From positions 22,826-86,825 of the IMG/VR virus record IMGVR_UViG_3300020174_001540: a stretch of DNA of 64,000 bases; one strand, written 5' to 3'. Made by a program: the position numbers and the translations under genes. The DNA comes from a virus. Under the pieces are notes generated by a model, which saw only the letters and a program-made list of their open reading frames with translations, did no database searches and had not been told where the DNA came from. This document shows positions 1 to 64,000 of this stretch, piece after piece; the stretch's first letter is position 1; every line of letters starts with the position of its first letter.

Positions 1-162
1 AAGCATATCATCAAAGTCATCGGCACAATTTTGACATAGCTTTAGGTGTAACGGTCCATCCGCGGTATCAATGTCAACACTGTAAATGTCTTTCTTATTA
101 ACAGTGCTTTCACAATTAAAACAAGTGTGCATACCTATAAGTTTTTTAATCCATTCACTCAT
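1..162 (-). CDS. small zinc-ribbon-like protein, partial (C-terminus outside window)
   Basis: The first 54 codons of a minus-strand gene are present and the frame is open to the window edge. A CFNC pair near residue 14 and a CQNC pair near residue 43 could bind one zinc ion. Its ATG overlaps the gp44 stop in an ATGA junction, so it is translationally coupled to the clamp loader. In T4 the small clamp-loader subunit gp62 follows gp44, but nothing visible here resembles gp62. The function is unknown. Confidence 0.6.
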   Translation of the reverse strand, partial: MSEWIKKLIGMHTCFNCESTVNKKDIYSVDIDTADGPLHLKLCQNCADDFDDML

Positions 163-1112
163 TTGAAACTCGTTTCTATCATAATTTCGGTTAAGAATGC
201 AACCATGTTAACTTCAAGGTCAGCAACAAAGTTGGCCTTATACATATAGTCAGCAAGTGTTACAACAAAACCTGGCATTGATCTCATTTCAATTTTATCG
301 TTTGACATATCATAGATACGACGGAACATCTCATTCATATCCTGGTCACTGTTTTTAGCAACCCATTTACGCATATTGGTAAAATCTTTTGCTTTGAGTA
401 ATTCAAACAGTGCATCCATTGATTCTTGTTTAAGATTAATAAAAATACCTTCATCAATTTTACCCGAAGCTGCATATGATTGCAATTCAGTTAAAACACG
501 ACGGAAGTCAGGAAAATGTTTTTGGATTACTTTTGCAACTACCGCTTTATCGTGAGCGACGTTTTCAGTTTCAAGAATTGCCTCTACTCGTTTCATAAAT
601 TGCATCGCAAGTTTAGGACGGTCACTGGTTTCAATACTGAAATCAACTTCTGATAAACGAGAACGGAGTGGTGCAATGATACGGTTTTTGAAGTTACACG
701 TAAAGATGAAACCACAATTGGATGAGAATTCCTCAATAAAATTACGGAGTGCGGGTTGCACGTTAGCAGCATTTAGGTAATCTGCTTCATCAAAGATAAC
801 ATATTTACGGCCGCCTTGAAGTGATACCGCTGACGCATATGTTGAAATATCATAGCGGAGGGTATCAATGTTTACGTTCAATGATCCGTTCTTAACAATA
901 TAGTCACAACCCATTTCTTCGAGCATTGCTTTTGCAATTGTTGTTTTACCAACACCTGGTCCACCACTCAATAACAGATTAGGAATACTATCATCAGATA
1001 CGAATTTTTTAAACATATCTTTAGTTTTTTGCGGAAGGATTGTGTCTTCGATAACCTGAGGTCTATATCGTTCAACCCACAATACTTCATTTGCTTTTGC
1101 ATCTACAGCCAT
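159..1112 (-). CDS. 44: clamp loader large subunit (T4 gp44-like AAA+ ATPase)
   Basis: This is the AAA+ ATPase subunit that loads the sliding clamp onto primer-template DNA. In the 317 residues, Walker A GGPGVGKT lies at about 50-57, Walker B DEAD at 108-111, a sensor-1-like TCN near 138-140, and an SR arginine-finger pair at 151-152. The length matches the family (T4 gp44 is 319 aa). It lies downstream of the gp45 clamp gene in the same direction, separated by one small gene, which is the expected replisome neighbourhood. Confidence 0.96.
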   Translation of the reverse strand: MAVDAKANEVLWVERYRPQVIEDTILPQKTKDMFKKFVSDDSIPNLLLSGGPGVGKTTIAKAMLEEMGCDYIVKNGSLNVNIDTLRYDISTYASAVSLQGGRKYVIFDEADYLNAANVQPALRNFIEEFSSNCGFIFTCNFKNRIIAPLRSRLSEVDFSIETSDRPKLAMQFMKRVEAILETENVAHDKAVVAKVIQKHFPDFRRVLTELQSYAASGKIDEGIFINLKQESMDALFELLKAKDFTNMRKWVAKNSDQDMNEMFRRIYDMSNDKIEMRSMPGFVVTLADYMYKANFVADLEVNMVAFLTEIMIETSFK

Positions 1113-1169
1113 TTAATCACCATTTCATAATATAAAAAATAAGGTGGGGGCATTTCACCCCCGAAGTTT

Positions 1170-1430
1170 TTACTGAACTTTGTCAGCGAGCGGTGCATCT
1201 GCTGGAACATTAGCAGGCGCATCCATAGGCATTTGGCCTTGAGGTGCTTCACCTTGTGGAGCGTTCTGTTGCAAAAACATTTCCAACTTGTTGCGGAGCA
1301 TGCCTACTCCTGCTAATTCACGGCCTTCAATGCCGCCGCGGCGTGATACAACATCAATCATTTGAACAACTGTTGCGATATCTTGTAGCGAGAGTTGTAC
1401 CTTCTCTTGCTCTTGATTTTCGTTTTCCAT
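1170..1430 (-). CDS. hypothetical protein between clamp and clamp loader
   Basis: An 86-residue protein. The N-terminal two thirds look helical, with an LQDIATVVQMIDVVSRRGG core followed by an ELAGVGMLRNKLE helix. The tail is rich in Pro, Ala, Gln and Asp and probably disordered. It begins directly beside the gp45 stop, so it belongs to the replication operon. I do not recognise a domain. Position suggests an accessory of the clamp or clamp loader, but that is inference. Confidence 0.75.
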   Translation of the reverse strand: MENENQEQEKVQLSLQDIATVVQMIDVVSRRGGIEGRELAGVGMLRNKLEMFLQQNAPQGEAPQGQMPMDAPANVPADAPLADKVQ

Positions 1431-2096
1431 TTAGGATCCTTTCTTATAAGTCGACTTTGTGTCAATTGCTACGTAATATGTAGCTTCATTACCTTTGAAC
1501 TCAGAGATACCTTTACTTGAAAGCGTAACTTTGTAGTCCTGAGGTAGGAGTTTCAAATTATCAGTCTTGATGATAATTTTGAATGTGTCGGGTGTTACAC
1601 CGATTTCTACACCATAATCATCAGCTCTTTCGCTAGATGAGTCAATGGCTTTAAGATAGCATTTGCCATCTTGTCCAACAAATGCAACTTCAGAGAACTG
1701 AAGCACACCTGCTGCTTTCACCACTGATTGGATATCTTCCCACGATACCGCCACTTCAACGTCAGCGTCTGTGATCTGAATTTCTTTCTCAGGTGGTGTA
1801 TGAATCATAGAGATATCAGCAAACGCATAACGTGTGCGCTGTTTACCTTCTGTGATAATAAAGTATTTATCATGGAATTCTACATCCGGATTTGAATGAA
1901 GTGACAAAATTGATAGAAATCTTGACAAATCATAGATACAAGCCTGTGATGGAATTTGATCTGGAATTGTTGCTGATGCAAGCAATGTTTTCTCAGGTGT
2001 GATTGTTTTCAATACACTACCTGGTTGCATCAAAATTGATTTATTAATAGTAGAGAAACTCTTCAGAATAGTCAGAGTACGGTCAGAAAATTGCAT
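1431..2096 (-). CDS. 45: DNA polymerase sliding clamp (T4 gp45-like)
   Basis: This is the trimeric processivity clamp that also tethers the late-transcription sigma factor in T4. Its 221 residues are close to T4 gp45 (228 aa). The N-terminus (LTILKSFSTINKSIL) and the hydrophobic central strands around IYDLSRFLSIL are typical of the family. A shine-dalgarno AGGAG precedes the ATG, and a sigma70-like promoter lies 34-62 bases upstream. Its likely clients here include the polymerase and two DNA-modifying enzymes that share a C-terminal peptide. Confidence 0.95.
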   Translation of the reverse strand: MQFSDRTLTILKSFSTINKSILMQPGSVLKTITPEKTLLASATIPDQIPSQACIYDLSRFLSILSLHSNPDVEFHDKYFIITEGKQRTRYAFADISMIHTPPEKEIQITDADVEVAVSWEDIQSVVKAAGVLQFSEVAFVGQDGKCYLKAIDSSSERADDYGVEIGVTPDTFKIIIKTDNLKLLPQDYKVTLSSKGISEFKGNEATYYVAIDTKSTYKKGS

Positions 2097-2119
2097 TATA
2101 TAAGACTCCTGTCATTGTG

Positions 2120-3013
2120 TTATCTGTTTATTTTATTACGCTTTTGCCTTTTTGTCAATGGCTTTTTTGCTTTTTGAGATGTTTTATCAGCAGTTAGTGG
2201 TGCACCGAGTGAACCGATGTGTGCCATTGAACCTTTGAATACATATGCTCCAATATGTTGCAACTGCATCCATGGGCAAGTCCAAATTCTTAATCCAATA
2301 TCACGTGCTTTACGGCAGAAGAAGTAATCTTCCGATAGATACCGTTTTGATACTGGGTCAATCATACAATCAAAGAATGCGTGGATCATTGTTTTACCAT
2401 CAAAGTTTTCAGTACGAACATGGTCAGGTTTATAACTCATCTCAGGATATGCTTCTTTCCATTTAATAAGTGTTTCACGTGGGATGAGCATAAATCCTGT
2501 ACCTGCTTCTGCAACCTCCATTGGTTCACCGACATTAAATGTTGCCTGTCCTTGAACCGGGTTCATAACATAATCAGCAGTATAGTTTTCTAATTCAAAC
2601 GGATCTTTATCAGCACGACCTTCTTTGGCAGCACGTGCTACCTTTTCCCAAGCAATTGTTTTCTTTGGGTAAGGACCTGTTACGATATTATAATTCTCAG
2701 GATCTGAAATGTTAACCGCAAGCATTGCAAGAATATCTTTTGCATTGAAACCAATATCAGAATCAATAAAGACCATGTGGGTGCATTCTGACCTTAGGAA
2801 TTCATCAACACAATAGTTACGTGCTCGCTGTACAAGGCTTTCATTAAACAAATAATAAAACTTTACGGTGATGCCATTTGCAGCACACATCATAGCCAAA
2901 TCTGTTGAAGCCTTTGTATATGAGCCAGCACATTGGGCACCATACATCGGACTTGCTATGAAGAGGGAAAACTTTCGTAATTCCTCAACTGTTACTTCTA
3001 TTTTATTACTCAT
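2120..3013 (-). CDS. glycosyltransferase-like protein (GT-A, DxD motif)
   Basis: A 297-residue protein with an N-terminal FIASPMYG strand and a metal-binding FIDSDIGF sequence near residue 92, the DxD-type site of GT-A glycosyltransferases. The C-terminus is lysine/arginine rich. Related proteins are common in marine T4-like phages. The acceptor is unknown; modified DNA or a surface polymer are both possible. The gene overlaps dexA by four bases (ATGA) and so is co-translated with it. Confidence 0.7.
   Translation of the reverse strand: MSNKIEVTVEELRKFSLFIASPMYGAQCAGSYTKASTDLAMMCAANGITVKFYYLFNESLVQRARNYCVDEFLRSECTHMVFIDSDIGFNAKDILAMLAVNISDPENYNIVTGPYPKKTIAWEKVARAAKEGRADKDPFELENYTADYVMNPVQGQATFNVGEPMEVAEAGTGFMLIPRETLIKWKEAYPEMSYKPDHVRTENFDGKTMIHAFFDCMIDPVSKRYLSEDYFFCRKARDIGLRIWTCPWMQLQHIGAYVFKGSMAHIGSLGAPLTADKTSQKAKKPLTKRQKRNKINR
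2130..2158 (-). promoter_or_regulatory. sigma70-like early promoter for gp45
   Basis: On the minus strand TTGACA is followed after 17 bases by TAAAAT. It sits in the 3' end of the upstream glycosyltransferase gene, and transcription would start about 27 bases before the gp45 ATG, leaving the AGGAG ribosome site in the leader. The -35 is perfect and the -10 is one base from consensus. Confidence 0.55.
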
Positions 3014-3636
3014 ATCATCTCCATATCATTTTCAGCTCGATGGATTGCCTGCAAACGCATAACATCCGCAAGAATATCCCATGAGCTATCGTGTTCTTTA
3101 AAATTATTTTCCCACACTTCTGTACTATTGATTGGACAAAAACCATTGATCTTTGGGAAATCCAATTTTGCATCAATATAAGTACGTGTATCTCGTATTC
3201 TCCAAAACTTTAGGTATTCTTCCATGTGTAGAAGTTTGTTTTGTGATTTAAACAAACGACCTAGAATAATAGGATCAAACGTATTTGATCTTGACCACCA
3301 ATATGTAATGTTTGGTTGGCTAATCAAATAATCCATAAACTCTGAACAGAACATTTCAACAGTTAAATCATTGGGTGTTGGTTTGATATGCCTACGCACC
3401 TCAGGACCTAGTGACTCCCACCAATTAACTGTTGATGCATCAACTTCATATCCATACTTTTTAACCTGATTAACAACATCAAGTTTAAACCGTTTTGCTT
3501 TTACAACATCGTTGAAGTTGTATGGCTCATCAAGAAACTTATCCCAATTGAATACCATAACCGAACAGTCGATTACAGCACATTTATTAGCATCCTTTCC
3601 GAATGTTTCGAAGTCAATTATAAGATCGTTTCTCAC
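3010..3636 (-). CDS. dexA: 3'-5' exonuclease (T4 DexA-like)
   Basis: DnaQ-fold exonuclease. The first acidic pair is in IIDFETFG at residues 6-13 (T4 DexA has DFETMG), a conserved STVNWWESLGPEVRR segment lies near 68-82, a central SNTFDPIILGRLF near 117-129 carries the second Asp, and DILADVMRL near the C-terminus carries the last. Its 208 residues are slightly shorter than T4 DexA (227). It probably trims DNA during replication or host DNA turnover. It overlaps both neighbours by four bases. Confidence 0.88.
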   Translation of the reverse strand: MRNDLIIDFETFGKDANKCAVIDCSVMVFNWDKFLDEPYNFNDVVKAKRFKLDVVNQVKKYGYEVDASTVNWWESLGPEVRRHIKPTPNDLTVEMFCSEFMDYLISQPNITYWWSRSNTFDPIILGRLFKSQNKLLHMEEYLKFWRIRDTRTYIDAKLDFPKINGFCPINSTEVWENNFKEHDSSWDILADVMRLQAIHRAENDMEMI

Positions 3637-4856
3637 GCAAAGAACTCCTCTAATGTAGGTTGATTACTTGTACCTCGGACATCCATTTCTGTCTTTTCAG
3701 TATGATTATTCTGACGCAAATAGTTTGTTTCAGACATAGGTAGTTCACCGTTAAGGAATTTTGCAATCTGCAAGTGCATATCACGAGATGTTGGTACAGG
3801 AACATTTTGGGCAATGTGGTTCATAGAAGTCATTCCATTAAGCAACTCAAAATCATCAGGGAAACCCATCAAATACAATGCTTCACGGATTGTTAGTGAA
3901 CGGTCATAGTGCGGATGTACTGTGTCTGCAAGGTTACGTCCAATAACAGCATTCATACAATCATCAAACACATGGACTGATGCATCCCAAACGCCCAAAC
4001 CTTGAGCAAACTTTTTGATGGCATGGTCAGTTACGTGTATCCCACGTGTATGTCCTGTCTCGTGCATCCATTTATTTGCCTCTTGAATTTTACCTGATTT
4101 GTTTACATATCCAAATGCCGTTGCCGCAATCTCACGGATAACTTGACGTGCTGTCATATTTGATCCTGGTGGTAGCATTGCTTCAACAAAATTATAATAA
4201 GGTTCATCCATTAGGTTTTTGTTTACAATCAAATCTTGGTGTAGTGCATCATCTTTGACATCGTTTACATATTCATCAAATCTACGACGTGGGCGTTTAT
4301 GCCAATCCATAATAGGTGCAGTTTCTGATTTCCAACCAATAGCAAAGGTACGGTCACGTGCTTGTGGAATACCATGATATTTTGTTGATGTTTTATATAA
4401 TGTCATACTATAACCTGCTTTGCTGCAAATGTCAAATAGTTTATCTGCTACAGGTCGACCTTTATTAGTAAATAGTGCAGGAGCGTTTTCAACAATAATA
4501 GCTTTGGCTTCAAACCTATTAATACCTTCTTTAAAAACTTCGTACATCCATTCGTTCTTTTCACAACCTGCACCTTTTGCGTCAGGCGCTTTTGCAGTAT
4601 TCAATTGTGACAATGCAGCACAAGGTGGTGTACCGCTGACAACATCAAGTGATCTTTTTGCGGCTTCAGGAATCATTGTATAGGCAATATCTCGACCTTT
4701 TGTTACATTCTGATAGTTAACATAGTGACTATCGTTTGCTCCAAAGTCAGGATAGGAATAGATTGTTTCAGGTGGCTTGCCGAATGCTTTTTCCGCTCCT
4801 AGCATTTGACCGCCGATTAGTGGAATGATTGGAGCCCAGGTAATTTCTTTGTTCAT
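3633..4856 (-). CDS. DNA C5-cytosine methyltransferase with C-terminal clamp-binding-like peptide
   Basis: Transfers methyl from SAM to C5 of cytosine in DNA. Motifs appear in order: a glycine-rich motif I (LIGGQMLGAEKAFG, about 13-26), TPPCAALS with catalytic Cys79, VENAPAL (motif VI, about 122-128), QARDRTFAIG (motif VIII, about 165-174), and LTIREALYLMGFPDDF near the end (motifs IX/X). The extreme C-terminus is QPTLEEFFA, a perfect QxxLxxFF PIP-box pattern that also resembles the polymerase tail. It may therefore act at the replication fork. The same phage encodes dCMP hydroxymethylase, so unmodified cytosine substrate may be scarce in its own DNA. Confidence 0.9.
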   Translation of the reverse strand: MNKEITWAPIIPLIGGQMLGAEKAFGKPPETIYSYPDFGANDSHYVNYQNVTKGRDIAYTMIPEAAKRSLDVVSGTPPCAALSQLNTAKAPDAKGAGCEKNEWMYEVFKEGINRFEAKAIIVENAPALFTNKGRPVADKLFDICSKAGYSMTLYKTSTKYHGIPQARDRTFAIGWKSETAPIMDWHKRPRRRFDEYVNDVKDDALHQDLIVNKNLMDEPYYNFVEAMLPPGSNMTARQVIREIAATAFGYVNKSGKIQEANKWMHETGHTRGIHVTDHAIKKFAQGLGVWDASVHVFDDCMNAVIGRNLADTVHPHYDRSLTIREALYLMGFPDDFELLNGMTSMNHIAQNVPVPTSRDMHLQIAKFLNGELPMSETNYLRQNNHTEKTEMDVRGTSNQPTLEEFFA

Positions 4857-4869
4857 AATATATCCTTAT

Positions 4870-6120
4870 TTAAAAAAATGCTTCGAGTGTTGCTGGTTTT
4901 TGAACTTCATATCCAGTTAAATCAGGTCTCTTATAGTTACTGTCAAATGCGGTGAAGATTTTATCATTAATAAAACTACCATCATAATATTCAGGTTTAA
5001 GAACAGCTTTACGCAATTCGTAGATTGTTTGCTCATATGCCAATTTGTTATCAATAAGATATTGAAGATTTTTATGGAATTCTTCAGGTGTTTTTGGGCG
5101 CAAGATCTCAGGAATAGGTGTGTGACCTTGCATATCATATGACGGATGTAAGAATGGAATAACACCAGCATGGATCATTTCAATATACTTTGACGTTACC
5201 CAACCTTCTTTAATAGGAATGATAAATGTAAACTTAACATCCTGTAGTTTGTTCTGCAATTGTTTTAGATGCATTGATCCTTTAAAACGATTATCTCCTT
5301 TTGCATTATTACCCCATTTGCCATAGATCTCAACATCATCAAATTTGTCGAGTACCCATTCCTTCAGGAGTTTATAACGTGATGGTTTGCCTTCATTAAG
5401 AACAACCATGAAGTCAGTGTTACGATTAGTATTTACTTCTTCTGTATATTCGTAATCAACACAGAATGCTGTTTCCATTGCAGCGTATTCACAGTTAACA
5501 GGAATGTCTTGCCGTGATTGATCTTCAATGCTTTTAATTGGATGAGCAGTATAGGTATAGTCATATTGGCTCAAACCTTTAAACGGTAGGTGCATAAAGT
5601 CACGTGCTTGCCGCATTGTGTATCGAGGATCATTGATAACTTCAACATAATGTGGCTTACATTCATTTAGCCAAAAAGTCAACGGTGTAACATACCATTT
5701 TGTCATATCAAGAACAAATGCTGGTTTGCCATCATCGTTTTCTTCACGAACCTTTTTCATCTTTTCGGGAATACTTACGTTACCGATTTGACCTACCATC
5801 ATTACCGTGGCATCAAGCGTGATATTATTTTCTTCAAAATATGTTTTAATCCACCAAAAATACCGATCAGTTGGTACTCTTTCAATTTTCATTTCTGCCC
5901 AAATATCAATAACATTATTATAAGGAAACAGATCTGCTTTATCCGTTTCAGTTAATGAAGCGAAGTCAGATCTTCCTACAATATAAAATATTTTATCAGG
6001 GTTGTTGTTTGCAATAGCACGAAGAACACAAGATGCCTCATTGTCACCACCGACAGGAGAATATTTGTTTGTCCTTAGCTTTACTGATTTACCAATTTTG
6101 GCAAAGGCAATATGTTTCAT
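4870..6120 (-). CDS. GT-B-like glycosyltransferase with C-terminal clamp-binding-like peptide
   Basis: About 416 residues from the ATG at 6120, chosen over the ATG at 6132 because a GGA ribosome site is better spaced. The N-terminus has VGGDNEASCVLRAIA, typical of a GT-B donor/acceptor domain. The C-terminal half has EGWVTSKYIEMIHAGVIPF, resembling the nucleotide-sugar binding end of GT-B enzymes. The protein ends in PATLEAFF, matching the LxxFF tails of the methyltransferase next door and of DNA polymerase. With dCMP hydroxymethylase present, a role as a DNA (hydroxymethylcytosine) glycosyltransferase is an attractive inference, not shown. Confidence 0.65.
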   Translation of the reverse strand: MKHIAFAKIGKSVKLRTNKYSPVGGDNEASCVLRAIANNNPDKIFYIVGRSDFASLTETDKADLFPYNNVIDIWAEMKIERVPTDRYFWWIKTYFEENNITLDATVMMVGQIGNVSIPEKMKKVREENDDGKPAFVLDMTKWYVTPLTFWLNECKPHYVEVINDPRYTMRQARDFMHLPFKGLSQYDYTYTAHPIKSIEDQSRQDIPVNCEYAAMETAFCVDYEYTEEVNTNRNTDFMVVLNEGKPSRYKLLKEWVLDKFDDVEIYGKWGNNAKGDNRFKGSMHLKQLQNKLQDVKFTFIIPIKEGWVTSKYIEMIHAGVIPFLHPSYDMQGHTPIPEILRPKTPEEFHKNLQYLIDNKLAYEQTIYELRKAVLKPEYYDGSFINDKIFTAFDSNYKRPDLTGYEVQKPATLEAFF

Positions 6121-6122
6121 AA

Positions 6123-6485
6123 TTAAGTCCATTCCATAGTTTTAACGAATTGCTCGGGAGTTATTGCTTTATCGTCAATATAGTAAACACCGTATGGTTT
6201 ACCCCAAACAATTTCATCATAAGGAACGTCGTACTTTTTTAGCCAATCGACTGTAATCTGTCCGACGTCTTCAATAATTTTATTTATGTCACCGCCATGA
6301 GTTAACATTCTGCGTGCTGTATGTAGCACAATCCGATAACCTTTTGACTTTGCCTTTTGCAGACTTTTAATCATAGGTTCATTTGGTAGAGCCATAGCAT
6401 ACTTCTGTTCTGATTCTTTTTGGTTATGTCTAGGGTAACATATAGTATCGTCTATGTCAACTACAATTGTTTCTTGCGTACTCAT
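6123..6485 (-). CDS. HAD-superfamily phosphatase
   Basis: A 120-residue HAD hydrolase with catalytic VVDIDDTI at about 8-15, a threonine motif in IVLHTARR at about 52-59, and the acidic motif YYIDDKAI near 105-112. This short capless form is typical of sugar-phosphate or nucleotide phosphatases in polysaccharide clusters. It overlaps the nucleotidyltransferase/kinase gene by 29 bases and lies directly beside a glycosyltransferase, so the three may make or use one activated sugar or aminoalcohol. Confidence 0.8.
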   Translation of the reverse strand: MSTQETIVVDIDDTICYPRHNQKESEQKYAMALPNEPMIKSLQKAKSKGYRIVLHTARRMLTHGGDINKIIEDVGQITVDWLKKYDVPYDEIVWGKPYGVYYIDDKAITPEQFVKTMEWT

Positions 6486-7932
6486 TAATATAATCTCTCA
6501 TTCTTTGTTGTCTGTCTTCGCAGTCATAATGAAGTTTAATACAAGTTGCGATTAACAGTGCACCGCCATCTATGATTTCGTCATAATCATTAGGAAAGTA
6601 CTCTTTAATTAATTCAGAAAAACATTCCCGAACCGCTGTGGGGTATTTATGCCCCGTAACTAGTTCGTTATATCCATGATATAGGTCGTGTGACAATTTG
6701 CACATATCATAAAGGTAATCACCACCGATACCTATATAATCACCATAAGATCCTCGTGGATCCAATAATGTAAAAGCATCATTATATGGGTTATACAGAA
6801 TGTTGCCAAAGTGCAAATCACCGTGCATAGCATCAACAGGTTTTGCCTTTTTCAAACAGCGTTCTGCAACATTTCGGTAATACGGACTATCAGTTTCTAA
6901 TCGTTCTTCTGTTTTATCAATCCACATCTTTTTTGCATTGTCAGGAAAATTGGCAGTAAACTCAAGAGTTGGCTTACGATGAAAATGGTTTGACATTGTA
7001 ACTATAACTCTTTCAATCAAATACCGTATAGTACTTTTTGATATGTCCTCATGAGCAAATAGATCAGATAGCAGAATGCCTGACTCATAGGACATGGTCA
7101 GGGAATAATCATCTTTTAATACTTTAGGAATGAGCATGCTTTGAATAGGTGACAGTGATGTATACCAATTCTTTTCATTCATAATAGTTCTTGTGGCAAA
7201 ACTGTTATTTGCATTTGGAATCTTTGTAATCATATTGAGATCGGCATGATATTCAAACGAATTAAACTCACGTGCCTTTAGTGTCAACAATGTAGCACAA
7301 GTTTTATGGTATGAGGCAATATCACCAATATCATACCACAATTCTGTACTTACGTTATTAAAGTTACCATAATCTTCAAGTGCATCCGAGATATCATATC
7401 CTTTGCTATCACAAAAAGCAATGGATGCAGTTTGCCCACACTTAAAGCTGTATAGGCCTACAAGTGCAGTTGCGTTATCAATGTTTTCTTTTGGTTTATT
7501 GTAATATTTTTCACCATCCCACATACACCAAGCAAAGTGATCTTCAACTTGTTTTGTTAAAAGGAAGTCTGTACCCAACGGCATATTTTCTTCAAGGATA
7601 ATTGCGTCACCCAACCAAACAACAAGAGGACATTCCCAATTACCCAAATTTTCAATACCAACAGCAATAGCGTCACGAGGTCCATTTAGTGATCCTTGTT
7701 TTACACATTTAATATTTTTATATTTTGATTTTTCAACCCAGTCACGAATATCATTATGCTTACCATCAACAATAACGATCTGCCCAACTTGATCAGCATT
7801 CTTATAAATTGATTCAATAATATATTCAATAGTAGGTTTACCGTGGACACGGATCATAGCCTTGCTACAATTTGCTGTTAGCGGTTTAAGGCGTGTTGCT
7901 TCTCCTGCCGCTGGTATCACTACATTTATCAT
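6457..7932 (-). CDS. fused sugar-phosphate nucleotidyltransferase and LicA-like kinase
   Basis: A 491-residue two-domain protein. Residues 1-230 form a nucleotidyltransferase: VIPAAGEATRLKPLT at the N-terminus is the NTP-binding GxGxRxxPLT-type loop, followed by SKAMIRVHGKP. The C-terminal half is an aminoglycoside/choline-kinase-like fold with the catalytic MHGDLHFGNILY and a later LLDPRG metal motif. The combination resembles LicC/LicA-type activation of phosphocholine or sugar kinase/pyrophosphorylase fusions of capsule loci. A GGAGAT ribosome site precedes the start, and the gene overlaps the upstream methyltransferase by 47 bases. Confidence 0.8.
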   Translation of the reverse strand: MINVVIPAAGEATRLKPLTANCSKAMIRVHGKPTIEYIIESIYKNADQVGQIVIVDGKHNDIRDWVEKSKYKNIKCVKQGSLNGPRDAIAVGIENLGNWECPLVVWLGDAIILEENMPLGTDFLLTKQVEDHFAWCMWDGEKYYNKPKENIDNATALVGLYSFKCGQTASIAFCDSKGYDISDALEDYGNFNNVSTELWYDIGDIASYHKTCATLLTLKAREFNSFEYHADLNMITKIPNANNSFATRTIMNEKNWYTSLSPIQSMLIPKVLKDDYSLTMSYESGILLSDLFAHEDISKSTIRYLIERVIVTMSNHFHRKPTLEFTANFPDNAKKMWIDKTEERLETDSPYYRNVAERCLKKAKPVDAMHGDLHFGNILYNPYNDAFTLLDPRGSYGDYIGIGGDYLYDMCKLSHDLYHGYNELVTGHKYPTAVRECFSELIKEYFPNDYDEIIDGGALLIATCIKLHYDCEDRQQRMRDYINEYARNNCS

Positions 7933-8566
7933 AATTTAATCTCCACTCGTCGTATTCATCTTCAAGGTTAACCCATTGTGGTTTACATAGACCTGACCAA
8001 CTATGTCTCTTGTCCCAAACAAACCACGCATATGCAATCATACCACCAATCTGATGTTTCTTTTCAATCGGCTCAATAGAATCCTTTTTGAATTGAACTC
8101 GGTCCGATAAAAATATTATATCACTAGGAGGGTGGTTTGTAAACAACTTTTTTCGTTTTTTTCCTTCTAAAAAGGTTAAACGTAGAAACATTGCTACATA
8201 ATCATATTCACCTATCCATTTTTCCGCCATCTTTCGTGGTAAGTCTTTATGATATGGTGGGTTTGTCACTACTCCATCAAAACCTGTTGGCTTTTGCAAT
8301 TCCATTGCGTCATAAGAAGTATTTATGCTACATAAAGAATCGGAATATTCATTGAGATCATAACTTAAAACATTGTGACCATTCCGCGCAAGCTCAACCG
8401 AAATGTTACCACGACCTGCGCATGGTTCAACTATATCTCTTGGTGGTTTACAATACTTTGTGAGAACGAATGTTGCAAGTGGAGGTGTTGGGTAAAAATC
8501 ATTCGTTCTTCGGTTAGGGTCATCTTTCTTGACCCCAACATAGACATCGGTTAAACTATTAGCCAA
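7886..8566 (-). CDS. DNA adenine-type methyltransferase
   Basis: A 226-residue class I SAM methyltransferase. FYPTPPLATFVL near residue 23 precedes the SAM-binding EPCAGRGNIS (about 47-56), and TNPPYHKDLP (about 101-110) is the NPPY catalytic motif of N6-adenine or N4-cytosine enzymes. The substrate is probably DNA, although RNA or protein N-methylation cannot be excluded. It is much shorter than restriction-linked enzymes and has no nuclease partner, so self-modification against host restriction is the likely role. Confidence 0.78.
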   Translation of the reverse strand: MANSLTDVYVGVKKDDPNRRTNDFYPTPPLATFVLTKYCKPPRDIVEPCAGRGNISVELARNGHNVLSYDLNEYSDSLCSINTSYDAMELQKPTGFDGVVTNPPYHKDLPRKMAEKWIGEYDYVAMFLRLTFLEGKKRKKLFTNHPPSDIIFLSDRVQFKKDSIEPIEKKHQIGGMIAYAWFVWDKRHSWSGLCKPQWVNLEDEYDEWRLNYDKCSDTSGRRSNTP

Positions 8567-9062
8567 GGTGTGTTACCAAAATACCTGCCTCTTTAAACAT
8601 AGGCGCAGATTGCGTGGTCCATAAGTCAACCCATTTCTCGGGTGTGTTGTATGTTGCTTCGCGGATTACAACTCGGCGAATACCGGATTGAATAATAAGT
8701 TTAGTACAGTCAGGACACACTGGCAATCCGTGGACATATATTGTTGCATTCTTTAATGAAACACCAGAATACAAAGCATTCATCAAAGCATTAGTTTCCG
8801 CATGGACAATCCGCGGGTATTTTTCATCTCGGTTTTCTAAACGCTCAATACTATCTTCAATACCTTTTGGAAAACCATTATAACCAGTAGCAAGAATACG
8901 TCGTTCGTCATTTACACAAACAGCACCAATCTGACTCGACGGATCTTTACTCCATTTAGAAATTGTTTCAGCCAATTCCATAAATCGCTTATCCCATTTG
9001 AGTTGACGTTCATCTTCCTCACGGTATTTTCGACTTATAAATCTATCATATGGTTCTTGCAT
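8559..9062 (-). CDS. deoxycytidylate (dCMP) deaminase
   Basis: Zinc-dependent conversion of dCMP to dUMP. The sequence shows HAETNALMNA (zinc His plus catalytic Glu, about 107-116) and the PVCPDCTKLI zinc cysteines (about 134-143). Its 167 residues fit the phage/human dCMP deaminase family (T4 Cd is 193). SQIGAVCVN and GYNGFPKG are further conserved blocks. Together with the dCMP hydroxymethylase it competes for dCMP in the pyrimidine pool. Confidence 0.93.
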   Translation of the reverse strand: MQEPYDRFISRKYREEDERQLKWDKRFMELAETISKWSKDPSSQIGAVCVNDERRILATGYNGFPKGIEDSIERLENRDEKYPRIVHAETNALMNALYSGVSLKNATIYVHGLPVCPDCTKLIIQSGIRRVVIREATYNTPEKWVDLWTTQSAPMFKEAGILVTHLG

Positions 9063-10297
9063 TACATACCTCGAATAGCAATAGTTGAATTTAAACCACC
9101 AAACGCAAAGTTATTACTGATTGCAACATCAACCTTCTTTTCCTTTGCGGTATTTGGTACGACGTCAAGATCACATTCAGGATCAGGTTCTTCATAATTA
9201 ATTGTTGGTGCAATAATGCCATCGTTTACTGCCATAATTGCCGCAAGTAATTCAACTGCACCTGTTCCGCCAATACAATGTCCGTGCATAGATTTGGTTG
9301 AACTTACACTCAATTTATGAGCATGGTCACCGAATGTTTGTTTGATAGCATCAATTTCAGTTCTATCATTTGGAACTGTGCCTGTACCATGAGCATTTAT
9401 ATAATCAACTTGTTCTGGGTTAATTGATGCATCTTTGAGGCATTTTTTCATTGATCTAATCAATCCTGAAACTTCAGGCATCACAAGATCACTTGAGTCT
9501 GCAGTACACGCCGCACCTAATACTTCACAGATGATATTTGCACCACGATTTTTAGCATGCCAATATTCTTCAAAGACAAATACACCTGCGCCTTCACCGT
9601 GAACAATACCTTGACGCCCAAGAGAAAACGGTCGACAGTAACCTGGGCTTACAACGCGCAAACCTTCCCATGCTTTCATTCCTGATAGATTTAGAATTGC
9701 TTCTGAACCACCTGTCAGCATAACAGGAGCCATACCGTATTTAACCATATGGAATGCTTGTGTCATTGCGTGGTTAGCAGAAGCACATCCTGACGTTACA
9801 GTAAATGATGGACCTTTGATATTATGTTCCATTGAGATATGGCAAACAGGAGCATTACCCATAACACGTGGAATAATAAAAGGATTAGCACGGCGTTTTG
9901 GATTATCAGATGCAAAGTAATTATGATATGTCCGTTCCCAGGTTTCAGCGCCACCACTACCGTTACCCATAATAATACCTGCTTCCTCAGCAAGTTCACC
10001 ATCAAATTCTAAACCTGATTGTTCTACTGCCTCGCGGGCTGCAAGTATATTGAGTTGTGTAAACCTATCAAAGATTGCAATTTGCATTCTTGTCCAATGG
10101 TCTTTTTCATCATAGCCTTTAATTTGGCCACCACGAGTGTAGCGCATATTTTGAATTTCTATGATGTTTTGGAGTTCGCTAATGCCGTCGGTGCCTTCGG
10201 CCATTGCTTTCATTGTATCTTGGGCAGTCCATCCTAAAGAATTTATAGTGCCCATGCCTGTAATAACAACACGGTTAGTCTGTCTTGTTGAGCTCAT
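9062..10297 (-). CDS. fabF: beta-ketoacyl-ACP synthase (FabF/KAS II-like)
   Basis: Condenses malonyl-ACP with acyl-ACP in fatty-acid elongation. The N-terminus is VVITGMGTINSLG. The catalytic Cys is in VTSGCASANHA (about residue 171), the first His in NAHGTGTVPND (about 303) and the second in MHGHCIGGTGAVE (about 340), so the Cys-His-His triad is intact. The length, 411 aa from the ATG at 10297, is that of a full FabF. It is an unusual gene for a phage and a clear host-derived metabolic gene. It overlaps the small upstream gene. Confidence 0.93.
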   Translation of the reverse strand: MSSTRQTNRVVITGMGTINSLGWTAQDTMKAMAEGTDGISELQNIIEIQNMRYTRGGQIKGYDEKDHWTRMQIAIFDRFTQLNILAAREAVEQSGLEFDGELAEEAGIIMGNGSGGAETWERTYHNYFASDNPKRRANPFIIPRVMGNAPVCHISMEHNIKGPSFTVTSGCASANHAMTQAFHMVKYGMAPVMLTGGSEAILNLSGMKAWEGLRVVSPGYCRPFSLGRQGIVHGEGAGVFVFEEYWHAKNRGANIICEVLGAACTADSSDLVMPEVSGLIRSMKKCLKDASINPEQVDYINAHGTGTVPNDRTEIDAIKQTFGDHAHKLSVSSTKSMHGHCIGGTGAVELLAAIMAVNDGIIAPTINYEEPDPECDLDVVPNTAKEKKVDVAISNNFAFGGLNSTIAIRGM

Positions 10298-10478
10298 CAA
10301 TTAATGTTTTCCTTTTTTCACTACCCATTGCTCCATCAAAAAGTGATTTGGCAGAAGTCATAAGACAACTGCCGAGCATTAGGATTTCTTCATTATCATC
10401 ACACATCATAATAAGCCGATCTATTTCAGAATTAAAATAAGTCATTCTTTTTACAACGTGGCGTACGGAATGTGGCAT
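10275..10478 (-). CDS. small hypothetical protein
   Basis: A 67-residue, mostly helical protein (YFNSEIDRLIMMCDDNEEIL). Its start overlaps the stop of the upstream gene (TAATG), and its end overlaps the FabF start by 23 bases, a chain of translational coupling that supports it being real. No domain recognised. Confidence 0.6.
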   Translation of the reverse strand: MPHSVRHVVKRMTYFNSEIDRLIMMCDDNEEILMLGSCLMTSAKSLFDGAMGSEKRKTLIDELNKTD

Positions 10479-10750
10479 TACTCTTCAACGAGCTCCACTG
10501 AAATAACTTTCTTTACTTTAATACCATCCCACCGATCCTTGCGGATATCGTAACAACCAGTATGAGAAGGTGTCAACACAGGTGGATTGTTTATGCGGCC
10601 GCGCTTGTTTGGCATATCAGGAATTAGTTCAGGCTTGAGTGTGTAATGCTTACTGCGTGTACCAGTTTTATCATTACGTTCCCAGGTGACAAGGCATTCG
10701 CCTTCCTGTAATTTAGCTTTAAATGCTGCTTTACTCCATGTCCCTAGCAT
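10478..10750 (-). CDS. small hypothetical phage protein, possible DUF2693-like
   Basis: A 90-residue basic protein. The end, CYDIRKDRWDGIKVKKVISV, resembles the W-D-x-x-K-x-x-W-R short beta pattern of T4-type DUF2693 proteins, and the N-terminus has a YTLKPEL strand after a charged turn. This family assignment is tentative. The gene overlaps both neighbours, as is usual in this early block. Confidence 0.6.
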   Translation of the reverse strand: MLGTWSKAAFKAKLQEGECLVTWERNDKTGTRSKHYTLKPELIPDMPNKRGRINNPPVLTPSHTGCYDIRKDRWDGIKVKKVISVELVEE

Positions 10751-10967
10751 CGGATTCTCCTATCATTCGTTTTTCCATATTTTCTTTTACGTCCATTACT
10801 TTTTCATTTTCAATTATATTAATAATGATATTAGTAATGTCTAAATCTTTTTGTAGGAAAGACATTTTGGTTTTTATTTTTTCAATCTGTGCTCGATAAA
10901 ATTCAAGCTCTTTTTCTTTTCTGAGTTTTGTCTCGATAACATCTGATATTCGTATTAATTTACTCAT
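10731..10967 (-). CDS. small coiled-coil protein
   Basis: A 78-residue protein dominated by a heptad-rich charged helix (LRKEKELEFYRAQIEKIKT). No ribosome site is obvious before the ATG. The function is unknown. It lies between the hydroxymethylase and the DUF2693-like gene. Confidence 0.6.
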   Translation of the reverse strand: MSKLIRISDVIETKLRKEKELEFYRAQIEKIKTKMSFLQKDLDITNIIINIIENEKVMDVKENMEKRMIGESDARDME

Positions 10968-10975
10968 GGATATAT

Positions 10976-11674
10976 TTATACAACAAGATCAAAATGACGT
11001 TCGTATACGTGCAAGTTCATCACTTGCCATGTCAGCATGCCTTTTTCAATAGTAAAGTGTTTATTACCAGGAAGCTCACAACGGCTGTTCCATCGAGTAA
11101 CAAGTTGATCCATTAGGTATTGAGCCCATGCGTAATCATTCTTGTAACCAAATACAACATCATTAGAACGCATTTGCGATACCATATGTAGAATACCATC
11201 ACGGATATAGAATGTTTGAGCGTTGGTACAAATGAAATCAGACTTACCGTTTTCATCAAACTCAACCCAGATAGATGGACGATTGTAAACCATTTGAGCA
11301 CGACGGCTGTCAGGATTACGCCACAGTTCATCAAAAGCATTTTCAAATTGATTGAAATACTTTGGTGAATTTACAAGGTGACCGTAGTTTGAATTGATTT
11401 CACCGTTTGGATCAGCAGCATATTGCCATGCCGCAGGTGGTTCTTTAGATGGTCCGTAAATATCATTAATATTTGTTGAACCTGATTTGTACCATTCCAA
11501 TTCTGATTCAATATAACTTTGACTTGGTTTACCAAAGATTGCTGGTTCAGTTGCAAGAAAGTTTGCACCGATTAATTCAATAGTACGTTGGCCTGTTTTA
11601 TCAATAGTGAATGCTTCATCTTTAAGCTCACCTTTGAAAAACTCACGGATATCATATACGCTATCAATTCTCAT
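10976..11674 (-). CDS. 42: dCMP hydroxymethylase (T4 gp42-like)
   Basis: Converts dCMP to 5-hydroxymethyl-dCMP using methylene-tetrahydrofolate, the first step of hydroxymethylcytosine DNA. The fold is that of thymidylate synthase. GEINSNYG (about 91-98), NPDSRRAQMVYNRPS (about 120-134), the catalytic Cys in SDFICTN (Cys149) and MRSNDVVFGYKNDYAW (168-183) match T4 gp42. Asp180 stands where thymidylate synthases have Asn, the residue that sets cytosine over uracil preference. A near-perfect promoter and an AAAAGGAC ribosome site precede it. Confidence 0.93.
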   Translation of the reverse strand: MRIDSVYDIREFFKGELKDEAFTIDKTGQRTIELIGANFLATEPAIFGKPSQSYIESELEWYKSGSTNINDIYGPSKEPPAAWQYAADPNGEINSNYGHLVNSPKYFNQFENAFDELWRNPDSRRAQMVYNRPSIWVEFDENGKSDFICTNAQTFYIRDGILHMVSQMRSNDVVFGYKNDYAWAQYLMDQLVTRWNSRCELPGNKHFTIEKGMLTWQVMNLHVYERHFDLVV

Positions 11675-12171
11675 GCGAATGTCCTTTTATAGTTTGACTT
11701 GTCTATTTCTTTAATTCTATTATACAACGGTTCGTTATTAATGTCAATAATTTTATTAAATGTTTCGAGCGCAAATCCTGCGGTATGCCTATTGTCTCGT
11801 TTGTTTTGAATAACTCTAAACCTACGTTGACCAGGTGGAGGTGCTTCCCATAATGTAACAAGCTTTGATCCAGGCCGTGGGTTTTGAACAATAATCCATC
11901 GGTCGGCATTTAAACACTTATCAAGTTGATTACTTACGGCACCACCTTTAGTTGTTGTAATCGGAACAGTAAATGCCTCATACGTTTCCATGTTAGGTAC
12001 TTTAAAATGGTAATAAATTGTTTGGAATTTAACTTCGGTATGTCTGCCGTCAATCATCATATCCTTTGACATATCAAACGGATCTTCCGACATTTCAACT
12101 TTGCAATTTTGCATTTCAAAGTATTCTTTTACAATACGTTCACCTAATTTACCTAACCGTTCTATGCTCAT
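11671..12171 (-). CDS. putative PD-(D/E)XK-type nuclease
   Basis: A 166-residue protein beginning with an RLGKLGERIVKEYFEMQNC helix, followed by D..MMIDGRHTEVKFQ, an arrangement like the Asp...Glu-x-Lys core of PD-(D/E)XK nucleases with the helix supplying an additional acid. The rest has no clear motif. It could be a restriction-like or DNA-repair nuclease; the assignment rests on this short pattern. It overlaps both neighbours by four bases. Confidence 0.5.
   Translation of the reverse strand: MSIERLGKLGERIVKEYFEMQNCKVEMSEDPFDMSKDMMIDGRHTEVKFQTIYYHFKVPNMETYEAFTVPITTTKGGAVSNQLDKCLNADRWIIVQNPRPGSKLVTLWEAPPPGQRRFRVIQNKRDNRHTAGFALETFNKIIDINNEPLYNRIKEIDKSNYKRTFA
11719..11747 (-). promoter_or_regulatory. 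consensus sigma70 promoter for dCMP hydroxymethylase
   Basis: On the minus strand TTGACA, 17 bases, TATAAT: both hexamers perfect. It lies inside the 3' end of the preceding gene and would start RNA about 38 bases before the hydroxymethylase ATG, leaving AAAAGGAC in the leader. Confidence 0.8.
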
Positions 12172-12479
12172 TTTTTAAACCTATCATCAGTATCAATTGG
12201 ATCAGACTCAATTGTTGTCATAACAAGAATCATCATTTGAGTTAAGGCATGAGACAAATGTGGCAAACCTGATTCAGGATCTTGATCTTCACCTGACATA
12301 TATGCTAACAAATGACGCTGAATAGATGAGTAATGACGAGAGACAGGAAACTTTTCAATGTCTTGTCGCCAATTGTTTTCACCGTACTTTTCAGCACCAA
12401 AACCAAATACCTTTGCTGCTTCGATAATAGCTTCAGGTGGAACTAAATGGATTTTGGGTTTGTCATTATCATACTTCAT
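12168..12479 (-). CDS. MazG-like nucleotide pyrophosphohydrolase (dATP/dGTP type)
   Basis: A 103-residue protein of the phage DUF5664-type family. KYDNDKPKIHLVPPEAI starts it, GFGAEKYGENNWR lies near 26-38, and HLLAYMSGEDQDPESGLPH near 56-74 is the acidic metal-binding core. Relatives hydrolyse dNTPs to dNMPs and help set phage nucleotide pools. A second MazG-like gene occurs at 61524-61934. Confidence 0.82.
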   Translation of the reverse strand: MKYDNDKPKIHLVPPEAIIEAAKVFGFGAEKYGENNWRQDIEKFPVSRHYSSIQRHLLAYMSGEDQDPESGLPHLSHALTQMMILVMTTIESDPIDTDDRFKK

Positions 12480-12999
12480 TACGAGAGCCTCTGCCTTTTA
12501 TTTGAGAATTGAGTAGTGGCTGATAATGGTCAATAGATGCATCTTCAATTAATGGAGCAATCTTTAAGTCATAATCAGCGGTGTTAATGTATTTTATCAC
12601 AACATCCATAGTTTGTAAACCATTTTCTTTTAGATATTGTCTATATTTTCTACCTGTTACTTCATGGTGTGAGTCAGGTTTAGTAAACGAACTGCGGTGA
12701 TTGCCTATCCGTGCATGGATTGAAGAAGTCTTACCATCCGTTTTGCCAATATAAAGTATTTTACCTGTGGATTTTTCTTGCCACATATAAACACCTTTAT
12801 GTTCAAATGCAGCTATGCGCCTACCGTGATTACAGCGACGCAATGGAGTTACAATATCAGCTTTATATTCTGTCTTATAACCATGCTCTATGATTTGTAA
12901 ACAGACTTCACCGTATTCTATGGCTTCCTCCCAATACTCTTCAATATTGGAAAGAATTTTATCTTGCAGCAAAGCCGCAAGGTCATCAAGTTTTGACAT
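12469..12999 (-). CDS. GIY-YIG family endonuclease
   Basis: A 176-residue protein. The GIY-YIG core is GVYMWQEKSTGKILYIGKT near 69-87, followed by an HARIGNH arginine helix. The Glu expected later may be in the LIEDASIDHYQPLLN segment, whose final Asn is also a family feature. An AAAGGA site precedes the start. It may be a free-standing homing or repair endonuclease; no split gene or intron is visible beside it. Confidence 0.8.
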   Translation of the reverse strand: MSKLDDLAALLQDKILSNIEEYWEEAIEYGEVCLQIIEHGYKTEYKADIVTPLRRCNHGRRIAAFEHKGVYMWQEKSTGKILYIGKTDGKTSSIHARIGNHRSSFTKPDSHHEVTGRKYRQYLKENGLQTMDVVIKYINTADYDLKIAPLIEDASIDHYQPLLNSQIKGRGSRNEV

Positions 13000-13011
13000 A
13001 ACGTCAGTCCT

Positions 13012-13173
13012 TTATGATTTGTGGTTACGATCCTGTAACCCAATCTTTTTAGCACCTTTATTCCAGGCACCTGATTTACCACGCCATGTTTTGAAGCGTT
13101 TCTTTGACGGTTCACATTTTGTAATGGAACCGCCTTCAGAGACAAACTTTTTTACAAGATCTTTATAATCCAT
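13012..13173 (-). CDS. small basic protein
   Basis: A 53-residue lysine-rich protein ending in RNHKS. The KTWRGKSGAWNKGAKK segment suggests nucleic-acid binding. Its ATG overlaps the stop of the upstream gene in a TAATG junction. Another frame is open across the same stretch, but this one has the coupling and a typical phage composition. Unknown function. Confidence 0.6.
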   Translation of the reverse strand: MDYKDLVKKFVSEGGSITKCEPSKKRFKTWRGKSGAWNKGAKKIGLQDRNHKS

Positions 13174-13439
13174 TATGAATAATCCCGGATGTAAACGTCG
13201 TAATGAGTTGCATTTTCAGCAGGTGTGTCATAAGCCCAAGAATTTTTGCGAGGACCGCGAGGACGAATACGAAGTCCTTGTGTTTTTTGGTTAAAAATAC
13301 AAAATCTGCGGGCACGTTTGATAAAACCGTTGCGTTCAACAAGTATTTTTTTAAGGTTTGCAATCTCAGGATCATCAAGAGATTTACAAGTAAAACGATA
13401 GTCAGAAGAAGAGCGGTTTTTGTAAGTTACATAAGCCAT
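13173..13439 (-). CDS. small basic hypothetical protein
   Basis: An 88-residue protein with central KKILVERNGFIKRARRF and RIRPRGPRKNSWAY. The ATG at 13439 was chosen because an AAAGGAAC site precedes it. The upstream ATG at 13466 would lie at or before the transcription start of the promoter at 13469-13497. It looks like an early small DNA-associated protein, but its role is unknown. Confidence 0.7.
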   Translation of the reverse strand: MAYVTYKNRSSSDYRFTCKSLDDPEIANLKKILVERNGFIKRARRFCIFNQKTQGLRIRPRGPRKNSWAYDTPAENATHYDVYIRDYS

Positions 13440-13468
13440 GATATAGTTCCTTTTCATTTGATACAATC

Positions 13469-13497
13469 AATATAACTGATTCTAAAGCATTTGTCAA
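13469..13497 (-). promoter_or_regulatory. sigma70-like early promoter, TAGAATCAGT spacer class
   Basis: TTGACA, 17 bases, TATATT on the minus strand. The spacer ends in TTTAGAATCAGT directly before the -10, a sequence shared with five other minus-strand promoters in this window. Confidence 0.78.
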
Positions 13498-13511
13498 TAG
13501 TTAATTTGAAA

Positions 13512-13673
13512 TTAAATCAAATTAAGTAGACCTGCTGTACCTAAAAACAAAATTAAACCTGTTAATGACCATGCCAATACTTCTAACTCAGCACCAACTT
13601 TTTTGTCATCCACAATATATGCACCAAACAGTCCACCTGCAATCATACCTGCTATAATAAAAACTACTTCCAT
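13512..13673 (-). CDS. small two-helix membrane protein
   Basis: A 53-residue protein with two hydrophobic stretches, VVFIIAGMIAGGLFGAYIV and LTGLILFLGTAGLLNLI, joined by a short charged loop containing DDKKVGAELE. It probably sits in the inner membrane. A GGAG-type site precedes the start. Unknown function. Confidence 0.65.
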   Translation of the reverse strand: MEVVFIIAGMIAGGLFGAYIVDDKKVGAELEVLAWSLTGLILFLGTAGLLNLI

Positions 13674-13676
13674 CGC

Positions 13677-13910
13677 TTACTCCTTAAGTTGGAATTTTGA
13701 ACTAAATCCAACCGCGTCTTGTTTATATTCAAAAAAGAATGTATCTTCATATACATCTGTAAATTTTCGGTGCACCCATTGCTGTTTATGCAATTGCACT
13801 TTGCACCATTGAGTGGCTGCCCACCTATTATCCGAATGAATGGCAACGGCGTAAAAATTACCGCTGCTCATCCATCGTTGTTTATGATCTGCTATTTCTT
13901 GTGGCGTCAT
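13677..13910 (-). CDS. hypothetical protein
   Basis: A 77-residue protein rich in Trp, His and aromatic residues (DNRWAATQW, HKQQWVHRKF). The start at 13910 has AAGGA at good spacing and forms an ATGA overlap with the upstream stop, so it is preferred over the ATG at 13916. No family recognised. Confidence 0.65.
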   Translation of the reverse strand: MTPQEIADHKQRWMSSGNFYAVAIHSDNRWAATQWCKVQLHKQQWVHRKFTDVYEDTFFFEYKQDAVGFSSKFQLKE

Positions 13911-14308
13911 ACCCATTCCTTATATTCAACAATACCCAACAGATCTTCAATTAATTTCTTACCATATTTAGTAAACAAAATTCCTTGTTCCCATACAAAA
14001 TGCTCAACATCTTGACTATGATAAAAGGTTTCTTGACCAGTAATCCAACTTAATGCTGTTTTACGGTCACCGGCACCAAGGCTGATAACATCTTGAACGC
14101 GTGCTTCAAACTTTGCAACATCTCGTTCTTCCTGAGATTTTGTTTCAGCCATTTGGATATCAAGGGCACGGCAATACTCATCCCACGTTTTTTGTTTTTC
14201 CGCAGGTGTACAGTTATTCCAATCATCCCAATATGCACCACGAGGTCTATAACCATAAACTTCTTTGTGTAAATCTGAAATACAATCATCTGAATATGTA
14301 TAAGTCAT
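13907..14308 (-). CDS. hypothetical early protein
   Basis: A 133-residue acidic protein. CISDLHKEVYGYRPRG near the N-terminus matches a small-protein type common in marine T4-like phages. The start at 14308 has AAAGGAG upstream and fits the promoter at 14334-14362, whereas the in-frame ATG at 14362 would fall in the promoter itself. Function unknown. Confidence 0.75.
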   Translation of the reverse strand: MTYTYSDDCISDLHKEVYGYRPRGAYWDDWNNCTPAEKQKTWDEYCRALDIQMAETKSQEERDVAKFEARVQDVISLGAGDRKTALSWITGQETFYHSQDVEHFVWEQGILFTKYGKKLIEDLLGIVEYKEWV

Positions 14309-14333
14309 TGTTTGCTCCTTTGTTGATGATTCC

Positions 14334-14362
14334 AATATAACTGATTCTAAACCAAATGTCAA
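14334..14362 (-). promoter_or_regulatory. sigma70-like early promoter, TAGAATCAGT spacer class
   Basis: TTGACA, 17 bases, TATATT on the minus strand, with the TTTAGAATCAGT spacer end. It would start RNA near 14327, about 19 bases before the ATG at 14308. Confidence 0.78.
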
Positions 14363-14393
14363 TAGGAAACATCATTTTTTAGTAGATAAATCT

Positions 14394-14422
14394 ATGATAA
14401 CACAGCTATGATAGTCTGTCAA
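14394..14422 (-). promoter_or_regulatory. second upstream sigma70-like promoter
   Basis: TTGACA, 17 bases, TATCAT on the minus strand, 60 bases upstream of the previous promoter. It lacks the TAGAATCAGT spacer. The two could act in tandem. Confidence 0.5.
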
Positions 14423-14449
14423 CAAAATAAATAAGACATGGAGGAGTAA

Positions 14450-14551
14450 ATGAAACTAAAGTATAGAATCAAGTTCTTTATGTCTAAATTAAAGTTTTGG
14501 AAAAAAGGAAGTTACGGTAAAGGTACGTTCATCTACGAAGATGATGATTAG
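14450..14551 (+). CDS. tiny basic/acidic protein
   Basis: A 33-residue plus-strand reading frame with a strong GGAG site six bases before the ATG. The N-terminal half is basic (KLKYRIKFFMSKLKFWKK) and it ends in YEDDD. It lies alone between minus-strand operons, and its end overlaps the sulfotransferase 3' end. The ribosome site is the main support. Confidence 0.5.
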   Translation: MKLKYRIKFFMSKLKFWKKGSYGKGTFIYEDDD

Positions 14552-15143
14552 GTTCATAATTAAATGTTTTGATATCTCTTTCATACCAATCTCCTATATC
14601 ATTTATAAGCTTAGGAGTCCAAAGATTAGGGTAATCGCCTGTGACATTATACTTTTCTTGTAGTTCAACGCTGAAATAGTTTTTTACATCTTTCTTTAAA
14701 GTCTCAGTTTTCATCACATGGCACATTATTTTCCCATCATCGTTAGTAATGTGGTCTAATTGATTATGCCAATGAAGATGTGGTCTGTGCCATGTGAACG
14801 GCATTTCTATAAGTCTGTGCCTATCTTCAATAAATGCCTCAAAGCTTGAAAGATCAGTACCATGAACCTCATAATCTCTTGTCTTTGCATGCCAATAGCG
14901 AGAAGCTGTTCTCTGCCATGGATTTCTTACAACAGCAAATGCTTCAAACTTATCTCTATATTCTGGGTAAAGGTCTTTCCATCTACTATGCTCAGCTCCT
15001 GGATATCCAATAACTTTTAAGCCCTGAATATAATCATAGTCTTTTAATTTATCTACAGTGTTAATGATAATTTGAGACTTTAGTGCGTTGCAATATCTTA
15101 TAGAGAACCCACCTGTCTTTGGAATATGAATAAAAATTTTCAT
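14529..15143 (-). CDS. sulfotransferase family protein
   Basis: Transfers sulfate from PAPS. In 204 residues, FIHIPKTGGFSIRYC at 4-18 is the 5'-phosphosulfate loop, and FAVVRNPWQRTASRYWHA near 75-92 is the 3'-phosphate binding block with Arg and Ser. The acceptor is unknown, but the neighbours suggest a carbohydrate or small modified molecule. It starts a run of overlapping modification genes that continues to 23572. Confidence 0.85.
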   Translation of the reverse strand: MKIFIHIPKTGGFSIRYCNALKSQIIINTVDKLKDYDYIQGLKVIGYPGAEHSRWKDLYPEYRDKFEAFAVVRNPWQRTASRYWHAKTRDYEVHGTDLSSFEAFIEDRHRLIEMPFTWHRPHLHWHNQLDHITNDDGKIMCHVMKTETLKKDVKNYFSVELQEKYNVTGDYPNLWTPKLINDIGDWYERDIKTFNYEPNHHLRR

Positions 15144-15595
15144 AATCTATATACTGCGTATGCATTCTCTCCGTGTTTAAATGTCATCCACTCAGTCATA
15201 CGAATGAACCCAAACTCTTCAGCATGAGAAAATGTAGGCCTACGAGGTAAACACCATAAAAACTCACAACCTTCTCTTCTTCCTTGGTCTGCCACAGCTT
15301 GCCACATTATTTGAGATAACTTTTGTCTTCTATAATCTTCATCTACCCACACTCCACGTCCTCTATAATAAGTTTCTGAAGTCTTGTGTCCTGAGTTTGA
15401 AGCTATAAGTTTATCTCCGTCATACAAGCCCCAGTAGGTGGCTTTATATTTTGTAAATATTTCTTTATTGTTTCCAAGTTCAGGAAAAGTCATATCAGAA
15501 ATATAATAGTGCTCATTCCCAGGCCACAACTTGTCCCAGGCTTCTTTAATCTGTTCTTTGGTTATTTCTCTAAGCTGATAATTCTGCATAGTCAT
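15140..15595 (-). CDS. GNAT-family N-acetyltransferase
   Basis: A 151-residue protein. GVWVDEDYRRQKLSQIMWQA near 93-112 is the acetyl-CoA binding motif A (the Q/RxxGxG/A loop is degenerate here, RRQKLS), and EFGFIRM near 133 is the usual C-terminal strand. It overlaps the sulfotransferase by four bases and the upstream oxygenase by 26. Substrate unknown. Confidence 0.75.
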   Translation of the reverse strand: MTMQNYQLREITKEQIKEAWDKLWPGNEHYYISDMTFPELGNNKEIFTKYKATYWGLYDGDKLIASNSGHKTSETYYRGRGVWVDEDYRRQKLSQIMWQAVADQGRREGCEFLWCLPRRPTFSHAEEFGFIRMTEWMTFKHGENAYAVYRL

Positions 15596-16118
15596 TCAGT
15601 ACATTTACTACAAGGTGTATTCTATCTTCTTTACTTGAATTGAAGGCAGTGTGCTTTAACATAGTATTGGTTAAATACCACGTGTCTTGTTTGAGATGCA
15701 TAATCTCATCATCTATAACCATAAAGCATCCTTCCTGTGTTTTTACAGGATAGTGTATTCTTATTTGAGAATCAGTATGCCATGATAAACAAGTAAACGG
15801 TAAAGATTTCATTAATCTGACTCTACCGATTTTATATCTTTCATTCAACATATTATAAACAGTTTCAAGTACGGTGCCACGGAACACTGAGCACACGGTG
15901 TTGAAATCTTGTTCCTTGAGTTCTGTTTCTCGCAATGGTACTATAGTCTGACCATTTTTATAAACCTTTTTTGACCAATCATATTTCAAACTACCACATG
16001 CCATCTTTGTGTTATCAGGTGCATCCGATGTAGTTGTAATACCGATCTGTGTTTGACCATCCCATTCAATATGATCTAATGTAAATGGCGGTAATTCTAA
16101 TTCAGTAAAATTTTTCAT
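15570..16118 (-). CDS. aspartyl/asparaginyl hydroxylase-like 2OG-Fe(II) oxygenase
   Basis: A 182-residue protein. SWHTDSQIRIHYPV near 113-126 holds the HxD iron pair and the R/H substrate residues of the Asp/Asn beta-hydroxylase family. The distal iron His is in LKHTAFNSSKEDRIHLVV near the end. It hydroxylates a peptide side chain in known relatives; the target here is unknown. Overlaps both neighbours. Confidence 0.78.
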   Translation of the reverse strand: MKNFTELELPPFTLDHIEWDGQTQIGITTTSDAPDNTKMACGSLKYDWSKKVYKNGQTIVPLRETELKEQDFNTVCSVFRGTVLETVYNMLNERYKIGRVRLMKSLPFTCLSWHTDSQIRIHYPVKTQEGCFMVIDDEIMHLKQDTWYLTNTMLKHTAFNSSKEDRIHLVVNVLNDYAELSA

Positions 16119-16807
16119 GGTTCAATCACAAGAAAAGGATATTCTAATTCGTGTACGATTTGAATAGTACCACCAAGATGGCCTAATACGAACGGTGGTC
16201 TATACATTGTCAAAAATGTTTGGCATGGAGTATTATTTGCTTGTATCTGATCTCGTATCAATACATTGTTATCGGTAAGATAAGCTATGTTTGTATCGGT
16301 CTCATTCTCTAAGTTACGTATATCAATACTTGACCCATCTCTTTCAACACGTGCCTTATAAAACCTATCAAGTAATTTTGTACTATTCGTTCCGATAAGA
16401 CTGATGATGATTTTCTTATAGGTAAATGTTTCTTTCATCCACCGAACGGTTTGTTTGAACTCATTAAAATCTGTATGGGTAAATACACTAAACGCAAAAA
16501 TAATATCTTGCTTTGTATTGATATTGGGAAACGGTTCGTCGAGATTACCAGTCTGATTATAAACTTTATTATATTTGTTATAGTGAAAAAAGTTAGCATC
16601 AGGATAATTTTTTGCACCAACATCCAATGCACCTTTATCAACATCAACACAAGTATAGTTACTTTGTTTGATTGGAAAATTATCAAACGATAATAGGTTA
16701 CCTTGATTGCCACCCCAATCTAAAAATGTTGTTGTACTTGATAAATCATCAACCTCTAAAAGGCTGTTAAGACTGATTACCGATTTTTCTACCGGGTATA
16801 AATCCAT
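16115..16807 (-). CDS. SAM-dependent methyltransferase
   Basis: A 230-residue class I methyltransferase. TFLDWGGNQGNLLSF near 27-41 is the SAM-binding motif I, TCVDVDKGALDVG near 51-63 supplies the motif II acid, and IIFAFSVFTHTDF follows. It is probably a small-molecule or sugar methyltransferase given its neighbours. The start overlaps the QueC-like gene by 41 bases. Confidence 0.72.
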   Translation of the reverse strand: MDLYPVEKSVISLNSLLEVDDLSSTTTFLDWGGNQGNLLSFDNFPIKQSNYTCVDVDKGALDVGAKNYPDANFFHYNKYNKVYNQTGNLDEPFPNINTKQDIIFAFSVFTHTDFNEFKQTVRWMKETFTYKKIIISLIGTNSTKLLDRFYKARVERDGSSIDIRNLENETDTNIAYLTDNNVLIRDQIQANNTPCQTFLTMYRPPFVLGHLGGTIQIVHELEYPFLVIEP

Positions 16808-17501
16808 AATCCCAATCTCCCCATATTAATTTGCGTTCACCACAAGACCAACATACACCACACGGTTTTTCTGTGTCAGGTATATTAGTACAGCATGACC
16901 TCGTTTCCTGCAACAAATCAAATAAATCAAATCTCCTGTAGATTGACGCAACAAACCTTTTATCAACATTTGCAAATGGAGAATAGTATGGATATCCAAA
17001 TCTATCAATTGTAATAGGAATATCGTTTTCATTCCGTATACCAATCATTGGATCACATTCTTTCCAAAGATTAATATGCGTACCATCTTTTAATTCAATG
17101 TCAACATCAAATCGAGGGTTAGCTGTATTACCGCCAATAAGCATATCATACTCACCACGGCCAAACACTTCTTTTTGATATTTATGTAGGTGAGAGTCGT
17201 TATAATCATCACCGTAGACTGTATGGTGAGACAAGATGTTGTGGTAATCAAACTTGCTAATCATATATTCAATGATGTTGGCAGACCTTCGTGCCTGCCA
17301 TCTATACCGCTTGTCAAAGGCTAGAGTAAGGCATCCAATCGTTGTATCGTGTCGGTTATTTTCCGTTAAGTATTTGATTAGTAAATAAAAAACCAATGCC
17401 GAATCAGCACCACCGCTTAAATTAAAAAGTATTCTTTTACATTCTAACGGTATTTCAAAGCTTATAGATTGACCAAACTCATCCTCAAGATACATCATCA
17501 A
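16767..17501 (-). CDS. QueC-like PP-loop ATPase
   Basis: An N-type ATP pyrophosphatase. FNLSGGADSAL near residue 27 is the PP-loop (SGGxDS). A C-terminal block has SCCTN and CGVCWSC, giving the CxxC-type zinc cluster that marks 7-cyano-7-deazaguanine synthase (QueC), preceded by a FDLFDLLQETRSC segment like that of QueC. It might make a 7-deazaguanine precursor, which some phages place in DNA, but no other queuosine-pathway gene is visible, so the activity could be a generic ATP-dependent amidation or adenylation. Confidence 0.6.
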   Translation of the reverse strand: MMMYLEDEFGQSISFEIPLECKRILFNLSGGADSALVFYLLIKYLTENNRHDTTIGCLTLAFDKRYRWQARRSANIIEYMISKFDYHNILSHHTVYGDDYNDSHLHKYQKEVFGRGEYDMLIGGNTANPRFDVDIELKDGTHINLWKECDPMIGIRNENDIPITIDRFGYPYYSPFANVDKRFVASIYRRFDLFDLLQETRSCCTNIPDTEKPCGVCWSCGERKLIWGDWDYGFIPGRKIGNQS

Positions 17502-18318
17502 TCCACTTGTTTATCGCTGCACCGAGGTTTATTTGTCCTTTTGCATCAGGATGAGAGTCAAGTTCTGAAATTTTACTTTCTGCTGATATCCATTTACCAC
17601 CAATCTCTTTCCATACAGGCCAACCATATACTTCAACAGGTTTGATCTTTTCAACTTTTGCAAATGCCTCGCCTGAGATTAATTCGTTTAAAATTGCCTT
17701 AGTTAAAAAACAATTCTCAACTCTTTCATCAATCATTAAGTTAAAAACTTTCCATTCCTTGGGGTGCTTTTGTCTAAAGTTATCGAGGTACCACCACCAG
17801 TAATCGGATGTAAACGGCCATATTGGGACATCAGATTGAAATATATTTAATTTAATATTAAGTTTACGGCATAACATAATTACCTTCTCAATATAAAACA
17901 ACGTGTTTTCTAATATAGGTATAGGTCCGTCGAGTGCTAATGGCAATGTATGTAAACCCATTAAGTATTCAGCGCTTGAGTTATCTTTTCTGAATTTCTT
18001 TTCAGAATTAGATTCCATTGCAAACACCTCCCACCTTTTACAAGGCATTATTCTGCGCCTACCTAATTGCAATCTTGACCAATCGGTAAGTTGCCAACAA
18101 ATGTGTGATGGAGGATCATCTGATAATACCGCGTCCATTATTTCAATATAAGCATACTCATTTGAACTACCAGATCTACCTTTATTAACGGCAGGCAATC
18201 CCAAATGCTTTCCAACATATTCTGGCCATTTCGGCCATGAGCAATCAAGTTCTTCATGCTGAAAAGAAAAGTAATTGTGGTCAGTCCAACTACATCCTAC
18301 TGCAAGCAAATAACTCAT
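17485..18318 (-). CDS. SGNH/GDSL-like hydrolase
   Basis: A 277-residue protein. Block I is VGCSWTDH near residue 7, block II/III is NKGRSGSSNEYAY near 45, and a C-terminal LDSHPDAKGQINLG is like the Asp-x-x-His block V. SGNH enzymes are esterases or O-acetyl hydrolases on sugars and lipids. The catalytic residues are weakly placed, so activity is unproven. It overlaps both neighbours. Confidence 0.62.
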   Translation of the reverse strand: MSYLLAVGCSWTDHNYFSFQHEELDCSWPKWPEYVGKHLGLPAVNKGRSGSSNEYAYIEIMDAVLSDDPPSHICWQLTDWSRLQLGRRRIMPCKRWEVFAMESNSEKKFRKDNSSAEYLMGLHTLPLALDGPIPILENTLFYIEKVIMLCRKLNIKLNIFQSDVPIWPFTSDYWWWYLDNFRQKHPKEWKVFNLMIDERVENCFLTKAILNELISGEAFAKVEKIKPVEVYGWPVWKEIGGKWISAESKISELDSHPDAKGQINLGAAINKWIDDVS

Positions 18319-20027
18319 TACATTATCAACCCAAAGTTTTTAGAAATAAAGTGTATGAATTGAAGTTCTTTAAACTTTATGTTTGTTTCTAACTCATGCT
18401 TTCTTTGTTTAAAATGGCGGTTGGTTGGATCATAGGCAGCCAGCTTAGTAGTATCGTGTTTGAAATGCCATTTCTCTTGTAGGCGCATTACAGGTACATT
18501 ATTGATCTTAGTCTTATATGACATTATAGTTTCATTATCGTGTCCAAATGATCTACGGATCTCCTCAGTATACATTGAGAATTCCTTAACCTCATCCATT
18601 AAATCTAACAATTCATCAATGCCACCAAAATAATCAAGTTGTTCCATAATCTTTCGGCTTGACATCATAATCCCAGTATTGAATACCCAATTGTCACCAT
18701 CAAGATCTTCCTCTGCCAACAATGCGTGCGCATTCCAATACTTTGCTTGGGGATTACGGAAATCTTTATTATAATTTTTGAAATATAATGGATCTCTTAC
18801 ATTAACTCCTGCTTCATACGCGGTGTTTACATCACAACAAAATCCTTGTTCTGCTCTCAAATAATTAAACGCATCAAACTTATCAGCAAAATATACATCG
18901 TAATCAATATACAAAACTAAATCATAATCGTGAGTTAATTTATCAAGTAACCAAACTTTATATAGATTAATAATATTGTATTCTGTTAGTTGTGGAAATC
19001 TTGCCGCAAATGTTTCGTATTGCTCATCACGCCCAAACTGAATAAATTCTGCACCGCATAGATCTGCATAATCTCGGTGGTTTTTATCTAACTTATCTTT
19101 AAATTCTGCAAGCCGTTGTTTAACACGGAGACTTTTCGGAACATCATCATCGGATGGACCACGAGGATTGTCAAGACGTTCGTCAGGTATTTCAATATAA
19201 ATTGAATAGATACATTTAGTTTTATCGTTAAAGAAATGATTGAACTTTTTATTAATAAAATGAGCAACCTTAATCTCATCCCAATCAACAGTTATAAGAT
19301 CATCGGATACAATGTAATGCCATTCTCTATCCATCAAAACATACGGGATATTGAATTCTTCCATAATCCATGAAAACAATGATTCGTTGTTTGGATAATA
19401 ATACATTCTCAAATAAGTACTATTAACACCCATAAGATTATCGTGCTTTATTTGATTAATCTTTTTTATGCCTTTTTTAATTCTTGCGATATACTTGATC
19501 TTTTTGATGTGTTCAGACTTGCCAACCATAATACCTGTATTCATCACATGGCAATCAAACTTATCATTAAGTAGATCTCTTGTGATATGGTATTTTAATG
19601 TTGGGTTACGCACGCCAATTTCTTGAAAGACAACTTCATTAATGTTTCTATTCAATATCTTTTCATCTTGATCTTTAATATGAATGCCTTTACTCAAATC
19701 CAATTCATCAAACATATTCTCATCGGTATTGAATACCACATCCATATCAATATACATTACTTCATCATATTCTTCAGCAAGTTTGGCAAATAAGTGATGT
19801 TTATATAAGTTAACCTTTGTAAACTCAACGTCGTGCTCGACAACAAAGTCTTTCATTGTGTTATGGAATAATTTAAATTCTACACCAATTTTATCGGCAT
19901 AATCTTTTTTGTTGTCAATCAGTTTATCCCAATAATCTTTTTGCTGTTCGTGTGACCAATGATTAACATTCCATGCATCATCTTCACGACTAATATCATC
20001 CCAAACTGTAAATATAATTCGTTTCAT
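18318..20027 (-). CDS. tandem two-domain GT-A glycosyltransferase
   Basis: A 569-residue protein with an internal duplication. The first half has VMYIDMDVVF and the second VLYIDYDVYF, each a DxD site following similar NLYKHHLFAKL and NLYKVWLLDKL helices. This resembles two fused GT8-like galactosyl/glucosyl transferases. The start at 20027 gives an ATGA overlap with the upstream gene and is preferred over the ATG at 20087. The domains may add two sugars in order. Confidence 0.75.
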   Translation of the reverse strand: MKRIIFTVWDDISREDDAWNVNHWSHEQQKDYWDKLIDNKKDYADKIGVEFKLFHNTMKDFVVEHDVEFTKVNLYKHHLFAKLAEEYDEVMYIDMDVVFNTDENMFDELDLSKGIHIKDQDEKILNRNINEVVFQEIGVRNPTLKYHITRDLLNDKFDCHVMNTGIMVGKSEHIKKIKYIARIKKGIKKINQIKHDNLMGVNSTYLRMYYYPNNESLFSWIMEEFNIPYVLMDREWHYIVSDDLITVDWDEIKVAHFINKKFNHFFNDKTKCIYSIYIEIPDERLDNPRGPSDDDVPKSLRVKQRLAEFKDKLDKNHRDYADLCGAEFIQFGRDEQYETFAARFPQLTEYNIINLYKVWLLDKLTHDYDLVLYIDYDVYFADKFDAFNYLRAEQGFCCDVNTAYEAGVNVRDPLYFKNYNKDFRNPQAKYWNAHALLAEEDLDGDNWVFNTGIMMSSRKIMEQLDYFGGIDELLDLMDEVKEFSMYTEEIRRSFGHDNETIMSYKTKINNVPVMRLQEKWHFKHDTTKLAAYDPTNRHFKQRKHELETNIKFKELQFIHFISKNFGLIM

Positions 20028-20695
20028 ATACCAATCACCATATATCTTTGATATTGAGCATTCTCCGGTGTAGTAAATCCTGACCAAAATACTCTTGTTA
20101 AACCCAATGATTTTTCAAATTCTTCAATACTGTTATGAGTATTAATGTGCTCAGCTTCATTATGAAAGTTATTACTTTGAAAGCATACAATGCAATTTGG
20201 TTTCTTAAGGCGGATAATCATTTCAATATCCTCCTGTTCCATATGCTCACAACTTGTATTAATAATGAGTTGAAAATTTTCTGCGCGTTCAATAAAATAA
20301 TCTATTGCATCATCATGCTTCCAATGAATATTTTGGCAATGCTCAATATCTTTGTGTAGCATAGGACCGTATATTTCACATTGGTAATCTGAATCAACAT
20401 TCCATACCGCAACATCATTATCGAGATGTTCTTTCATTAATAATCCGGCAATACCATACCATGCACCCATAACTAAAACGTGCTCAATCGGCCCGTCTCG
20501 TAGAAAGGTTTCATCGTTTACAAATTCTTTGAGGTTTTCAACCAGCCATTGCTTACTTGTTGTTTGGCTAGGATTAACGGCAGTCATAATATCGAGTGAA
20601 CGGTATAAATCTACATTAGGATTATACTTTGACTCAACATATATTTCTTCAATTATTTTAAGAGCATTTTTATAAAGTGTTTCTAGGTAATTCAT
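20024..20695 (-). CDS. SAM methyltransferase-like protein
   Basis: A 223-residue protein. HVLVMGAWYGIAGLLM near 68-83 looks like a glycine-rich SAM loop, followed by VWNVDSDYQC, an acidic second strand, and a LIINTSCEHM strand. It is likely a class I methyltransferase, but a weak one. It overlaps the two-domain glycosyltransferase by four bases. Confidence 0.6.
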   Translation of the reverse strand: MNYLETLYKNALKIIEEIYVESKYNPNVDLYRSLDIMTAVNPSQTTSKQWLVENLKEFVNDETFLRDGPIEHVLVMGAWYGIAGLLMKEHLDNDVAVWNVDSDYQCEIYGPMLHKDIEHCQNIHWKHDDAIDYFIERAENFQLIINTSCEHMEQEDIEMIIRLKKPNCIVCFQSNNFHNEAEHINTHNSIEEFEKSLGLTRVFWSGFTTPENAQYQRYMVIGI

Positions 20696-21278
20696 ATTTC
20701 ATTCCATTATACATATCAATTGGTGCAGTGCCATTATAAGGATTGGCAATTGAGTTTACTAATCCGTGTTCAAACGTATTAAATTCAATACCTTCATGGA
20801 CAAGAAAACGATCTATACCTGCGTACTTTCTCATAAAGTAATCTTTATTTGACATAAAGTGATCCCAGATATGATTCTGTTCACCAGCAGTCCATGTGAT
20901 TACTGAACTATTTATGTGAACATCATAAGCATGAGGTGCCATGTATAAATCGTCTTTCCAATAATCTTTAATGATTGTTAACCCATCCCAATTCAACCAT
21001 GGGCGCGGATCAGCTTTAATATCCATGTCTAAATCAAAGAATAAACATTTACCTCTGACTGGAAAATCTTTACTAAACATTGCAAGTTTATTCCACCAAA
21101 ATCTAAGTGATGGTTTTTTGAAACATGGAATACACTCAATCTCAACATTCAACGGATTATCAGTATAGCACAAGTATTGAGAATTAGGATAGTATTCTCG
21201 TAGCTGATCTCTCAATCTGTTAACGTGTTCAGGGTCGTACTTGTCACCATGTTTCACAAATATAATATTATCGGTCAT
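20670..21278 (-). CDS. GT-A-like glycosyltransferase
   Basis: About 202 residues from the ATG at 21278, which has GAGGAA at better spacing than the ATG at 21287. CLFFDLDMDIKADPRPW near residue 75 is a DxD-type metal site, and WWNKLAMFSKDF precedes it. It is related in style to the DxD domains of the neighbouring two-domain protein. Acceptor unknown. Confidence 0.68.
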   Translation of the reverse strand: MTDNIIFVKHGDKYDPEHVNRLRDQLREYYPNSQYLCYTDNPLNVEIECIPCFKKPSLRFWWNKLAMFSKDFPVRGKCLFFDLDMDIKADPRPWLNWDGLTIIKDYWKDDLYMAPHAYDVHINSSVITWTAGEQNHIWDHFMSNKDYFMRKYAGIDRFLVHEGIEFNTFEHGLVNSIANPYNGTAPIDMYNGMKYELPRNTL

Positions 21279-22368
21279 TAATTGCATTCCTCAATAAGTT
21301 CATAATTTTTGTAACTGCATTCCTGCTATTACGGTTAGACAGGTTTAATATTTTTAGTCTATTCATTATATCTTCTAATACATCTTTTGATAACAAATTA
21401 ATATTCCAATTTTCAGTATGCTGCCGTCCTGCTCTATCATATGCATTTATAAACGCGCCAAAACCATTCCACTCCGCATATTTAAAAAACAAATCAATAT
21501 TTTCGGCATTGACTTTCATAAGAGTTGAATTAACTTTAATGTTTTCAGGACCTAATACATCTTTAAACTTTTGAATGTTATCCATTGTTTCATTATACTT
21601 ACCGCCAATTCTAATCATATCATATTCCGATTCAACAACAGTATCTAATGAAACTGAAAGACTAATGTTGTTTTCTTGGCACATCCTTAAAACTTTTTTA
21701 TTAAATACACTACCGTTAGTACAGATTTGTACTCTCATCTCAGGATTAATGTCGGCAATCAACGCACAAAGTTTATATAATGCTTTATGAGAAAACGGTT
21801 CTCCACCAACAAATCTTATCTCTTTTAGGTGTGGAATAAACTCGACAAACTGTTCAAGCAATTGTTCTAGGTTTTCATCATTATCAAACACGTTTGGATC
21901 ATATTGTTTAAGATCTTTATCGCGTCCTAACATATGTTTTGATGATAATTCGCCAAAGCACATTGGGCACGCCATATTACACAGATTACTAATTTCAAAT
22001 TCAAAAACTCTAGGCCATGAGTTAGCATCCATTGCGTGTTCTAATCTATCTCTGCCAACATTATAATCATATTCAATAATAGGTGGTGTTTCACCTTTAT
22101 CAATTCTTTTTTGACAAGCAGCCTGACAACCTGCACTTAATTTATTCTCAAGGAAGTCATCTTTATAAGTGTTGTTTAATTCACCAAACCAATAATCTTT
22201 TAAACCAAACTGATCTTTTTTCCATATTTTCATTTTACGGCTAAAGCAGCAAGGATGCATCCCGCCGTTTCTTCTTATTCGCATATGATTAAATGCGGCA
22301 TAGCATGAGATAATTTTATGTTCTTCGGGTATAGTTCGTTTACTTTGAAATAAATCCCACTTATTCAT
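21268..22368 (-). CDS. radical SAM protein
   Basis: A 366-residue radical SAM enzyme. The 4Fe-4S CxxxCxxC motif is NLCNMACPMCFG near residue 132, followed by VGGEPF near 194, which binds the SAM amino group. N-terminal cysteines (CYAAFNHMRIRR, HPCCFS) may hold extra clusters. The next gene is a second radical SAM protein with a similar layout, so they may work on one substrate or in sequence. Substrate unknown. Confidence 0.82.
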   Translation of the reverse strand: MNKWDLFQSKRTIPEEHKIISCYAAFNHMRIRRNGGMHPCCFSRKMKIWKKDQFGLKDYWFGELNNTYKDDFLENKLSAGCQAACQKRIDKGETPPIIEYDYNVGRDRLEHAMDANSWPRVFEFEISNLCNMACPMCFGELSSKHMLGRDKDLKQYDPNVFDNDENLEQLLEQFVEFIPHLKEIRFVGGEPFSHKALYKLCALIADINPEMRVQICTNGSVFNKKVLRMCQENNISLSVSLDTVVESEYDMIRIGGKYNETMDNIQKFKDVLGPENIKVNSTLMKVNAENIDLFFKYAEWNGFGAFINAYDRAGRQHTENWNINLLSKDVLEDIMNRLKILNLSNRNSRNAVTKIMNLLRNAINDR

Positions 22369-23572
22369 TATCTTTGTATTCCTTCAAATATGGAGCCAAA
22401 TCCCATATGTCTTCATTATTTTCACGTGCCACTAAACAAAAGTCAATCCATTCAACCATTCTTTCTTGTATCTCTGCCTTTTCGCCATTCCATTCTTCTT
22501 CTTGTGGTACAACACTTAATACGTTATTAGTATTACTCAAATCAAGTTTTGGGTTTCGCCAATAAAATTTATCGACTTGTTCAAATTTAGAATTAAGATA
22601 TTCAAATAGTTTATCAATACCTTCTTTTTGGTGATGATCCTCTAACCAAACAGGTGAACAATATTTTGGAAATGTAACAAGGTTTGCCATACTTACACGA
22701 GGCACACCAGGTACATCAATAAAGTAATCAATCAATTCTGGTAAGTGCATCCAATTATAAATTGAGACCGTTGCAACAACTATTACGATGCGTCCTTCGA
22801 CAGCGTGGTACCGATTGATATTATTTATTGTGCGTTCAAAGTTACCGCCACGGATCCAATCATATGTTTCGTGTACTCCATCAATACTTGCTTGAATGTG
22901 TACTTCTTCAATCTGATGTAAAATATCAATAACAGTATTAGTAACCAATTGAAAGTTAGTACAAATCTCAACACGGCATTTAGGATTTGTTTCCGCAACC
23001 TTTTTCAATATTTTTATATTGTTTGGGTCAGCAAATGGTTCACCACCTTTAATGGTTAGGTGCTGTAAATGTGGAACAAGATCAAGTACCTTATCAACAT
23101 CGGCGTCAGTCATCTTATACATATCAGTGTGGAATTTATGATTTTGGTTTCGCCAATCTAAACCAGACTCCACCGCCATTTTTTCATATGGTGCCCACTT
23201 TGACGAATACTTACCTGAACAGGTTACGCACATTTGGTTACAGATATTACTTGTTGTAAGCTCAAGAAACCTTATTGGTGTTACCTCAGCGGCAACGTCT
23301 TCTTCATATGTTGGAAATTTAAAACGGTTGTAAGTATCAAACCGAGCAAGGCGCCCTGCATCCCAATGGCGCCAACAGACATCACATTGAGGCGGGAATT
23401 TCTTTTCTTTAAAATCTGCACGGATTTGGTTGTATATATCACCGTTAAAGAACTCAGTTAAATCAGGAACATCTTTAATATGTGATACCGCAGTGTTATC
23501 ACCGGCACAGCATAAGACAATTTCTCCAATAGGATTGATTGTCAATCCAGTTTCAGGTACCATACATTTCAT
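22361..23572 (-). CDS. radical SAM protein, paralogue of its neighbour
   Basis: A 403-residue radical SAM enzyme. The cluster motif is NICNQMCVTCSG near 110-121 and the SAM-binding KGGEPFADP near 175. Cysteines at the N-terminus (GEIVLCCAGD and PPQCDVCWR) resemble auxiliary cluster ligands of peptide-modifying enzymes. Overlaps the second radical SAM gene by eight bases. A modified peptide or sugar product is possible. Confidence 0.82.
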   Translation of the reverse strand: MKCMVPETGLTINPIGEIVLCCAGDNTAVSHIKDVPDLTEFFNGDIYNQIRADFKEKKFPPQCDVCWRHWDAGRLARFDTYNRFKFPTYEEDVAAEVTPIRFLELTTSNICNQMCVTCSGKYSSKWAPYEKMAVESGLDWRNQNHKFHTDMYKMTDADVDKVLDLVPHLQHLTIKGGEPFADPNNIKILKKVAETNPKCRVEICTNFQLVTNTVIDILHQIEEVHIQASIDGVHETYDWIRGGNFERTINNINRYHAVEGRIVIVVATVSIYNWMHLPELIDYFIDVPGVPRVSMANLVTFPKYCSPVWLEDHHQKEGIDKLFEYLNSKFEQVDKFYWRNPKLDLSNTNNVLSVVPQEEEWNGEKAEIQERMVEWIDFCLVARENNEDIWDLAPYLKEYKDNE

Positions 23573-23577
23573 AATAA

Positions 23578-24147
23578 TTAATCCAATACTGTGTTGATAA
23601 TAGAGATTGCCTCAGTAATTTTAGTTGAGCGTCGGATTTTAGATTTGATTTCTTTTGGTGCCTTTTTAATTATATCTTGTTCTAATGACCATAGTTTAAA
23701 TTTAAATACTGCTTCTTTATTAGTATTGTTATCAAGGATATATTCAAACGCAACATTATCAACCTTATTCGTTTTCATTTTAAATGCTTGGTCCAACGTT
23801 GTCAAGTCATCTTTTGTTTTCTCAAGGTCCACACGTTTTGTATGTAGATCTTTAAGTACACGTGCCTTTTCTTTTTCAAGTTCTTCAATACCAAGGATCT
23901 CCCTTGCCCTCATATTAACACGTGTATTGAACTCACGAGAATAACGACGTTTAAATTCTACCGTGTCATCAAGAATTGATTCTTCATCCCATCCTTCTTC
24001 AATCAATGCTTTATAATCTGCGCTATCGGGATTGTTTTCAATAACGTGAGCAACTTTAGTGTCGCCATCCTCGAATATAATCTCAATTGTATTATAACCT
24101 TCATCTATATAATGTGCTTCAATTACCTTACCACTAAACACTGACAT
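23578..24147 (-). CDS. virion-type protein, duplicated copy 1
   Basis: About 189 residues. The start at 24147 gives MSVFSGKVIEAHYIDEGY, which aligns with the start of the next gene, and GAGG precedes it. The two proteins share N-terminal strands, the GWDEESILD / GWTKDRLLD segment, REFNTRV / REFATFV, and a DNNT-K-E-(A/E)-(V/I)-F-K-x-K-L-W block, so they are tandem paralogues. Resemblance to small structural proteins of marine T4-like phages suggests tail or neck function; this is inferred. Confidence 0.7.
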   Translation of the reverse strand: MSVFSGKVIEAHYIDEGYNTIEIIFEDGDTKVAHVIENNPDSADYKALIEEGWDEESILDDTVEFKRRYSREFNTRVNMRAREILGIEELEKEKARVLKDLHTKRVDLEKTKDDLTTLDQAFKMKTNKVDNVAFEYILDNNTNKEAVFKFKLWSLEQDIIKKAPKEIKSKIRRSTKITEAISIINTVLD

Positions 24148-24643
24148 CTTCATCACCCTCATCAATAGCTTGTTGGATTATACCTAACGTGCTCAAAATT
24201 GTTTTACTTTTACGAATATCTCGTTTTAATTTTGAATCACTGTCTTTAATAAAAGGCAATTCCAACGCCCATAATTTAACTTTAAATATTTCTTCTTTAC
24301 TTGTATTGTTATCCATAATAGCTTCATACTTATCAAGACCCATTGTTTTGAGTTTTTTCTCAGCCTTCATACTTTGACTAATAATTAAATGCTTTGCCTG
24401 GGCATTAACAAATGTTGCAAATTCTCTACTTGTTCTCTGTTTATATTCTGCAGTTGAATCGAGGAGTCTATCTTTTGTCCATCCTTCTTCAACCAGATCA
24501 ATATAATCAGGATTATCGGTATCATCTGCGGGAAGGTGGAATACGTGCTCTTTGCCATCATCGTCAAGCCATTTGACAAAAATAGTATCGTAGTTGTTAC
24601 TGATATAATACGCTGTAACTATGCGTTTGCTAAATACTGCCAT
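24134..24643 (-). CDS. virion-type protein, duplicated copy 2
   Basis: A 169-residue paralogue of the preceding gene (MAVFSKRIVTAYYIS against MSVFSGKVIEAHYID). It lacks part of the coiled central helix present in the other copy. The pair overlaps by 14 bases. Function unknown, probably structural. Confidence 0.7.
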   Translation of the reverse strand: MAVFSKRIVTAYYISNNYDTIFVKWLDDDGKEHVFHLPADDTDNPDYIDLVEEGWTKDRLLDSTAEYKQRTSREFATFVNAQAKHLIISQSMKAEKKLKTMGLDKYEAIMDNNTSKEEIFKVKLWALELPFIKDSDSKLKRDIRKSKTILSTLGIIQQAIDEGDEDVSV

Positions 24644-24658
24644 AATATATTCACTTTC

Positions 24659-25702
24659 TTATGATTTTACAATTCTTAAATAATATGTTTCTCTTGTTTG
24701 TGTTACACCGCTTGGAAATTCTTGAGTACGATAATCATCGGTATTGACAAATCTTGTTTGGTAACCGTCATCTGATTCACCTGATAGATATGTATCCGCC
24801 ATACCCGTACCACGTTGCAGCCCATCACCTGTATATGTCGAGTCAGTGATTTCATATGTGATCTTATAACCATCAACAGTACGAGCAACAAGGTTGATTT
24901 CATATGAAAGCATATCTTGGAATTCTTCCAACGTATATGTTTGCACTGATCCATCGGCGGCGGCGTAACATGGAATTTTTACACCAAATTCTGTCCCATC
25001 ACTCGAGACATTAATTTCGCTAACGGCATTCTTTATGTATAGATAATAAGTGTTTACAATAAAATAAATGTCACGGTCATAAAAAGGTTCGCCAATCTGA
25101 TCTCCAGGTGTGACATCATAACCGCCAGTTATATCATATTTTGAATCTTGGAAAACTGAACGTGTTCCTACTTGAGTAAAACCAGATTCAGCACCTGTAC
25201 CAATTTTATATGTGCCTTGCTGATTATCGCCAACAGCTTGGAATGCCATTTCGTTAATCGTAGGATAAATGTATGTGTCACGGAAATCCTCACGAGACAT
25301 AGAACGCAAATTAGCATCACTATCAACGTATAACGGATATCGGTGTGTTTCTTCTGATATTGGATATGTTGGCTCAGTTATAGAATTAAATCTTTGTTTA
25401 ATACCACGCCAAGGTGTTGTAACTAATTCAATGTCAGGTGTTTCCGCAGGAGTGTCAAAATTTGTTATGTCGGTGGTATCTTCGCCTGCTTTATAACGTG
25501 TATCCGTAATAGTACCAATAATATCAGGATCATTAGCAAACTGTGTAAACGGGTTTAATACATATAACTCAACTGCGGGGTTTAGTGCATATTGCCGTGC
25601 TGCTTCACGTCGCCAAAACGATTGTTCTAGGGATGGTGATTCTCGAAACGATAACACACCGTTAGTGTCAACTGAAACATAGGCTGCTGTGCGTGCGGTC
25701 AT
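24659..25702 (-). CDS. virion structural protein, tail-fibre-type, copy 1
   Basis: A 347-residue protein rich in Thr, Asp and Tyr. It shares MTAR at the start, FRDTYIYPTINEM and a YRTQEFPSG block near the C-terminus with the protein at 25936-26931, showing a duplication. The composition and the repeated small-plus-large gene pair fit baseplate or tail-fibre appendage proteins of T4-like phages. A small protein gene with the same arrangement precedes it. Confidence 0.68.
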   Translation of the reverse strand: MTARTAAYVSVDTNGVLSFRESPSLEQSFWRREAARQYALNPAVELYVLNPFTQFANDPDIIGTITDTRYKAGEDTTDITNFDTPAETPDIELVTTPWRGIKQRFNSITEPTYPISEETHRYPLYVDSDANLRSMSREDFRDTYIYPTINEMAFQAVGDNQQGTYKIGTGAESGFTQVGTRSVFQDSKYDITGGYDVTPGDQIGEPFYDRDIYFIVNTYYLYIKNAVSEINVSSDGTEFGVKIPCYAAADGSVQTYTLEEFQDMLSYEINLVARTVDGYKITYEITDSTYTGDGLQRGTGMADTYLSGESDDGYQTRFVNTDDYRTQEFPSGVTQTRETYYLRIVKS

Positions 25703-25914
25703 TAATCATCACTTCCACAGTAAAATGTTTTAAGAACGGTACCGTCTGAAGCTTTAACTTCAAACTTGTGATCCTTGGCAACCACACCAGAGTTAATTGT
25801 CGCGGTTGTAATTTTTTGGTTAATGATGGTAGACGTTCCTGCGTCAATATCGGCAATGTTTTCTAAATGCCGAGTATCATCAATAACTATGCTAGTTCCT
25901 ACTTTTAATGGCAT
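25702..25914 (-). CDS. small tail-fibre-type protein
   Basis: A 70-residue beta-rich protein. GTSIVIDDTRHLENIADIDA is the short repeated motif of marine phage tail-fibre and decoration proteins. Its TAATG-type junction with the following gene and the AGGAGG ribosome site mark it as part of the same late module. It resembles the small protein at 26944-27123. Confidence 0.68.
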   Translation of the reverse strand: MPLKVGTSIVIDDTRHLENIADIDAGTSTIINQKITTATINSGVVAKDHKFEVKASDGTVLKTFYCGSDD

Positions 25915-25932
25915 CCTTGCCTCCTATGAATT

Positions 25933-25940
25933 TATTTATA
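25933..25940 (-). promoter_or_regulatory. T4-type late promoter box TATAAATA
   Basis: A perfect late box on the minus strand, in the intergenic space, placing the start of RNA a few bases before the AGGAGG site of the 70-aa tail-fibre-type gene. It fits the gp55 late sigma encoded at 54764-55276. Confidence 0.6.
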
Positions 25941-26931
25941 TTTTTCTAATACGAAGACCATATGAAATTAGATTTGTCGGTGAACCAACCGGGAATTCTT
26001 GAGTACGATATAAGTCATTACCTGTTGTTCCAACTTGTCTTGTTGTATAACCTGCTGCTGATGTTCCGTCAAGAATCGTGTCATTCATCAATGTACCTTT
26101 GAGTGTAAGAGGACTTGAACTACTTGTAAGGCTATATTGAATTTCATTTCCTGTAGAATCAGACGCAATGTGTTTTAACTCACCGAGAATTAAAGCATCA
26201 AATGCCGCAACAGTATATTGTCTAATATCTCCATTTGTGTCAATATAAAAAGGTGGTTCATATGCTACCGCCGACGTATTAACTTTATGTAAGTAATACT
26301 GATTAACAATGATTGGCTGATCTTCATTCTCAGGAATACCACCTGACGTATAAACTGCAGAATCAGCACGCCTATCAATAAACACGGGGTTGGCATTTTG
26401 GAGTGTTGCACCTGTAACACTATTTGTTGCCGCAATAAAATATGTACCACCTTGGTCCGCGGTTTCACCTGAAGAAACAAGTGCATCAATTGTAGGAATA
26501 ATAAACGTATCTCTAAAATCAGCTTTGGTCATTGCTCTAATTCCGAGTGATCCTGTCCCAACTGCATATACAGGAAACGCAAGGTTTTCATCAGTATACG
26601 TAGGTGCTGCTGCTAAAGTATAATCAACTTGTAATGTAGTATAGGTAACTTCTTCACTACCTGTATCAGGTGTGGCTGCCTCAGATGCATAGTTAGCAAC
26701 AGTAGAAGGACCGTTTTCTGTTGCCGCTCCAGCTGTCCTACGAGTATCAATCATACTACCCATATTACCACCACTTGCAACACGAGAAACTGTAACTACT
26801 TCATCGTTTGCTAATAGGTGTGCTGCATTTTGAAATATGGCTTGCAGATCTGTACTTGACATTTCAGTAAGTCTTGTCACTGCAGTATTGGAATTTGCTT
26901 CATCCCAATATAATGGTAACCTTGCTGTCAT
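25936..26931 (-). CDS. virion structural protein, tail-fibre-type, copy 2
   Basis: A 331-residue paralogue of the protein at 24659-25702. It shares MTAR, RDTFIIPTIDAL, FIDRRADSAVYTSGG (matching FQDSKYDITGGYDV) and RTQEFPVG. The Ala/Thr/Ser-rich, Cys-free composition is typical of virion proteins. Probably one of a set of tail or baseplate attachments. Confidence 0.68.
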   Translation of the reverse strand: MTARLPLYWDEANSNTAVTRLTEMSSTDLQAIFQNAAHLLANDEVVTVSRVASGGNMGSMIDTRRTAGAATENGPSTVANYASEAATPDTGSEEVTYTTLQVDYTLAAAPTYTDENLAFPVYAVGTGSLGIRAMTKADFRDTFIIPTIDALVSSGETADQGGTYFIAATNSVTGATLQNANPVFIDRRADSAVYTSGGIPENEDQPIIVNQYYLHKVNTSAVAYEPPFYIDTNGDIRQYTVAAFDALILGELKHIASDSTGNEIQYSLTSSSSPLTLKGTLMNDTILDGTSAAGYTTRQVGTTGNDLYRTQEFPVGSPTNLISYGLRIRKI

Positions 26932-26943
26932 TTTATTGTCCTT

Positions 26944-27123
26944 TTATAAGGCGCAATAATACGCAGCAATAATTGTGCCTGCCGCATTATAAACTGTTAG
27001 AACATTTGCTTGGTTTTTAATTGAGTTATTAATCGCGGTATCAGTTGTTGTATCTGTGCTTGCCACGTTTTTTAACTGTAACGCATTATCAATTACTTCG
27101 GTGCCTGCTACTTGAATCGCCAT
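26944..27123 (-). CDS. small tail-fibre-type protein, second copy
   Basis: About 59 residues, similar in size and place to the protein at 25702-25914 (GTEVIDNALQLKNVAS against GTSIVIDDTRHLENIA). The start at 27123 is preferred to 27129 because AAAGGAG then has a normal spacing. The minus-strand half of a divergent late box lies 38 bases upstream. Confidence 0.65.
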   Translation of the reverse strand: MAIQVAGTEVIDNALQLKNVASTDTTTDTAINNSIKNQANVLTVYNAAGTIIAAYYCAL

Positions 27124-27160
27124 CTTCATCTCCTTTGACTATTAGCAATCTTATTAGTTT

Positions 27161-27172
27161 TATTTATAAATA
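27161..27172. promoter_or_regulatory. palindromic bidirectional late box TATTTATAAATA
   Basis: The 12-base sequence is its own reverse complement and so carries TATAAATA on both strands. The minus copy faces the tail-type genes and the plus copy faces the EF-hand membrane protein. A single site could drive both late transcripts. Confidence 0.6.
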
Positions 27173-27223
27173 TTCTCAGTGAGTTATTTGCTATGTTACT
27201 GATTTTTTCACAGGAGCTATTAT

Positions 27224-27595
27224 ATGGCTTATGTCAACGCCTTTGGAGTGGAGATGAAAACTATGGCAAAGAAAGAAATAACAGTTGATGCTGAAGCAGC
27301 AGCTGCACTCGACACAAATAATGACGGTCATATCTCGGCAGAAGAGCTGAGTATGGAGTTGGAATTTAAACGCAAGCGCCTTGAAGATCAAGATGCTCAA
27401 CGAGATGCAATGCGTAAAATGACTTGGTTTGCATTGTTTGGAATGTTATTGTACCCAGTAGGTATTGCTATAACATCATGGTTAGGATTAGATGAAGCAT
27501 CAGGATTAATTGGAGATATTGCACCGACATATTTTGTTGCAATTTCTGCACTTGTTTCTGTTTTCTTTGGTGCTAACGCATACAGTAGTAAGTAA
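27224..27595 (+). CDS. membrane protein with an EF-hand calcium loop
   Basis: A 123-residue protein. DTNNDGHISAEEL at 30-42 fits the canonical EF-hand pattern (D-x-N-x-D-G-x-I-x-x-x-E). Two hydrophobic stretches follow a charged helix (FALFGMLLYPVGIAI and FVAISALVSVFFGANAY). An AGGAGC site precedes the ATG. A calcium-dependent membrane protein is unusual in phages; a holin- or spanin-like role is only a guess. Confidence 0.7.
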   Translation: MAYVNAFGVEMKTMAKKEITVDAEAAAALDTNNDGHISAEELSMELEFKRKRLEDQDAQRDAMRKMTWFALFGMLLYPVGIAITSWLGLDEASGLIGDIAPTYFVAISALVSVFFGANAYSSK

Positions 27596-27601
27596 AACAA
27601 A

Positions 27602-27633
27602 AATAGGGAGGCTAACTTAATAACCTCCCTATT
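27602..27633 (-). terminator. Rho-independent terminator of the RNA operon
   Basis: A perfect 10-bp stem (AATAGGGAGG against CCTCCCTATT) with a 12-base loop. On the minus strand it is followed by TTTTGTTTT, so it ends the leftward transcript that begins near 28434. On the plus strand there is no U run. Confidence 0.85.
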
Positions 27634-27724
27634 ACTCGGGTCTTGTATGTGGACTTCGGGCTGTGTGTTACACCTCTCCCAGGCTGTCCCTACCTATCTG
27701 GTTTTCACGTCACCAGAATTCCTT
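27634..27724 (-). ncRNA. structured 3' RNA segment, family unknown
   Basis: Between tRNA-Pro and the terminator there is a GC-richer, non-coding stretch. On the minus strand TCTGGT and ACCAGA can form a hairpin just after the tRNA, and GGAC / GTCC are a further possible pairing. It has no reading frame. It could be a separate small RNA or only a processed trailer. Confidence 0.35.
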
Positions 27725-27791
<67 letters not shown>

Positions 27792-27801
<10 letters not shown>

Positions 27802-27959
27802 TTTCTTGTTATAAGATCAAGAACAATGCTCAACTCATATATTGATTTATCTAAAACTAAATGAGCAGTTTTATCATCATTCTTTTTCTTTTCTTCGCGA
27901 AGAAACTCTAACCTTACCTTTATATAGTTTTCTGCTTCAGGTTTGTTTCCTCTACGCAT
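27792..27959 (-). CDS. 55-aa charged protein inside the RNA operon
   Basis: Starts with a ribosome site AAAGGAT eight bases before the ATG at 27959. It is very charged (EEKKKNDDK) with a C-terminal LDKSIYELSIVLDLI helix. Its stop codon lies inside the 5' end of tRNA-Pro, so the coding region and the tRNA overlap by ten bases. RNase P cleavage would destroy the complete message. Unknown function. Confidence 0.55.
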
Positions 27960-27976
27960 AATATATCCTTTTTATT

Positions 27977-28050
27977 TGGCAAGGGTGGTAGGAATCGAAC
28001 CCACACCAACGGGTTTGGAATCCGTTGTACTGCCATTATACTACACCCTA
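27977..28050 (-). tRNA. tRNA-Trp (anticodon CCA)
   Basis: A cloverleaf on the minus strand with acceptor AGGGTG/CACCCT, D arm GTATAATGGCAGTAC, anticodon loop TTCCAAA giving CCA, T arm GTGGGTTCGATTCCTAC, discriminator G and an encoded CCA. The anticodon stem closes with an A-C mismatch and the first acceptor pair is T-T. Reading it as tRNA-Gly(UCC) would break the anticodon stem and lose the CCA end. Confidence 0.75.
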
Positions 28051-28433
28051 TCAAACTCCTTAATACTGAATAGTAGTCTTAACTTAGTCCCTCACCAGGA
28101 TTTTACGGGTTCGGTTGCTAGCACCTACCTACCTGTTACGTTTCTTTGCTCGTACTATGCAGTATTAAGAAGTTTTCGTGGGAGGGACTTTCTGCAGTGC
28201 CCCTCCCCTTATTTGCATTTTACGTATGCAACAACCGACTGGGTTTTTTTACGGTACCAGTTCTTTTTACCGACCTATATGTCCGACGCGCCTCGAACCA
28301 CATATAGGGTTTGCTTGGGTACGTTCGACGTGATTGTCAGGCTTTCCCCGTGTGCCTAATAAAGAATGAGTTCGTTACCGTCATGCTTTTTTACCCGAAG
28401 GTGATAGCGTCGTGGCCTATTCCTCATTCCTTA
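28051..28433 (-). ncRNA. large structured non-coding RNA, family not recognised
   Basis: About 380 bases without a convincing gene, transcribed from the strong promoter at 28441-28469 and followed directly by tRNA-Trp. Long complementary arms are present. Bases 28059-28075 pair with 28153-28169 (16 of 17), 28180-28186 with 28201-28207, 28213-28218 with 28226-28231, 28274-28282 with 28300-28308 (9 of 9), and 28364-28370 with 28423-28429 around a C(UUCG)G tetraloop at 28393-28402. Size, phage context and tRNA linkage recall GOLLD-type RNAs, but I cannot show that it is one. Confidence 0.6.
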
Positions 28434-28440
28434 TATAAAC

Positions 28441-28469
28441 AATATAACTGATTCTATAGTAAATGTCAA
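28441..28469 (-). promoter_or_regulatory. strong sigma70-like promoter of the RNA operon
   Basis: TTGACA, 17 bases, TATATT on the minus strand, with the ATAGAATCAGT spacer end. It lies between the stop of the 236-aa gene and the structured RNA, so it serves the RNA and tRNAs. Confidence 0.78.
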
Positions 28470-28472
28470 TAG

Positions 28473-29183
28473 TTATTTGAAGTTTTTTTGTTTCCAAAAC
28501 ATTTTTTTGTACCGATCTACCCACATTGTTGCTAGTTTATTAACAAACTTTTTATGTGCGGATTGGTCTATATGATGTTGTTCAGATTTCCATGATTCTC
28601 TTTTAAAAGGAATAACTTGTACAAGTGGTGTTCCTTTTTTAATTATAACAGGTCGACCTGTAAAGTTTCTAAAAAAGAATGGCAAGTTAACTTGATTGTT
28701 TTTATACTCATCGGTATCAACAATTGCTGTTTGGAAATAAACACCACTTAATTGTAACGTAGGATCATTTAACATTGGTGTAAATAAACAACTATAACCT
28801 GGTGGTGTTTCAATTATAAAATGTTGATTGTATTTGAGTACCATTGCAGGTTCAGTGAAATACGGATGGCCGTTAACTTGATTAGTATTGTGGTCGGTAA
28901 TTAAATTTTCCAAACCGTCATTTGACCATGAGGCTTCCCATTTGGGTTTATCATTTTCAATAGAACCGACAAGCATAAGATCACAGTGTGCAGTAATGGT
29001 ATAACCTGCAGTCATTGCGTCAAGAAACGGAATACATTTTTTGACGGACCCAATTTGTACTCCTTCTATAACAGGAGATATCTTTTTAAACCAACTTGGT
29101 ATTGTTTTGACTGCAGGTTTCGGATATTCACTTGCATCGGATAAAAACTCATCAACTGAAAATTTAATCCGTTTATCTTTCAT
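28473..29183 (-). CDS. hypothetical protein, DUF6065-like
   Basis: A 236-residue protein. KTIPSWFKKI near the N-terminus, VKKCIPFLDAMTAGYTI near residue 48 and the later VIIKKGTPLVQVIPFKR are blocks of a conserved family seen in marine phages and alphaproteobacteria (tentatively DUF6065). A beta-rich, cupin-like fold is suggested by composition only. Function unknown. Confidence 0.6.
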   Translation of the reverse strand: MKDKRIKFSVDEFLSDASEYPKPAVKTIPSWFKKISPVIEGVQIGSVKKCIPFLDAMTAGYTITAHCDLMLVGSIENDKPKWEASWSNDGLENLITDHNTNQVNGHPYFTEPAMVLKYNQHFIIETPPGYSCLFTPMLNDPTLQLSGVYFQTAIVDTDEYKNNQVNLPFFFRNFTGRPVIIKKGTPLVQVIPFKRESWKSEQHHIDQSAHKKFVNKLATMWVDRYKKMFWKQKNFK

Positions 29184-29196
29184 AATATAATATCCT

Positions 29197-29661
29197 TTAT
29201 TTTTTCATTTTAGCGGCTGCTTTATCAACTTCCTCTTGTGATACAACACCTTCAGATAACAGACGTGCTCGGTTTGTGTTATGAGCTGCTTGTGTGTCAT
29301 CTTTTGATCCACCTGTATATGGTACAGCATGACCTTCACTAATCATAATAGCAGTTACCATACGACCATCTTCAGCAATAAAATCACCGAGGATACGACC
29401 AAACTTACCCTTCATATCTTCACCGTCTTTTGCAGCAAATGTTTTAAGTGTAGTTGTTTTGCCAAGGATGCCTTTTAGTCTATTCTTTGCGGCTAATCCA
29501 AATACCTTTTCAACCTTATCGGATGTGCGTGACTCAGGAGTATCAATACCCATAATACGTACTCGCTCATCTTTCATCCAAATACCAAATCCTAGATCAA
29601 TGTCTACATCCACTGTATCACCGTCCACGATTTTAGTTACGTGTGCTTTATATTCATACAT
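29197..29661 (-). CDS. staphylococcal-nuclease-like thermonuclease
   Basis: A 154-residue SNase domain. VTKIVDGDTVDVDIDLGFG near 8-26 supplies the calcium Asp residues, VRIMGIDTPESRT near 33-45 carries the catalytic Arg and Glu, and a second Arg lies near residue 88. It would hydrolyse DNA or RNA; host nucleic-acid breakdown fits a lytic phage. No signal peptide is seen. Confidence 0.88.
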   Translation of the reverse strand: MYEYKAHVTKIVDGDTVDVDIDLGFGIWMKDERVRIMGIDTPESRTSDKVEKVFGLAAKNRLKGILGKTTTLKTFAAKDGEDMKGKFGRILGDFIAEDGRMVTAIMISEGHAVPYTGGSKDDTQAAHNTNRARLLSEGVVSQEEVDKAAAKMKK

Positions 29662-29720
29662 TCTTTGATTCCTTTTATGATTTAAGAGCTCAAAGAATTA
29701 TAATATAAGTTGCTCAGGTA

Positions 29721-30011
29721 TTATTTATTAAGTTCAAACCGTTCTTCGACGTGCTCAATACAAGCAGCAATGATATGGCCGATAGTCGGTTCACTATCAA
29801 TCCACAATCTAACCGCATAGTTATCAATATCAACGTCAGGAAAGAACTTCTCCTCAGCTGCCATGATGAAATATAGTACACCCATAGAATCCATAATATC
29901 ATCAAGTGCTGATTCTAAAGTAATGTCATCACGTCTGTAGTCATCTTTCAAGTATTCAAGTGCCCAATCATACATTTGTTCAAGAGGTGGGCCGCCATAT
30001 TTTGTAACCAT
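29721..30011 (-). CDS. hypothetical acidic helical protein
   Basis: About 96 residues from the ATG at 30011. That start has AAGGA at good spacing and lies inside the message expected from the promoter at 30038-30066, whereas the ATG at 30029 would lie at the transcription start. The protein is helical and acidic (PTIGHIIAACIEHVEERF). No domain recognised. Confidence 0.6.
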   Translation of the reverse strand: MVTKYGGPPLEQMYDWALEYLKDDYRRDDITLESALDDIMDSMGVLYFIMAAEEKFFPDVDIDNYAVRLWIDSEPTIGHIIAACIEHVEERFELNK

Positions 30012-30037
30012 ATCCAATTCCTTATTCATCTGTATCT

Positions 30038-30066
30038 ACTATATCAAACTTTATTTACTTTGTCAA
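30038..30066 (-). promoter_or_regulatory. sigma70-like early promoter
   Basis: TTGACA, 17 bases, TATAGT on the minus strand, upstream of the helical protein at 29721-30011. It lies back to back with the late box at 30079-30086, so an early minus-strand gene and a late plus-strand operon diverge here. Confidence 0.65.
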
Positions 30067-30078
30067 CAACTTTTGCCT

Positions 30079-30086
30079 TATAAATA
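30079..30086 (+). promoter_or_regulatory. T4-type late promoter of the curli-like cassette
   Basis: A perfect TATAAATA about 20 bases before the first cassette gene, leaving GAGGAG in the leader. It implies that the whole rightward operon to 37479 is expressed late, under gp55. Confidence 0.7.
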
Positions 30087-30106
30087 ACCGTAGAGGAGTA
30101 TTAATT

Positions 30107-30385
30107 ATGGATTTTTTAACGCTTGTTGGTGATGTAGGTTTCCCTATTGCTGGTGCCCTAGCTGCCGGTGTATTTGTATTTATCACACTTAAGTTTATCC
30201 TTGCAAGCGTTACTGACACTGTAAATTCCCTCAAAAATATTATGACGGGTTTGGACAACCGAGTTCAGACTATGAATAACGATTTAGTGAAAATTGATGC
30301 CCTTTTAAGTTATGCTCTAAATGTTAAACCAAACATTGACCGCATAGCTGCAAATGAAGGCAAGGATGATGCAAGGAGAGATTAA
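30107..30385 (+). CDS. small membrane protein with coiled coil, holin-like
   Basis: A 92-residue protein. One hydrophobic helix (PIAGALAAGVFVFITLKFIL) near the N-terminus is followed by a heptad-like DNRVQTMNNDLVKIDALL and a charged tail. The same architecture occurs in the 126-aa protein at 30745-31125, so they are related. Such proteins look like phage holins or membrane scaffolds. First gene of the cassette. Confidence 0.65.
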   Translation: MDFLTLVGDVGFPIAGALAAGVFVFITLKFILASVTDTVNSLKNIMTGLDNRVQTMNNDLVKIDALLSYALNVKPNIDRIAANEGKDDARRD

Positions 30386-30555
30386 TGCTTTGGAAAGATT
30401 TACTATTAATGAAATTTAAAAATGGTTTTCGCATTCTCAATAACGACGATGATAAATTTTTTGTTATTGACGACGTGAAACTAAATATCGGTGACATTTA
30501 TCGAGTTGGCCCAAACGGTTACTTCGAGTTAATTGAAGAAGGACCGCCGCTATGA
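30385..30555 (+). CDS. small hypothetical protein
   Basis: A 56-residue protein starting in a TAATG overlap with the previous stop and preceded by AAGGAGAG. NNDDDKFFVIDDVKLNIGD and VGPNGYFEL suggest a small all-beta domain. Unknown function. The coupling supports it as a real gene. Confidence 0.6.
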   Translation: MLWKDLLLMKFKNGFRILNNDDDKFFVIDDVKLNIGDIYRVGPNGYFELIEEGPPL

Positions 30556-30743
30556 TGTGGATGGAATATGCGATTAATCAAGCTGGAAAAAACTTTGAAA
30601 TAAAAGGTGACTGGCCCGGAGAGGTTATGGGAAAACTAAAAGACGGTACGGATAAAGAATATTATCTATACAAACCAGGCGATAAGTTTATAGTTAATGA
30701 AGATGGTTGGTTGATGCATCACGGAAACATTAACGAGGAATAA
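30552..30743 (+). CDS. small hypothetical protein
   Basis: A 63-residue protein, ATGA-coupled to the previous gene. Aromatic and charged residues dominate (KGDWPGEVMGKLKDG, YYLYKPGDKF). No motif recognised. Together with its neighbours it belongs to the short genes before CsgF. Confidence 0.6.
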   Translation: MMWMEYAINQAGKNFEIKGDWPGEVMGKLKDGTDKEYYLYKPGDKFIVNEDGWLMHHGNINEE

Positions 30744-30744
30744 T

Positions 30745-31125
30745 ATGGAATTTGACATTGCAGGAGCCATAAGTGAATATGGATTTCCTATAGTTGCGGC
30801 TTTTGGAATGGGCTATTTTATATTTTTTATATGGAAATGGGTTACGGAAGTAATTGATCCGGTCCTAGGTGAAGCGATGTTTACTTTGATTAAATTAGTA
30901 GATCGTGTACGTATGCTTGATAATGATATGATTAGACTTAATAGCAAGTTATCTATGGTACTTGAATATAGGTCAAAACTAAATCCTAAGCGACAAGATG
31001 AGTTGCATAGGTTGGTTGCCGAATATCAGGCAGGTAGTAAAGCGTTTAATTCAACTGGGGTTGTAGATGAAGAAAATATTAACAATAGTGGCGGTGATGA
31101 TGCCGGCACAGGTAATAGCAAGTGA
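30745..31125 (+). CDS. membrane protein with coiled coil, holin-like paralogue
   Basis: A 126-residue protein. GFPIVAAFGMGYFIFFIWKWV is a membrane helix and KLVDRVRMLDNDMIRLNSKL a coiled coil, repeating the layout of the 92-aa protein at 30107-30385. Its 3' end encodes the start of CsgF in another frame over 59 bases. Confidence 0.65.
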   Translation: MEFDIAGAISEYGFPIVAAFGMGYFIFFIWKWVTEVIDPVLGEAMFTLIKLVDRVRMLDNDMIRLNSKLSMVLEYRSKLNPKRQDELHRLVAEYQAGSKAFNSTGVVDEENINNSGGDDAGTGNSK

Positions 31126-31528
31126 ATTAGTTTGGGGATTTAAATCTCCCGCTTTTCATTATGGTAATGGATATTCAACTCACGTTTTGTCGGTTGAACA
31201 ACTTTCTCACAACAGAAAACAAGATTATAAAGACGAGCAACAACGTATTGCCGATGAACTTGAGCGAGAAGCAGAAAATACTACTTTAGCCAAATTCCTT
31301 CGCAACGTAGAGTCAAGAATTTACGCTACGTTATCCAAACAAATGGTTGATGCTATGTTTGCCGATTGTGGCGACAGTTGTTCCAACAGCGGTTCAACTG
31401 ACCTTGAAGATAATACGATTGCTTGGTTAAGAGACCCGGTAACAGGTTCTATCACATTAACGATTACCGAAGCAGATGGTAGTACTACTGAAATCACAAT
31501 ACCAGGTGCTGGGGAGTTTAATTTCTAA
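31067..31528 (+). CDS. csgF: CsgF-like curli assembly factor
   Basis: A 153-residue protein with a signal peptide (cut after VIA, about residue 18). Mature start SELVWGFKSPAFHYGN matches the conserved N-terminus by which CsgF plugs CsgG. A middle SRIYATLSKQM-type helix and the C-terminal DPVTGSITLTITEADGS strand pattern also match CsgF. CsgF guides curlin subunits from the CsgG pore to the nucleator. It directly precedes CsgG, as in curli operons, although its start is buried in the previous gene. Confidence 0.85.
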   Translation: MKKILTIVAVMMPAQVIASELVWGFKSPAFHYGNGYSTHVLSVEQLSHNRKQDYKDEQQRIADELEREAENTTLAKFLRNVESRIYATLSKQMVDAMFADCGDSCSNSGSTDLEDNTIAWLRDPVTGSITLTITEADGSTTEITIPGAGEFNF

Positions 31529-32341
31529 ATGAGATTTTTACCCTTCATACTAATATTCTTTTTAAGTGCCTGCGCAACACCCGGAAGTTTGAAAGTTTTA
31601 GGTGACCTTGATAAATCTCCAACATTATCAGGAAGTCCTATTGATGATAGATTACTCGCCGTTCCTGAACTGTCAGGTCCAAAGATTACAATTGCAGTTT
31701 ATGAATTTGCCGATAAGACAGGTCAAAGAAAGACGAGTTCCAACTCATCATTATCAAGTGCCGTAACTCAAGGTGCTGAGGTTTGGGTAATTAAAGCATT
31801 ACAAGATGTGGGCAATCAAACATGGTTTGAGGTAGTTGAAAGAGTTGGCATTGATAATCTAATTAAAGAAAGACAGCTTATTCGCCAAACGCGTGAAGTA
31901 TATGAAAAAGAAAAAGAAAAAGGCCCGACACCTTTACAGCCAATGTTATTTGCCGGCTTATTACTTGAAGGTGGTGTTGTAGGTTATGACTCCGATACCG
32001 CGGCCGGTGGAGTAGGTGCAAGATTCCTAGGAGTCGGAGCCTCAACAGAATATAGAGTTGATACAGTAACAGTTGTTATGAGACTTGTGAGTGTTAATTC
32101 AGGAAAGGTGTTAATGAGTATCGCAACTGAGAAATCAATTGCAAGTTACAGATCTTCAACCGATGTATTTAAATTTATTGATTTAGGACAAGAAAATATT
32201 GAGGTTGAAAATGGGTATTCCGTAAATGAACCTGTGAACTATGCAGTAAGGGCTGCAATAGAACAGGGTGTGATAGAATTGGTTAAAGACGGGGTCGATA
32301 AGGGATTATGGTCGTATAAAATAAAAGAGATAAGAGGATAG
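31529..32341 (+). CDS. csgG: CsgG-like outer-membrane curli secretion pore (lipoprotein)
   Basis: A 270-residue protein against about 277 in E. coli CsgG. A lipoprotein signal ends in LSAC with Cys15 as the lipidated residue. KITIAVYEFADKTGQRK near 52-68, VWVIKALQDV and the RQLIRQTREVYEKE stretch are CsgG hallmarks, with FAGLLLEGGVVGYDSD near 136-151. CsgG assembles as a nonameric pore through which unfolded curlin passes. The neighbouring CsgF-like protein supports the call. Confidence 0.92.
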   Translation: MRFLPFILIFFLSACATPGSLKVLGDLDKSPTLSGSPIDDRLLAVPELSGPKITIAVYEFADKTGQRKTSSNSSLSSAVTQGAEVWVIKALQDVGNQTWFEVVERVGIDNLIKERQLIRQTREVYEKEKEKGPTPLQPMLFAGLLLEGGVVGYDSDTAAGGVGARFLGVGASTEYRVDTVTVVMRLVSVNSGKVLMSIATEKSIASYRSSTDVFKFIDLGQENIEVENGYSVNEPVNYAVRAAIEQGVIELVKDGVDKGLWSYKIKEIRG

Positions 32342-32343
32342 AA

Positions 32344-33081
32344 ATGAAGCATTTCATATTTTTGATTATGATGATGTTTGGTTCTGCAGCCTATGCCAAC
32401 GATATCTACATTACACAAAGCGGTGACAATTTAGATTTAGACATAACACAAGATGGGCAAGATAACGAATTCGGTGATAGTACCACTGATGCAACTTTGA
32501 CGGGTGATACAATGACTTTTAATATCACCCAAACAGGTGATTTTAACAAGATTGACGTTATCATTGATGGTAACAACTACACAGGTACTTGGGCATTTAC
32601 AGGTGACGATAACACTGTTGATATGACTTGTGATTCCGCATCAGGTTTGAATTGTGAAACAGTTCAGGTTGATGTTACTGTTATAGGTGATGATTCTGAC
32701 TTTAAGATTTACATTGGTGAAACAGCAGATGCCGATAGTTTAGTTGCTGACTTTACTGTTACAGGTGATGGTAACGCATTTTATCTTGATGCTGATGGCA
32801 CAAATCAGAATTTTGATGTTAATGTTAATTCAAGCGCAACATTACTTACAGCAGGTACAGATCGTACACATTTAACTTACGATGTTAATGCTGATAGTGC
32901 CGGTAACTTGATTGCTATTGACAGCACAGGAGATGGTGATGTTAATGGGCATGAAGTAGATCTTACAGTTACTGGTGGCGGCGGAGATTTTATTATTGTT
33001 CAAAGCGGTATTTACGATAATCTCGTAAACGCAACTTTCAGTGGAGATTCAGCAAATGTTCAAATTACACAATCTGATTAA
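32344..33081 (+). CDS. curlin-repeat protein, CsgA/CsgB-like
   Basis: A 245-residue secreted protein (signal peptide to about residue 18, FGSAAYA). The body carries repeats of the Q/N-G-D/N type: IYITQSGDNLDLDITQDGQDN, then TLTGDTMTFNITQTGDFNKID, then further D/N-rich turns. This is the curlin amyloid pattern, but long and less regular than CsgA, so it could be the fibre subunit or a minor component. It follows CsgG directly. Confidence 0.75.
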   Translation: MKHFIFLIMMMFGSAAYANDIYITQSGDNLDLDITQDGQDNEFGDSTTDATLTGDTMTFNITQTGDFNKIDVIIDGNNYTGTWAFTGDDNTVDMTCDSASGLNCETVQVDVTVIGDDSDFKIYIGETADADSLVADFTVTGDGNAFYLDADGTNQNFDVNVNSSATLLTAGTDRTHLTYDVNADSAGNLIAIDSTGDGDVNGHEVDLTVTGGGGDFIIVQSGIYDNLVNATFSGDSANVQITQSD

Positions 33082-34226
33082 TGAAATTTCATACTATTGG
33101 CTTCATTGCCATTCTGCTGATACCGAGCTTATGCTTTGGCGCTGTAGATGAAGATGCGGGGGCAATCGGTGAATTTTCAGGATCAGGAGTCATTGAGCGT
33201 GGGAGAGATGTTATTGATGGTGGCCAAGGTGTTGGGGTGCAACCCATGGATACCGCCGTCACAGCAAAAGGCCGAATGCGAATCGACTTTATTGATGATA
33301 CGAGAGTCGATATTACCGAACACGCAAGGTTAGTAATTGATGATTTCGTTTATGACCCAAATGCTGGGACTGGTAAGCTGGGATTACGTGCGACATTGGG
33401 AACAGTACGCTATGCGTCTGGAGCAATTGCAAAGAACAGCAGAAGAAACGTCAGCATCAAAACACCGTCAGCAACGATAGGTGTACGTGGTACTGATTTC
33501 GTTATGGTGGTTGATGAAATAGGTGGCACGATGGTGACATTATTACCATCGTGTTCCATCGACTCCCTCGGAAAAACCAATTGCGTGACCGGTGAAATTT
33601 CAGTTGAGTCTGACACCGGGTTTGTTATTATGAATAAAGCATTTCAGGCAACAATAGTAAAAAGCAGATGGACAAAACCAACTAAGCCATTATTATTGGC
33701 GCTTAATGAAAGTGACATAACAAACCTTTTGATTTTAAGAAAGAAAAAACCTTTATTTGAAGAAGATGGGCAACCATTAGAACAAATGACGGATTTCCTA
33801 GATATAGATTTCTTAAATTTTGACGGTTTGGATGTTGATATTTTATCCGATAGTATTAAAGACATATGGTTAACAGAGTTTGATTTAAGAGATAGTGATT
33901 ATTATCTCGGTGAACTACTACACGACATGGTTGAACAATTAAACATTGCTTTAATGCGAAGACTTATGGGTGAATTAGATGCACAGAATGCCGAGTTCTT
34001 TAATTTCAGAGAAGAAGGTTATGATCCTGTAACAAGAATTACTTTAAACAGAGAAGATCCTAGTTGGATTTTTGAAAGAGACGATAGTGGTTATTATCAC
34101 CACCTAAGAATATATGTGGAGCAGCAATATGGATATACGATTAATATCCAACAACAGGACGAGTATGTTTGGGATTACCGTCTTGGCGTTGGTAATAATA
34201 ATATTGACATCATCCAAATCAAATAG
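33081..34226 (+). CDS. secreted FecR-domain protein
   Basis: A 381-residue protein with a signal peptide (FIAILLIPSLCFGA). Residues about 35-165 form a FecR-like beta domain ending in SIKTPSATIGVRGTDFV, which is the family hallmark. The C-terminal half is helical, without a clear domain, and the last residues NNNIDIIQIK look like a curlin repeat. FecR proteins are usually periplasmic sensors, but the domain also appears in surface adhesin loci. Its last 98 bases overlap the next gene. Confidence 0.75.
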   Translation: MKFHTIGFIAILLIPSLCFGAVDEDAGAIGEFSGSGVIERGRDVIDGGQGVGVQPMDTAVTAKGRMRIDFIDDTRVDITEHARLVIDDFVYDPNAGTGKLGLRATLGTVRYASGAIAKNSRRNVSIKTPSATIGVRGTDFVMVVDEIGGTMVTLLPSCSIDSLGKTNCVTGEISVESDTGFVIMNKAFQATIVKSRWTKPTKPLLLALNESDITNLLILRKKKPLFEEDGQPLEQMTDFLDIDFLNFDGLDVDILSDSIKDIWLTEFDLRDSDYYLGELLHDMVEQLNIALMRRLMGELDAQNAEFFNFREEGYDPVTRITLNREDPSWIFERDDSGYYHHLRIYVEQQYGYTINIQQQDEYVWDYRLGVGNNNIDIIQIK

Positions 34227-35007
34227 TGGACCAAATGAAGTTTATATGTATCAAACAGGTGACGACTTTACGTTAACTATCACCCAAGATGGCAGTCAGA
34301 ATTATATAACTGGTGTAAGTGGACAGACTAAAGGTATTGAAGGTGACAACAATACGGTTGATATGGTACAAATAGGACAGTATCATGGTATCGCAGGAAT
34401 GTTAGATGGTGATAACAATAACATAGATTTTTATCAAGGTGGCGGTGGTGACAGCGGAATGATTACTGCAATGGTAACAGGTAATAATAATGACCTGGTG
34501 GTGTGGCAAGGTAAGCATCCTGATGGTACAACTGACTTGTCAGAAGGCGGTGACCACACTGCAACGGTTACCATTACTGGTGATTATAATGATATTAAGG
34601 CCGGACAAACTGATCAAGGACAAATTAATCAAACTTATGGTAGGCATGAATTAACCGCAGAAATTACCGGTGATAGCAATGATGTTGGAATGACACAAAA
34701 AGGAAATCAAAAGCATACATTGGACCTTGATATTTCTGGTGATGGTAATGATGTTACAACTTATCAGCGTGGTGATGGCGGACAAAAAACTGCAACCATT
34801 GAAGTTTCTGGCAACTATAACGTAATTGATGTAAACCAACGTGGAACAAATTCAGCGTCAGCAACCATTTCAGTAGAAAGCATATATGGTCCTGCCTATA
34901 ATGTAACACTTAGCCAACAAACCGACACTTCTGCTAAATCATTTTCTTTAAGTGGTGTATGTAATGATCCAAATGGATGTGTCGTAAGTGTCGAGCAACA
35001 CAACTAG
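34129..35007 (+). CDS. second curlin-repeat protein
   Basis: About 292 residues. The ATG at 34129 is preferred because GGAG lies before it, giving a hydrophobic N-terminal signal (ITVLALVIIILTSS). The mature part has a long series of imperfect 20-30 residue repeats with D-N-N-V/I-D, QIGQ and TGD turns, for example TQKGNQKHTLDLDISGDGND. The repeat content is higher than in the 245-aa protein, so this may be the main fibre subunit. Overlaps the FecR gene by 98 bases. Confidence 0.75.
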   Translation: MDIRLISNNRTSMFGITVLALVIIILTSSKSNSGPNEVYMYQTGDDFTLTITQDGSQNYITGVSGQTKGIEGDNNTVDMVQIGQYHGIAGMLDGDNNNIDFYQGGGGDSGMITAMVTGNNNDLVVWQGKHPDGTTDLSEGGDHTATVTITGDYNDIKAGQTDQGQINQTYGRHELTAEITGDSNDVGMTQKGNQKHTLDLDISGDGNDVTTYQRGDGGQKTATIEVSGNYNVIDVNQRGTNSASATISVESIYGPAYNVTLSQQTDTSAKSFSLSGVCNDPNGCVVSVEQHN

Positions 35008-35015
35008 GAGAAGTA

Positions 35016-35126
35016 ATGGATACAGTCGTCGCGTTTTTCATAGCAGGATTTTTTACAGCATTCGGTTGGTGGGCAGCAAACAAAATAACAACCCAAATTG
35101 ATACACATATTGAGCAGGCTGAGTAA
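35016..35126 (+). CDS. 36-aa membrane peptide
   Basis: A single hydrophobic helix (VVAFFIAGFFTAFGWWAA) followed by a short tail. A GGAG site precedes the ATG and the stop overlaps the next start (TAATG). Small peptides of this kind are common in phage lysis or secretion loci, but a role is not shown. Confidence 0.55.
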   Translation: MDTVVAFFIAGFFTAFGWWAANKITTQIDTHIEQAE

Positions 35127-35488
35127 TGGATTTAATTTTAAGTTTGGCTTTGTCAACACATTTGGGTCTTTCTCAAGATTATAATGAAATTCATCCTCAT
35201 ATAAGATTAACTAATGATAAATATATCGCAGGCGCATATTATAACAGCGTCGAAAAATTGAGTGTATACTCAGGAATAAAATATAGTTATGGTGATATTG
35301 CAATAGAAGGAGGTGTGGCTACAGGCTATAGGCCACATCCAATAGCTCCTTATGGTAGGGTAACCTACGATTACGTGGATAATATAAGATTATTTGGGAC
35401 TACGGCATTTGAATCCGACGGCTCTGCAGCTCGAGGAGGAATTGTATTAGGAATAGAATTTATACTAAATCCACGGGAGAAGCAATGA
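35126..35488 (+). CDS. small beta-barrel-like outer-membrane protein
   Basis: A 120-residue protein with a short hydrophobic start and alternating beta strands (YIAGAYYNSVEKL, SVYSGIKYSYGDIAI, GGIVLGIEFI). Such a pattern fits an outer-membrane barrel or half barrel, perhaps 6-8 strands. It could stabilise or localise the CsgG pore. Family not identified. Confidence 0.55.
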   Translation: MDLILSLALSTHLGLSQDYNEIHPHIRLTNDKYIAGAYYNSVEKLSVYSGIKYSYGDIAIEGGVATGYRPHPIAPYGRVTYDYVDNIRLFGTTAFESDGSAARGGIVLGIEFILNPREKQ

Positions 35489-37479
35489 AACATTTACTAT
35501 TAACAACTGCATTAGTCATACCAAGCTGGGCTATTGCTGATACTTCGAGTTTACAAACATCATCTCACGGTTTACTTGAGAACCAATGGGTTAAAGCTGG
35601 CATTAATAAAGACTCAGGCACATTTGGCTCTGGCGGAAGTACATCACCGGGCCTGTTATTTGATCCTGAAGGTTCGGGTACATTTAATTCTAGTTATGAT
35701 TATCTGACGCCTGGCTCGCCGTTTGACGGACAAGCACTAAAGGTAGATGGCACAAATAAAGCAAATAATAATACAGGCTCAAAAACTATCGTTGACTCTG
35801 ACGGTTTAACAGACGGCACAGACAGCATGACTTGGAGTGGTGATGTTGATGTTGATGGCGGTACATGGAATGTTGAAAATACATTTACATTAGAAGATAA
35901 TAAACCATACATTGATGTTGAAACAAAAATTACCGCAGGTTCTGATGCTGATACTGTAGCATATGGTAAATTTATTGACCCAGACTCACAAGGTATGCCG
36001 GGAGATAGTTCATCAACAGATAACGTACTTGGGTATTCAGGTGTTCCTGATACAAACATTGCCTTTTCAGAAGCAACTGTTTCAAAGTATGCATTAGGTG
36101 TTTATTCAACGGATACAAACACTACTGCAGGCGTCAATGGTTGGTCACAAGAAGCAGATGGATATAACGGAACAAGTTATACAGATGCCGAAGGCAATGC
36201 TGTCAATTACGGCAATTCAGATGATACTATTGGTATTAGTTGGTCTTGGACTGGTGTATCAACAGGCGACATTCTTACAGCAAAATATGCTTATATCTTC
36301 GGCCCATCAGCGTTTGATGCACTTGATGATGCAGTAGATGGTGGAGCAGGCGGTGGTACTCCTGGTGAATTACCTACAGGGTGGTCACTTGATGATGTTG
36401 GATCAGCAACAGATGCTGCCGAAAGCGGCGGAGCACCAACAGTTGTAAGTACCGCAACCGAAACTATTACTTCAACATCAGAAGCAATAAGCACAACACT
36501 ACCTGTTTTAACTGGTGCAATCACAACGCATGACTCATCTACAGCTGACGGTGTTCAAACTATTGACCGTGAAACTACTACGACTGTAACAACACCGATG
36601 GATGTAACAACCACAAGCTTTGTTAGAACTACTGATACTATGAGTGACGGCAGCGAAGTTGTTACAGACGGTACTCCAACATCAACTACAGTTGTTCGTA
36701 ATGATGCTGTTGTAACTGTAACTGATCCAGGTTCATTCGTTGGACGTATGGATCAAGCATCGCAATTAATCGGATTAAATACTCATCGCAATTTAAATAT
36801 AGCTGATGGCGTATCAGTAGGTCGCATTAACCATTCGATGGGTGATAACTACGAAGCAACATCAACGGTGGTTGGTCTTGGTCACACACTTGTAACCGAC
36901 GATGCGTTAAGACTAAGCCTAGGTATTAATAGAATTGATACTGAAATGTCAGAAGGCGGCGATGGTGAAATAATAACAAACGCTGTGTCTGCTGAATTAG
37001 GAAAGGCAATAGAAGATAAAGACATTACCGTCGTAGGACGAGTAAACATGGCTAAATCTGATATTGAATATTCAAGAACAATCGGTACTTTTTCTGCGGC
37101 AGGTGAAACATCAGCTTCTGACGTTTCTGCTGGGCTAACAATTGAAAAATCAACTGGTTCTGTTAGACCTTTCGGTGGATTAACTATCGGAAAATCAAGC
37201 ACTGATGGATGGACTGAAACCGGAGATGTTCAAGCTGTTTTAACTCATGATGAAGCAGACGCTACATACAGATATGGTACAATAGGTTTCAATATTGATG
37301 AAGGACCAATTACCGCTACATTTAGTAAAAACATTGGCGACAATGATGCCACTAATATAAGAATTGGTTTTGAACAAGAAATAAATGAATATGCTATTGT
37401 CGGTGTAGATTATAATAGAACTTTGGATGAAGATAATTCAAGCAATTATTTCTCAGCAGGTATCAAGATACGGTTTTAA
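35485..37479 (+). CDS. autotransporter-like outer-membrane protein
   Basis: A 664-residue protein with a signal peptide (cut near AIADTS). The N-terminal 270 residues form a secreted beta-rich domain, a Ser/Thr-rich linker spans about 300-410, and from about 420 to the end is a barrel domain with alternating strands finishing in NYFSAGIKIRF, where C-terminal Phe is the outer-membrane insertion signal. It resembles an autotransporter adhesin without a recognisable passenger enzyme. It closes the cassette, tail to tail with the minus genes. Confidence 0.75.
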   Translation: MKHLLLTTALVIPSWAIADTSSLQTSSHGLLENQWVKAGINKDSGTFGSGGSTSPGLLFDPEGSGTFNSSYDYLTPGSPFDGQALKVDGTNKANNNTGSKTIVDSDGLTDGTDSMTWSGDVDVDGGTWNVENTFTLEDNKPYIDVETKITAGSDADTVAYGKFIDPDSQGMPGDSSSTDNVLGYSGVPDTNIAFSEATVSKYALGVYSTDTNTTAGVNGWSQEADGYNGTSYTDAEGNAVNYGNSDDTIGISWSWTGVSTGDILTAKYAYIFGPSAFDALDDAVDGGAGGGTPGELPTGWSLDDVGSATDAAESGGAPTVVSTATETITSTSEAISTTLPVLTGAITTHDSSTADGVQTIDRETTTTVTTPMDVTTTSFVRTTDTMSDGSEVVTDGTPTSTTVVRNDAVVTVTDPGSFVGRMDQASQLIGLNTHRNLNIADGVSVGRINHSMGDNYEATSTVVGLGHTLVTDDALRLSLGINRIDTEMSEGGDGEIITNAVSAELGKAIEDKDITVVGRVNMAKSDIEYSRTIGTFSAAGETSASDVSAGLTIEKSTGSVRPFGGLTIGKSSTDGWTETGDVQAVLTHDEADATYRYGTIGFNIDEGPITATFSKNIGDNDATNIRIGFEQEINEYAIVGVDYNRTLDEDNSSNYFSAGIKIRF

Positions 37480-37915
37480 ATCTCGGTAACACCACACCGC
37501 ATTGTTCCATAATCTTATAGAGTGTAAGTAATGCTTCGCACTCAAATTCATGGTAGGTTTTTTGATTTAAAACAATTGTATCTAATTCAGGAATGTCCAT
37601 AGGGGCTATTACAATCTTATGAGGTAATAGCCCGCCGACATTAACAAGTCCTTCGACAATAGGAGAGTTTGCTCTTGTTGTAATACCGATGATACAGTCA
37701 GCAAAAGTTCCGTATTCATATATCCATCTTTTATGCCAACCCTCATCACCACCCAAGGCGGTTAGGTGAATAGCATCAGGTGCAAAGCAATGTTTGCCAA
37801 GATGCCTTGTCATATCAGATGCAGCGTGTTGAGCAATAGCAAGGTTTCCGCCATTGCCTACAATAGCAATCTTTGGTGAATGAGATATTTTTTTAATAAG
37901 ATTAAGATCTATCAA
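37463..37915 (-). CDS. SIS-domain phosphoheptose isomerase-like protein (GmhA type)
   Basis: A 150-residue protein with GNGGNLAIAQHAASDM near 21-36, close to the GNGGSAADAQHFAAEL segment of GmhA, and GITTRANSPIVEGL near 76-89. GmhA makes D-glycero-heptose for LPS core. It lies next to a KdsB-like gene, so the pair may alter LPS. The 3' end overlaps the autotransporter gene by 17 bases. Confidence 0.75.
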   Translation of the reverse strand: MIDLNLIKKISHSPKIAIVGNGGNLAIAQHAASDMTRHLGKHCFAPDAIHLTALGGDEGWHKRWIYEYGTFADCIIGITTRANSPIVEGLVNVGGLLPHKIVIAPMDIPELDTIVLNQKTYHEFECEALLTLYKIMEQCGVVLPRFKTVS

Positions 37916-38591
37916 GGTATTCCTCCACTAATTTTATATCGTCTGGTACATCAACCGCAGGTGTACGTTCATTAATCATATATGGTATAACATCAACCAT
38001 TCCTATGAATGCTAATGTGTCTAGTCCTTTATGTGCATATACTAATTCTTGATCATATTCTGGAAAATGCATAATTGTACCAAGATCATATGCATATAAG
38101 CCATTAATACCAACAAGATTAGGACTATCAATTAATTCACGGTCAGGTGTTCGTGTTAAGTAAACAATTTTCCCATTGCTGATAACAGCCTTAACTACGT
38201 TTACATTACTTCTTTCTTCATCGGTTAATGGATAACAACACTGAACCATTTCAGCATTTGTTTCAAACATTTTACGAATGATTCCAGATATCATTTCAGG
38301 TGTAACACACGGTTCATCACTTTGTAAATTCACAATATAATCAGCATCAGTTTGAATAACCGCCTCAGCAACTCGTGAAGTACAAGTGTTGTGAATCTTT
38401 TTTGTTTTAATAAGATTAGGCGCCCATATGCTGTCGTATTCGTCAGCAGCTACATATACTTTATTAATATCTGCGCAAGCGTTCGCGTTATCAATACAAT
38501 GATTAAGAACAGATTTACCGTTTACTTCGGCAAATATTTTGCTTGGGAAACGAGTTGATCCTGTTCTTGCTGGTATAATACAATCAATCAT
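37902..38591 (-). CDS. KdsB-like CMP-sugar cytidylyltransferase
   Basis: A 229-residue nucleotidyltransferase. CIIPARTGSTRFPSKIF near 4-20 is the KdsB (CMP-KDO synthetase) N-terminus, and VNLQSDEPCVTPEMI near 87-101 is the Asp-containing metal loop (KdsB has QGDEP). It would activate KDO or a related acidic sugar with CTP. It lies beside the GmhA-like gene, supporting LPS sugar supply. Confidence 0.82.
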   Translation of the reverse strand: MIDCIIPARTGSTRFPSKIFAEVNGKSVLNHCIDNANACADINKVYVAADEYDSIWAPNLIKTKKIHNTCTSRVAEAVIQTDADYIVNLQSDEPCVTPEMISGIIRKMFETNAEMVQCCYPLTDEERSNVNVVKAVISNGKIVYLTRTPDRELIDSPNLVGINGLYAYDLGTIMHFPEYDQELVYAHKGLDTLAFIGMVDVIPYMINERTPAVDVPDDIKLVEEYLDRS

Positions 38592-39414
38592 TTAATATAT
38601 TCCTTATTTCCTCGGGTTTCAAATATGATATAGTTGAATACTCGATAGGTGCGGATACAGCTTCATTTCTGAATTGTAATATTTTGTTTGGGCTGATACC
38701 CATAAATCCCCACGTGTCGGGTAAGTTATCATAATAGTGAGTATATTTGGTTGTCGGTGTTCCCGTCATTCCTGCGGTGTAATAAGTACCGCCGTCATAA
38801 CTAAAATGGTGTGTGGTTGATAACAATATATCATAGATTTCTTCCATTGTCAAGGAGTAATGAATAAATTTTACACCATACCCAAACTCGTGAGCAATTT
38901 TAGTTATGTTCGGTAATATTGTTTTTTCTTTTTCCATTAATCCGCCGATCCGTCGCTTTGACATTAACGGTTCAGATTTATGAATTGAAACGAATTTACC
39001 TTTCTTATTCCATTGTTTTTTAAACGGCCATAATTGATTTACCGTCCAAGGTGTTGCAACTGTCTGCTTTTGTTCGTACCGATATATGCTTACAATCATA
39101 CCATTCTTAGGAGGTAGCATATTATTAAGAAACCATTTCATAACATCATATGAGGTTTCGGCATTACTAGGTTTACGTTTAAATGGATTGATAAATTGTT
39201 CAGGCCACATAATAGAAACACGATATGGGCCTTGTGCATAGTCTTCATCTGACATTAATTGTGCTTTAAAGAAAACATCACTTAATAAACACATAATAGT
39301 GCAGTGAGCATGGGCTGTATCAGCACAAAAACGTACTATGTGGGATGATGTTGGCAGTGAAATGCTTTTATTATTTTCACAACCTATATAAATAGTTTCA
39401 ATTAGATTTGCCAT
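38584..39414 (-). CDS. hypothetical, possible GT9-like glycosyltransferase
   Basis: About 276 residues from the ATG at 39414, which has GGAT at normal spacing (the ATG at 39426 is less well placed). A C-terminal FSYDGGTYYTAGMTGTP resembles the HxGxxHLAxxxGxP loop of heptosyltransferases (GT9), and with GmhA-like and KdsB-like neighbours this is plausible. The assignment is weak, and it may have a different role. Confidence 0.5.
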   Translation of the reverse strand: MANLIETIYIGCENNKSISLPTSSHIVRFCADTAHAHCTIMCLLSDVFFKAQLMSDEDYAQGPYRVSIMWPEQFINPFKRKPSNAETSYDVMKWFLNNMLPPKNGMIVSIYRYEQKQTVATPWTVNQLWPFKKQWNKKGKFVSIHKSEPLMSKRRIGGLMEKEKTILPNITKIAHEFGYGVKFIHYSLTMEEIYDILLSTTHHFSYDGGTYYTAGMTGTPTTKYTHYYDNLPDTWGFMGISPNKILQFRNEAVSAPIEYSTISYLKPEEIRNILND

Positions 39415-39437
39415 GATATAATCCATTAATAAAATAA

Positions 39438-39445
39438 TATTTATA
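39438..39445 (-). promoter_or_regulatory. T4-type late box TATAAATA for the LPS-sugar genes
   Basis: A perfect late box on the minus strand about 25 bases before the start at 39414, so the three leftward sugar genes appear to be late. The overlapping plus strand has no late box. Confidence 0.5.
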
Positions 39446-39457
39446 AGGAGTATAAGA

Positions 39458-39580
39458 ATGATAGGTCAAGAGAGATTTTGTAAAAAGTGTGGTCACCGCT
39501 GCCACTGTTATGCATCAGACTGTAAAGAATGCGTCAATGATGTTTGCACAAGCTGCGACTGCAAGAAAGATAAAGAATGA
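39458..39580 (+). CDS. 40-aa cysteine-rich peptide
   Basis: Nine cysteines and two histidines in 40 residues, in pairs like FCKKCGHRCHC, DCKECVNDVC and CTSCDC, so it must bind zinc or another metal. A perfect AAGGAG ribosome site precedes the ATG, and the stop overlaps the adenylate cyclase start (ATGA). It could be a metal-binding adaptor or a small sensor regulator, but that is speculation. Confidence 0.6.
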   Translation: MIGQERFCKKCGHRCHCYASDCKECVNDVCTSCDCKKDKE

Positions 39581-41619
39581 AAAATATTTTATTATCTCCT
39601 ATATGGAGCATATTATTGTTAGGGTTACTTGCTTGGCTGCATACTATTAATCCTTCATTCATTGAAAGTTTAAGATTACGGTATTTTGACCAGCTTATTG
39701 TAAATCAAGAGGTTGTCCCAAATAACATTTATTCAGTAAACATTGATGAAGATGCAATAACCGAATATGGACAATGGCCATTTCCTAGACAAGTATACTC
39801 AGAATTTATTATAGATCTGTACAATAGAGGTGCAGGTCTTGTTGTTTTAAATATTCTTATGTCTGAACCTGATAGATCCGGCGGAGATGAAGACCTTGCT
39901 ATAACTATGCAGCAAGTACCAATAATTTTAACCATGCTTGGAGCTGAGGAGAACAAAAATGAAGCGATTAATCCAGGAGCCTCTATTATTAATAGCGATT
40001 ATATTTCTCTCATTCCAAGTGTACCTGGGATTATCGCTAACATCAATGAGCTTGAAACTAATGCAGTGGGGTCAGGAATCATCAACACATTCCCAGAGAT
40101 CGACGGGGTTACCCGCAGAGCACCGTTGGTATTCGAGTCCGGGGGGAACCTCTTCCCTAATGTCACCCTTGAGGTATTGCGAGTCCTTGCCGGAGACCCA
40201 TCCTTCCAAATCAAGTTGTCGCCGCTCGGGGTTGATAAATTAAGAATACCACAATTTGGAATGATACCAACAAATGAGGTTGGCGAGGTATGGATAGATT
40301 GGTCTCAAGGTTATCAATCAGAATCAATAATGAATTTGCCAGATGATTTAGGAGGTGCTGTAGTATTTGTTGGACCAACAGCTGCAGGTACTATTCAACC
40401 GATTTCAACTGCGGTTGGTGGAGTATATCCACAAGAAATACAAGCAGCAATGCTTGGTACTGTATTTAATGAGTCAAACATCACACGTCACGCCGATGCA
40501 AAAGCATGGGGTGAACTGGCTGCTCTAATTGTAGCAGGGCTATTAATAATTGGTTTATCCTATTGGACTTTTATAGGCATCGGCGCATTCGTATTAACGA
40601 TTGGCGGCTTTATAGGAGGGTCTATCTATGTATTCCAAAGTTCAAATTTACTTATTGACGGCATCACTATTTCTGTTATGCTGTTCCTTGTTGGTAGTTT
40701 ACGATATATTGTAAAATTCGTAGACGAGTTTTTACAGAAACAAGCAATCAAAAAACAATTCGCGGGTTACGCTTCACCAACGGTTGTTAAGTTATTACAA
40801 GAAAATCCGTCGTTAGTTAAGGATGGGCAAAAGAAAGACGTATCAATAGTATTCAGTGACCTTCGCGGTTTTACTCCTTTAGGAGAAAGCTTTGGCGATG
40901 ATGTTAAAGGCTTAACGGAGATTATGAATGGTTATATGGATGCAATAACCGAACCAGTATTAGATGCCAATGGCATGATTATTAAGTATATCGGCGATGC
41001 TTCAATGCATATTCACAACGCACCGATAGATGATCCTGACCACCCACGAACCGCGGTGCAAGTGGCTTTCAAAATGCTGAAAGCAGTGGAGAAATTTAAT
41101 GTGGCACTTCAAAGAAGTAACCGGCCGCCAGTGGGCATGGGTGCTGGTATTAATTCTGGCCTGGGTTACATTGGGGAGATGGGTAGTAGTAAGCGGCACA
41201 GCTACGACATACTTGGGGATGCTGTATCAACAGCAGCAAGAATTGAGTCTAAATGTAAAGAATATGGAATGGTACTCCTCATTGGAGAAGAAACGCAACG
41301 CCACACAGCTGATGAATTCTTTTACCTCAAGATCGACGACTTGGCAGTCAAAGGTAAATCGGTAGGAATTGGAATTTGGACAGCACTTGATGATGTAAAA
41401 CAACCATGGTATGCAGCACAGAAAAAACACCAAGAAATGTTTGCTGCGTATCAAGCACAAGATTTTGATAAAGCTATTGAACTATGTGATATATTACATG
41501 GCCACTTTGATAATAAAATGGACGGATATTATGATATGTGGAAAGAAAGATGTGAATATATGAAAACACAAGACCTTCCAGAAGATTGGAACGGCGTATT
41601 TATTGCGACCACAAAATGA
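39577..41619 (+). CDS. CHASE2-domain adenylate cyclase
   Basis: A 680-residue membrane cyclase. TM1 is at 8-22. The CHASE2 periplasmic sensor spans about 30-305 (YSVNIDEDAITEYGQWPFPR near the start). Three transmembrane helices follow at about 310-375, then a class III cyclase domain at about 415-600. Metal Asp residues lie in VFSDLRGFT (about 428) and IGDASMHIHN (about 473), and Lys in IIKYIG with Asp in YDILGDAVS are the adenine-selecting residues. It would make cAMP in the host inner membrane in response to an envelope signal. Base composition is uneven along the gene. Confidence 0.88.
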   Translation: MKNILLSPIWSILLLGLLAWLHTINPSFIESLRLRYFDQLIVNQEVVPNNIYSVNIDEDAITEYGQWPFPRQVYSEFIIDLYNRGAGLVVLNILMSEPDRSGGDEDLAITMQQVPIILTMLGAEENKNEAINPGASIINSDYISLIPSVPGIIANINELETNAVGSGIINTFPEIDGVTRRAPLVFESGGNLFPNVTLEVLRVLAGDPSFQIKLSPLGVDKLRIPQFGMIPTNEVGEVWIDWSQGYQSESIMNLPDDLGGAVVFVGPTAAGTIQPISTAVGGVYPQEIQAAMLGTVFNESNITRHADAKAWGELAALIVAGLLIIGLSYWTFIGIGAFVLTIGGFIGGSIYVFQSSNLLIDGITISVMLFLVGSLRYIVKFVDEFLQKQAIKKQFAGYASPTVVKLLQENPSLVKDGQKKDVSIVFSDLRGFTPLGESFGDDVKGLTEIMNGYMDAITEPVLDANGMIIKYIGDASMHIHNAPIDDPDHPRTAVQVAFKMLKAVEKFNVALQRSNRPPVGMGAGINSGLGYIGEMGSSKRHSYDILGDAVSTAARIESKCKEYGMVLLIGEETQRHTADEFFYLKIDDLAVKGKSVGIGIWTALDDVKQPWYAAQKKHQEMFAAYQAQDFDKAIELCDILHGHFDNKMDGYYDMWKERCEYMKTQDLPEDWNGVFIATTK

Positions 41620-41921
41620 TTAGAACTTTATTTGAAATGTTCTTTAAAAATTATATTGATGAACAAATAGACAAACGGTTCACGGAGAATATGATTGAAA
41701 GATACTGGGCTCAAAGACAGAATGAAACATCAAGACGACTTCAACAAGCAAGAGATCGCTACAAGATTGATTATCCGCCTTCCCATGAGGCCGAGCAAGA
41801 TATGTCCGAGCCCAAAGTATTGTCCAGTGGTGACTTACGATGGGACGACGCCAAATCCCGAGTACAAACAAAAACCACTACATCTTCGTTAAAAGATAAA
41901 CTAAAGGGGATTAACAAATGA
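41616..41921 (+). CDS. hypothetical acidic/basic helical protein
   Basis: About 101 residues from the ATG at 41616 (ATGA overlap with the cyclase). FEMFFKNYIDEQIDKRFTE and RRLQQARDRYKIDYPPSHE suggest helices, with a disordered tail. No family recognised. Between a cyclase and a lipase it may be an accessory protein of either. Confidence 0.55.
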   Translation: MIRTLFEMFFKNYIDEQIDKRFTENMIERYWAQRQNETSRRLQQARDRYKIDYPPSHEAEQDMSEPKVLSSGDLRWDDAKSRVQTKTTTSSLKDKLKGINK

Positions 41922-42658
41922 TAGAAAAATGCGCAACTATGGCTCAGTGTGCTCAAATAGCATATATGGACGGTAAAGAAGCAAAAGCTGAATATAAAAA
42001 GTTAGGTTATACACAACATAAATTTATTGAAAAGGATGGTGCTCAGGTACACCTTATTCAGAATAAGAACGAAATTGTTTTATGTTTCCGTGGTACAGAG
42101 CCTGGTGAATTTTCTGATATTAAAGCAGATCTAAATGCTATGCCCGACAAAGCAAACAACGGATCAGGTCTTGTCCATAACGGTTTTCAAACAGAAGTTG
42201 ATAAAGTATGGGTTGCAATTGAAGCAGCATTGGCAAAGGCAAAACCTAAAGACCTATTCATATGCGGACATTCATTAGGTGGTGCAATGGCAACAATTGC
42301 AACATCTCGTTTGGCTGATGGTCCTTGGAATCCTGTGGCATTATATACATATGGATCACCGAGAGTTGGTACTCGTAAATTCGTCAAGAGTTTTAAAAAT
42401 GTTACTCACTATCGCCATGTCAACAATAATGATTTGGTAACAACTGTACCGTTTGCACTTATTGGCTATAGACATCATTGCCCACCACGTTATATTAATT
42501 ACTACGGTAATATTAGAAAAATGTCGAAGTGGCAAAGAATTAAAGACAAGTGGCGCGGCCGTTGGAGAGCATTGAAAAAAGGTATGCCTTTTGATGGTGC
42601 ATATGACCACGGTATGAACCATTACTGCAAATACACGGAGCAAAATAATGATAGATAG
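41918..42658 (+). CDS. class 3 lipase-like hydrolase
   Basis: A 246-residue alpha/beta hydrolase. FICGHSLGGAMATIATSRL near 114-132 has the GHSLGG nucleophile elbow, and VALYTYGSPRVG near 142-153 and VTHYRHVNNNDLVTTVP near 164-180 match the lipase-3 family, the latter including the catalytic Asp. The His is in GAYDHGMNHY near the end. It could cleave phospholipid or storage lipid; lysis help is an attractive idea because small membrane proteins follow. Confidence 0.82.
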   Translation: MIEKCATMAQCAQIAYMDGKEAKAEYKKLGYTQHKFIEKDGAQVHLIQNKNEIVLCFRGTEPGEFSDIKADLNAMPDKANNGSGLVHNGFQTEVDKVWVAIEAALAKAKPKDLFICGHSLGGAMATIATSRLADGPWNPVALYTYGSPRVGTRKFVKSFKNVTHYRHVNNNDLVTTVPFALIGYRHHCPPRYINYYGNIRKMSKWQRIKDKWRGRWRALKKGMPFDGAYDHGMNHYCKYTEQNNDR

Positions 42659-42950
42659 AATGCTAGAAGACACGTTATGGATCTACACCGCAATTGGCGG
42701 ATCCATAATTGGCGCAGTTGTACTTGCATATTTGAGTACAACACGCATTGGACTATGGGGCTATGCTAAATTTGATTTGATGATTGATTACTTAGTTGAG
42801 CGCTGGGGTTTAACCTGGCTTGAACAACCTGAAGACGCATGGCGAAAGAAGTATCCAAAAATCACTCAAAAGATTGATGATATGGAGCGCCGGCTAAATG
42901 CCGTTGAAGCAAAAGCTGGTGTTAAAATCCTAGGAGGAAAAAAGAAATGA
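42648..42950 (+). CDS. small membrane protein with coiled-coil tail
   Basis: A 100-residue protein. IYTAIGGSIIGAVVLAYL near 12-29 is a transmembrane helix, and the C-terminal DDMERRLNAVEAKAG is a coiled coil. It overlaps the lipase end by 11 bases. Holin-like topology, but no family hit can be claimed. Confidence 0.6.
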   Translation: MIDRMLEDTLWIYTAIGGSIIGAVVLAYLSTTRIGLWGYAKFDLMIDYLVERWGLTWLEQPEDAWRKKYPKITQKIDDMERRLNAVEAKAGVKILGGKKK

Positions 42951-43105
42951 ATTGGATTAAAAACAGACTTAAGGAAAGAACAACTTGGGACGGCTGTGCT
43001 TTGGTAGCACTCGGTATGTTGGTTCTCTTCATGGCACCATTAGCAAAAATTGCTGCAGGCATTGCAATTGCCTGGGGCGCTTGGACAATTTGGAAATCTG
43101 AATAA
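42947..43105 (+). CDS. small two-helix membrane protein
   Basis: A 52-residue protein, ATGA-coupled to the previous gene. LVALGMLVLFMAPLA and IAAGIAIAWGAWTIWK form two hydrophobic segments. Together with the lipase and the preceding protein it looks like a possible lysis or membrane-remodelling set. No endolysin is present in the window. Confidence 0.6.
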   Translation: MNWIKNRLKERTTWDGCALVALGMLVLFMAPLAKIAAGIAIAWGAWTIWKSE

Positions 43106-43106
43106 G

Positions 43107-43862
43107 TTAAGCTTTCCGCCAATGTTCAAATGAAGGCAGTGTTCTACTATATTCGGCGACATTTGGTTTTCTTACAATCATAACATCTCCTGCCACACAA
43201 AACCTACTTAGTTTTAAATCAGTTTTTGTTTTGAAACTTTGGAGGCCAGGTCCATCGTCACCTTCCTGTGCAACAATATCATGGTTAAGGTTTGATGGAA
43301 ATACTAGTAGAACACCGTCCTTTACTGGGAATTGCCATGTTCTTGCATTTGCATAAGTCCAATTCCCACCCACGTGTTCGCCAAAGAATTTTGAATAGGG
43401 CTCATTAGGATGAGCATCACGTGGATCATAGAATCTAATATCACGGTGCCTTTGAATATTTACGTGTGGATAATACACCCATGAGATATGATTCTCAGCA
43501 TGGTTATGGATATTTATGGATGCTTTATCGGTTATATTAAAGAATGCTTTTGTTATAAACAAATCAATCTTCATTCGGTTCACACCGATTGTCTCAAGGT
43601 ACAGGTTTAAACAGTTTGGTAATACTACATCAAACCATTCCGCTAATGCAGGATCATTGTGTACTTTCTCATAACCGATAAAGTCATGAGATACACCACT
43701 TTCCTTTGAATGTCTAAGATAAGCGTCAAACCACATATCTTTTTCTTTTTGAGTTACAGGTTTTCTAACTTCTGTAATTGTTGTTGGAAAAATAAAGTGA
43801 TTTTGAAATTCGCCTTCTTGAGTTGTCGGAAACTTTTCCTCATATCTAAATTGATTTGCCAT
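43107..43862 (-). CDS. 2OG-Fe(II) oxygenase-like protein
   Basis: A 251-residue protein. INIHNHAENHISWVYYPH near 109-126 gives the first iron His pair, FYDPRDAHP the aspartate region, and VFPSNLNHDI near 194-203 the distal His. The layout matches the putative 2OG-Fe(II) oxygenase family TIGR02466. It is tail-to-tail with the plus-strand gene at 43105 and overlaps galE by 17 bases. Possible hydroxylation of a sugar or peptide. Confidence 0.78.
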   Translation of the reverse strand: MANQFRYEEKFPTTQEGEFQNHFIFPTTITEVRKPVTQKEKDMWFDAYLRHSKESGVSHDFIGYEKVHNDPALAEWFDVVLPNCLNLYLETIGVNRMKIDLFITKAFFNITDKASINIHNHAENHISWVYYPHVNIQRHRDIRFYDPRDAHPNEPYSKFFGEHVGGNWTYANARTWQFPVKDGVLLVFPSNLNHDIVAQEGDDGPGLQSFKTKTDLKLSRFCVAGDVMIVRKPNVAEYSRTLPSFEHWRKA

Positions 43863-44724
43863 GCTTTCCCATTTCTAACTTATACTGATCGTGGCACATA
43901 TCACCAAGCGATTTTGTCAGGTTACATAATTTTGATGGATTATCAACTATAGATTTAACAGCATCACCGGCACGACGGCCGACAATTTTTCTATTCATTG
44001 ATTTACCGGTAATTTTTTCCATAGTATCTAAGACTTCGTGGACAGTCCATCCTTGATTACTTCCGAGGCATTCGTATGGAGTATTGGATGGTCCAGATAT
44101 AGCAGCGTTGAGTAAAGAATTACAGAGATCGTTAACGTGAATGTAATCACGTACACAAGTCCCATCCCGTGTTTCATAATCATCTCCATATACTTCTACG
44201 TGTTGCCGTATGCCTGCAGCAACTTCCGCTCCAATTCTAATGAGGTGAGAACTATCCCCAAGCTGACGATTAATACCATCACTCCCACTAACATTAAAGA
44301 AACGAAAAATAGTGTACCCATCAGCTTTCTCCTTTATAATATCTTCAGCACCAACTTTTGAGCGAGCATACGGTGATGCCATTTCAAAAGCCGATGATGT
44401 AGATGCGAATATGAAATTATCAGTACGTAATTTTTGAACCGCATTGAGCGTACCCATTGTATTGATACGATAATATGCTGATGGTTCTTTTAATGATTGT
44501 GGAACAATACTACGGCCTGCAAGGTGAACTACTGCATCACCCCAACCCATAAGCCAATGATCCATAATATCCTGTACCCAAAACTTGTCACAGTATTTAG
44601 AAACATCATTGCTTTCGCCATGGAAATTGTTATCAAACCCATGGACTTCATATCCATGTTCTTTTGCCAACCGACAAAAATGTGATCCGATATAACCGGA
44701 CGCACCTGTCACTAATAACTTCAT
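43846..44724 (-). CDS. galE: NAD-dependent sugar epimerase, GalE-like
   Basis: A 292-residue short-chain epimerase. MKLLVTGASGYIGSHF at the start has the GxxGxxG NAD motif, VVHLAGRSIVPQSL follows, STSSAFEMASPYARSKVG near 109-126 contains Ser, Tyr and Lys of the catalytic triad, and RFFNVSGSDG and YIHVNDLC are family blocks. The first AUG in frame (44730) is three codons upstream; I follow the start that gives the normal N-terminus. Converts UDP-Glc and UDP-Gal or similar. Confidence 0.87.
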   Translation of the reverse strand: MKLLVTGASGYIGSHFCRLAKEHGYEVHGFDNNFHGESNDVSKYCDKFWVQDIMDHWLMGWGDAVVHLAGRSIVPQSLKEPSAYYRINTMGTLNAVQKLRTDNFIFASTSSAFEMASPYARSKVGAEDIIKEKADGYTIFRFFNVSGSDGINRQLGDSSHLIRIGAEVAAGIRQHVEVYGDDYETRDGTCVRDYIHVNDLCNSLLNAAISGPSNTPYECLGSNQGWTVHEVLDTMEKITGKSMNRKIVGRRAGDAVKSIVDNPSKLCNLTKSLGDMCHDQYKLEMGKHGKSI

Positions 44725-44738
44725 AACCATACTAATAT

Positions 44739-44945
44739 TTATGTAAAGTACTTATCCAACATATCAAGTACATCCTGGTATTTTGCAATTTCAAGGATTT
44801 CTGTTTCCATTGCTTCAAATACGTCGGGGTGTTCACCTACACCTGCTGGGTTATTAAGATAAACTTCAACATTATACTTATGCTTATCAATATGACCTCT
44901 TGCGTGTGAGCGTAGTGCTTCTATTGTGTATTCTTGATGAATCAT
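44739..44945 (-). CDS. small conserved phage protein
   Basis: A 68-residue acidic protein with IEALRSHARGHIDKHKYNVE near residues 8-27 and a helical C-terminus, of a type seen in marine T4-like phages. GGAGAATATT precedes the ATG. Function unknown. Confidence 0.7.
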   Translation of the reverse strand: MIHQEYTIEALRSHARGHIDKHKYNVEVYLNNPAGVGEHPDVFEAMETEILEIAKYQDVLDMLDKYFT

Positions 44946-44954
44946 AATATTCTC

Positions 44955-45248
44955 CTATACAATTAAGCTTGATTGTGGTGTAACCAAACCACTCGTCATT
45001 TGTCGGTATGCGTTAGCAACCTCTTCATTTGTTTTAACTACTAATGAAATGTTATATAATACACATTCCTTAGGATCTTGTTCACCTGTCATAGCAATTC
45101 CATTTGAAAAACCCATACCTTGTTCACTCATTGTGAGGAACCTAGGATTTTTTAGCTCAACTGTTGAGCCATCTTGTGATATTAGTTTACCTACGTATTC
45201 ACCGTTTTGTGTAATTACTGTTACAATATCATTAGCTTTAAATGCCAT
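44955..45248 (-). CDS. small conserved phage protein, beta-barrel-like
   Basis: About 97 residues. The start at 45248 has AAGGTG upstream; the in-frame ATG at 45314 has no site and would run into the next gene. ANDIVTVITQNGEYVGKLI and VELKNPRFLTMSEQGMGF suggest an SH3/Sm-like domain related to proteins of cyanophages. Unknown function. Confidence 0.7.
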   Translation of the reverse strand: MAFKANDIVTVITQNGEYVGKLISQDGSTVELKNPRFLTMSEQGMGFSNGIAMTGEQDPKECVLYNISLVVKTNEEVANAYRQMTSGLVTPQSSLIV

Positions 45249-45429
45249 CTTTTTCACCTTTATAAATGCAAATTGCTTGTTGACCTGCTTCAAAATAACC
45301 ATCGCCTTTACCAACGTCAGAACTTAGATCTTCACGTGCATAAAAGCACTCATACATATTAGTATGTTTGCTGACAAGTTCTACGTAAGGTATTTCATCG
45401 TACATATATACGAACACTAAAACCCACAT
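45238..45429 (-). CDS. small conserved phage protein
   Basis: A 63-residue protein starting MWVLVFVYMYDEIPYVE, with a later YECFYAREDL, a family of short proteins common in marine T4-like phages. Overlaps the next gene by 11 bases. Unknown function. Confidence 0.65.
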   Translation of the reverse strand: MWVLVFVYMYDEIPYVELVSKHTNMYECFYAREDLSSDVGKGDGYFEAGQQAICIYKGEKDGI

Positions 45430-45444
45430 TGTTATTCCTTTATT

Positions 45445-45522
45445 TGGTGATCTCTGTAGGACTCGAACCTACGACCTAGTGCTTAGAAGGCACTTGCTCT
45501 AATCCAGCTGAGCTAAGAGACC
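45445..45522 (-). tRNA. tRNA-Arg (anticodon UCU), CCA encoded
   Basis: A complete cloverleaf on the minus strand: acceptor GGTCTCT/AGAGATC (one G-T), D arm AGCTCAGCTGGATTAGAGC, anticodon loop CTTCTAA giving UCU, T arm GTAGGTTCGAGTCCTAC, discriminator A and encoded CCA. It reads AGA and AGG, codons likely to be enriched in an AT-rich phage. Confidence 0.93.
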
Positions 45523-45986
45523 TATCTTTGAAAATTAAGAACGTATCGTTTACCGTCAATAAAAAATCTAATCGTCGAGTGCGAATACACGTCGGCGTTT
45601 ACGGTATCTCGATATTCAACAACATCACATTGTTCAGTCCATTCATAACCAACAATACGTTGTTGTGTTTTTGGTCGTGATCCTTGATCTGCACCAACCA
45701 ATCCTCCAATTACCGCGCCGACTGCTGCACCATCATCGTTACCTGATACTCCTTTACCTAGGATACCTCCGATAATCATACCTGCAAGAGCACCACCTGC
45801 GGCATCACCTTGGGATTGTACCGTCTCGTAAATCGGTACTTTCACATCATTACAAACGAGCTTTTCAACAATCTGAACGGAACGTGCTTGCTTTGTATGG
45901 TCAAACACTCTCACGTTAGTCGGAGTTTCGTTTGCAAAGACTGGTGTTGCAACAGTCAGCGCGGTTAGAAATACTAAATTTTTCAT
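45522..45986 (-). CDS. secreted glycine-zipper protein
   Basis: About 154 residues from the ATG at 45986, giving a signal peptide (MKNLVFLTALTVATPVFA). A glycine-rich zipper (GGALAGMIIGGILGKGVSGN and AVGAVIGGLVGADQG) near 65-95 resembles the 2TM Rick-17kDa/SlyB domain. It is probably an envelope protein; phages carry similar proteins. The stop overlaps the tRNA-Arg 5' end by one base. Confidence 0.72.
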   Translation of the reverse strand: MKNLVFLTALTVATPVFANETPTNVRVFDHTKQARSVQIVEKLVCNDVKVPIYETVQSQGDAAGGALAGMIIGGILGKGVSGNDDGAAVGAVIGGLVGADQGSRPKTQQRIVGYEWTEQCDVVEYRDTVNADVYSHSTIRFFIDGKRYVLNFQR

Positions 45987-45990
45987 TTTA

Positions 45991-46215
45991 TTATCCAATC
46001 AATCTTTTAGCATAACGAACGGTCATTAGTTGTGCTTCACTAAGACCTTTCATAGATGCAGTTTCAGCAAGATGCTCACCTACATCCGAAAAGGAATTCA
46101 GGATAGGTAACGGAATGTTCATAAATTCACCTGATTCAGATGCCCACATCATTTTACGGCCAAAGGATGAAACGATTTTTTGTGCGGCAGTTTGTTCAAA
46201 GAATGTAATGTTCAT
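45991..46215 (-). CDS. small hypothetical protein
   Basis: A 74-residue protein with a good AAAGGAAAC site before the ATG and a promoter at 46243-46271. FGRKMMWASESGEFMNIPL is the most conserved-looking part. Unknown function. Confidence 0.6.
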   Translation of the reverse strand: MNITFFEQTAAQKIVSSFGRKMMWASESGEFMNIPLPILNSFSDVGEHLAETASMKGLSEAQLMTVRYAKRLIG

Positions 46216-46242
46216 AGATAGTTTCCTTTATTTGATTATTCC

Positions 46243-46271
46243 ATAATAACTGATTCTAAAGCATTTGTCAA
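46243..46271 (-). promoter_or_regulatory. sigma70-like early promoter, TAGAATCAGT spacer class
   Basis: TTGACA, 17 bases, TATTAT on the minus strand with the TTTAGAATCAGT spacer end. It overlaps the 3' end of the metalloprotease gene and serves the genes downstream. Confidence 0.75.
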
Positions 46272-46642
46272 TGGTTAATTTCAATTATTTTAACAAATTC
46301 TGTAATTAATTCTTTAGATTTTTCACGTGCCTCAGTTTCCCACCAACAAGTTTCGTATTCTGTGTCAGTTTGTAATGCAGCATTAAGATCATCAAACTCA
46401 TATTGTTTAACGTGAACAAGCTCGTGAGCAATGGTTGAAAATATTTCCGTGATATTACGATTAATGGTTTTTACCAAAATCAGATAATAACCTTTTTCTA
46501 TATCAACACATATACCATTGCCTTCGAGCTCATCCTCAGCTTCGAGGACGATTTGCTCTGGGAACACGTTTAGATTGTTACAACAAAATGCAACAAACTT
46601 TTTTACCAGATCTTCATTATCAAGATTAGTTTTAATCATCAT
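46268..46642 (-). CDS. small HExxH metalloprotease, copy 1
   Basis: About 124 residues from the ATG at 46642. The zinc site is IAHELVHVKQYE near residue 73, and WWETEAREKSKEL near 100-112 supplies the third acidic ligand, so this is a minimal gluzincin-like protein. The 5' part overlaps the preceding gene by 11 bases. Possible role: clearing host or capsid proteins; not shown. Confidence 0.7.
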   Translation of the reverse strand: MMIKTNLDNEDLVKKFVAFCCNNLNVFPEQIVLEAEDELEGNGICVDIEKGYYLILVKTINRNITEIFSTIAHELVHVKQYEFDDLNAALQTDTEYETCWWETEAREKSKELITEFVKIIEINH

Positions 46643-47138
46643 CTTCGTAATCAAAGTCTTCAAGGTATTCGTTATATTCTTCTTCAATGCTAAAATGTTC
46701 TAGCAAATCATCAGGAATTTCATCAATTGACGAACGGTCTTCCAAATTATATTCGTAATACTCGTCTTCCATTGTTTCAGAATTAAATTGCCCAACAAAC
46801 CCAATGCCTGACTCCCAATATTTCAAATCAACAGAACAGTCTTTGTTAAGGGTGGCGAATGTTTCCAATGCGGTGATTGGTGGACCCCATGCAGAATCGA
46901 CAGTACCAACAATACGAAGTGTATTAGCGTTTACAACATCAAGTTCTAGGTTCTCAGGATCAACATCCCATTTAGTACCCCATGCTTCAAGCTGGTCACC
47001 GATTCCGATTGATTCATCTTCCTTAAGAGGTACGAGTTGTTGAAGTAAACCACCTTGATCTTGAGCCTTTTCAAAAATCTCAGTGATTAAATCAGTCGGT
47101 CCGCTTATTTCAATATCATTCATACACCAATTGGGCAT
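46632..47138 (-). CDS. Api92-like protein with ferredoxin-like fold
   Basis: A 168-residue protein starting MPNWCMNDIEISGP, the family signature, followed by WDVDPENLELDVVNANTLRI and SAWGPPITALETF, which are typical of DUF1281/Api92-type proteins. The C-terminal 45 residues are strongly acidic. It lies between two metalloprotease genes. Function unknown. Confidence 0.75.
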   Translation of the reverse strand: MPNWCMNDIEISGPTDLITEIFEKAQDQGGLLQQLVPLKEDESIGIGDQLEAWGTKWDVDPENLELDVVNANTLRIVGTVDSAWGPPITALETFATLNKDCSVDLKYWESGIGFVGQFNSETMEDEYYEYNLEDRSSIDEIPDDLLEHFSIEEEYNEYLEDFDYEDDD

Positions 47139-47163
47139 GCTGTTTCTCCTTTGTTATTATGTT

Positions 47164-47192
47164 ATTATAACTGATTCTATTTTGAATGTCAA
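47164..47192 (-). promoter_or_regulatory. consensus sigma70 promoter, TAGAATCAGT spacer class
   Basis: TTGACA, 17 bases, TATAAT on the minus strand, both hexamers perfect, with the ATAGAATCAGT spacer end. It lies just before the Api92-like gene. Confidence 0.8.
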
Positions 47193-47593
47193 TAGGATTT
47201 AAAGCAATCAAACATAATCTTTTCTAATTCGAAGGCTTCTTGTTCCCATGGTGAATTATAATAATCACCATCAAATGTTTTACCATACCAACGTGACGGT
47301 TTCTTACCGATACCTGAAACAAGCTCACCTTTTAGGTATTGTTTAACGTGTACCATTTCATGGAAGAAAGTAGTGAGGATCTGGTCTTGCTGGTTTTTTC
47401 CATCAATATAAACACACAGCTCAAGATCCTCAGGGTCGTATTCAACATAACCAAAACAATCATTATCGAACTCACCATTAAATAACACTTCCATTTCACC
47501 TTCGATTTCAAGGAACTCTGATGCAAACGCAACAGCACGGTCCATCATGGCATCAGGTATTTTTGCTGGTTTATCATATGAGACATAAAACAT
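47189..47593 (-). CDS. small HExxH metalloprotease, copy 2
   Basis: A 134-residue paralogue of the gene at 46268-46642, sharing FFHEMVHVKQYLKGE with IAHELVHVKQYE and a following WEQEAFELEK acid. The N-terminal half is unique. The two copies flank the Api92-like gene, a small duplicated module near the topoisomerase. Substrate unknown. Confidence 0.7.
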   Translation of the reverse strand: MFYVSYDKPAKIPDAMMDRAVAFASEFLEIEGEMEVLFNGEFDNDCFGYVEYDPEDLELCVYIDGKNQQDQILTTFFHEMVHVKQYLKGELVSGIGKKPSRWYGKTFDGDYYNSPWEQEAFELEKIMFDCFKSY

Positions 47594-48933
47594 TATGCCA
47601 CCTCTTTAAGATCAAGCTCAAATTGTTTCTTTGCAGTTGTATTGTTCCAATACCGCAAATCAGTTTCAGCTTCTTTGATTTCCTTGGCAAGCTTTTGTAC
47701 CATTTCATCAGTTAGGCTCATAATGTTAATTGCGAGTAACTTATCAGCATCTTCTGGTAATGCTGAGGTGACATTAAGGATTTGCTCGGCGACATCTTTT
47801 TTCTTGCGGTTCTTGAATACAATTTTATCATCAAGTACTGCTTGGATGAATTCCATTTTAACACGTAACCAACGTGCTAATTCGATTGCTTCTTGTTTAC
47901 GCAATTCAATACGAGCATTGAGAATACCCAAACGGTAATCACAAAAATCTTTAATGAGATCAAGTTCATTTTTGTACTCACGGAGTTTACCATTAAAATC
48001 AATAACAGTAATATTTTCGGTGAGTGGCTTTGATAATTTGAACTTACGATATATTTTATCGTTATCCCAATCTGAACTACCTTTTTGTTTTAATTTAACA
48101 TCAAAACGAAAACCAGTTTTATCACATAAATCTTCATATGATACAATGTCACCATCTTCCTCAAGTTTATCGAGAACCTTAACGTAACCTTCACGGTCAA
48201 AACCGTATGGTACTTCAGTGATTGTCATTGTTGTTTTGGTTGGTTTACTGAAAACACCATTAACAGAATACTTATCTTCGATAGAATCATATGTAACTGT
48301 ACCATTGAAATCAGGAAAGGACACTGGAAGTCTTCTCGATATGTTACCACTCGACAAGTATTCATCGCAAGCACGAGAGAGATCGTTTTTTGATCGCGGA
48401 AGAATGTTTGTTGCGAAACCAGTTGCAATTCCTTTAGTTCCATTTGCCAATACCAAAGGAATAACTGGCAGGTAGAATGCTGGCGGCTCATGCTCAGGAT
48501 CATTATGTTCAGGTGACAATTCCAAATCTTTGATATATGTTTTGAAATTTTCATGGACACGAGTATATACATAACGTGCCGCACCAGGTTCTTGAACAAG
48601 TCGAGTACCAAATGACCCACGGCCTTCAACTAAACAAATATTGTTATTCCATGTTGCTGCCATCAATTGACCGGCACCTGCCGCTGATGTTTCACCGTGG
48701 TTGTAGCCGTAATCAGAAATGATACCAGCAACAGCAGATACCTTTTTGAAATCTGATTTAGAGTTTAGCAATGAGGAGTACAAATAAAACCGTTGTACTG
48801 GTTTCAACCCATCAATCATATTTGGGATTGCTCTCGACTCAACCGTATACATTGCAAATGATAACCATTCGTTTTTAGCAACGGCGCTAATTGGGTATTG
48901 GTGTTGATCTTCAACAAAATCTAAAACGCTCAT
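47593..48933 (-). CDS. 52: DNA topoisomerase II medium subunit (T4 gp52-like)
   Basis: A 446-residue A-type topoisomerase subunit. AMYTVESRAIPNMIDGLKPV near 27-46 is the GyrA-like start, the catalytic Tyr lies in AARYVYTRVHENF near 102-114, and LANGTKGIATGFATNILPR near 151-169 contains the conserved GIATG loop. It works with gp39 at 49118-50947. A consensus-like promoter stands upstream. Confidence 0.94.
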   Translation of the reverse strand: MSVLDFVEDQHQYPISAVAKNEWLSFAMYTVESRAIPNMIDGLKPVQRFYLYSSLLNSKSDFKKVSAVAGIISDYGYNHGETSAAGAGQLMAATWNNNICLVEGRGSFGTRLVQEPGAARYVYTRVHENFKTYIKDLELSPEHNDPEHEPPAFYLPVIPLVLANGTKGIATGFATNILPRSKNDLSRACDEYLSSGNISRRLPVSFPDFNGTVTYDSIEDKYSVNGVFSKPTKTTMTITEVPYGFDREGYVKVLDKLEEDGDIVSYEDLCDKTGFRFDVKLKQKGSSDWDNDKIYRKFKLSKPLTENITVIDFNGKLREYKNELDLIKDFCDYRLGILNARIELRKQEAIELARWLRVKMEFIQAVLDDKIVFKNRKKKDVAEQILNVTSALPEDADKLLAINIMSLTDEMVQKLAKEIKEAETDLRYWNNTTAKKQFELDLKEVA

Positions 48934-48957
48934 AGTAATTCCTTTATGATTCTATCC

Positions 48958-48986
48958 ATTCTACAACATTAAACCTGGTTTGTCAA
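48958..48986 (-). promoter_or_regulatory. sigma70-like promoter for gp52
   Basis: TTGACA, 17 bases, TAGAAT on the minus strand. It overlaps the 3' end of the 50-aa membrane gene, and the message would carry AAAGGAATT before the gp52 ATG. Confidence 0.7.
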
Positions 48987-49121
48987 CCGATAATTACAGT
49001 ACACCATCCAACCTTCATAAGCAAAGTATGCCATGATGGGTCCAATGAATGGTGCAAAGAATAGGTTGAGCATTATCCATGCAAACAAAATAGCTAACAA
49101 TATGTCATACCATAAAATCAT
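48969..49121 (-). CDS. 50-aa membrane peptide after gp39
   Basis: A hydrophobic 50-residue peptide (ILLAILFAWIMLNLFFAPF followed by a second segment) ATGA-coupled to the end of gp39. It occupies the space between the two topoisomerase genes and may be an unrelated small membrane protein. Composition and coupling are the only evidence. Confidence 0.55.
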   Translation of the reverse strand: MILWYDILLAILFAWIMLNLFFAPFIGPIMAYFAYEGWMVYCNYRLTNQV

Positions 49122-50947
49122 GCGAACATATACTCCTTACGCAAGGTTGAGTCTTTACCGAACATCATTTGGAATACTGATGCATCATCAACCGTAACCG
49201 TATCATAAACCGGTTTATTAATAATGGTATCATATTCATCTTCGGTCAAGCTGCCTAGGCCTTTGATATAACGGTGCTTCCAATTTGTTTGTTCTTGTTT
49301 GAACTTTGAAGCATCTTCATATGTGTAGAACCATTTAATGTCTTTGCCTTTAGTTGAAATCATAATTGGAGTACGTGTGATTTTAACACGTTTCTCAGAT
49401 AACAACCGCGGCCAAAATTTGTAAAAGAATGCAATCAGCAACGGACTGATGTGGCCAATACCATCGTGGTCAGCATCGGTTAATGTTGCAATTGATTCAT
49501 ATGACATATTATCAATAGAATTTGGATTGTTAATGTCGAGGTTTAGAACCGCAACCAATTCTGACAATTCTTTGTTCTTTAGCACATCCGCAGGTTTCAT
49601 ATCCCACGTGTTCATAATAACACCACGCAATGGATATGCACCAACCGTATCAGGATCACGTACTTTGAGTAAGAAACCCATTGCCGAGTCACCTTCAACA
49701 ATTTTCAGTGTTGAGTTTGGTTTGTTAGCAGAGATGTGCTTTGCAACTTTGACTTTTCTCAAATTCTTTTGAGCAATTGTAGCGGCACGTTTATCAGCAG
49801 CCTGTTTCTTTGCAAGCTGTGCTTCGATAATTGGTTCAATAATTGACGGTGTTGCCATGATCTTACGAGCAAAGAATAAAGCATCTTTTACGTTTGCTTC
49901 TGTGTAGTGTTCTTTGACATTACCCATTGGGTTTGTTAACCGTTCCTTTGTTTGAGAATCAAACTTTGGATTGGTGAAGTTTCGAGCAAACATAACCATG
50001 GTCAAACCATTTTTAATTGTCATATTACCGACTTCAATACGGTGTTTCCGTTTAATCATAACAGCCAATTGAGTAATTACGTTATGCATTATCCAATCAA
50101 CATAAGTACCACCTTGACGAGTATTCACACCATTAACAAATGAGTTTGAACGGAACCCATCAACTGAACCCGCAAAGAAAAAGGATAAGTTGTATGATTT
50201 CTCAATGATAACATCACTGCCATCTTTTACAAACATATCGGCATATTTTTTGAGGTTGTTGACCTTAATACGTTTCTTATTAAACGAAAACGAGATCTCA
50301 GGAAATGCCATTTGCAATGAAATCAACCGATCTTCAAGTAATACAATTGTATCAAGTTCAGAAAGGTTATTAACTTCAAACAAGTCAAAGTCAGGTATAA
50401 ATGATACCTCAGTACCATTGCCTTCACGTTGACCATTCTTTTCATTAATAGTCTCGGCACCGTTCTTACATTCAACAATAAGCATATTGTTATTTGACCA
50501 AGTCTTACCGACAAATTTCTTTGATAGGAAATTGGTTGCCGCTGAACCGACACCGTTTGTACCGATTGTTACGCGTTCATCATCAAACGATGTACCAGCA
50601 TTAACTCTTGTCCATGCCGCAGTTGCTCGAGCAATTTTTGTATCGGATGTTTCATCGTACACCAGTTCTTGTGGAATACCACGACCGTTGTCCGTAACGA
50701 TTACTTTATCATCGGTCACAGATACATTAATACGGTTTGCGAATTTGAAATTTGTACGAATTGCTTCATCAAGTGAGTTGTCGAGTATCTCATCAATCAT
50801 TTTTGACAATGCAGGTACGTATGTGGCATTTTTCCACTCACCGAGAACAAACCGCTCAACCTGTTCTTTTGCACTTGAACCCATATACATTCCGATACGT
50901 TCACGGACGTGTTGGCGAGCAGTTAAAATTTTAAATTGTTCAGACAT
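49118..50947 (-). CDS. 39: DNA topoisomerase II large subunit (T4 gp39-like)
   Basis: A 609-residue B-type subunit. The GHKL ATPase part has EILDNSLDEAIR (about 47-58), VTDNGRGIPQEL (about 78-89) and TNGVGSAATNFL. The Toprim domain has VEGDSAMGFLL and LTDADHDGIGHISPLL. It lacks the long C-terminal part of GyrB, as T4 gp39 does. It is the partner of gp52 downstream in the same direction. Confidence 0.95.
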   Translation of the reverse strand: MSEQFKILTARQHVRERIGMYMGSSAKEQVERFVLGEWKNATYVPALSKMIDEILDNSLDEAIRTNFKFANRINVSVTDDKVIVTDNGRGIPQELVYDETSDTKIARATAAWTRVNAGTSFDDERVTIGTNGVGSAATNFLSKKFVGKTWSNNNMLIVECKNGAETINEKNGQREGNGTEVSFIPDFDLFEVNNLSELDTIVLLEDRLISLQMAFPEISFSFNKKRIKVNNLKKYADMFVKDGSDVIIEKSYNLSFFFAGSVDGFRSNSFVNGVNTRQGGTYVDWIMHNVITQLAVMIKRKHRIEVGNMTIKNGLTMVMFARNFTNPKFDSQTKERLTNPMGNVKEHYTEANVKDALFFARKIMATPSIIEPIIEAQLAKKQAADKRAATIAQKNLRKVKVAKHISANKPNSTLKIVEGDSAMGFLLKVRDPDTVGAYPLRGVIMNTWDMKPADVLKNKELSELVAVLNLDINNPNSIDNMSYESIATLTDADHDGIGHISPLLIAFFYKFWPRLLSEKRVKITRTPIMISTKGKDIKWFYTYEDASKFKQEQTNWKHRYIKGLGSLTEDEYDTIINKPVYDTVTVDDASVFQMMFGKDSTLRKEYMFA

Positions 50948-50976
50948 ATAGAATCATTCCTTAGTTATCTTATACC

Positions 50977-51005
50977 ATACTAACAAAGTTTTCAGAACTT
51001 GTCAA
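50977..51005 (-). promoter_or_regulatory. sigma70-like promoter for gp39
   Basis: TTGACA, 17 bases, TAGTAT on the minus strand, just behind the stop of the FkbM gene. The message would have AAGGAATG before the gp39 ATG. Confidence 0.68.
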
Positions 51006-51704
51006 CTACTTTTTTGTTAGGTAAATCATAAACTCGCCCCGCATGGCATGAATATCAGCATCATTCCATATCCGAGTTTTCATTGTATCTTCCATGAAAT
51101 TCATATCAAATTGCAATGTATCAATAAGGGGTCGAAGAAATTGTTCTCTAAATTTAATGAATTTTTGAGGACCATCAGTTGATGCTCGAAGGTGACACTC
51201 AACCGCAATGTGTTTTACATTATTAATACAGAAGTCGAGATTTTCCTTTGATAAGACATCATATTCTCCGCCTTCGCAATCAATTTTAAGATAGTCGATT
51301 TTATCAATATTGAATCTGTCAAGGAAATATGCAAATGATTTTACTTCAAACTCATCGGTATAAAATACGTTATCAGTATGACCCATTTCTGAACCAATTG
51401 CGTATGGGATAGGTACAACTTTTTGTTCAGGCTCGTCTATTACATACTGCCATGTATTATTTACGATTGCTTTTAAAAATTTTGGGTTAGGTTCAATCGC
51501 ATAAACCTTTTTAGCACCTCGGTCGAGAGCATGGGCAGTAAACATACCAACGCATGCTCCTACATCCACACATATATCACCGGGTTGTACCTTATACCAC
51601 CATTCATAATCTTTTCGGACAAAAAATTCTCTATGCATTGTAGCTACGCTTACCATACACAAATCACTCGTATCCATAAATAAATTCAATGCTTTGCCGC
51701 TCAT
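51006..51704 (-). CDS. FkbM-family methyltransferase, copy 1
   Basis: A 232-residue SAM methyltransferase. VQPGDICVDVGACVGMFTAHAL near 39-60 is the SAM motif, VYAIEPNPKFL follows and YLKIDCEGGEYD near 143-154 is the FkbM signature. It is a clear paralogue of 58043-58756 (WWYKVQPGDI, DCEGGE, HLxAS). Likely targets are sugar hydroxyls. GGAGA precedes the ATG. Confidence 0.8.
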   Translation of the reverse strand: MSGKALNLFMDTSDLCMVSVATMHREFFVRKDYEWWYKVQPGDICVDVGACVGMFTAHALDRGAKKVYAIEPNPKFLKAIVNNTWQYVIDEPEQKVVPIPYAIGSEMGHTDNVFYTDEFEVKSFAYFLDRFNIDKIDYLKIDCEGGEYDVLSKENLDFCINNVKHIAVECHLRASTDGPQKFIKFREQFLRPLIDTLQFDMNFMEDTMKTRIWNDADIHAMRGEFMIYLTKK

Positions 51705-51718
51705 TATTGTCTCCTATA

Positions 51719-51784
51719 TTATAAGTTGCCAATCCAATGGCTGCAATCATCACACGGGTCGTCCCACAAATATACGGGCTCCAT
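51719..51784 (-). CDS. 21-aa peptide upstream of FkbM
   Basis: A short frame (starts MEPVYLWDDPCDDCSHW) between the early promoter at 51834-51861 and the FkbM gene. The CDDC and His could bind a metal. A GTGGAAAG site is present at moderate spacing. It may be a leader peptide. Weak evidence. Confidence 0.3.
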   Translation of the reverse strand: MEPVYLWDDPCDDCSHWIGNL

Positions 51785-51822
51785 GCACTTTCCACTTTTG
51801 GTTGTTGATGTTGGCTATTTAT

Positions 51823-51830
51823 TATAAATA
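51823..51830 (+). promoter_or_regulatory. T4-type late box TATAAATA
   Basis: A perfect late box on the plus strand, 44 bases before the 162-aa virion gene, which is the first of the rightward run. It nearly abuts the divergent early promoter at 51834-51861. Confidence 0.6.
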
Positions 51831-51833
51831 CTC

Positions 51834-51861
51834 ATACTAACTGATTCTATATAAATGTCAA
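51834..51861 (-). promoter_or_regulatory. sigma70-like early promoter, TAGAATCAGT spacer class
   Basis: TTGACA, 16 bases, TAGTAT on the minus strand, with ATAGAATCAGT before the -10. It points toward FkbM copy 1, back to back with a late promoter for the plus strand. Confidence 0.68.
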
Positions 51862-51873
51862 TAGGAAAATACC

Positions 51874-52362
51874 ATGCAAACAAATTATCTTGATCCAACC
51901 TCCTTTAAGGTTGCAGTTTCACGCCTTCCAAATGTTGAGTTTTTTACTCGACGAACAATTATCCCAGGTGTTACAATGTCACCCGTGGCACGGCCATCAC
52001 CTATTAGGAATTTATATGAGACCGCGGATCGACTCGAATATGCTGAACTTGATCTAAGTTTTGTGGTTGATGAAAATATGGCAAATTATCAGGAAATCCT
52101 ATATTGGATGGAATCATTAGGCAAATCAGAAACGACTGATCAGTTTGCTCGTTTGGAAAAAGCAGATGAAGGCATCGTATCCGATGTTACTATTATTGTC
52201 GAGAACAGTAATAAAAACCCAAATATGCTGTTTACGTTTACCGATTGTTTCCCAACAATTTTATCACCGTTAAGCCTTGATATAACACAACAAGATATTG
52301 TATATCCCGAGGCAACAGTTACAATGAGACATAACGGATTTAAACTCACACAAGTTAGTTGA
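51874..52362 (+). CDS. virion structural protein, tail/baseplate-type
   Basis: A 162-residue protein. TSFKVAVSRLPNVEFFTRRT near the start and IPGVTMSPVARPSPIRNLYE resemble a structural family widespread in marine T4-like phages (related to tail-tube or baseplate hub proteins). LDLSFVVDENMANYQEILYW follows. Late promoter upstream supports virion function. Exact role unknown. Confidence 0.62.
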   Translation: MQTNYLDPTSFKVAVSRLPNVEFFTRRTIIPGVTMSPVARPSPIRNLYETADRLEYAELDLSFVVDENMANYQEILYWMESLGKSETTDQFARLEKADEGIVSDVTIIVENSNKNPNMLFTFTDCFPTILSPLSLDITQQDIVYPEATVTMRHNGFKLTQVS

Positions 52363-52387
52363 CAAAATTCTAATTCTGTGTTAGAAT
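52359..52387 (+). promoter_or_regulatory. sigma70-like promoter for uvsY
   Basis: TTGACA, 17 bases, TAGAAT on the plus strand, overlapping the stop of the structural gene. It places the start of RNA about 22 bases before the uvsY ATG with GAGG in the leader. Confidence 0.72.
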
Positions 52388-52416
52388 CATATATGATTGA
52401 AATAGTGAGGTAAAGA

Positions 52417-52854
52417 ATGAGTACTGATGATATAAGTGCGTTATGGTCGGTTGACTGCAAAATTGACGAAACAAATTTAGCCGGTGAATCAAAAAGAATT
52501 CCTGAGCTACATAACAAGTATTACAATTTATATTACAAAGAAGCACTTAAAGTTAAAAAGCTTAAGGCTGATTATAAAGAATTGGAAATGGCAAAGACTG
52601 AATGGTTTGATGGTTCTATGGCAATGGAAGATTTAGCCGAGCGAGGTTGGAAACCATACCAAAAGAAAATTATTAGACAGGATATGAATAAATATCTACA
52701 AGCGGATAAGGATATTATTAATTTAAGTTTAAAAATTGATTATCATTCTGCACGTGCTAACTTTCTTGAAGATATTATTAAAACCATTCATAGTAGAAAT
52801 TTTATTGTAAAAAATATTATTGATATTATGAAATTCCAAGCAGGAGATTATTAA
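52417..52854 (+). CDS. uvsY: UvsY recombination mediator
   Basis: A 145-residue protein close to T4 UvsY (137 aa). LAGESKRIPELHNKYYNLYY near 21-40, LKKDYKEL-type helix (KLKADYKELE) and the C-terminal FLEDIIKTIHSRNFIVKNII match the family. UvsY loads the UvsX recombinase on ssDNA. It lies just before UvsW, the T4-like order, and has its own promoter. Confidence 0.88.
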   Translation: MSTDDISALWSVDCKIDETNLAGESKRIPELHNKYYNLYYKEALKVKKLKADYKELEMAKTEWFDGSMAMEDLAERGWKPYQKKIIRQDMNKYLQADKDIINLSLKIDYHSARANFLEDIIKTIHSRNFIVKNIIDIMKFQAGDY

Positions 52855-53117
52855 TGACAGAAATTACTAATGTATATGGGCATCCTGCTATTTACCCAAA
52901 TTCTGAAAACATTAAACCTCCATTGGAAAAAGAACGGCTTCGTGTGGTTGAAGCAGCTACACGCACTGAACTTGAACTCAATCAAATCAAAGAAATTGAA
53001 GAACGGGTTGAAGAGATAAATACACTCAAACAACAGGCAATAGCCCGCTATGACCCATACGGTAATGCTGTTCCTATTGCTCATACTGAAGGTGAATTTG
53101 TAAATATTGAAGTATAG
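52854..53117 (+). CDS. small hypothetical protein between uvsY and uvsW
   Basis: An 87-residue protein of helical character (LELNQIKEIEERVEEINTL) with a hydrophilic tail. TAATG junction with uvsY. T4 has small uvsY-adjacent genes in a similar place. No domain recognised. Confidence 0.62.
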   Translation: MTEITNVYGHPAIYPNSENIKPPLEKERLRVVEAATRTELELNQIKEIEERVEEINTLKQQAIARYDPYGNAVPIAHTEGEFVNIEV

Positions 53118-53123
53118 GATGAT

Positions 53124-54617
53124 ATGACTGAAATTGTTAATGTAGAACCAATTAATGCGGTTCATATGAAAGTAACTGCTGATCCGTCAACACGGCAAGA
53201 GATTATGAATTATTTCTCGTTTCGACCTGACGGCTATCAATTTGTGCCTTCATATAAGAACCGTGTGTGGGATGGATATATTCGTTTGTATCAACCAATG
53301 CGTCCTACGTTATATGTAGGTCTATTATCTTACCTCCAAAAATTCTGTGAAGATCGAGAGTATCAACTCAATATTGATGGTGAGTTATATGACCAAGAAC
53401 CTGTTCCTGATGATTATGGATACGAAATTGCTCGTGAGATCAGCTGTAAATTTGAACCACGTGATTATCAAAACGAGTACATTGTAAATGCTATTCGTAA
53501 TAACAGATCACTTTCAGTATCACCAACCTCCTCGGGTAAATCGTTAATAATCTATTTACTACAACAACATTATCATCAAGCATATGGTCACCGTACTTTG
53601 ATTATTGTTCCGACAATTTCATTGGTATATCAGATGCAAGGTGACTTTGCAGATTATGGTTGTGATCCTAAAGACATCTATACAATTAAAGGTGGTGTGG
53701 ATAAGAACACTAATGCACCTATTGTTATATCAACATGGCAGTCACTTATTAAATTACCTAAGGCATGGTTTGACCAATTTCGTGTTGTCCTTGGTGATGA
53801 AGCTCACTTGTTCCAGGCAAAATCACTCACTAAGATTATGGAAAAGTTGACCGACTGTAAATATCGCCATGGATTTACCGGTACATTGAAAGCATCAGAA
53901 TCAAAAACACACCGACTTGTTCTTGAAGGATGTTTCGGGCAGGTAAAGAAATTTGTATCAACAAAAGATTTGATGGACGCAGGTACTGTCGCTGACTTTA
54001 ATGTTAAGGCAATTGTATTGAACTATACACCTGAGACCAAAAAGGATTTCAGAAAAGCATTGAGATCTGTTCAAGATACAAGCCGTAAGTATCCCGCAGA
54101 ACGTGAGTTCATTATTAATAACAATAAAAGAAATATATTCATTCGGAACTTACTTTGGTCACTTAAAGATCAGAATAATCTTGTATTATTTGATCTCGTT
54201 GAAAAACATGGTAAAGTGTTAGAGCCACTCCTTCGGAGAGACGACCGTTGCTTGCATTTTGTATATGGTGGAACTAAAGGTGATGAGCGTGAGCGGATTA
54301 GAAATCTCGTAGAAAATGATCCAGTTAAACAGCACGATATCCTTGCATCCTATGGTGTATTTTCGACTGGCGTCAACCTTAAGAAACTCGATAATGTGAT
54401 ATTTGCATCTGGTTCTAAATCTGAAATTAAAGTATTACAATCAATTGGACGCGCACTCCGTAAGGGTAATGATGCGGACAAGGCAACACTATATGATATT
54501 ACCGATGATTTATCTTCAGGATCATTTGAAAACTATACTCTGAAACATTTCCGCAAACGCATTGAAATATATGGATCCGAACAATTTAATTATAAAATTT
54601 ATACTGTTAACATATAA
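53124..54617 (+). CDS. uvsW: UvsW recombination helicase
   Basis: A 497-residue SF2 helicase, matching T4 UvsW in size. Motif I is SPTSSGKSLIIYLL near 135-148, motif II GDEAHLFQA near 223-231, motif III GFTGTLKA near 250-257, and the C-terminal QSIGRALRKGN near 447-457 is motif VI. It resolves branched recombination intermediates and R-loops and pairs with UvsY. Confidence 0.93.
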   Translation: MTEIVNVEPINAVHMKVTADPSTRQEIMNYFSFRPDGYQFVPSYKNRVWDGYIRLYQPMRPTLYVGLLSYLQKFCEDREYQLNIDGELYDQEPVPDDYGYEIAREISCKFEPRDYQNEYIVNAIRNNRSLSVSPTSSGKSLIIYLLQQHYHQAYGHRTLIIVPTISLVYQMQGDFADYGCDPKDIYTIKGGVDKNTNAPIVISTWQSLIKLPKAWFDQFRVVLGDEAHLFQAKSLTKIMEKLTDCKYRHGFTGTLKASESKTHRLVLEGCFGQVKKFVSTKDLMDAGTVADFNVKAIVLNYTPETKKDFRKALRSVQDTSRKYPAEREFIINNNKRNIFIRNLLWSLKDQNNLVLFDLVEKHGKVLEPLLRRDDRCLHFVYGGTKGDERERIRNLVENDPVKQHDILASYGVFSTGVNLKKLDNVIFASGSKSEIKVLQSIGRALRKGNDADKATLYDITDDLSSGSFENYTLKHFRKRIEIYGSEQFNYKIYTVNI

Positions 54618-54641
54618 TATTGTTTATAGAGCATAAATGCT

Positions 54642-54669
54642 ATTATACACAGTCTGGAATATTTGTCAA
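54642..54669 (-). promoter_or_regulatory. antisense sigma70-like promoter facing uvsW
   Basis: TTGACA, 16 bases, TATAAT on the minus strand: both hexamers perfect. It points into the 3' end of UvsW, with no minus-strand gene nearby. The transcript would pass an ATGC-rich hairpin. It might make an antisense RNA. Confidence 0.5.
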
Positions 54670-54703
54670 TAGTTAATTTCAGTTATGTTAGAAAAAAAAT
54701 CCA

Positions 54704-54732
54704 TTGACAATACCACAGAGTTGCGATATATT
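54704..54732 (+). promoter_or_regulatory. sigma70-like promoter for gp55
   Basis: TTGACA, 17 bases, TATATT on the plus strand. The message would have AAAGGAGGAT before the gp55 ATG at 54764, which supports that start. Confidence 0.72.
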
Positions 54733-54763
54733 AAAACTAATCTCAGTAAAGGAGGATACCGTA

Positions 54764-55276
54764 ATGGGAAAACCTACGAAACCTCGTAAGAAAAATTACG
54801 TCAACAATAAAGACTTATATGAAGCATTGATTGCATACAAAGGACGGATTAAAGAAGCAGAGGACAGTGGTGATGAAATTCCACGTGTTCCTGACTATAT
54901 CGGCAAATGCATTTATCAGATCGCAACACGATTGGCAACTAAACCAAATTTTAGTGGCTATTCGTATAAGGAAGATATGATTAGTGACGGTATTGAGAAT
55001 TGTCTACAATATATTAATAACTTTAATCCTGAGAAATCTCAAAACCCGTTTGCTTACTTCACACAAATTATTTGGTTCGCATTTCTACGCCGTATTCAAA
55101 AAGAAAAGAAGCAAATGTATATTCGTTTTAAATCATCTCAACAAATGCTTGCATCAGGTGGTACCTATACAGGTGAAGATGTAACTCTTAACTTAACAAC
55201 AAATGCTGATTATATGAACTCGTTCGTTCAGGATTTTGAAGATAAGTTGGCTAAGGATAAAGCGAAAAAGAAATGA
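54764..55276 (+). CDS. 55: late-transcription sigma factor (T4 gp55-like)
   Basis: About 170 residues from the ATG at 54764, with an excellent AGGAGG site. The frame extends 20 codons further up, into the promoter, which is unlikely. YNNKDLYEALIAYK-type start (NNKDLYEALIAYKG) and SDGIENCLQYINNFNPEKSQNPFAYFTQIIWFAFLRRIQKEKK-type region (split here for length: DGIENCLQYINNF, NPFAYFTQIIWFAF, RRIQKEKK) match the sigma-like core of T4 gp55. It directs RNA polymerase to TATAAATA boxes. Confidence 0.9.
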   Translation: MGKPTKPRKKNYVNNKDLYEALIAYKGRIKEAEDSGDEIPRVPDYIGKCIYQIATRLATKPNFSGYSYKEDMISDGIENCLQYINNFNPEKSQNPFAYFTQIIWFAFLRRIQKEKKQMYIRFKSSQQMLASGGTYTGEDVTLNLTTNADYMNSFVQDFEDKLAKDKAKKK

Positions 55277-56337
55277 AAATAGCAATTATTACTGATATGC
55301 ACATTGGTGTACGTGGTGACTCTAAAGTATTTCTGGATCATCAGGAAAGGTTCTTTAATGAAGTATTCTTTCCGTATATTGATGAGCACAACATTAAAAC
55401 AGTACTCGATTTAGGTGATACGTTTGACCGACGCAAGTTTGTTAATTACGTTACGCTTGACCGTGCTAAAAAGATGTTTTTTGACCAGCTAGCAAAACGT
55501 GAGATTGAATACCACGCAATCGTTGGTAATCATTCGGTATACTATACAAATACAAACGAAATCAATTCAATGCGGTTGTTACTTCAAGAATATAGCAAGT
55601 TCCATATTTACGAAAGTAAACCTGTTGAGTTGACATTTGGCTCAACCGATGTTATAATGGTTCCATGGATTACAAAAGATAATTCAGAAGACACTATGAC
55701 TACAATGGCAGAATCAAAAGCAAATATTTGTATGGGTCACTTTTCAATCCAAGGATTTGAAATGCTCAAAGGAGCTATCAATGACCACGGGTTGACGCGT
55801 GAAATCTTTACACATTTTGAACAAGTATACTCAGGACACTTTCATCATCCATCAGAATATGGAAATATCAAATATCTTGGTGCACCATATGAAATGACTT
55901 GGTCGGATTATGAAGGTCGACGTGGTTTCCGTGTTCTTGATACTGAAACACGTGAGCTTGAATGGGTTCTTAATCCATATGCGGTATATAATAAAATTGA
56001 CTATGATGATACCGATATGACAATTGAAGATATTGCTAACCTTGATGTTTCGGCAATTAAAGATACATACATTAAAGTAATCGTAAAGACAAGATCAAAT
56101 CCGTATATCTATGATCTGTTTATGAATAAGCTTACCGACTCGGGTGCTGCCGATGTAAAAGCAATTGAGGACTCGTTAAACCTTGAAGATGCAGGAGTTG
56201 ATGAGATCCTAGATGAAACAAAAGACACAAAGGATATTTTACATCAATATATTGAATCAATTGATACAAGTGTTGATAAAGGAAATATTCTTAAAGTAAT
56301 TGATGAGTTATATATTGAGGCACAGCAGATAGCATGA
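55273..56337 (+). CDS. 47: recombination endonuclease subunit (T4 gp47, SbcD/Mre11-like)
   Basis: A 354-residue calcineurin-fold nuclease. The metal sites are TDMHIGVRGD near 7-16, DLGDTFDRR near 46-54, GNHSVYY near 79-85 and GHFHHPSEYG near 192-201. It works with gp46 in recombination and host DNA degradation. It overlaps both neighbours. Confidence 0.93.
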   Translation: MKIAIITDMHIGVRGDSKVFLDHQERFFNEVFFPYIDEHNIKTVLDLGDTFDRRKFVNYVTLDRAKKMFFDQLAKREIEYHAIVGNHSVYYTNTNEINSMRLLLQEYSKFHIYESKPVELTFGSTDVIMVPWITKDNSEDTMTTMAESKANICMGHFSIQGFEMLKGAINDHGLTREIFTHFEQVYSGHFHHPSEYGNIKYLGAPYEMTWSDYEGRRGFRVLDTETRELEWVLNPYAVYNKIDYDDTDMTIEDIANLDVSAIKDTYIKVIVKTRSNPYIYDLFMNKLTDSGAADVKAIEDSLNLEDAGVDEILDETKDTKDILHQYIESIDTSVDKGNILKVIDELYIEAQQIA

Positions 56338-58046
56338 AGATTGTATTTAAAGAAGTTCGTTATAAAAACTTGTTATCTTCGGGTAATTCATGGACGGTTA
56401 TTCCATTAAATCTCAGCAGAACCACACTTATTAGTGGTACAAACGGTAGCGGTAAATCAACATTACTTGATGCTATCGTATTTGGTTTGTATGGCAAAGC
56501 ATTCCGTAAAGTTAATAAAGCACAATTGATTAATAGTATTAACGGCCGTGAAACTGTTGTTGAGATAGCATTTCAGATCGGTCAGAATAACTTTATGATC
56601 CGTCGTGGTATTAAGCCAAATATCTTTGAGATATGGAAAAACGGTGAAATGATTAATCAGGATGCTGCCTCACGTGACTATCAGGCATATCTTGAACAAA
56701 ACATTTTAAACTTAAATTATAAATCGTTTAATCAAATTGTTGTATTGGGTTCAGCAACATATGTTCCTTTTATGGAATTACCTGCTCATACACGCCGTGA
56801 TATTATTGAAGACCTATTAGACATTCAGGTATTCAGTACAATGAATTTATTACTTAAAGATAAAGTTAATTCAAACAAAGAACAGATCACTGAAAACAGT
56901 TATCAAATGGATTTAACCGAATCAAAATTGAGCCAAGCAAAGGAACACAATGCATCAATTCGTAAAATTCGAGAAGCTGAAGTGGACAAAGTTCGGCTTA
57001 AAATGTCCGAGCACATTGCAAAAATTGAAGGAGAAACAGAAAGCATTGGAATTCTCCAGGATAATATTACAACCCTCACATCCACAATATCCGATAAAGC
57101 TTCCCAAAAGTCTAAATTGGAAAAAGCAAAAAGCATTAGGCGAGATCTCGAATCATCACTACGTGGACATGCAAAAGAATTAGCATTTTACCATGACCAT
57201 GATAATTGCCCAACCTGTAAGCAAGGTATTGAGCATACGTTTAAAGAAAACATTATCACTGAAAAAAGTAAAAAGCAAACTGAAATTGAAACAGCGTTGG
57301 TGCAACTTGCAGAAAAGGCAAAAGAATATACTGATAGGATTGAAGAGATCTCTAAGGTTGAGGATGTAATAACCGACCTAAACTTGACTATTGGTGAACA
57401 CCGTGCTACTATTAAAATGTCAAAATCTGCATTGGTATCATATAAAAATGAATTGACACAAGCAGAGGCTGAACTCGAAGAAGTTGATACTTCAAAGCTG
57501 CAGCAATATGCCGACGCACTTACCAATTATGAGGTTGAGCAAACCGATCTGTTTAACCATAAAGAAGTACTCAATATTGTTCAAACAATGCTACGTGATG
57601 GCGGTATTAAAACGCGGATCATCCGTCAATATATTCCAGTAATGAATAAACTGATTAATAAGTACCTTGGTGCCTTTGACTTGTTTGTTGACTTTCAACT
57701 TGATGAAAATTTTAATGAGGTTATCAAATCAAGGTTCCGTGACCAATTCTCGTATGCTTCGTTTTCTGAAGGAGAAAAGCTACGTATTACCTTATCAATT
57801 ATGTTAGCATGGCGTTCAGTTGCCAAACTACGCAATTCAGTTTCAACCAATCTATTGTTACTTGATGAAACACTTGACGGTGCACTCGACTCGGTAGGTA
57901 TTGAAAATCTGATTGATACATTACACAATCTTAATTCAGATGATAATATTTTTGTTATTAGTCATCGGGGTCATCAGTTTGGAGACAAGTTTGATTCCCA
58001 TATCCGTTTTCAGAAAATAAAGAATTTTAGTGAGATCACAGCATGA
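56334..58046 (+). CDS. 46: recombination endonuclease subunit (T4 gp46, SbcC/Rad50-like)
   Basis: A 570-residue SMC-like ATPase. Walker A is SGTNGSGKSTLLDAI near 33-47. A long coiled coil carries the zinc hook CPTCKQG near residue 290. The signature SFSEGEKLRITLS near 475-487 and Walker B LLLLDETLDGALD near 506-518 complete it. Partner of gp47. ATGA-coupled to the FkbM gene after it. Confidence 0.94.
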   Translation: MKIVFKEVRYKNLLSSGNSWTVIPLNLSRTTLISGTNGSGKSTLLDAIVFGLYGKAFRKVNKAQLINSINGRETVVEIAFQIGQNNFMIRRGIKPNIFEIWKNGEMINQDAASRDYQAYLEQNILNLNYKSFNQIVVLGSATYVPFMELPAHTRRDIIEDLLDIQVFSTMNLLLKDKVNSNKEQITENSYQMDLTESKLSQAKEHNASIRKIREAEVDKVRLKMSEHIAKIEGETESIGILQDNITTLTSTISDKASQKSKLEKAKSIRRDLESSLRGHAKELAFYHDHDNCPTCKQGIEHTFKENIITEKSKKQTEIETALVQLAEKAKEYTDRIEEISKVEDVITDLNLTIGEHRATIKMSKSALVSYKNELTQAEAELEEVDTSKLQQYADALTNYEVEQTDLFNHKEVLNIVQTMLRDGGIKTRIIRQYIPVMNKLINKYLGAFDLFVDFQLDENFNEVIKSRFRDQFSYASFSEGEKLRITLSIMLAWRSVAKLRNSVSTNLLLLDETLDGALDSVGIENLIDTLHNLNSDDNIFVISHRGHQFGDKFDSHIRFQKIKNFSEITA

Positions 58047-58756
58047 ATATAAAAACACTCCACAACGGCATGTCAGTTAATGGCATTAATGATTTAAAAA
58101 CATCACTAACCTTATATGATGAATTCTTTGTTAAGAACACATATGACTGGTGGTACAAGGTACAGCCTGGTGATATTGTTATGGATATCGGTGCTTGTAA
58201 TGGTATGTTTACCTGCAAAGCACTGGATCAAGGAGCAGCAAAGGTATATGCTGTAGAGCCAAACCCTATTCTTATTGAAACCATTTTTCATAATGCTATG
58301 CCGCATATCGTAAATAAAAAGACAAGCCCTCTGTCTGTTACGAATGCGTTTGTCGGTGGAAATATTGAAAACGGGTTTGGCGACTTTGATAAAGGTAGTG
58401 TTCCTATGTTATCATTTAAAGAATTGATTAAACGCCTTGAAATACAATACCTAGATTATCTTAAAGTTGATTGCGAAGGTGGCGAGTTCAATATGTTTAA
58501 TGAGGAGAATTGGGATTTTCTATCAAATAACGTAAAACACATTGCAATGGAAGTGCACCTTGATGCATCACCGTCTGCACCTGATATGTTTATCAAAATG
58601 AGAGAAAAGCTACTACCAAAATTACAACAGGCAGGATTTCAATTGAATTTCCTTAAACCTGAACATAAAACAAAGATGTGGAATGATTCGTGGATCAAAG
58701 GCAAATGGCCAATCGGTTGGGGTTCCTGTTGGATGATATATTTGACAAAAAAGTAG
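58043..58756 (+). CDS. FkbM-family methyltransferase, copy 2
   Basis: A 237-residue paralogue of 51006-51704. VQPGDIVMDIGACNGMFTCK near 40-59 is the SAM motif and YLKVDCEGGEFNMFNEEN near 141-158 the FkbM signature. The two proteins share WWYKVQPGDI and the ending WMIYLTKK/EFMIYLTKK. It is unusual to find such an enzyme between gp46 and the polymerase; an inserted or recruited gene is likely. Confidence 0.8.
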   Translation: MNIKTLHNGMSVNGINDLKTSLTLYDEFFVKNTYDWWYKVQPGDIVMDIGACNGMFTCKALDQGAAKVYAVEPNPILIETIFHNAMPHIVNKKTSPLSVTNAFVGGNIENGFGDFDKGSVPMLSFKELIKRLEIQYLDYLKVDCEGGEFNMFNEENWDFLSNNVKHIAMEVHLDASPSAPDMFIKMREKLLPKLQQAGFQLNFLKPEHKTKMWNDSWIKGKWPIGWGSCWMIYLTKK

Positions 58757-58785
58757 TTGACAGAAACGGAAATCTGTTATAGTAT
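58757..58785 (+). promoter_or_regulatory. sigma70-like promoter for DNA polymerase
   Basis: TTGACA, 17 bases, TAGTAT on the plus strand, immediately after the FkbM stop. It leaves an AAAGGATATCC leader before the polymerase ATG at 58810. Confidence 0.72.
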
Positions 58786-58809
58786 GGACATAACATTGAA
58801 AGGATATCC

Positions 58810-61344
58810 ATGTCTAATTTTTACACCTCAGTTGAGCGTTTCGGTAATACCATCCTATGGCGCGGTTATGAAAACGGTAAACGGTTTGAACGCAAAGTAA
58901 AGTATCAACCAACTCTGTATATCACCACACAACAAAAAGAATCAGAATACCAGTCACTGTTTACAAAGGCACCAATCAAGCCAATGTTGCAAGATAGTAT
59001 GAAAGATGCCAAGGAGTTCACCGAAAAGTATAAAGGTGTTCACGGACTTGAGATATGTGGTAATACAAATTATGTTTCACAATTTATTCAAGAAAAGTAT
59101 CCTAATGAAATTAAATTTGATCCAACGCTCATTAACATTGTCAGTTTTGATATTGAGGTGGATATTGCTGATGGGTATCCTAACATGGATACTGCGGACA
59201 AGGAAATCACTTCCATCGCATATAAATCTTCAAAGTCAAACACATATCACTTGCTCGGCCGAAAAGAATATGATAAGCACAAGACCTTAACTAATATTGA
59301 TACTGATGATATTCTGTGGATGCAGTTTGATACCGAAGAAGCATTACTCAAACGGTTTATTAGTATATGGGTAAATGACTATCCTGATATTGTTACAGGT
59401 TGGAATGTTGAATTCTTTGACATTCAATATATTATTACTCGTATGAAAAACCTATTAGGTGAAGAAAAGGTTAAAGAATTGTCACCATGGCGTTCGGTCC
59501 GACCGTATTCCCGCGAGTTCTTTGGTAAAGATCAAGGATCATATCGTATCAGCGGAATTACCATTATCGACTATATGGATGCCTTCAAGAAATTTGGTTA
59601 CAAGTACGGCCCACAAGAATCATGGAAACTTGACCATATTGCATACGTTGTGCTTGGTGAAAAGAAAATGGATTACTCTGAATACGGTAACCTAACTAAT
59701 TTGTATGAGCAAAATCCTCAACTATATCTCGACTATAACCTTAAAGATACTTGGCTGATCCAACGGTTTGAAGATGAAACATCATTACTTGAATTGGTTA
59801 TGACCGTTGCATATGGCGGCGGTGTTAACTATGGTGATGCATTTGGTACAGTTGGTATTTGGGAAACAACCTTGTATCGTAAACTGATTAAAGAAAAACG
59901 TATCCCACCAATCAAAGGTGGTCCAGGTCAACGTGCTGGAGAATTGGTTGGCGGTTATGTAAAAGATCCTAGAGTTGGTATGCACCCATGGATTGTATCA
60001 TTTGATTTGAACTCACTGTATCCGCACTTGATGCTACAATATAATATGTCACCTGAAACCTACCTTGAGGATGAGCGTGAAAACGTATCACAGGATATGG
60101 TATTGAGTGGTAAATATCAATCAAGCCGTGAGAATATGTCCGTTGCTGCCAATGGTGCTTGTTTTACTAATGAGCATATCGGCATTATTCCTGAAATCAT
60201 TAATGAGTATTATGGTAATCGTAAGATCATCAAAAAAGAAATGCTCGGTGTTGAACAAGAACTCGAGAATGCAACCGATCCTGCTATCAAAGAACAATTG
60301 AAACGTAAAGCAAACCAATTACATAACTCACAGATGGCTATCAAAATTAGTATGAACTCACTATATGGTGCTATGGCAAATGTTTACTTCCTATATTATA
60401 TTAACGATATGGCTGAAGCAATTACAACCTCAGGTCAATTGTCTATTCGGTATGCTCAAAAGTCAGTAAACAATTATCTCAACAAGATCCTTAAAACTGA
60501 TACTGACTATATCGTATATATTGATACCGACTCAATCTATGTTGATATGGCACCGATTGTAGAATCAGCATTTGGTACTGTTGATGTTGACCGCAAGAAA
60601 GGTGAGGAGTTCCTCGACAAAGTTTGCCAAATGAAAATTGAACCAGTGATTGATGCTGGTTATGAAGAACTCGCAAAGAAGATGGGCGCCTATCGCCAAG
60701 CAATGGGTATGAAACGAGAAAAGATTACTGATAAGTCGGTGTTTATTGCTAAGAAACGGTACATTATGAATACACTGAATTCCGAAGGTGTTCACTATGA
60801 AGAGCCAAAGATTTCAGTTACAGGTTTAGAATCAGTACGCTCATCAACACCTGAGGTATGCCGTGAGAAACTCAAAAAATCATTCAAAGTTATTATGAAT
60901 GAAGGTGAAGAAGCAATGCAGCAGTTCATCCAGGATTTCCGTGAAGAATTCCGAACACTTAATCCTGAAGACATCGGACGTAACAGCGGTACCGATAACA
61001 TTGATAAGTACAAAGTAAAAGGTTCTTATAAGAAAGGTTGTCCAATGCACGTTCGTGGTTGTATTCTATACAACAATCATCTCAAACAGCTAGGACTAAA
61101 TAAACGGTATGACTCAATTGCTGGTGGTGACAAGATCAAGTTTGTTTACTTGAAAATGCCAAATCCTATCCGTGAAAACATTATTTCGTTTCCAGGAGCA
61201 TTACCTAAAGAATTTGAGTTGACAAACTACATTGACTATGATAAACAATTTGAAAAGGTGTTCCTCAGTCCGATTGGATCAATCCTTGATGCGATTGGTT
61301 GGAATGCTGAAAAAATTAACACACTTGAAGATTTCTTTGGATAA
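58810..61344 (+). CDS. 43: DNA polymerase (T4 gp43-like, family B)
   Basis: An 844-residue replicative polymerase, close to T4 gp43 (898 aa). The exonuclease Asp/Glu are in VSFDIEVDIA near 112-121. Polymerase motif A is SFDLNSLYPHLML near 397-409, and motif C YIDTDSIYVD near 573-582. The C-terminus INTLEDFFG matches the LxxFF clamp-binding pattern, as found on the two DNA-modifying enzymes near 4-6 kb. Confidence 0.96.
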   Translation: MSNFYTSVERFGNTILWRGYENGKRFERKVKYQPTLYITTQQKESEYQSLFTKAPIKPMLQDSMKDAKEFTEKYKGVHGLEICGNTNYVSQFIQEKYPNEIKFDPTLINIVSFDIEVDIADGYPNMDTADKEITSIAYKSSKSNTYHLLGRKEYDKHKTLTNIDTDDILWMQFDTEEALLKRFISIWVNDYPDIVTGWNVEFFDIQYIITRMKNLLGEEKVKELSPWRSVRPYSREFFGKDQGSYRISGITIIDYMDAFKKFGYKYGPQESWKLDHIAYVVLGEKKMDYSEYGNLTNLYEQNPQLYLDYNLKDTWLIQRFEDETSLLELVMTVAYGGGVNYGDAFGTVGIWETTLYRKLIKEKRIPPIKGGPGQRAGELVGGYVKDPRVGMHPWIVSFDLNSLYPHLMLQYNMSPETYLEDERENVSQDMVLSGKYQSSRENMSVAANGACFTNEHIGIIPEIINEYYGNRKIIKKEMLGVEQELENATDPAIKEQLKRKANQLHNSQMAIKISMNSLYGAMANVYFLYYINDMAEAITTSGQLSIRYAQKSVNNYLNKILKTDTDYIVYIDTDSIYVDMAPIVESAFGTVDVDRKKGEEFLDKVCQMKIEPVIDAGYEELAKKMGAYRQAMGMKREKITDKSVFIAKKRYIMNTLNSEGVHYEEPKISVTGLESVRSSTPEVCREKLKKSFKVIMNEGEEAMQQFIQDFREEFRTLNPEDIGRNSGTDNIDKYKVKGSYKKGCPMHVRGCILYNNHLKQLGLNKRYDSIAGGDKIKFVYLKMPNPIRENIISFPGALPKEFELTNYIDYDKQFEKVFLSPIGSILDAIGWNAEKINTLEDFFG

Positions 61345-61354
61345 AGGTAACACC

Positions 61355-61531
61355 ATGAACAACACAAAGCTTAATACACTTGAGGCAGCATGGCGGTATC
61401 AGAATACTGTTGTGGAAGCACTCGAAGCCGAAAATGCACCAGACAAATATATAACTATTGCTAAAAAGAAACGGCTACAAATCAAAGATAAGATTGCAAT
61501 TTTAAAAAATGAGGTACTAAATAATGACTGA
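61355..61531 (+). CDS. small coiled-coil protein after polymerase
   Basis: About 58 residues from the ATG at 61355, which follows AAAGGTAAC at good spacing; the longer frame would lie inside gp43. TLEAAWRYQNTVVEALE and RLQIKDKIAILKNEV suggest a coiled coil. It precedes the MazG-like gene with an eight-base overlap. Unknown function. Confidence 0.6.
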   Translation: MNNTKLNTLEAAWRYQNTVVEALEAENAPDKYITIAKKKRLQIKDKIAILKNEVLNND

Positions 61532-61934
61532 TTGGGTAAACGATATCTATATGATGCATAACAAATTTGGTGTGCGTGATTGGTTTGAAGAAAACAAAGA
61601 TAATAAGGAATTGATGCGTAAGTATCTTATGTTCCGTTTGCTAATGTGTCAGGAGGAACTTAGTGAAACACTTACTGCATATAATAATGGAGATTCTGAA
61701 GAGATCGTTGATGGTCTCATTGACCTTTGCGTTTTTGCTATTGGCACTCTCGACGTATTTGGTGTTGATGCTAATGACGCTTGGGATCGTGTTTATAGTG
61801 CTAACATGGCAAAAGAGCCTGGAATTAAGCCGGGGCGTCCTAATCCGTTTGGGCTTCCAGATCTATTGAAACCTTCTGGATGGACAGCACCTAGCCACGA
61901 AGGTAATCATGGTAATTTAGATAAAGCGCTGTAA
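61524..61934 (+). CDS. MazG/PRA-PH-like nucleotide pyrophosphohydrolase
   Basis: A 136-residue protein. The metal-binding acids are in MCQEELSETLTAYNNGD near 47-63 and EEIVDGLIDLCVFAIG near 65-80. Similar proteins in T4-like phages alter nucleotide or alarmone pools. It is the last gene before PstS. A weak terminator-like hairpin follows. Confidence 0.75.
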   Translation: MTDWVNDIYMMHNKFGVRDWFEENKDNKELMRKYLMFRLLMCQEELSETLTAYNNGDSEEIVDGLIDLCVFAIGTLDVFGVDANDAWDRVYSANMAKEPGIKPGRPNPFGLPDLLKPSGWTAPSHEGNHGNLDKAL

Positions 61935-61945
61935 GTTTTACACTA

Positions 61946-61963
61946 CTGTCACAAAACTTTAAA
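61946..61963 (+). promoter_or_regulatory. possible Pho-box-like site before pstS
   Basis: CTGTCAC, four bases, CTTTAAA. The first half matches the PhoB half-site (CTGTCAT/C); the second is poor. A T/A-rich -10-like stretch follows some 18 bases later. It is suggestive because phage pstS genes are often under host PhoB, but the match is half. Confidence 0.3.
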
Positions 61964-61987
61964 GTTTCTTTAATAAATAATTTAAGG

Positions 61988-62014
61988 CAAAGTGGTAAAG
62001 ACTTTGTCTTTTTT
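61988..62014 (+). terminator. possible terminator or attenuator in the pstS leader
   Basis: CAAAGT, seven-base loop, ACTTTG, then TCTTTTTT on the plus strand. It may end the MazG transcript. It lies between the possible Pho box and pstS, and a second hairpin (GACGG at 62024-62028 with CCGTC at 62036-62040) follows just before the ribosome site, so it could also attenuate pstS. Confidence 0.45.
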
Positions 62015-62058
62015 AATGCGAGCGACGGGGTAAAGCCGTCAAGCAAAAGGAGAACTAA

Positions 62059-63042
62059 ATGAAACTATTAAGCTTAATGGTTGCTATAATAGCAACTGCC
62101 ACTATGGCAACTGCACGTGACCAAGTTCACGTAGCTGGATCTTCAACAGTATTACCCTATGCAGCAATTGTTGCAGAGGCTTTTGGAGAAAACTTTGACT
62201 TTCCAACACCAGTAATCGAATCAGGTGGCTCAGGTGCTGGACGTAAAAGACTATGTGAGGGTGTTGGCGCAAACACTATTGATATAGCAAACTCATCATC
62301 ACACATTAAAGATTCAGATATTGCACGGTGTGCTTCAAATGGTGTAAGTGAGCCAGTTGAAGTTCGTATTGGATATGATGGTATCGTATTTGCAAGCCGC
62401 TTAGAAACTAAAGGGTTTGAAAACATTACACCTATGCATATCTATTTGGCAATTTCAAATAAATCAAATGCAGAAAACTGGAAAGAAGTAGATCCAAACT
62501 TTCCGGATCGTCCAATCAAAACATTTATTCCAGGTACCAAGCATGGTACACGTGAAGTGTTTGATAAGAAGGTTATGGTATCAGGTTGTAAATCAGCCGG
62601 TTCATATGACTTGTTCTTTAAACAGAATGGTGGAGATAAAAAGAAAGCCGAAAAAGAATGTATGAAAGTTCGTACTGATGGTGTAAGCATTGATATTGAT
62701 GGTGACTATACTGAAACCTTAAATCGTTTGAAAAATAACCCAGAAGGTATTGGCGTGTTTGGTCTATCATTCTTGTTGAATAATACAGATTCAATCTATG
62801 CTGCAAATGTAAATGGTGTTGCGCCTTCAACTGAAACAATTGCATCTGGTGAGTATCCAATCTCTCGCCCTTTGCAGTTTTATGTAAAAATGGAGCATAT
62901 TGATTTTATTCCTGGTCTTAAGGAATATATCCAGTTCTTTGTTTCTGATGATATGGCTGGTCCCGATAGCCCTCTTGCTGAATATGGACTAGTAAGTGAT
63001 CCTGAGTTGGCAGCCACCCAAGAAATGGTTGACAATTTTTAA
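62059..63042 (+). CDS. pstS: phosphate-binding protein PstS
   Basis: A 327-residue periplasmic phosphate-binding protein. The signal peptide ends near residue 19 (TATMATA). VHVAGSSTVLPYAAIVAEAF near the mature start and SGGSGAGRKRLCEGV near 55-69 bind phosphate, and IANSSSHIK follows as the SR-like segment. It boosts host phosphate uptake during infection. Its end has a strong terminator at 63059. Confidence 0.93.
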   Translation: MKLLSLMVAIIATATMATARDQVHVAGSSTVLPYAAIVAEAFGENFDFPTPVIESGGSGAGRKRLCEGVGANTIDIANSSSHIKDSDIARCASNGVSEPVEVRIGYDGIVFASRLETKGFENITPMHIYLAISNKSNAENWKEVDPNFPDRPIKTFIPGTKHGTREVFDKKVMVSGCKSAGSYDLFFKQNGGDKKKAEKECMKVRTDGVSIDIDGDYTETLNRLKNNPEGIGVFGLSFLLNNTDSIYAANVNGVAPSTETIASGEYPISRPLQFYVKMEHIDFIPGLKEYIQFFVSDDMAGPDSPLAEYGLVSDPELAATQEMVDNF

Positions 63043-63058
63043 TTTAAATAATAATCGG

Positions 63059-63090
63059 ATAGGCGGAATGTAAAGTTTCGCCTATTTTTT
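63059..63090 (+). terminator. Rho-independent terminator after pstS
   Basis: ATAGGCGGA and TTCGCCTAT form a nine-base stem (one G-T) with a nine-base loop, followed by TTTTTT. A strong plus-strand terminator, so the next gene has its own or read-through transcription. Confidence 0.85.
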
Positions 63091-63105
63091 AACGGAGGAA
63101 AATAA

Positions 63106-64000
63106 ATGGAACTACTTACAATGTGGAGTCTTATTGGATTCCTGCTTGCTGCATATGCAGTTATAGCAAACGATTCAGTACAAACGCTCGGTACTTGGAT
63201 GGCATCAAACAATGAAAGATTTAATTATAAGGTATTATGGGCCGCGGCATCCGCTGTTTTGTTATATACACTCTGGTATGGGTGGTATATGAATGGTGGC
63301 GATATATCTTACGGCCGTTTGAATAAGATCCCATTCCAAGAAGTACAATGGTATCACGCCGCGGCACCTGCTATTCTTGTTTTATTAACACGAATGGGTG
63401 TTCCGGTTTCAACATCGTTTTTGGTCTTATCAGTATTTGCTTCAACCTTTGTGTTGGAAAAAATGCTTATGAAATCAATTATGGGTTATGGTGTAGCCGC
63501 GGCATTTGCTTATGCTGTGTGGTTTGCTATCCATAAGTATTTTGGTAAATGGTACGACGAAACTCAACCAGTATCTGAAGGTAATAAAAAGTTTTGGCGT
63601 ATTGCCCAATGGGTAGCAACAGGTGGATTATGGTTTACTTGGTTATCTCACGATATTGCTAACATTGCGGTATTCCTACCACGTGCCATTCCAGTAGATC
63701 TAATGGTGTTTATCAGTATTGTGTTTATTGGCGGCTTGTTCTTTATGTTTAGAGAAAAAGGTGGTAAGATCCAAAAGATTGTTTTGGAAAAGCATAACAC
63801 TCGATACGTACGATCGGCGACATTGATTGACTTATTCTATTGGCTATGCCTGTATTTCTTTAAAGAACTAAATGATATTCCTATGAGTACAACATGGGTA
63901 TTCGTTGGTTTGCTCGCAGGCCGTGAACTTGCAATGGCAACGTACTTTGGTAAAAAGAAAACAAAATCTGTATTCCCATTAGTTGCTAAAGACTTTGGTA
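63106..64000 (+). CDS. PiT/PHO4-like phosphate transporter, truncated at the window end
   Basis: The first 298 residues of a membrane protein that continues past the window. A perfect GGAGG precedes the ATG. About eight hydrophobic segments are seen. AVIANDSVQTLGTWMASNN near 18-36 and WLSHDIANIAVFLPRA near 183-198 are the two inverted-repeat signatures of the PiT (ND..T..GT) family. Next to PstS, a low-affinity phosphate symporter is plausible, though the family match is only from these motifs. Confidence 0.6.
   Translation, partial: MELLTMWSLIGFLLAAYAVIANDSVQTLGTWMASNNERFNYKVLWAAASAVLLYTLWYGWYMNGGDISYGRLNKIPFQEVQWYHAAAPAILVLLTRMGVPVSTSFLVLSVFASTFVLEKMLMKSIMGYGVAAAFAYAVWFAIHKYFGKWYDETQPVSEGNKKFWRIAQWVATGGLWFTWLSHDIANIAVFLPRAIPVDLMVFISIVFIGGLFFMFREKGGKIQKIVLEKHNTRYVRSATLIDLFYWLCLYFFKELNDIPMSTTWVFVGLLAGRELAMATYFGKKKTKSVFPLVAKDFG

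Follow-up and report, generated by a model that had tools for sequence, protein, structure and literature searches.

Curli genes of phages are widespread in the sea and have been described before. Podoviral and myoviral pelagiphages carry CsgF, CsgG, CsgA/B, FecR, a second CsgA/B, a "histidine kinase" and an adenylate cyclase, and phage curli genes have been detected in metatranscriptomes (excerpts of PMC9599517, presumably Wittmers et al., 2022). The csgG and csgF genes were discussed by Zaragoza-Solas et al. (2020; PMC7029224), where the cited section terms the function of phage curli unclear, and in the report on phage Melnitz (PMC9004378, presumably Buchholz et al., 2022), whose cited section mentions that no clumping was observed in the cultures. 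In the phages HTVC008M (NC_020484) and Melnitz (MZ577097), two small membrane proteins are followed by csgF, csgG, curlin, FecR, curlin and cyclase genes. A further parallel is the BiofilmReg operon of Burkholderia, in which a secreted FecR-domain protein likewise adjoins a CHASE2 sensor, and which has been linked to biofilm according to the cited part of PMC5192318. The Burkholderia operon has a kinase output and a LysM domain, whereas the phage module has a cyclase output and a curlin-like tail.

The window analyzed here is the whole stretch of 64,000 nt from positions 22,826 to 86,825 of the IMG/VR record IMGVR_UViG_3300020174_001540. An initial annotation had described its piece 30,079-37,479 as a curli-like secretion cassette of a phage with its own curlin-like subunits. 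All ORFs listed there (among them CsgF, CsgG, two repeat proteins, a FecR-domain protein, a 36-aa peptide and barrels) were confirmed in position and on the plus strand, with starts that overlap or are closely spaced. Pfam matches to CsgF, CsgG and Curlin_rpt support the reading of the locus as a putative curli-like (type VIII) secretion cassette. The module extends past 37479 to a CHASE2 adenylate cyclase (39577-41619, plus strand), which the initial annotation had left out and which lies beyond three minus-strand genes. These three genes, inside the cassette and ahead of the cyclase, resemble surface-sugar genes.

The set as a whole had been thought undescribed. This did not hold, as HTVC008M and Melnitz share genes and order and the set is in print in the cited excerpt (PMC9599517), and the cassette of the window is an already described kind of phage curli module. 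In this T4-type phage the order M1/M2-csgF-csgG-curlin-FecR-curlin-cyclase was found with the cyclase displaced by three genes (M1 and M2 being the small membrane proteins). The window differs from the two cultured phages in the three sugar-type genes that set its cyclase apart, in an added 36-aa peptide, small barrel and autotransporter-like protein, and in sequence, its CsgG being 48-49% identical to theirs. Compared with the curli system of E. coli (CsgA-G), CsgG, CsgF and curlin repeats are common to both, while FecR, cyclase and M1/M2 are extra in the phage module and CsgE is without a match.

The secretion genes of the module are well supported. CsgF (31067-31528, plus strand; PF10614, phrog_35372) scored 45.0 bits against a Pfam cut-off of 25.8, with profile positions 7-132 of 132 covered, and is 48% identical to CsgF of HTVC008M; a search of solved structures with this protein gave two chance-level matches only. 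CsgG (31529-32341, plus strand; PF03783), the predicted outer-membrane lipoprotein pore, scored 170 bits (cut-off 20.8), and its homology to solved CsgG structures spans residues 42-266 (2.6e-50). The lipobox (...LSAC) is visible, and Cys15 was found in 106 of 107 aligned proteins. With both scores well above the Pfam cut-offs, the annotation of CsgF and of a CsgG with lipobox stands, and so does the absence of CsgE: none of nine records matched in a search that detected the E. coli control. CsgE was also unmatched in two Caulobacteraceae MAGs, considered below. According to the cited section of PMC7029224, CsgE is not essential for E. coli curli.

Both repeat proteins have apparent signal peptides and are curlin-like in the scan for curlin repeats, as had been proposed. 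CurB (34114-35007, plus strand; true start probably 34165, judged by eye) matched Curlin_rpt in four stretches with 49.5 bits, and found no match among solved structures. CurA (32344-33081, plus strand) reached 19.0 bits alone, slightly below the cut-off of 20.7, and is assigned through its family alignment, in which 23 of 31 members matched Curlin_rpt at E<=0.01.

The FecR-domain protein (33081-34226, plus strand), also correctly annotated, matched PF04773 with 35.9 bits (cut-off 24), and the same family was detected in 32/32 FecR proteins. It consists of an apparent signal peptide, a FecR/PupR-type beta domain, a disordered linker, a helix and what appears, from an end motif and a profile match, to be a curlin-like tail (residues 313-379; 34017-34217, plus strand). 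In the AlphaFold model (pLDDT 80.9), residues 320-379 form regular strands of 6-8 residues. The motif was present in 81 of 83 distinct FecR proteins of at least 340 aa (repeats with identical last 60 residues removed; 90/93 without removal) vs 4 of 1261 other ORFs of at least 150 aa (3/972 distinct). Counts for the other proteins of the module were 0/98 for CsgF, 0/109 for CsgG, 1/104 for the cyclase and 149/205 for the curlins. In profile comparisons with hhalign, the tail aligned end to end with CurB (E 1.2e-4; probability 55% untrimmed, 72% trimmed) and also matched CurA (8.9e-4; 23% and 19%), with other tested segments at 0.023 or worse; none of 150 column shuffles of the tail reached the CurB or CurA score. 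Ile375 and Gln379 were invariant across the 32 aligned proteins. Pfam Curlin_rpt itself gave no match to the tail in any of the 32 proteins at E<=1.

The tail motif was absent from 4/4 complete FecR proteins that stand beside a CHASE2 cyclase with no curli genes within 10.9-14.5 kb, and also from the FecR protein of one gammaproteobacterial curli locus (L176). A curlin-like tail on FecR has, as far as we found in the open-licence literature, supplements aside, not been reported.

The cyclase, a predicted inner-membrane part of the curli module, matched CHASE2 with 111.8 bits and Guanylate_cyc with 61.5 bits. Asp428, Lys470, Asp474 and Arg555 were found in 76 of 76 distinct proteins of at least 640 aa; we take them to be the two metal Asp, the substrate Lys and the transition-state Arg. 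The usual position of the transition-state Asn is Ser551 in the window, and among the 76 proteins it is Ser in 66 and Asn in 10, which makes cyclase activity unsure. In S. meliloti, CyaD1 without CHASE2 produces cAMP constitutively, according to the cited part of PMC5498481.

Conservation was assessed in the best 80 of 116 CsgG loci and the best 80 of 402 M1 loci, a selection that makes both samples lean to near relatives. Loci with at least 2.5 kb before and at least 9.5 kb after CsgG were regarded as full-reach, and repeats of the same CsgG were dropped. All 25 distinct full-reach loci of the CsgG scan carried M1, M2, CsgF, CsgG, curlin, FecR and cyclase, and 24 of them carried two curlins. 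The same set was kept in 7/7 further loci of the M1 scan, in which M1 is present by construction, giving 32 pooled loci. DNA polymerase phrog_262 was found in 7/7 long records. The module is not restricted to the ~145 kb SAR11 and OM43 phages; it was also found on contigs of ~195-330 kb, and on four of these the DNA polymerase is a more distant member of that family.

Two Caulobacteraceae MAGs (L170 and L171) carry a chromosomal csgF-csgG-curlin-curlin-FecR-CHASE2 cyclase operon, in which FecR has the tail motif. Unlike the window, these MAGs are without M1/M2 and without the autotransporter, and both curlins precede FecR. The fetched stretches of the other 19 of 21 CsgF-bearing Caulobacteraceae genomes, some of them short, gave no FecR or cyclase match. 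The operon speaks against the statement, in the cited excerpt of PMC9599517, that FecR and cyclase do not lie within bacterial curli operons, and we found no report of such a chromosomal operon in the open-licence literature, supplements aside. In a CsgG tree (MAG loci 165-169, 172, 179 and 189 and duplicate or odd rows 203, 204, 229, 238 and 239 excluded), one branch (89/75) had the 31 phage rows all to one side, and another (99/90) joined L170 and L171 to five phage-like contigs that had been binned in MAGs. With this branching, either direction of transfer fits.

The initial annotation had also placed a perfect promoter-like box ahead of the cassette, and an exact TATAAATA is indeed found at 30079-30086 (plus strand). 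We take this box to be T4-type late promoter-like. The window contains 8 copies vs 8.3 expected by chance; abundance was accordingly rejected as a signal, and the meaning of the box comes solely from its conserved position. TATAAATA was located within 150 nt upstream of M1 in 24 of 48 distinct colinear relatives, against a random rate of about 0.8%. Upstream of other genes the counts were 0/99 for CsgG, 0/89 for FecR, 1/96 for M2 and 2/175 for the curlins, with 11/92 for CsgF and 11/82 for the cyclase; the box was scarce in convergent loci (M1 3/38, CsgF 3/36). The positional counts support a conserved, putative late-type promoter at the head of the cassette and suggest that the module is probably switched on late in infection.

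We read the locus as a type VIII (curli) module of a phage, probably expressed late, to which a surface-signalling branch is coupled, and assign this reading a probability of about one half. Curlins would exit through CsgG/CsgF and, once exported, may assemble into short, amyloid-like fibres at the surface of the infected cell. The FecR domain would stay in the periplasm, as adhesin retention modules do according to the cited part of PMC13090378, and the tail of the protein would join a curlin in or below the pore. With the domain periplasmic and the tail joined to curlin, the FecR protein would both anchor or nucleate fibres and act as a reporter. The CHASE2 domain could then sense the state of fibre and FecR and set host cAMP. 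Candidate benefits for the phage are the exclusion of rivals, keeping siblings together, and timing. The FecR tail, its absence in the four non-curli pairs, the retention of cyclase and M1/M2, and the chromosomal operon turn a gene list into one testable circuit.

Alternatively, the curlin-like and barrel proteins could form a passive coat against superinfection, with FecR and cyclase as inherited passengers. Surface-sugar-like genes within the cassette and the recurrence of an autotransporter-like protein in the slot before the cyclase are in line with such a coat. We consider it unlikely, as passengers would not be expected in all 25 full-reach loci, nor would Asp/Asp/Lys/Arg be expected in all 76 cyclases.

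A role in lysis, which we also judge rather improbable, has been proposed in the cited section of PMC9004378; CsgG or M1/M2 would set the time of lysis as a pinholin-like or an outer-membrane pore. M1 (30107-30385, plus strand; 92 aa) combines one apparent TM segment with an amphipathic helix. M2 (30745-31125, plus strand; 126 aa), a relative of M1, has one apparent TM segment, and both belong to phrog_18771, a PHROG of function unknown (3.5e-30 and 5.8e-28, respectively). Of the "holin-like" description that both had been given, a weak resemblance of M1 to a single PHROG holin family (phrog_4898, E 0.0083) survived, while M2 matched no PHROG holin family. The late-type promoter would also suit a lysis module, and no GH108 or Phage_lysozyme match was obtained in the 221 kb contig to which the window cassette belongs. 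Against this, M1 matched only 6 of 50,697 phage records, all 6 being HTVC008M or Melnitz records with curli genes, and 78 of 80 M1 loci (best 80 of 402) carried cassette genes. M1 and M2 are partners of the curli module, not general phage genes, and their occurrence apart from it is not the rule in these two sets. A GH108 hydrolase is encoded at another place in the genomes of both HTVC008M and Melnitz. Since M1/M2 follow the module rather than phages generally, and since both cultured relatives have this hydrolase, the case for lysis is weakened. Moreover, the curlins, FecR and cyclase kept in 25/25 full-reach loci would be needless for a pore alone, and CsgF spans nearly its whole Pfam profile.

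The constriction of CsgG was considered as a sign of a leaky lysis pore and rejected. The E. coli constriction residues, which we take to be numbered Y51/N55/F56, align with S/S/L in the window protein, and the F56 position in 107 aligned phage proteins is L in 97, I in 6, F in 3 and G in 1. Since several bacterial CsgG loops likewise have L or I at this position, the change is uninformative in this respect.

An iron or nutrient module, with large molecules taken up through the pore and FecR acting as an iron-dependent regulator, is among the options in print (cited excerpts of PMC9599517 and PMC7029224). Apart from the Pfam match, the fold of the FecR domain agrees with it: the PupR cell-surface-signalling domain was the best structural match (Z 15.0), with two anti-sigma factors at ~14, a "cell surface anchoring domain" (5ix9) at 10.4 and the next row at 4.9. 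The comparison barely covers the tail, for which we claim no solved homologue; profile searches with FecR against solved structures gave none under 0.1. However, a cytoplasmic anti-sigma part was not found in the FecR protein, an apparent signal peptide alone preceding the FecR-type domain. Its curlin-like tail does not fit a regulator of import, and an importer leaves two curlins and CsgF unexplained. We therefore regard this option as very doubtful; the supposed iron regulator looks like a fibre-linked periplasmic adaptor. Virion parts in place of secreted fibres are hardly credible for the repeat proteins, even with a late-type promoter, given their apparent signal peptides, their linkage to CsgG/CsgF and related curlin genes in chromosomal curli operons.

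The signalling branch of the curli module can be sketched further, if tentatively. From the periplasmic side, the FecR-curlin hybrid might cap or plug the fibre bound to CsgG, and the CHASE2 cyclase might read when the hybrid is released or strained, with M1/M2 as a phage-specific inner-membrane part of the circuit. If so, the phage would signal within the infected cell, by way of cAMP, that the surface has made contact or that a fibre is complete. Judged by position, the "histidine kinase" genes placed ahead of csgF in print would be M1/M2, which are small and matched no kinase in either Pfam or PHROGs. The results thus speak against the label "histidine kinase" as well as "iron-dependent regulator".

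The initial annotation had missed two small genes that lie between M1 and M2. They accompany the module in some loci: S1 (30385-30555, plus strand; 56 aa) in 10 and S2 (30552-30743, plus strand; 63 aa) in 14 of the 25 full-reach loci of the CsgG scan. In Melnitz, the counterpart of S1 is placed after the cyclase. Downstream of CurB, the 36-aa membrane peptide (35016-35126, plus strand) and the small barrel-like protein (35126-35488, plus strand) recurred in near-identical contigs only among the surveyed CsgG loci (best 80 of 116); the latter is partially similar to a PHROG named PagP (phrog_3600, 1.2e-8, part of the profile). The autotransporter-like protein (35485-37479, plus strand) was modelled with 12 C-terminal strands (pLDDT 65.9, pTM 0.42), and the best Foldseek match of this low-confidence model was the NalP translocator (1uyo, E 1.5e-7, TMt 0.62). 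Its presence in the slot ahead of the cyclase is optional, with relatives, near-identical copies counted, in 5/80 CsgG loci (best 80 of 116) and 14/80 M1 loci (best 80 of 402).

The window derives from an 86.8 kb virus record, and all the features listed in the initial annotation were found in it. Pfam profiles matched CsgF (45 bits), CsgG (170 bits) and the FecR protein (35.9 bits), and CsgG also matched solved CsgG structures at 2.6e-50. The predicted curlin repeats were recovered in the second repeat protein (CurB; four repeats, 49.5 bits), but the first (CurA) scored 19 bits, just under the Pfam cut-off; the curlin repeat was matched at E<=0.01 by 23/31 aligned CurA relatives.

The suggestion that the whole set was undescribed does not hold. 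csgF and csgG were already reported in 2020, with "sibling capture" put forward (PMC7029224), and in 2022 a further paper reported the whole set, made up of CsgA/B, FecR, a "histidine kinase" and a cyclase, which it also detected in metatranscriptomes (PMC9599517). Another paper from 2022 suggests a pinholin or secretin role and states that clumping was not seen (PMC9004378). A CsgG tblastn query of 50,697 phage records matched 12, the best being HTVC008M and Melnitz (48-49% identity), whose annotated regions have the same gene order as the window, with an adenylate/guanylate cyclase gene last. Since the whole set is in print and its order recurs in these two phages, the cassette is not new as a kind. 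The window cassette is a genuine, complete phage curli module of the published kind, the function of which we infer. New are the constant linkage of M1/M2 (the small membrane proteins heading the cassette) and the cyclase, the FecR protein as a presumed curlin-tailed adaptor, and a chromosomal counterpart.

The genes of the initial annotation are present, but it ended the cassette at the autotransporter-like gene, although the 80 CsgG loci surveyed (best 80 of 116) show that a cyclase belongs to the module. In the window, this CHASE2 cyclase lies at 39577-41619 (CHASE2 111.8 bits, cyclase 61.5 bits), preceded by three minus-strand genes (37463-39426) that look like surface-sugar genes: a weak SIS match, a CTP_transf_3 cytidylyltransferase and a 280-aa protein of unknown kind. 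A class 3 lipase gene (41918-42658, plus strand, 83 bits) follows the cyclase. CsgF, CsgG, curlin, FecR, cyclase, M1 and M2 were all present in 25/25 distinct CsgG-scan loci with full reach (at least 2.5 kb before and 9.5 kb after CsgG), 24 of which had two curlins. The same seven-part set was found in 7/7 further full-reach loci from the M1 scan, in which M1 is given by construction. Among loci with distinct CsgG, 56 were colinear, with M1 leading on the cassette strand, 36 were convergent with M1/M2 facing the cyclase, and 4 had another layout. Two small genes, S1 and S2, accompany the module at some loci; they lie between M1 and M2 in the window, but after the cyclase in Melnitz.

The 664-aa autotransporter-like protein (35485-37479, plus strand) has a 12-strand C-terminal part in its model (pLDDT 65.9), with the NalP translocator as closest structural match. 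Relatives before the cyclase were seen in 5/80 CsgG loci and 14/80 M1 loci, counting near-identical copies, and it is an optional part, because only 2/25 full-reach CsgG-scan loci have relatives. Among the CsgG loci surveyed, the 36-aa peptide and the small barrel occurred only in near-identical contigs. In L029, L036, L042, L050, L056 and L025, the slot between CurB and the cyclase, or the place after CurB, is taken by one or both of two other proteins: a recurring one of 160 aa that has a hydrophobic segment at its C-terminus, and one of 139-142 aa whose function is unknown.

Asp428, Lys470, Asp474 and Arg555, which we take to be the catalytic residues, were present in 76/76 distinct cyclases of at least 640 aa, a set that leaves out the shorter HTVC008M cyclase. 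The presumed transition-state Asn position holds Ser in 66/76 and Asn in 10/76. Judged from sequence, cyclase activity is plausible. Catalytic residues at cyclase positions 544/551 (window numbering) are coupled (D+S 66, T or S+N 9, D+N 1; n=76). According to earlier papers, an S. meliloti cyclase becomes constitutive once CHASE2 is deleted (PMC5498481), and Burkholderia biofilm is tied to a FecR plus CHASE2-kinase operon (PMC5192318).

Both M1 and M2 belong to phrog_18771 (function unknown). Of these two proteins described as holin-like, M1 showed a faint resemblance to holins and M2 none. A separate scan gave 402 M1 relatives, and in the best 80, which were kept, a cassette gene was within reach in 78; L101 and L140 had none within reach of M1, L101 having only a short cyclase stretch. 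M1 was found in 6 annotated phage records, each HTVC008M or Melnitz, and 385 genomes of the class of L170, a Caulobacteraceae MAG contig, gave one weak match only (E 6.4e-4, within a 343-aa frame). Because nearly all of the kept M1 loci carry cassette genes and M1 is nearly absent from these class genomes, M1/M2 look like dedicated, phage-specific parts. Their position suggests that they are the published "histidine kinase" genes, a label unsupported by Pfam or PHROGs.

The FecR protein starts with an apparent signal peptide, and has a FecR domain, with PF04773 matched by 32/32 aligned relatives. Its AlphaFold model (mean pLDDT 80.9) comprises a beta domain (27-193), a low-confidence linker, a helix (274-308) and short C-terminal strands up to 379. 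In structure comparison, the beta domain scored Z 15.0 against the cell-surface-signalling domain of PupR, about 14 against two putative anti-sigma factors and 10.4 against 5ix9, a "cell surface anchoring domain" (next row Z 4.9). The 5ix9 entry has the molecule name "antifreeze protein" and is presumably a domain of an ice-binding RTX adhesin. The C-terminal end [IVL]x[IVL]xQ was found in 81/83 FecR proteins with distinct ends and likewise in 149/205 curlins; it occurred in 4/1261 other ORFs (3/972 distinct), in CsgF 0/98, CsgG 0/109 and cyclases 1/104. In profile comparison, the FecR tail aligned end to end with the C-terminus of CurB (E 1.2e-4) and CurA (8.9e-4); 0/150 column shuffles scored as high, and the other module segments tested gave 0.023 or worse. 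Two results speak against this similarity: the hhalign probability was 55-72% with CurB and 19-23% with CurA, and none of 32 tails was matched by the Pfam curlin model at E<=1.

Scanning genomes with the alignment of phage CsgG yielded 26 loci. The contigs L170 and L171 (GC 0.54 and 0.57), closely related and both from Caulobacteraceae MAGs, carry csgF-csgG-curlin-curlin-FecR-cyclase, have the curlin-like end on FecR and gave no M1/M2 matches; by eye, the genes flanking L170 resemble ordinary bacterial genes. As a control, 4/30 alphaproteobacterial CHASE2 loci had FecR proteins. In wider stretches of 10.9-14.5 kb around these, 4/4 were complete and adjoined a CHASE2 cyclase, 0/4 had the tail motif, and neither CsgF, CsgG nor curlin was matched in the vicinity. 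CsgF was present in 21 of 299 genomes of L170's family, only those of L170 and L171 having FecR plus cyclase; the other 19 had neither in the fetched stretches, some of them short. In the 385 class genomes, CsgF matched in 7, 6 above cut-off. In a gammaproteobacterial MAG (L176/L203), csgF, csgG and curlin genes occur together with a FecR gene whose product lacks the tail motif; no cyclase match was obtained in 19 kb. The CsgG tree did not settle the direction of transfer.

Nine further loci (L165, L166, L180, L168, L179, L174, L175, L177, L178) resemble phage contigs that carry the curli module and were binned with MAGs, assigned to Rhodobacteraceae Water_Bin34, Pelagibacter, Synechococcus, Sphingobacteriales and Saprospirales. 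Such contigs have M1 or M2 and low GC, M1 being present in all nine except L168 (3 kb), and they could give rise to mistaken claims of curli in these bacteria.

A late-type box precedes M1 in 24/48 distinct colinear loci. The phrog_262 DNA polymerase, found in 7/7 long records, and the topoisomerase II, clamp loader and SbcCD-like genes also encoded in the window would fit a phage of T4 type. A GH108 hydrolase lies away from the cassette in HTVC008M and Melnitz; neither GH108 nor Phage_lysozyme was matched in a 221 kb contig bearing the window's cassette. Two adjacent minus-strand radical SAM genes of the window (21268-22368 and 22361-23572) match the same PHROG. A CsgG-domain gene is also present in Brevundimonas phages of about 350 kb; at the one locus examined, that of Kabachok (L004, 5860-6750), no other cassette gene was matched within 6 kb. 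An unannotated "Salmonella phage" record of 1499 bases (OR851715.1) carries a csgG-like gene that is perhaps host DNA.
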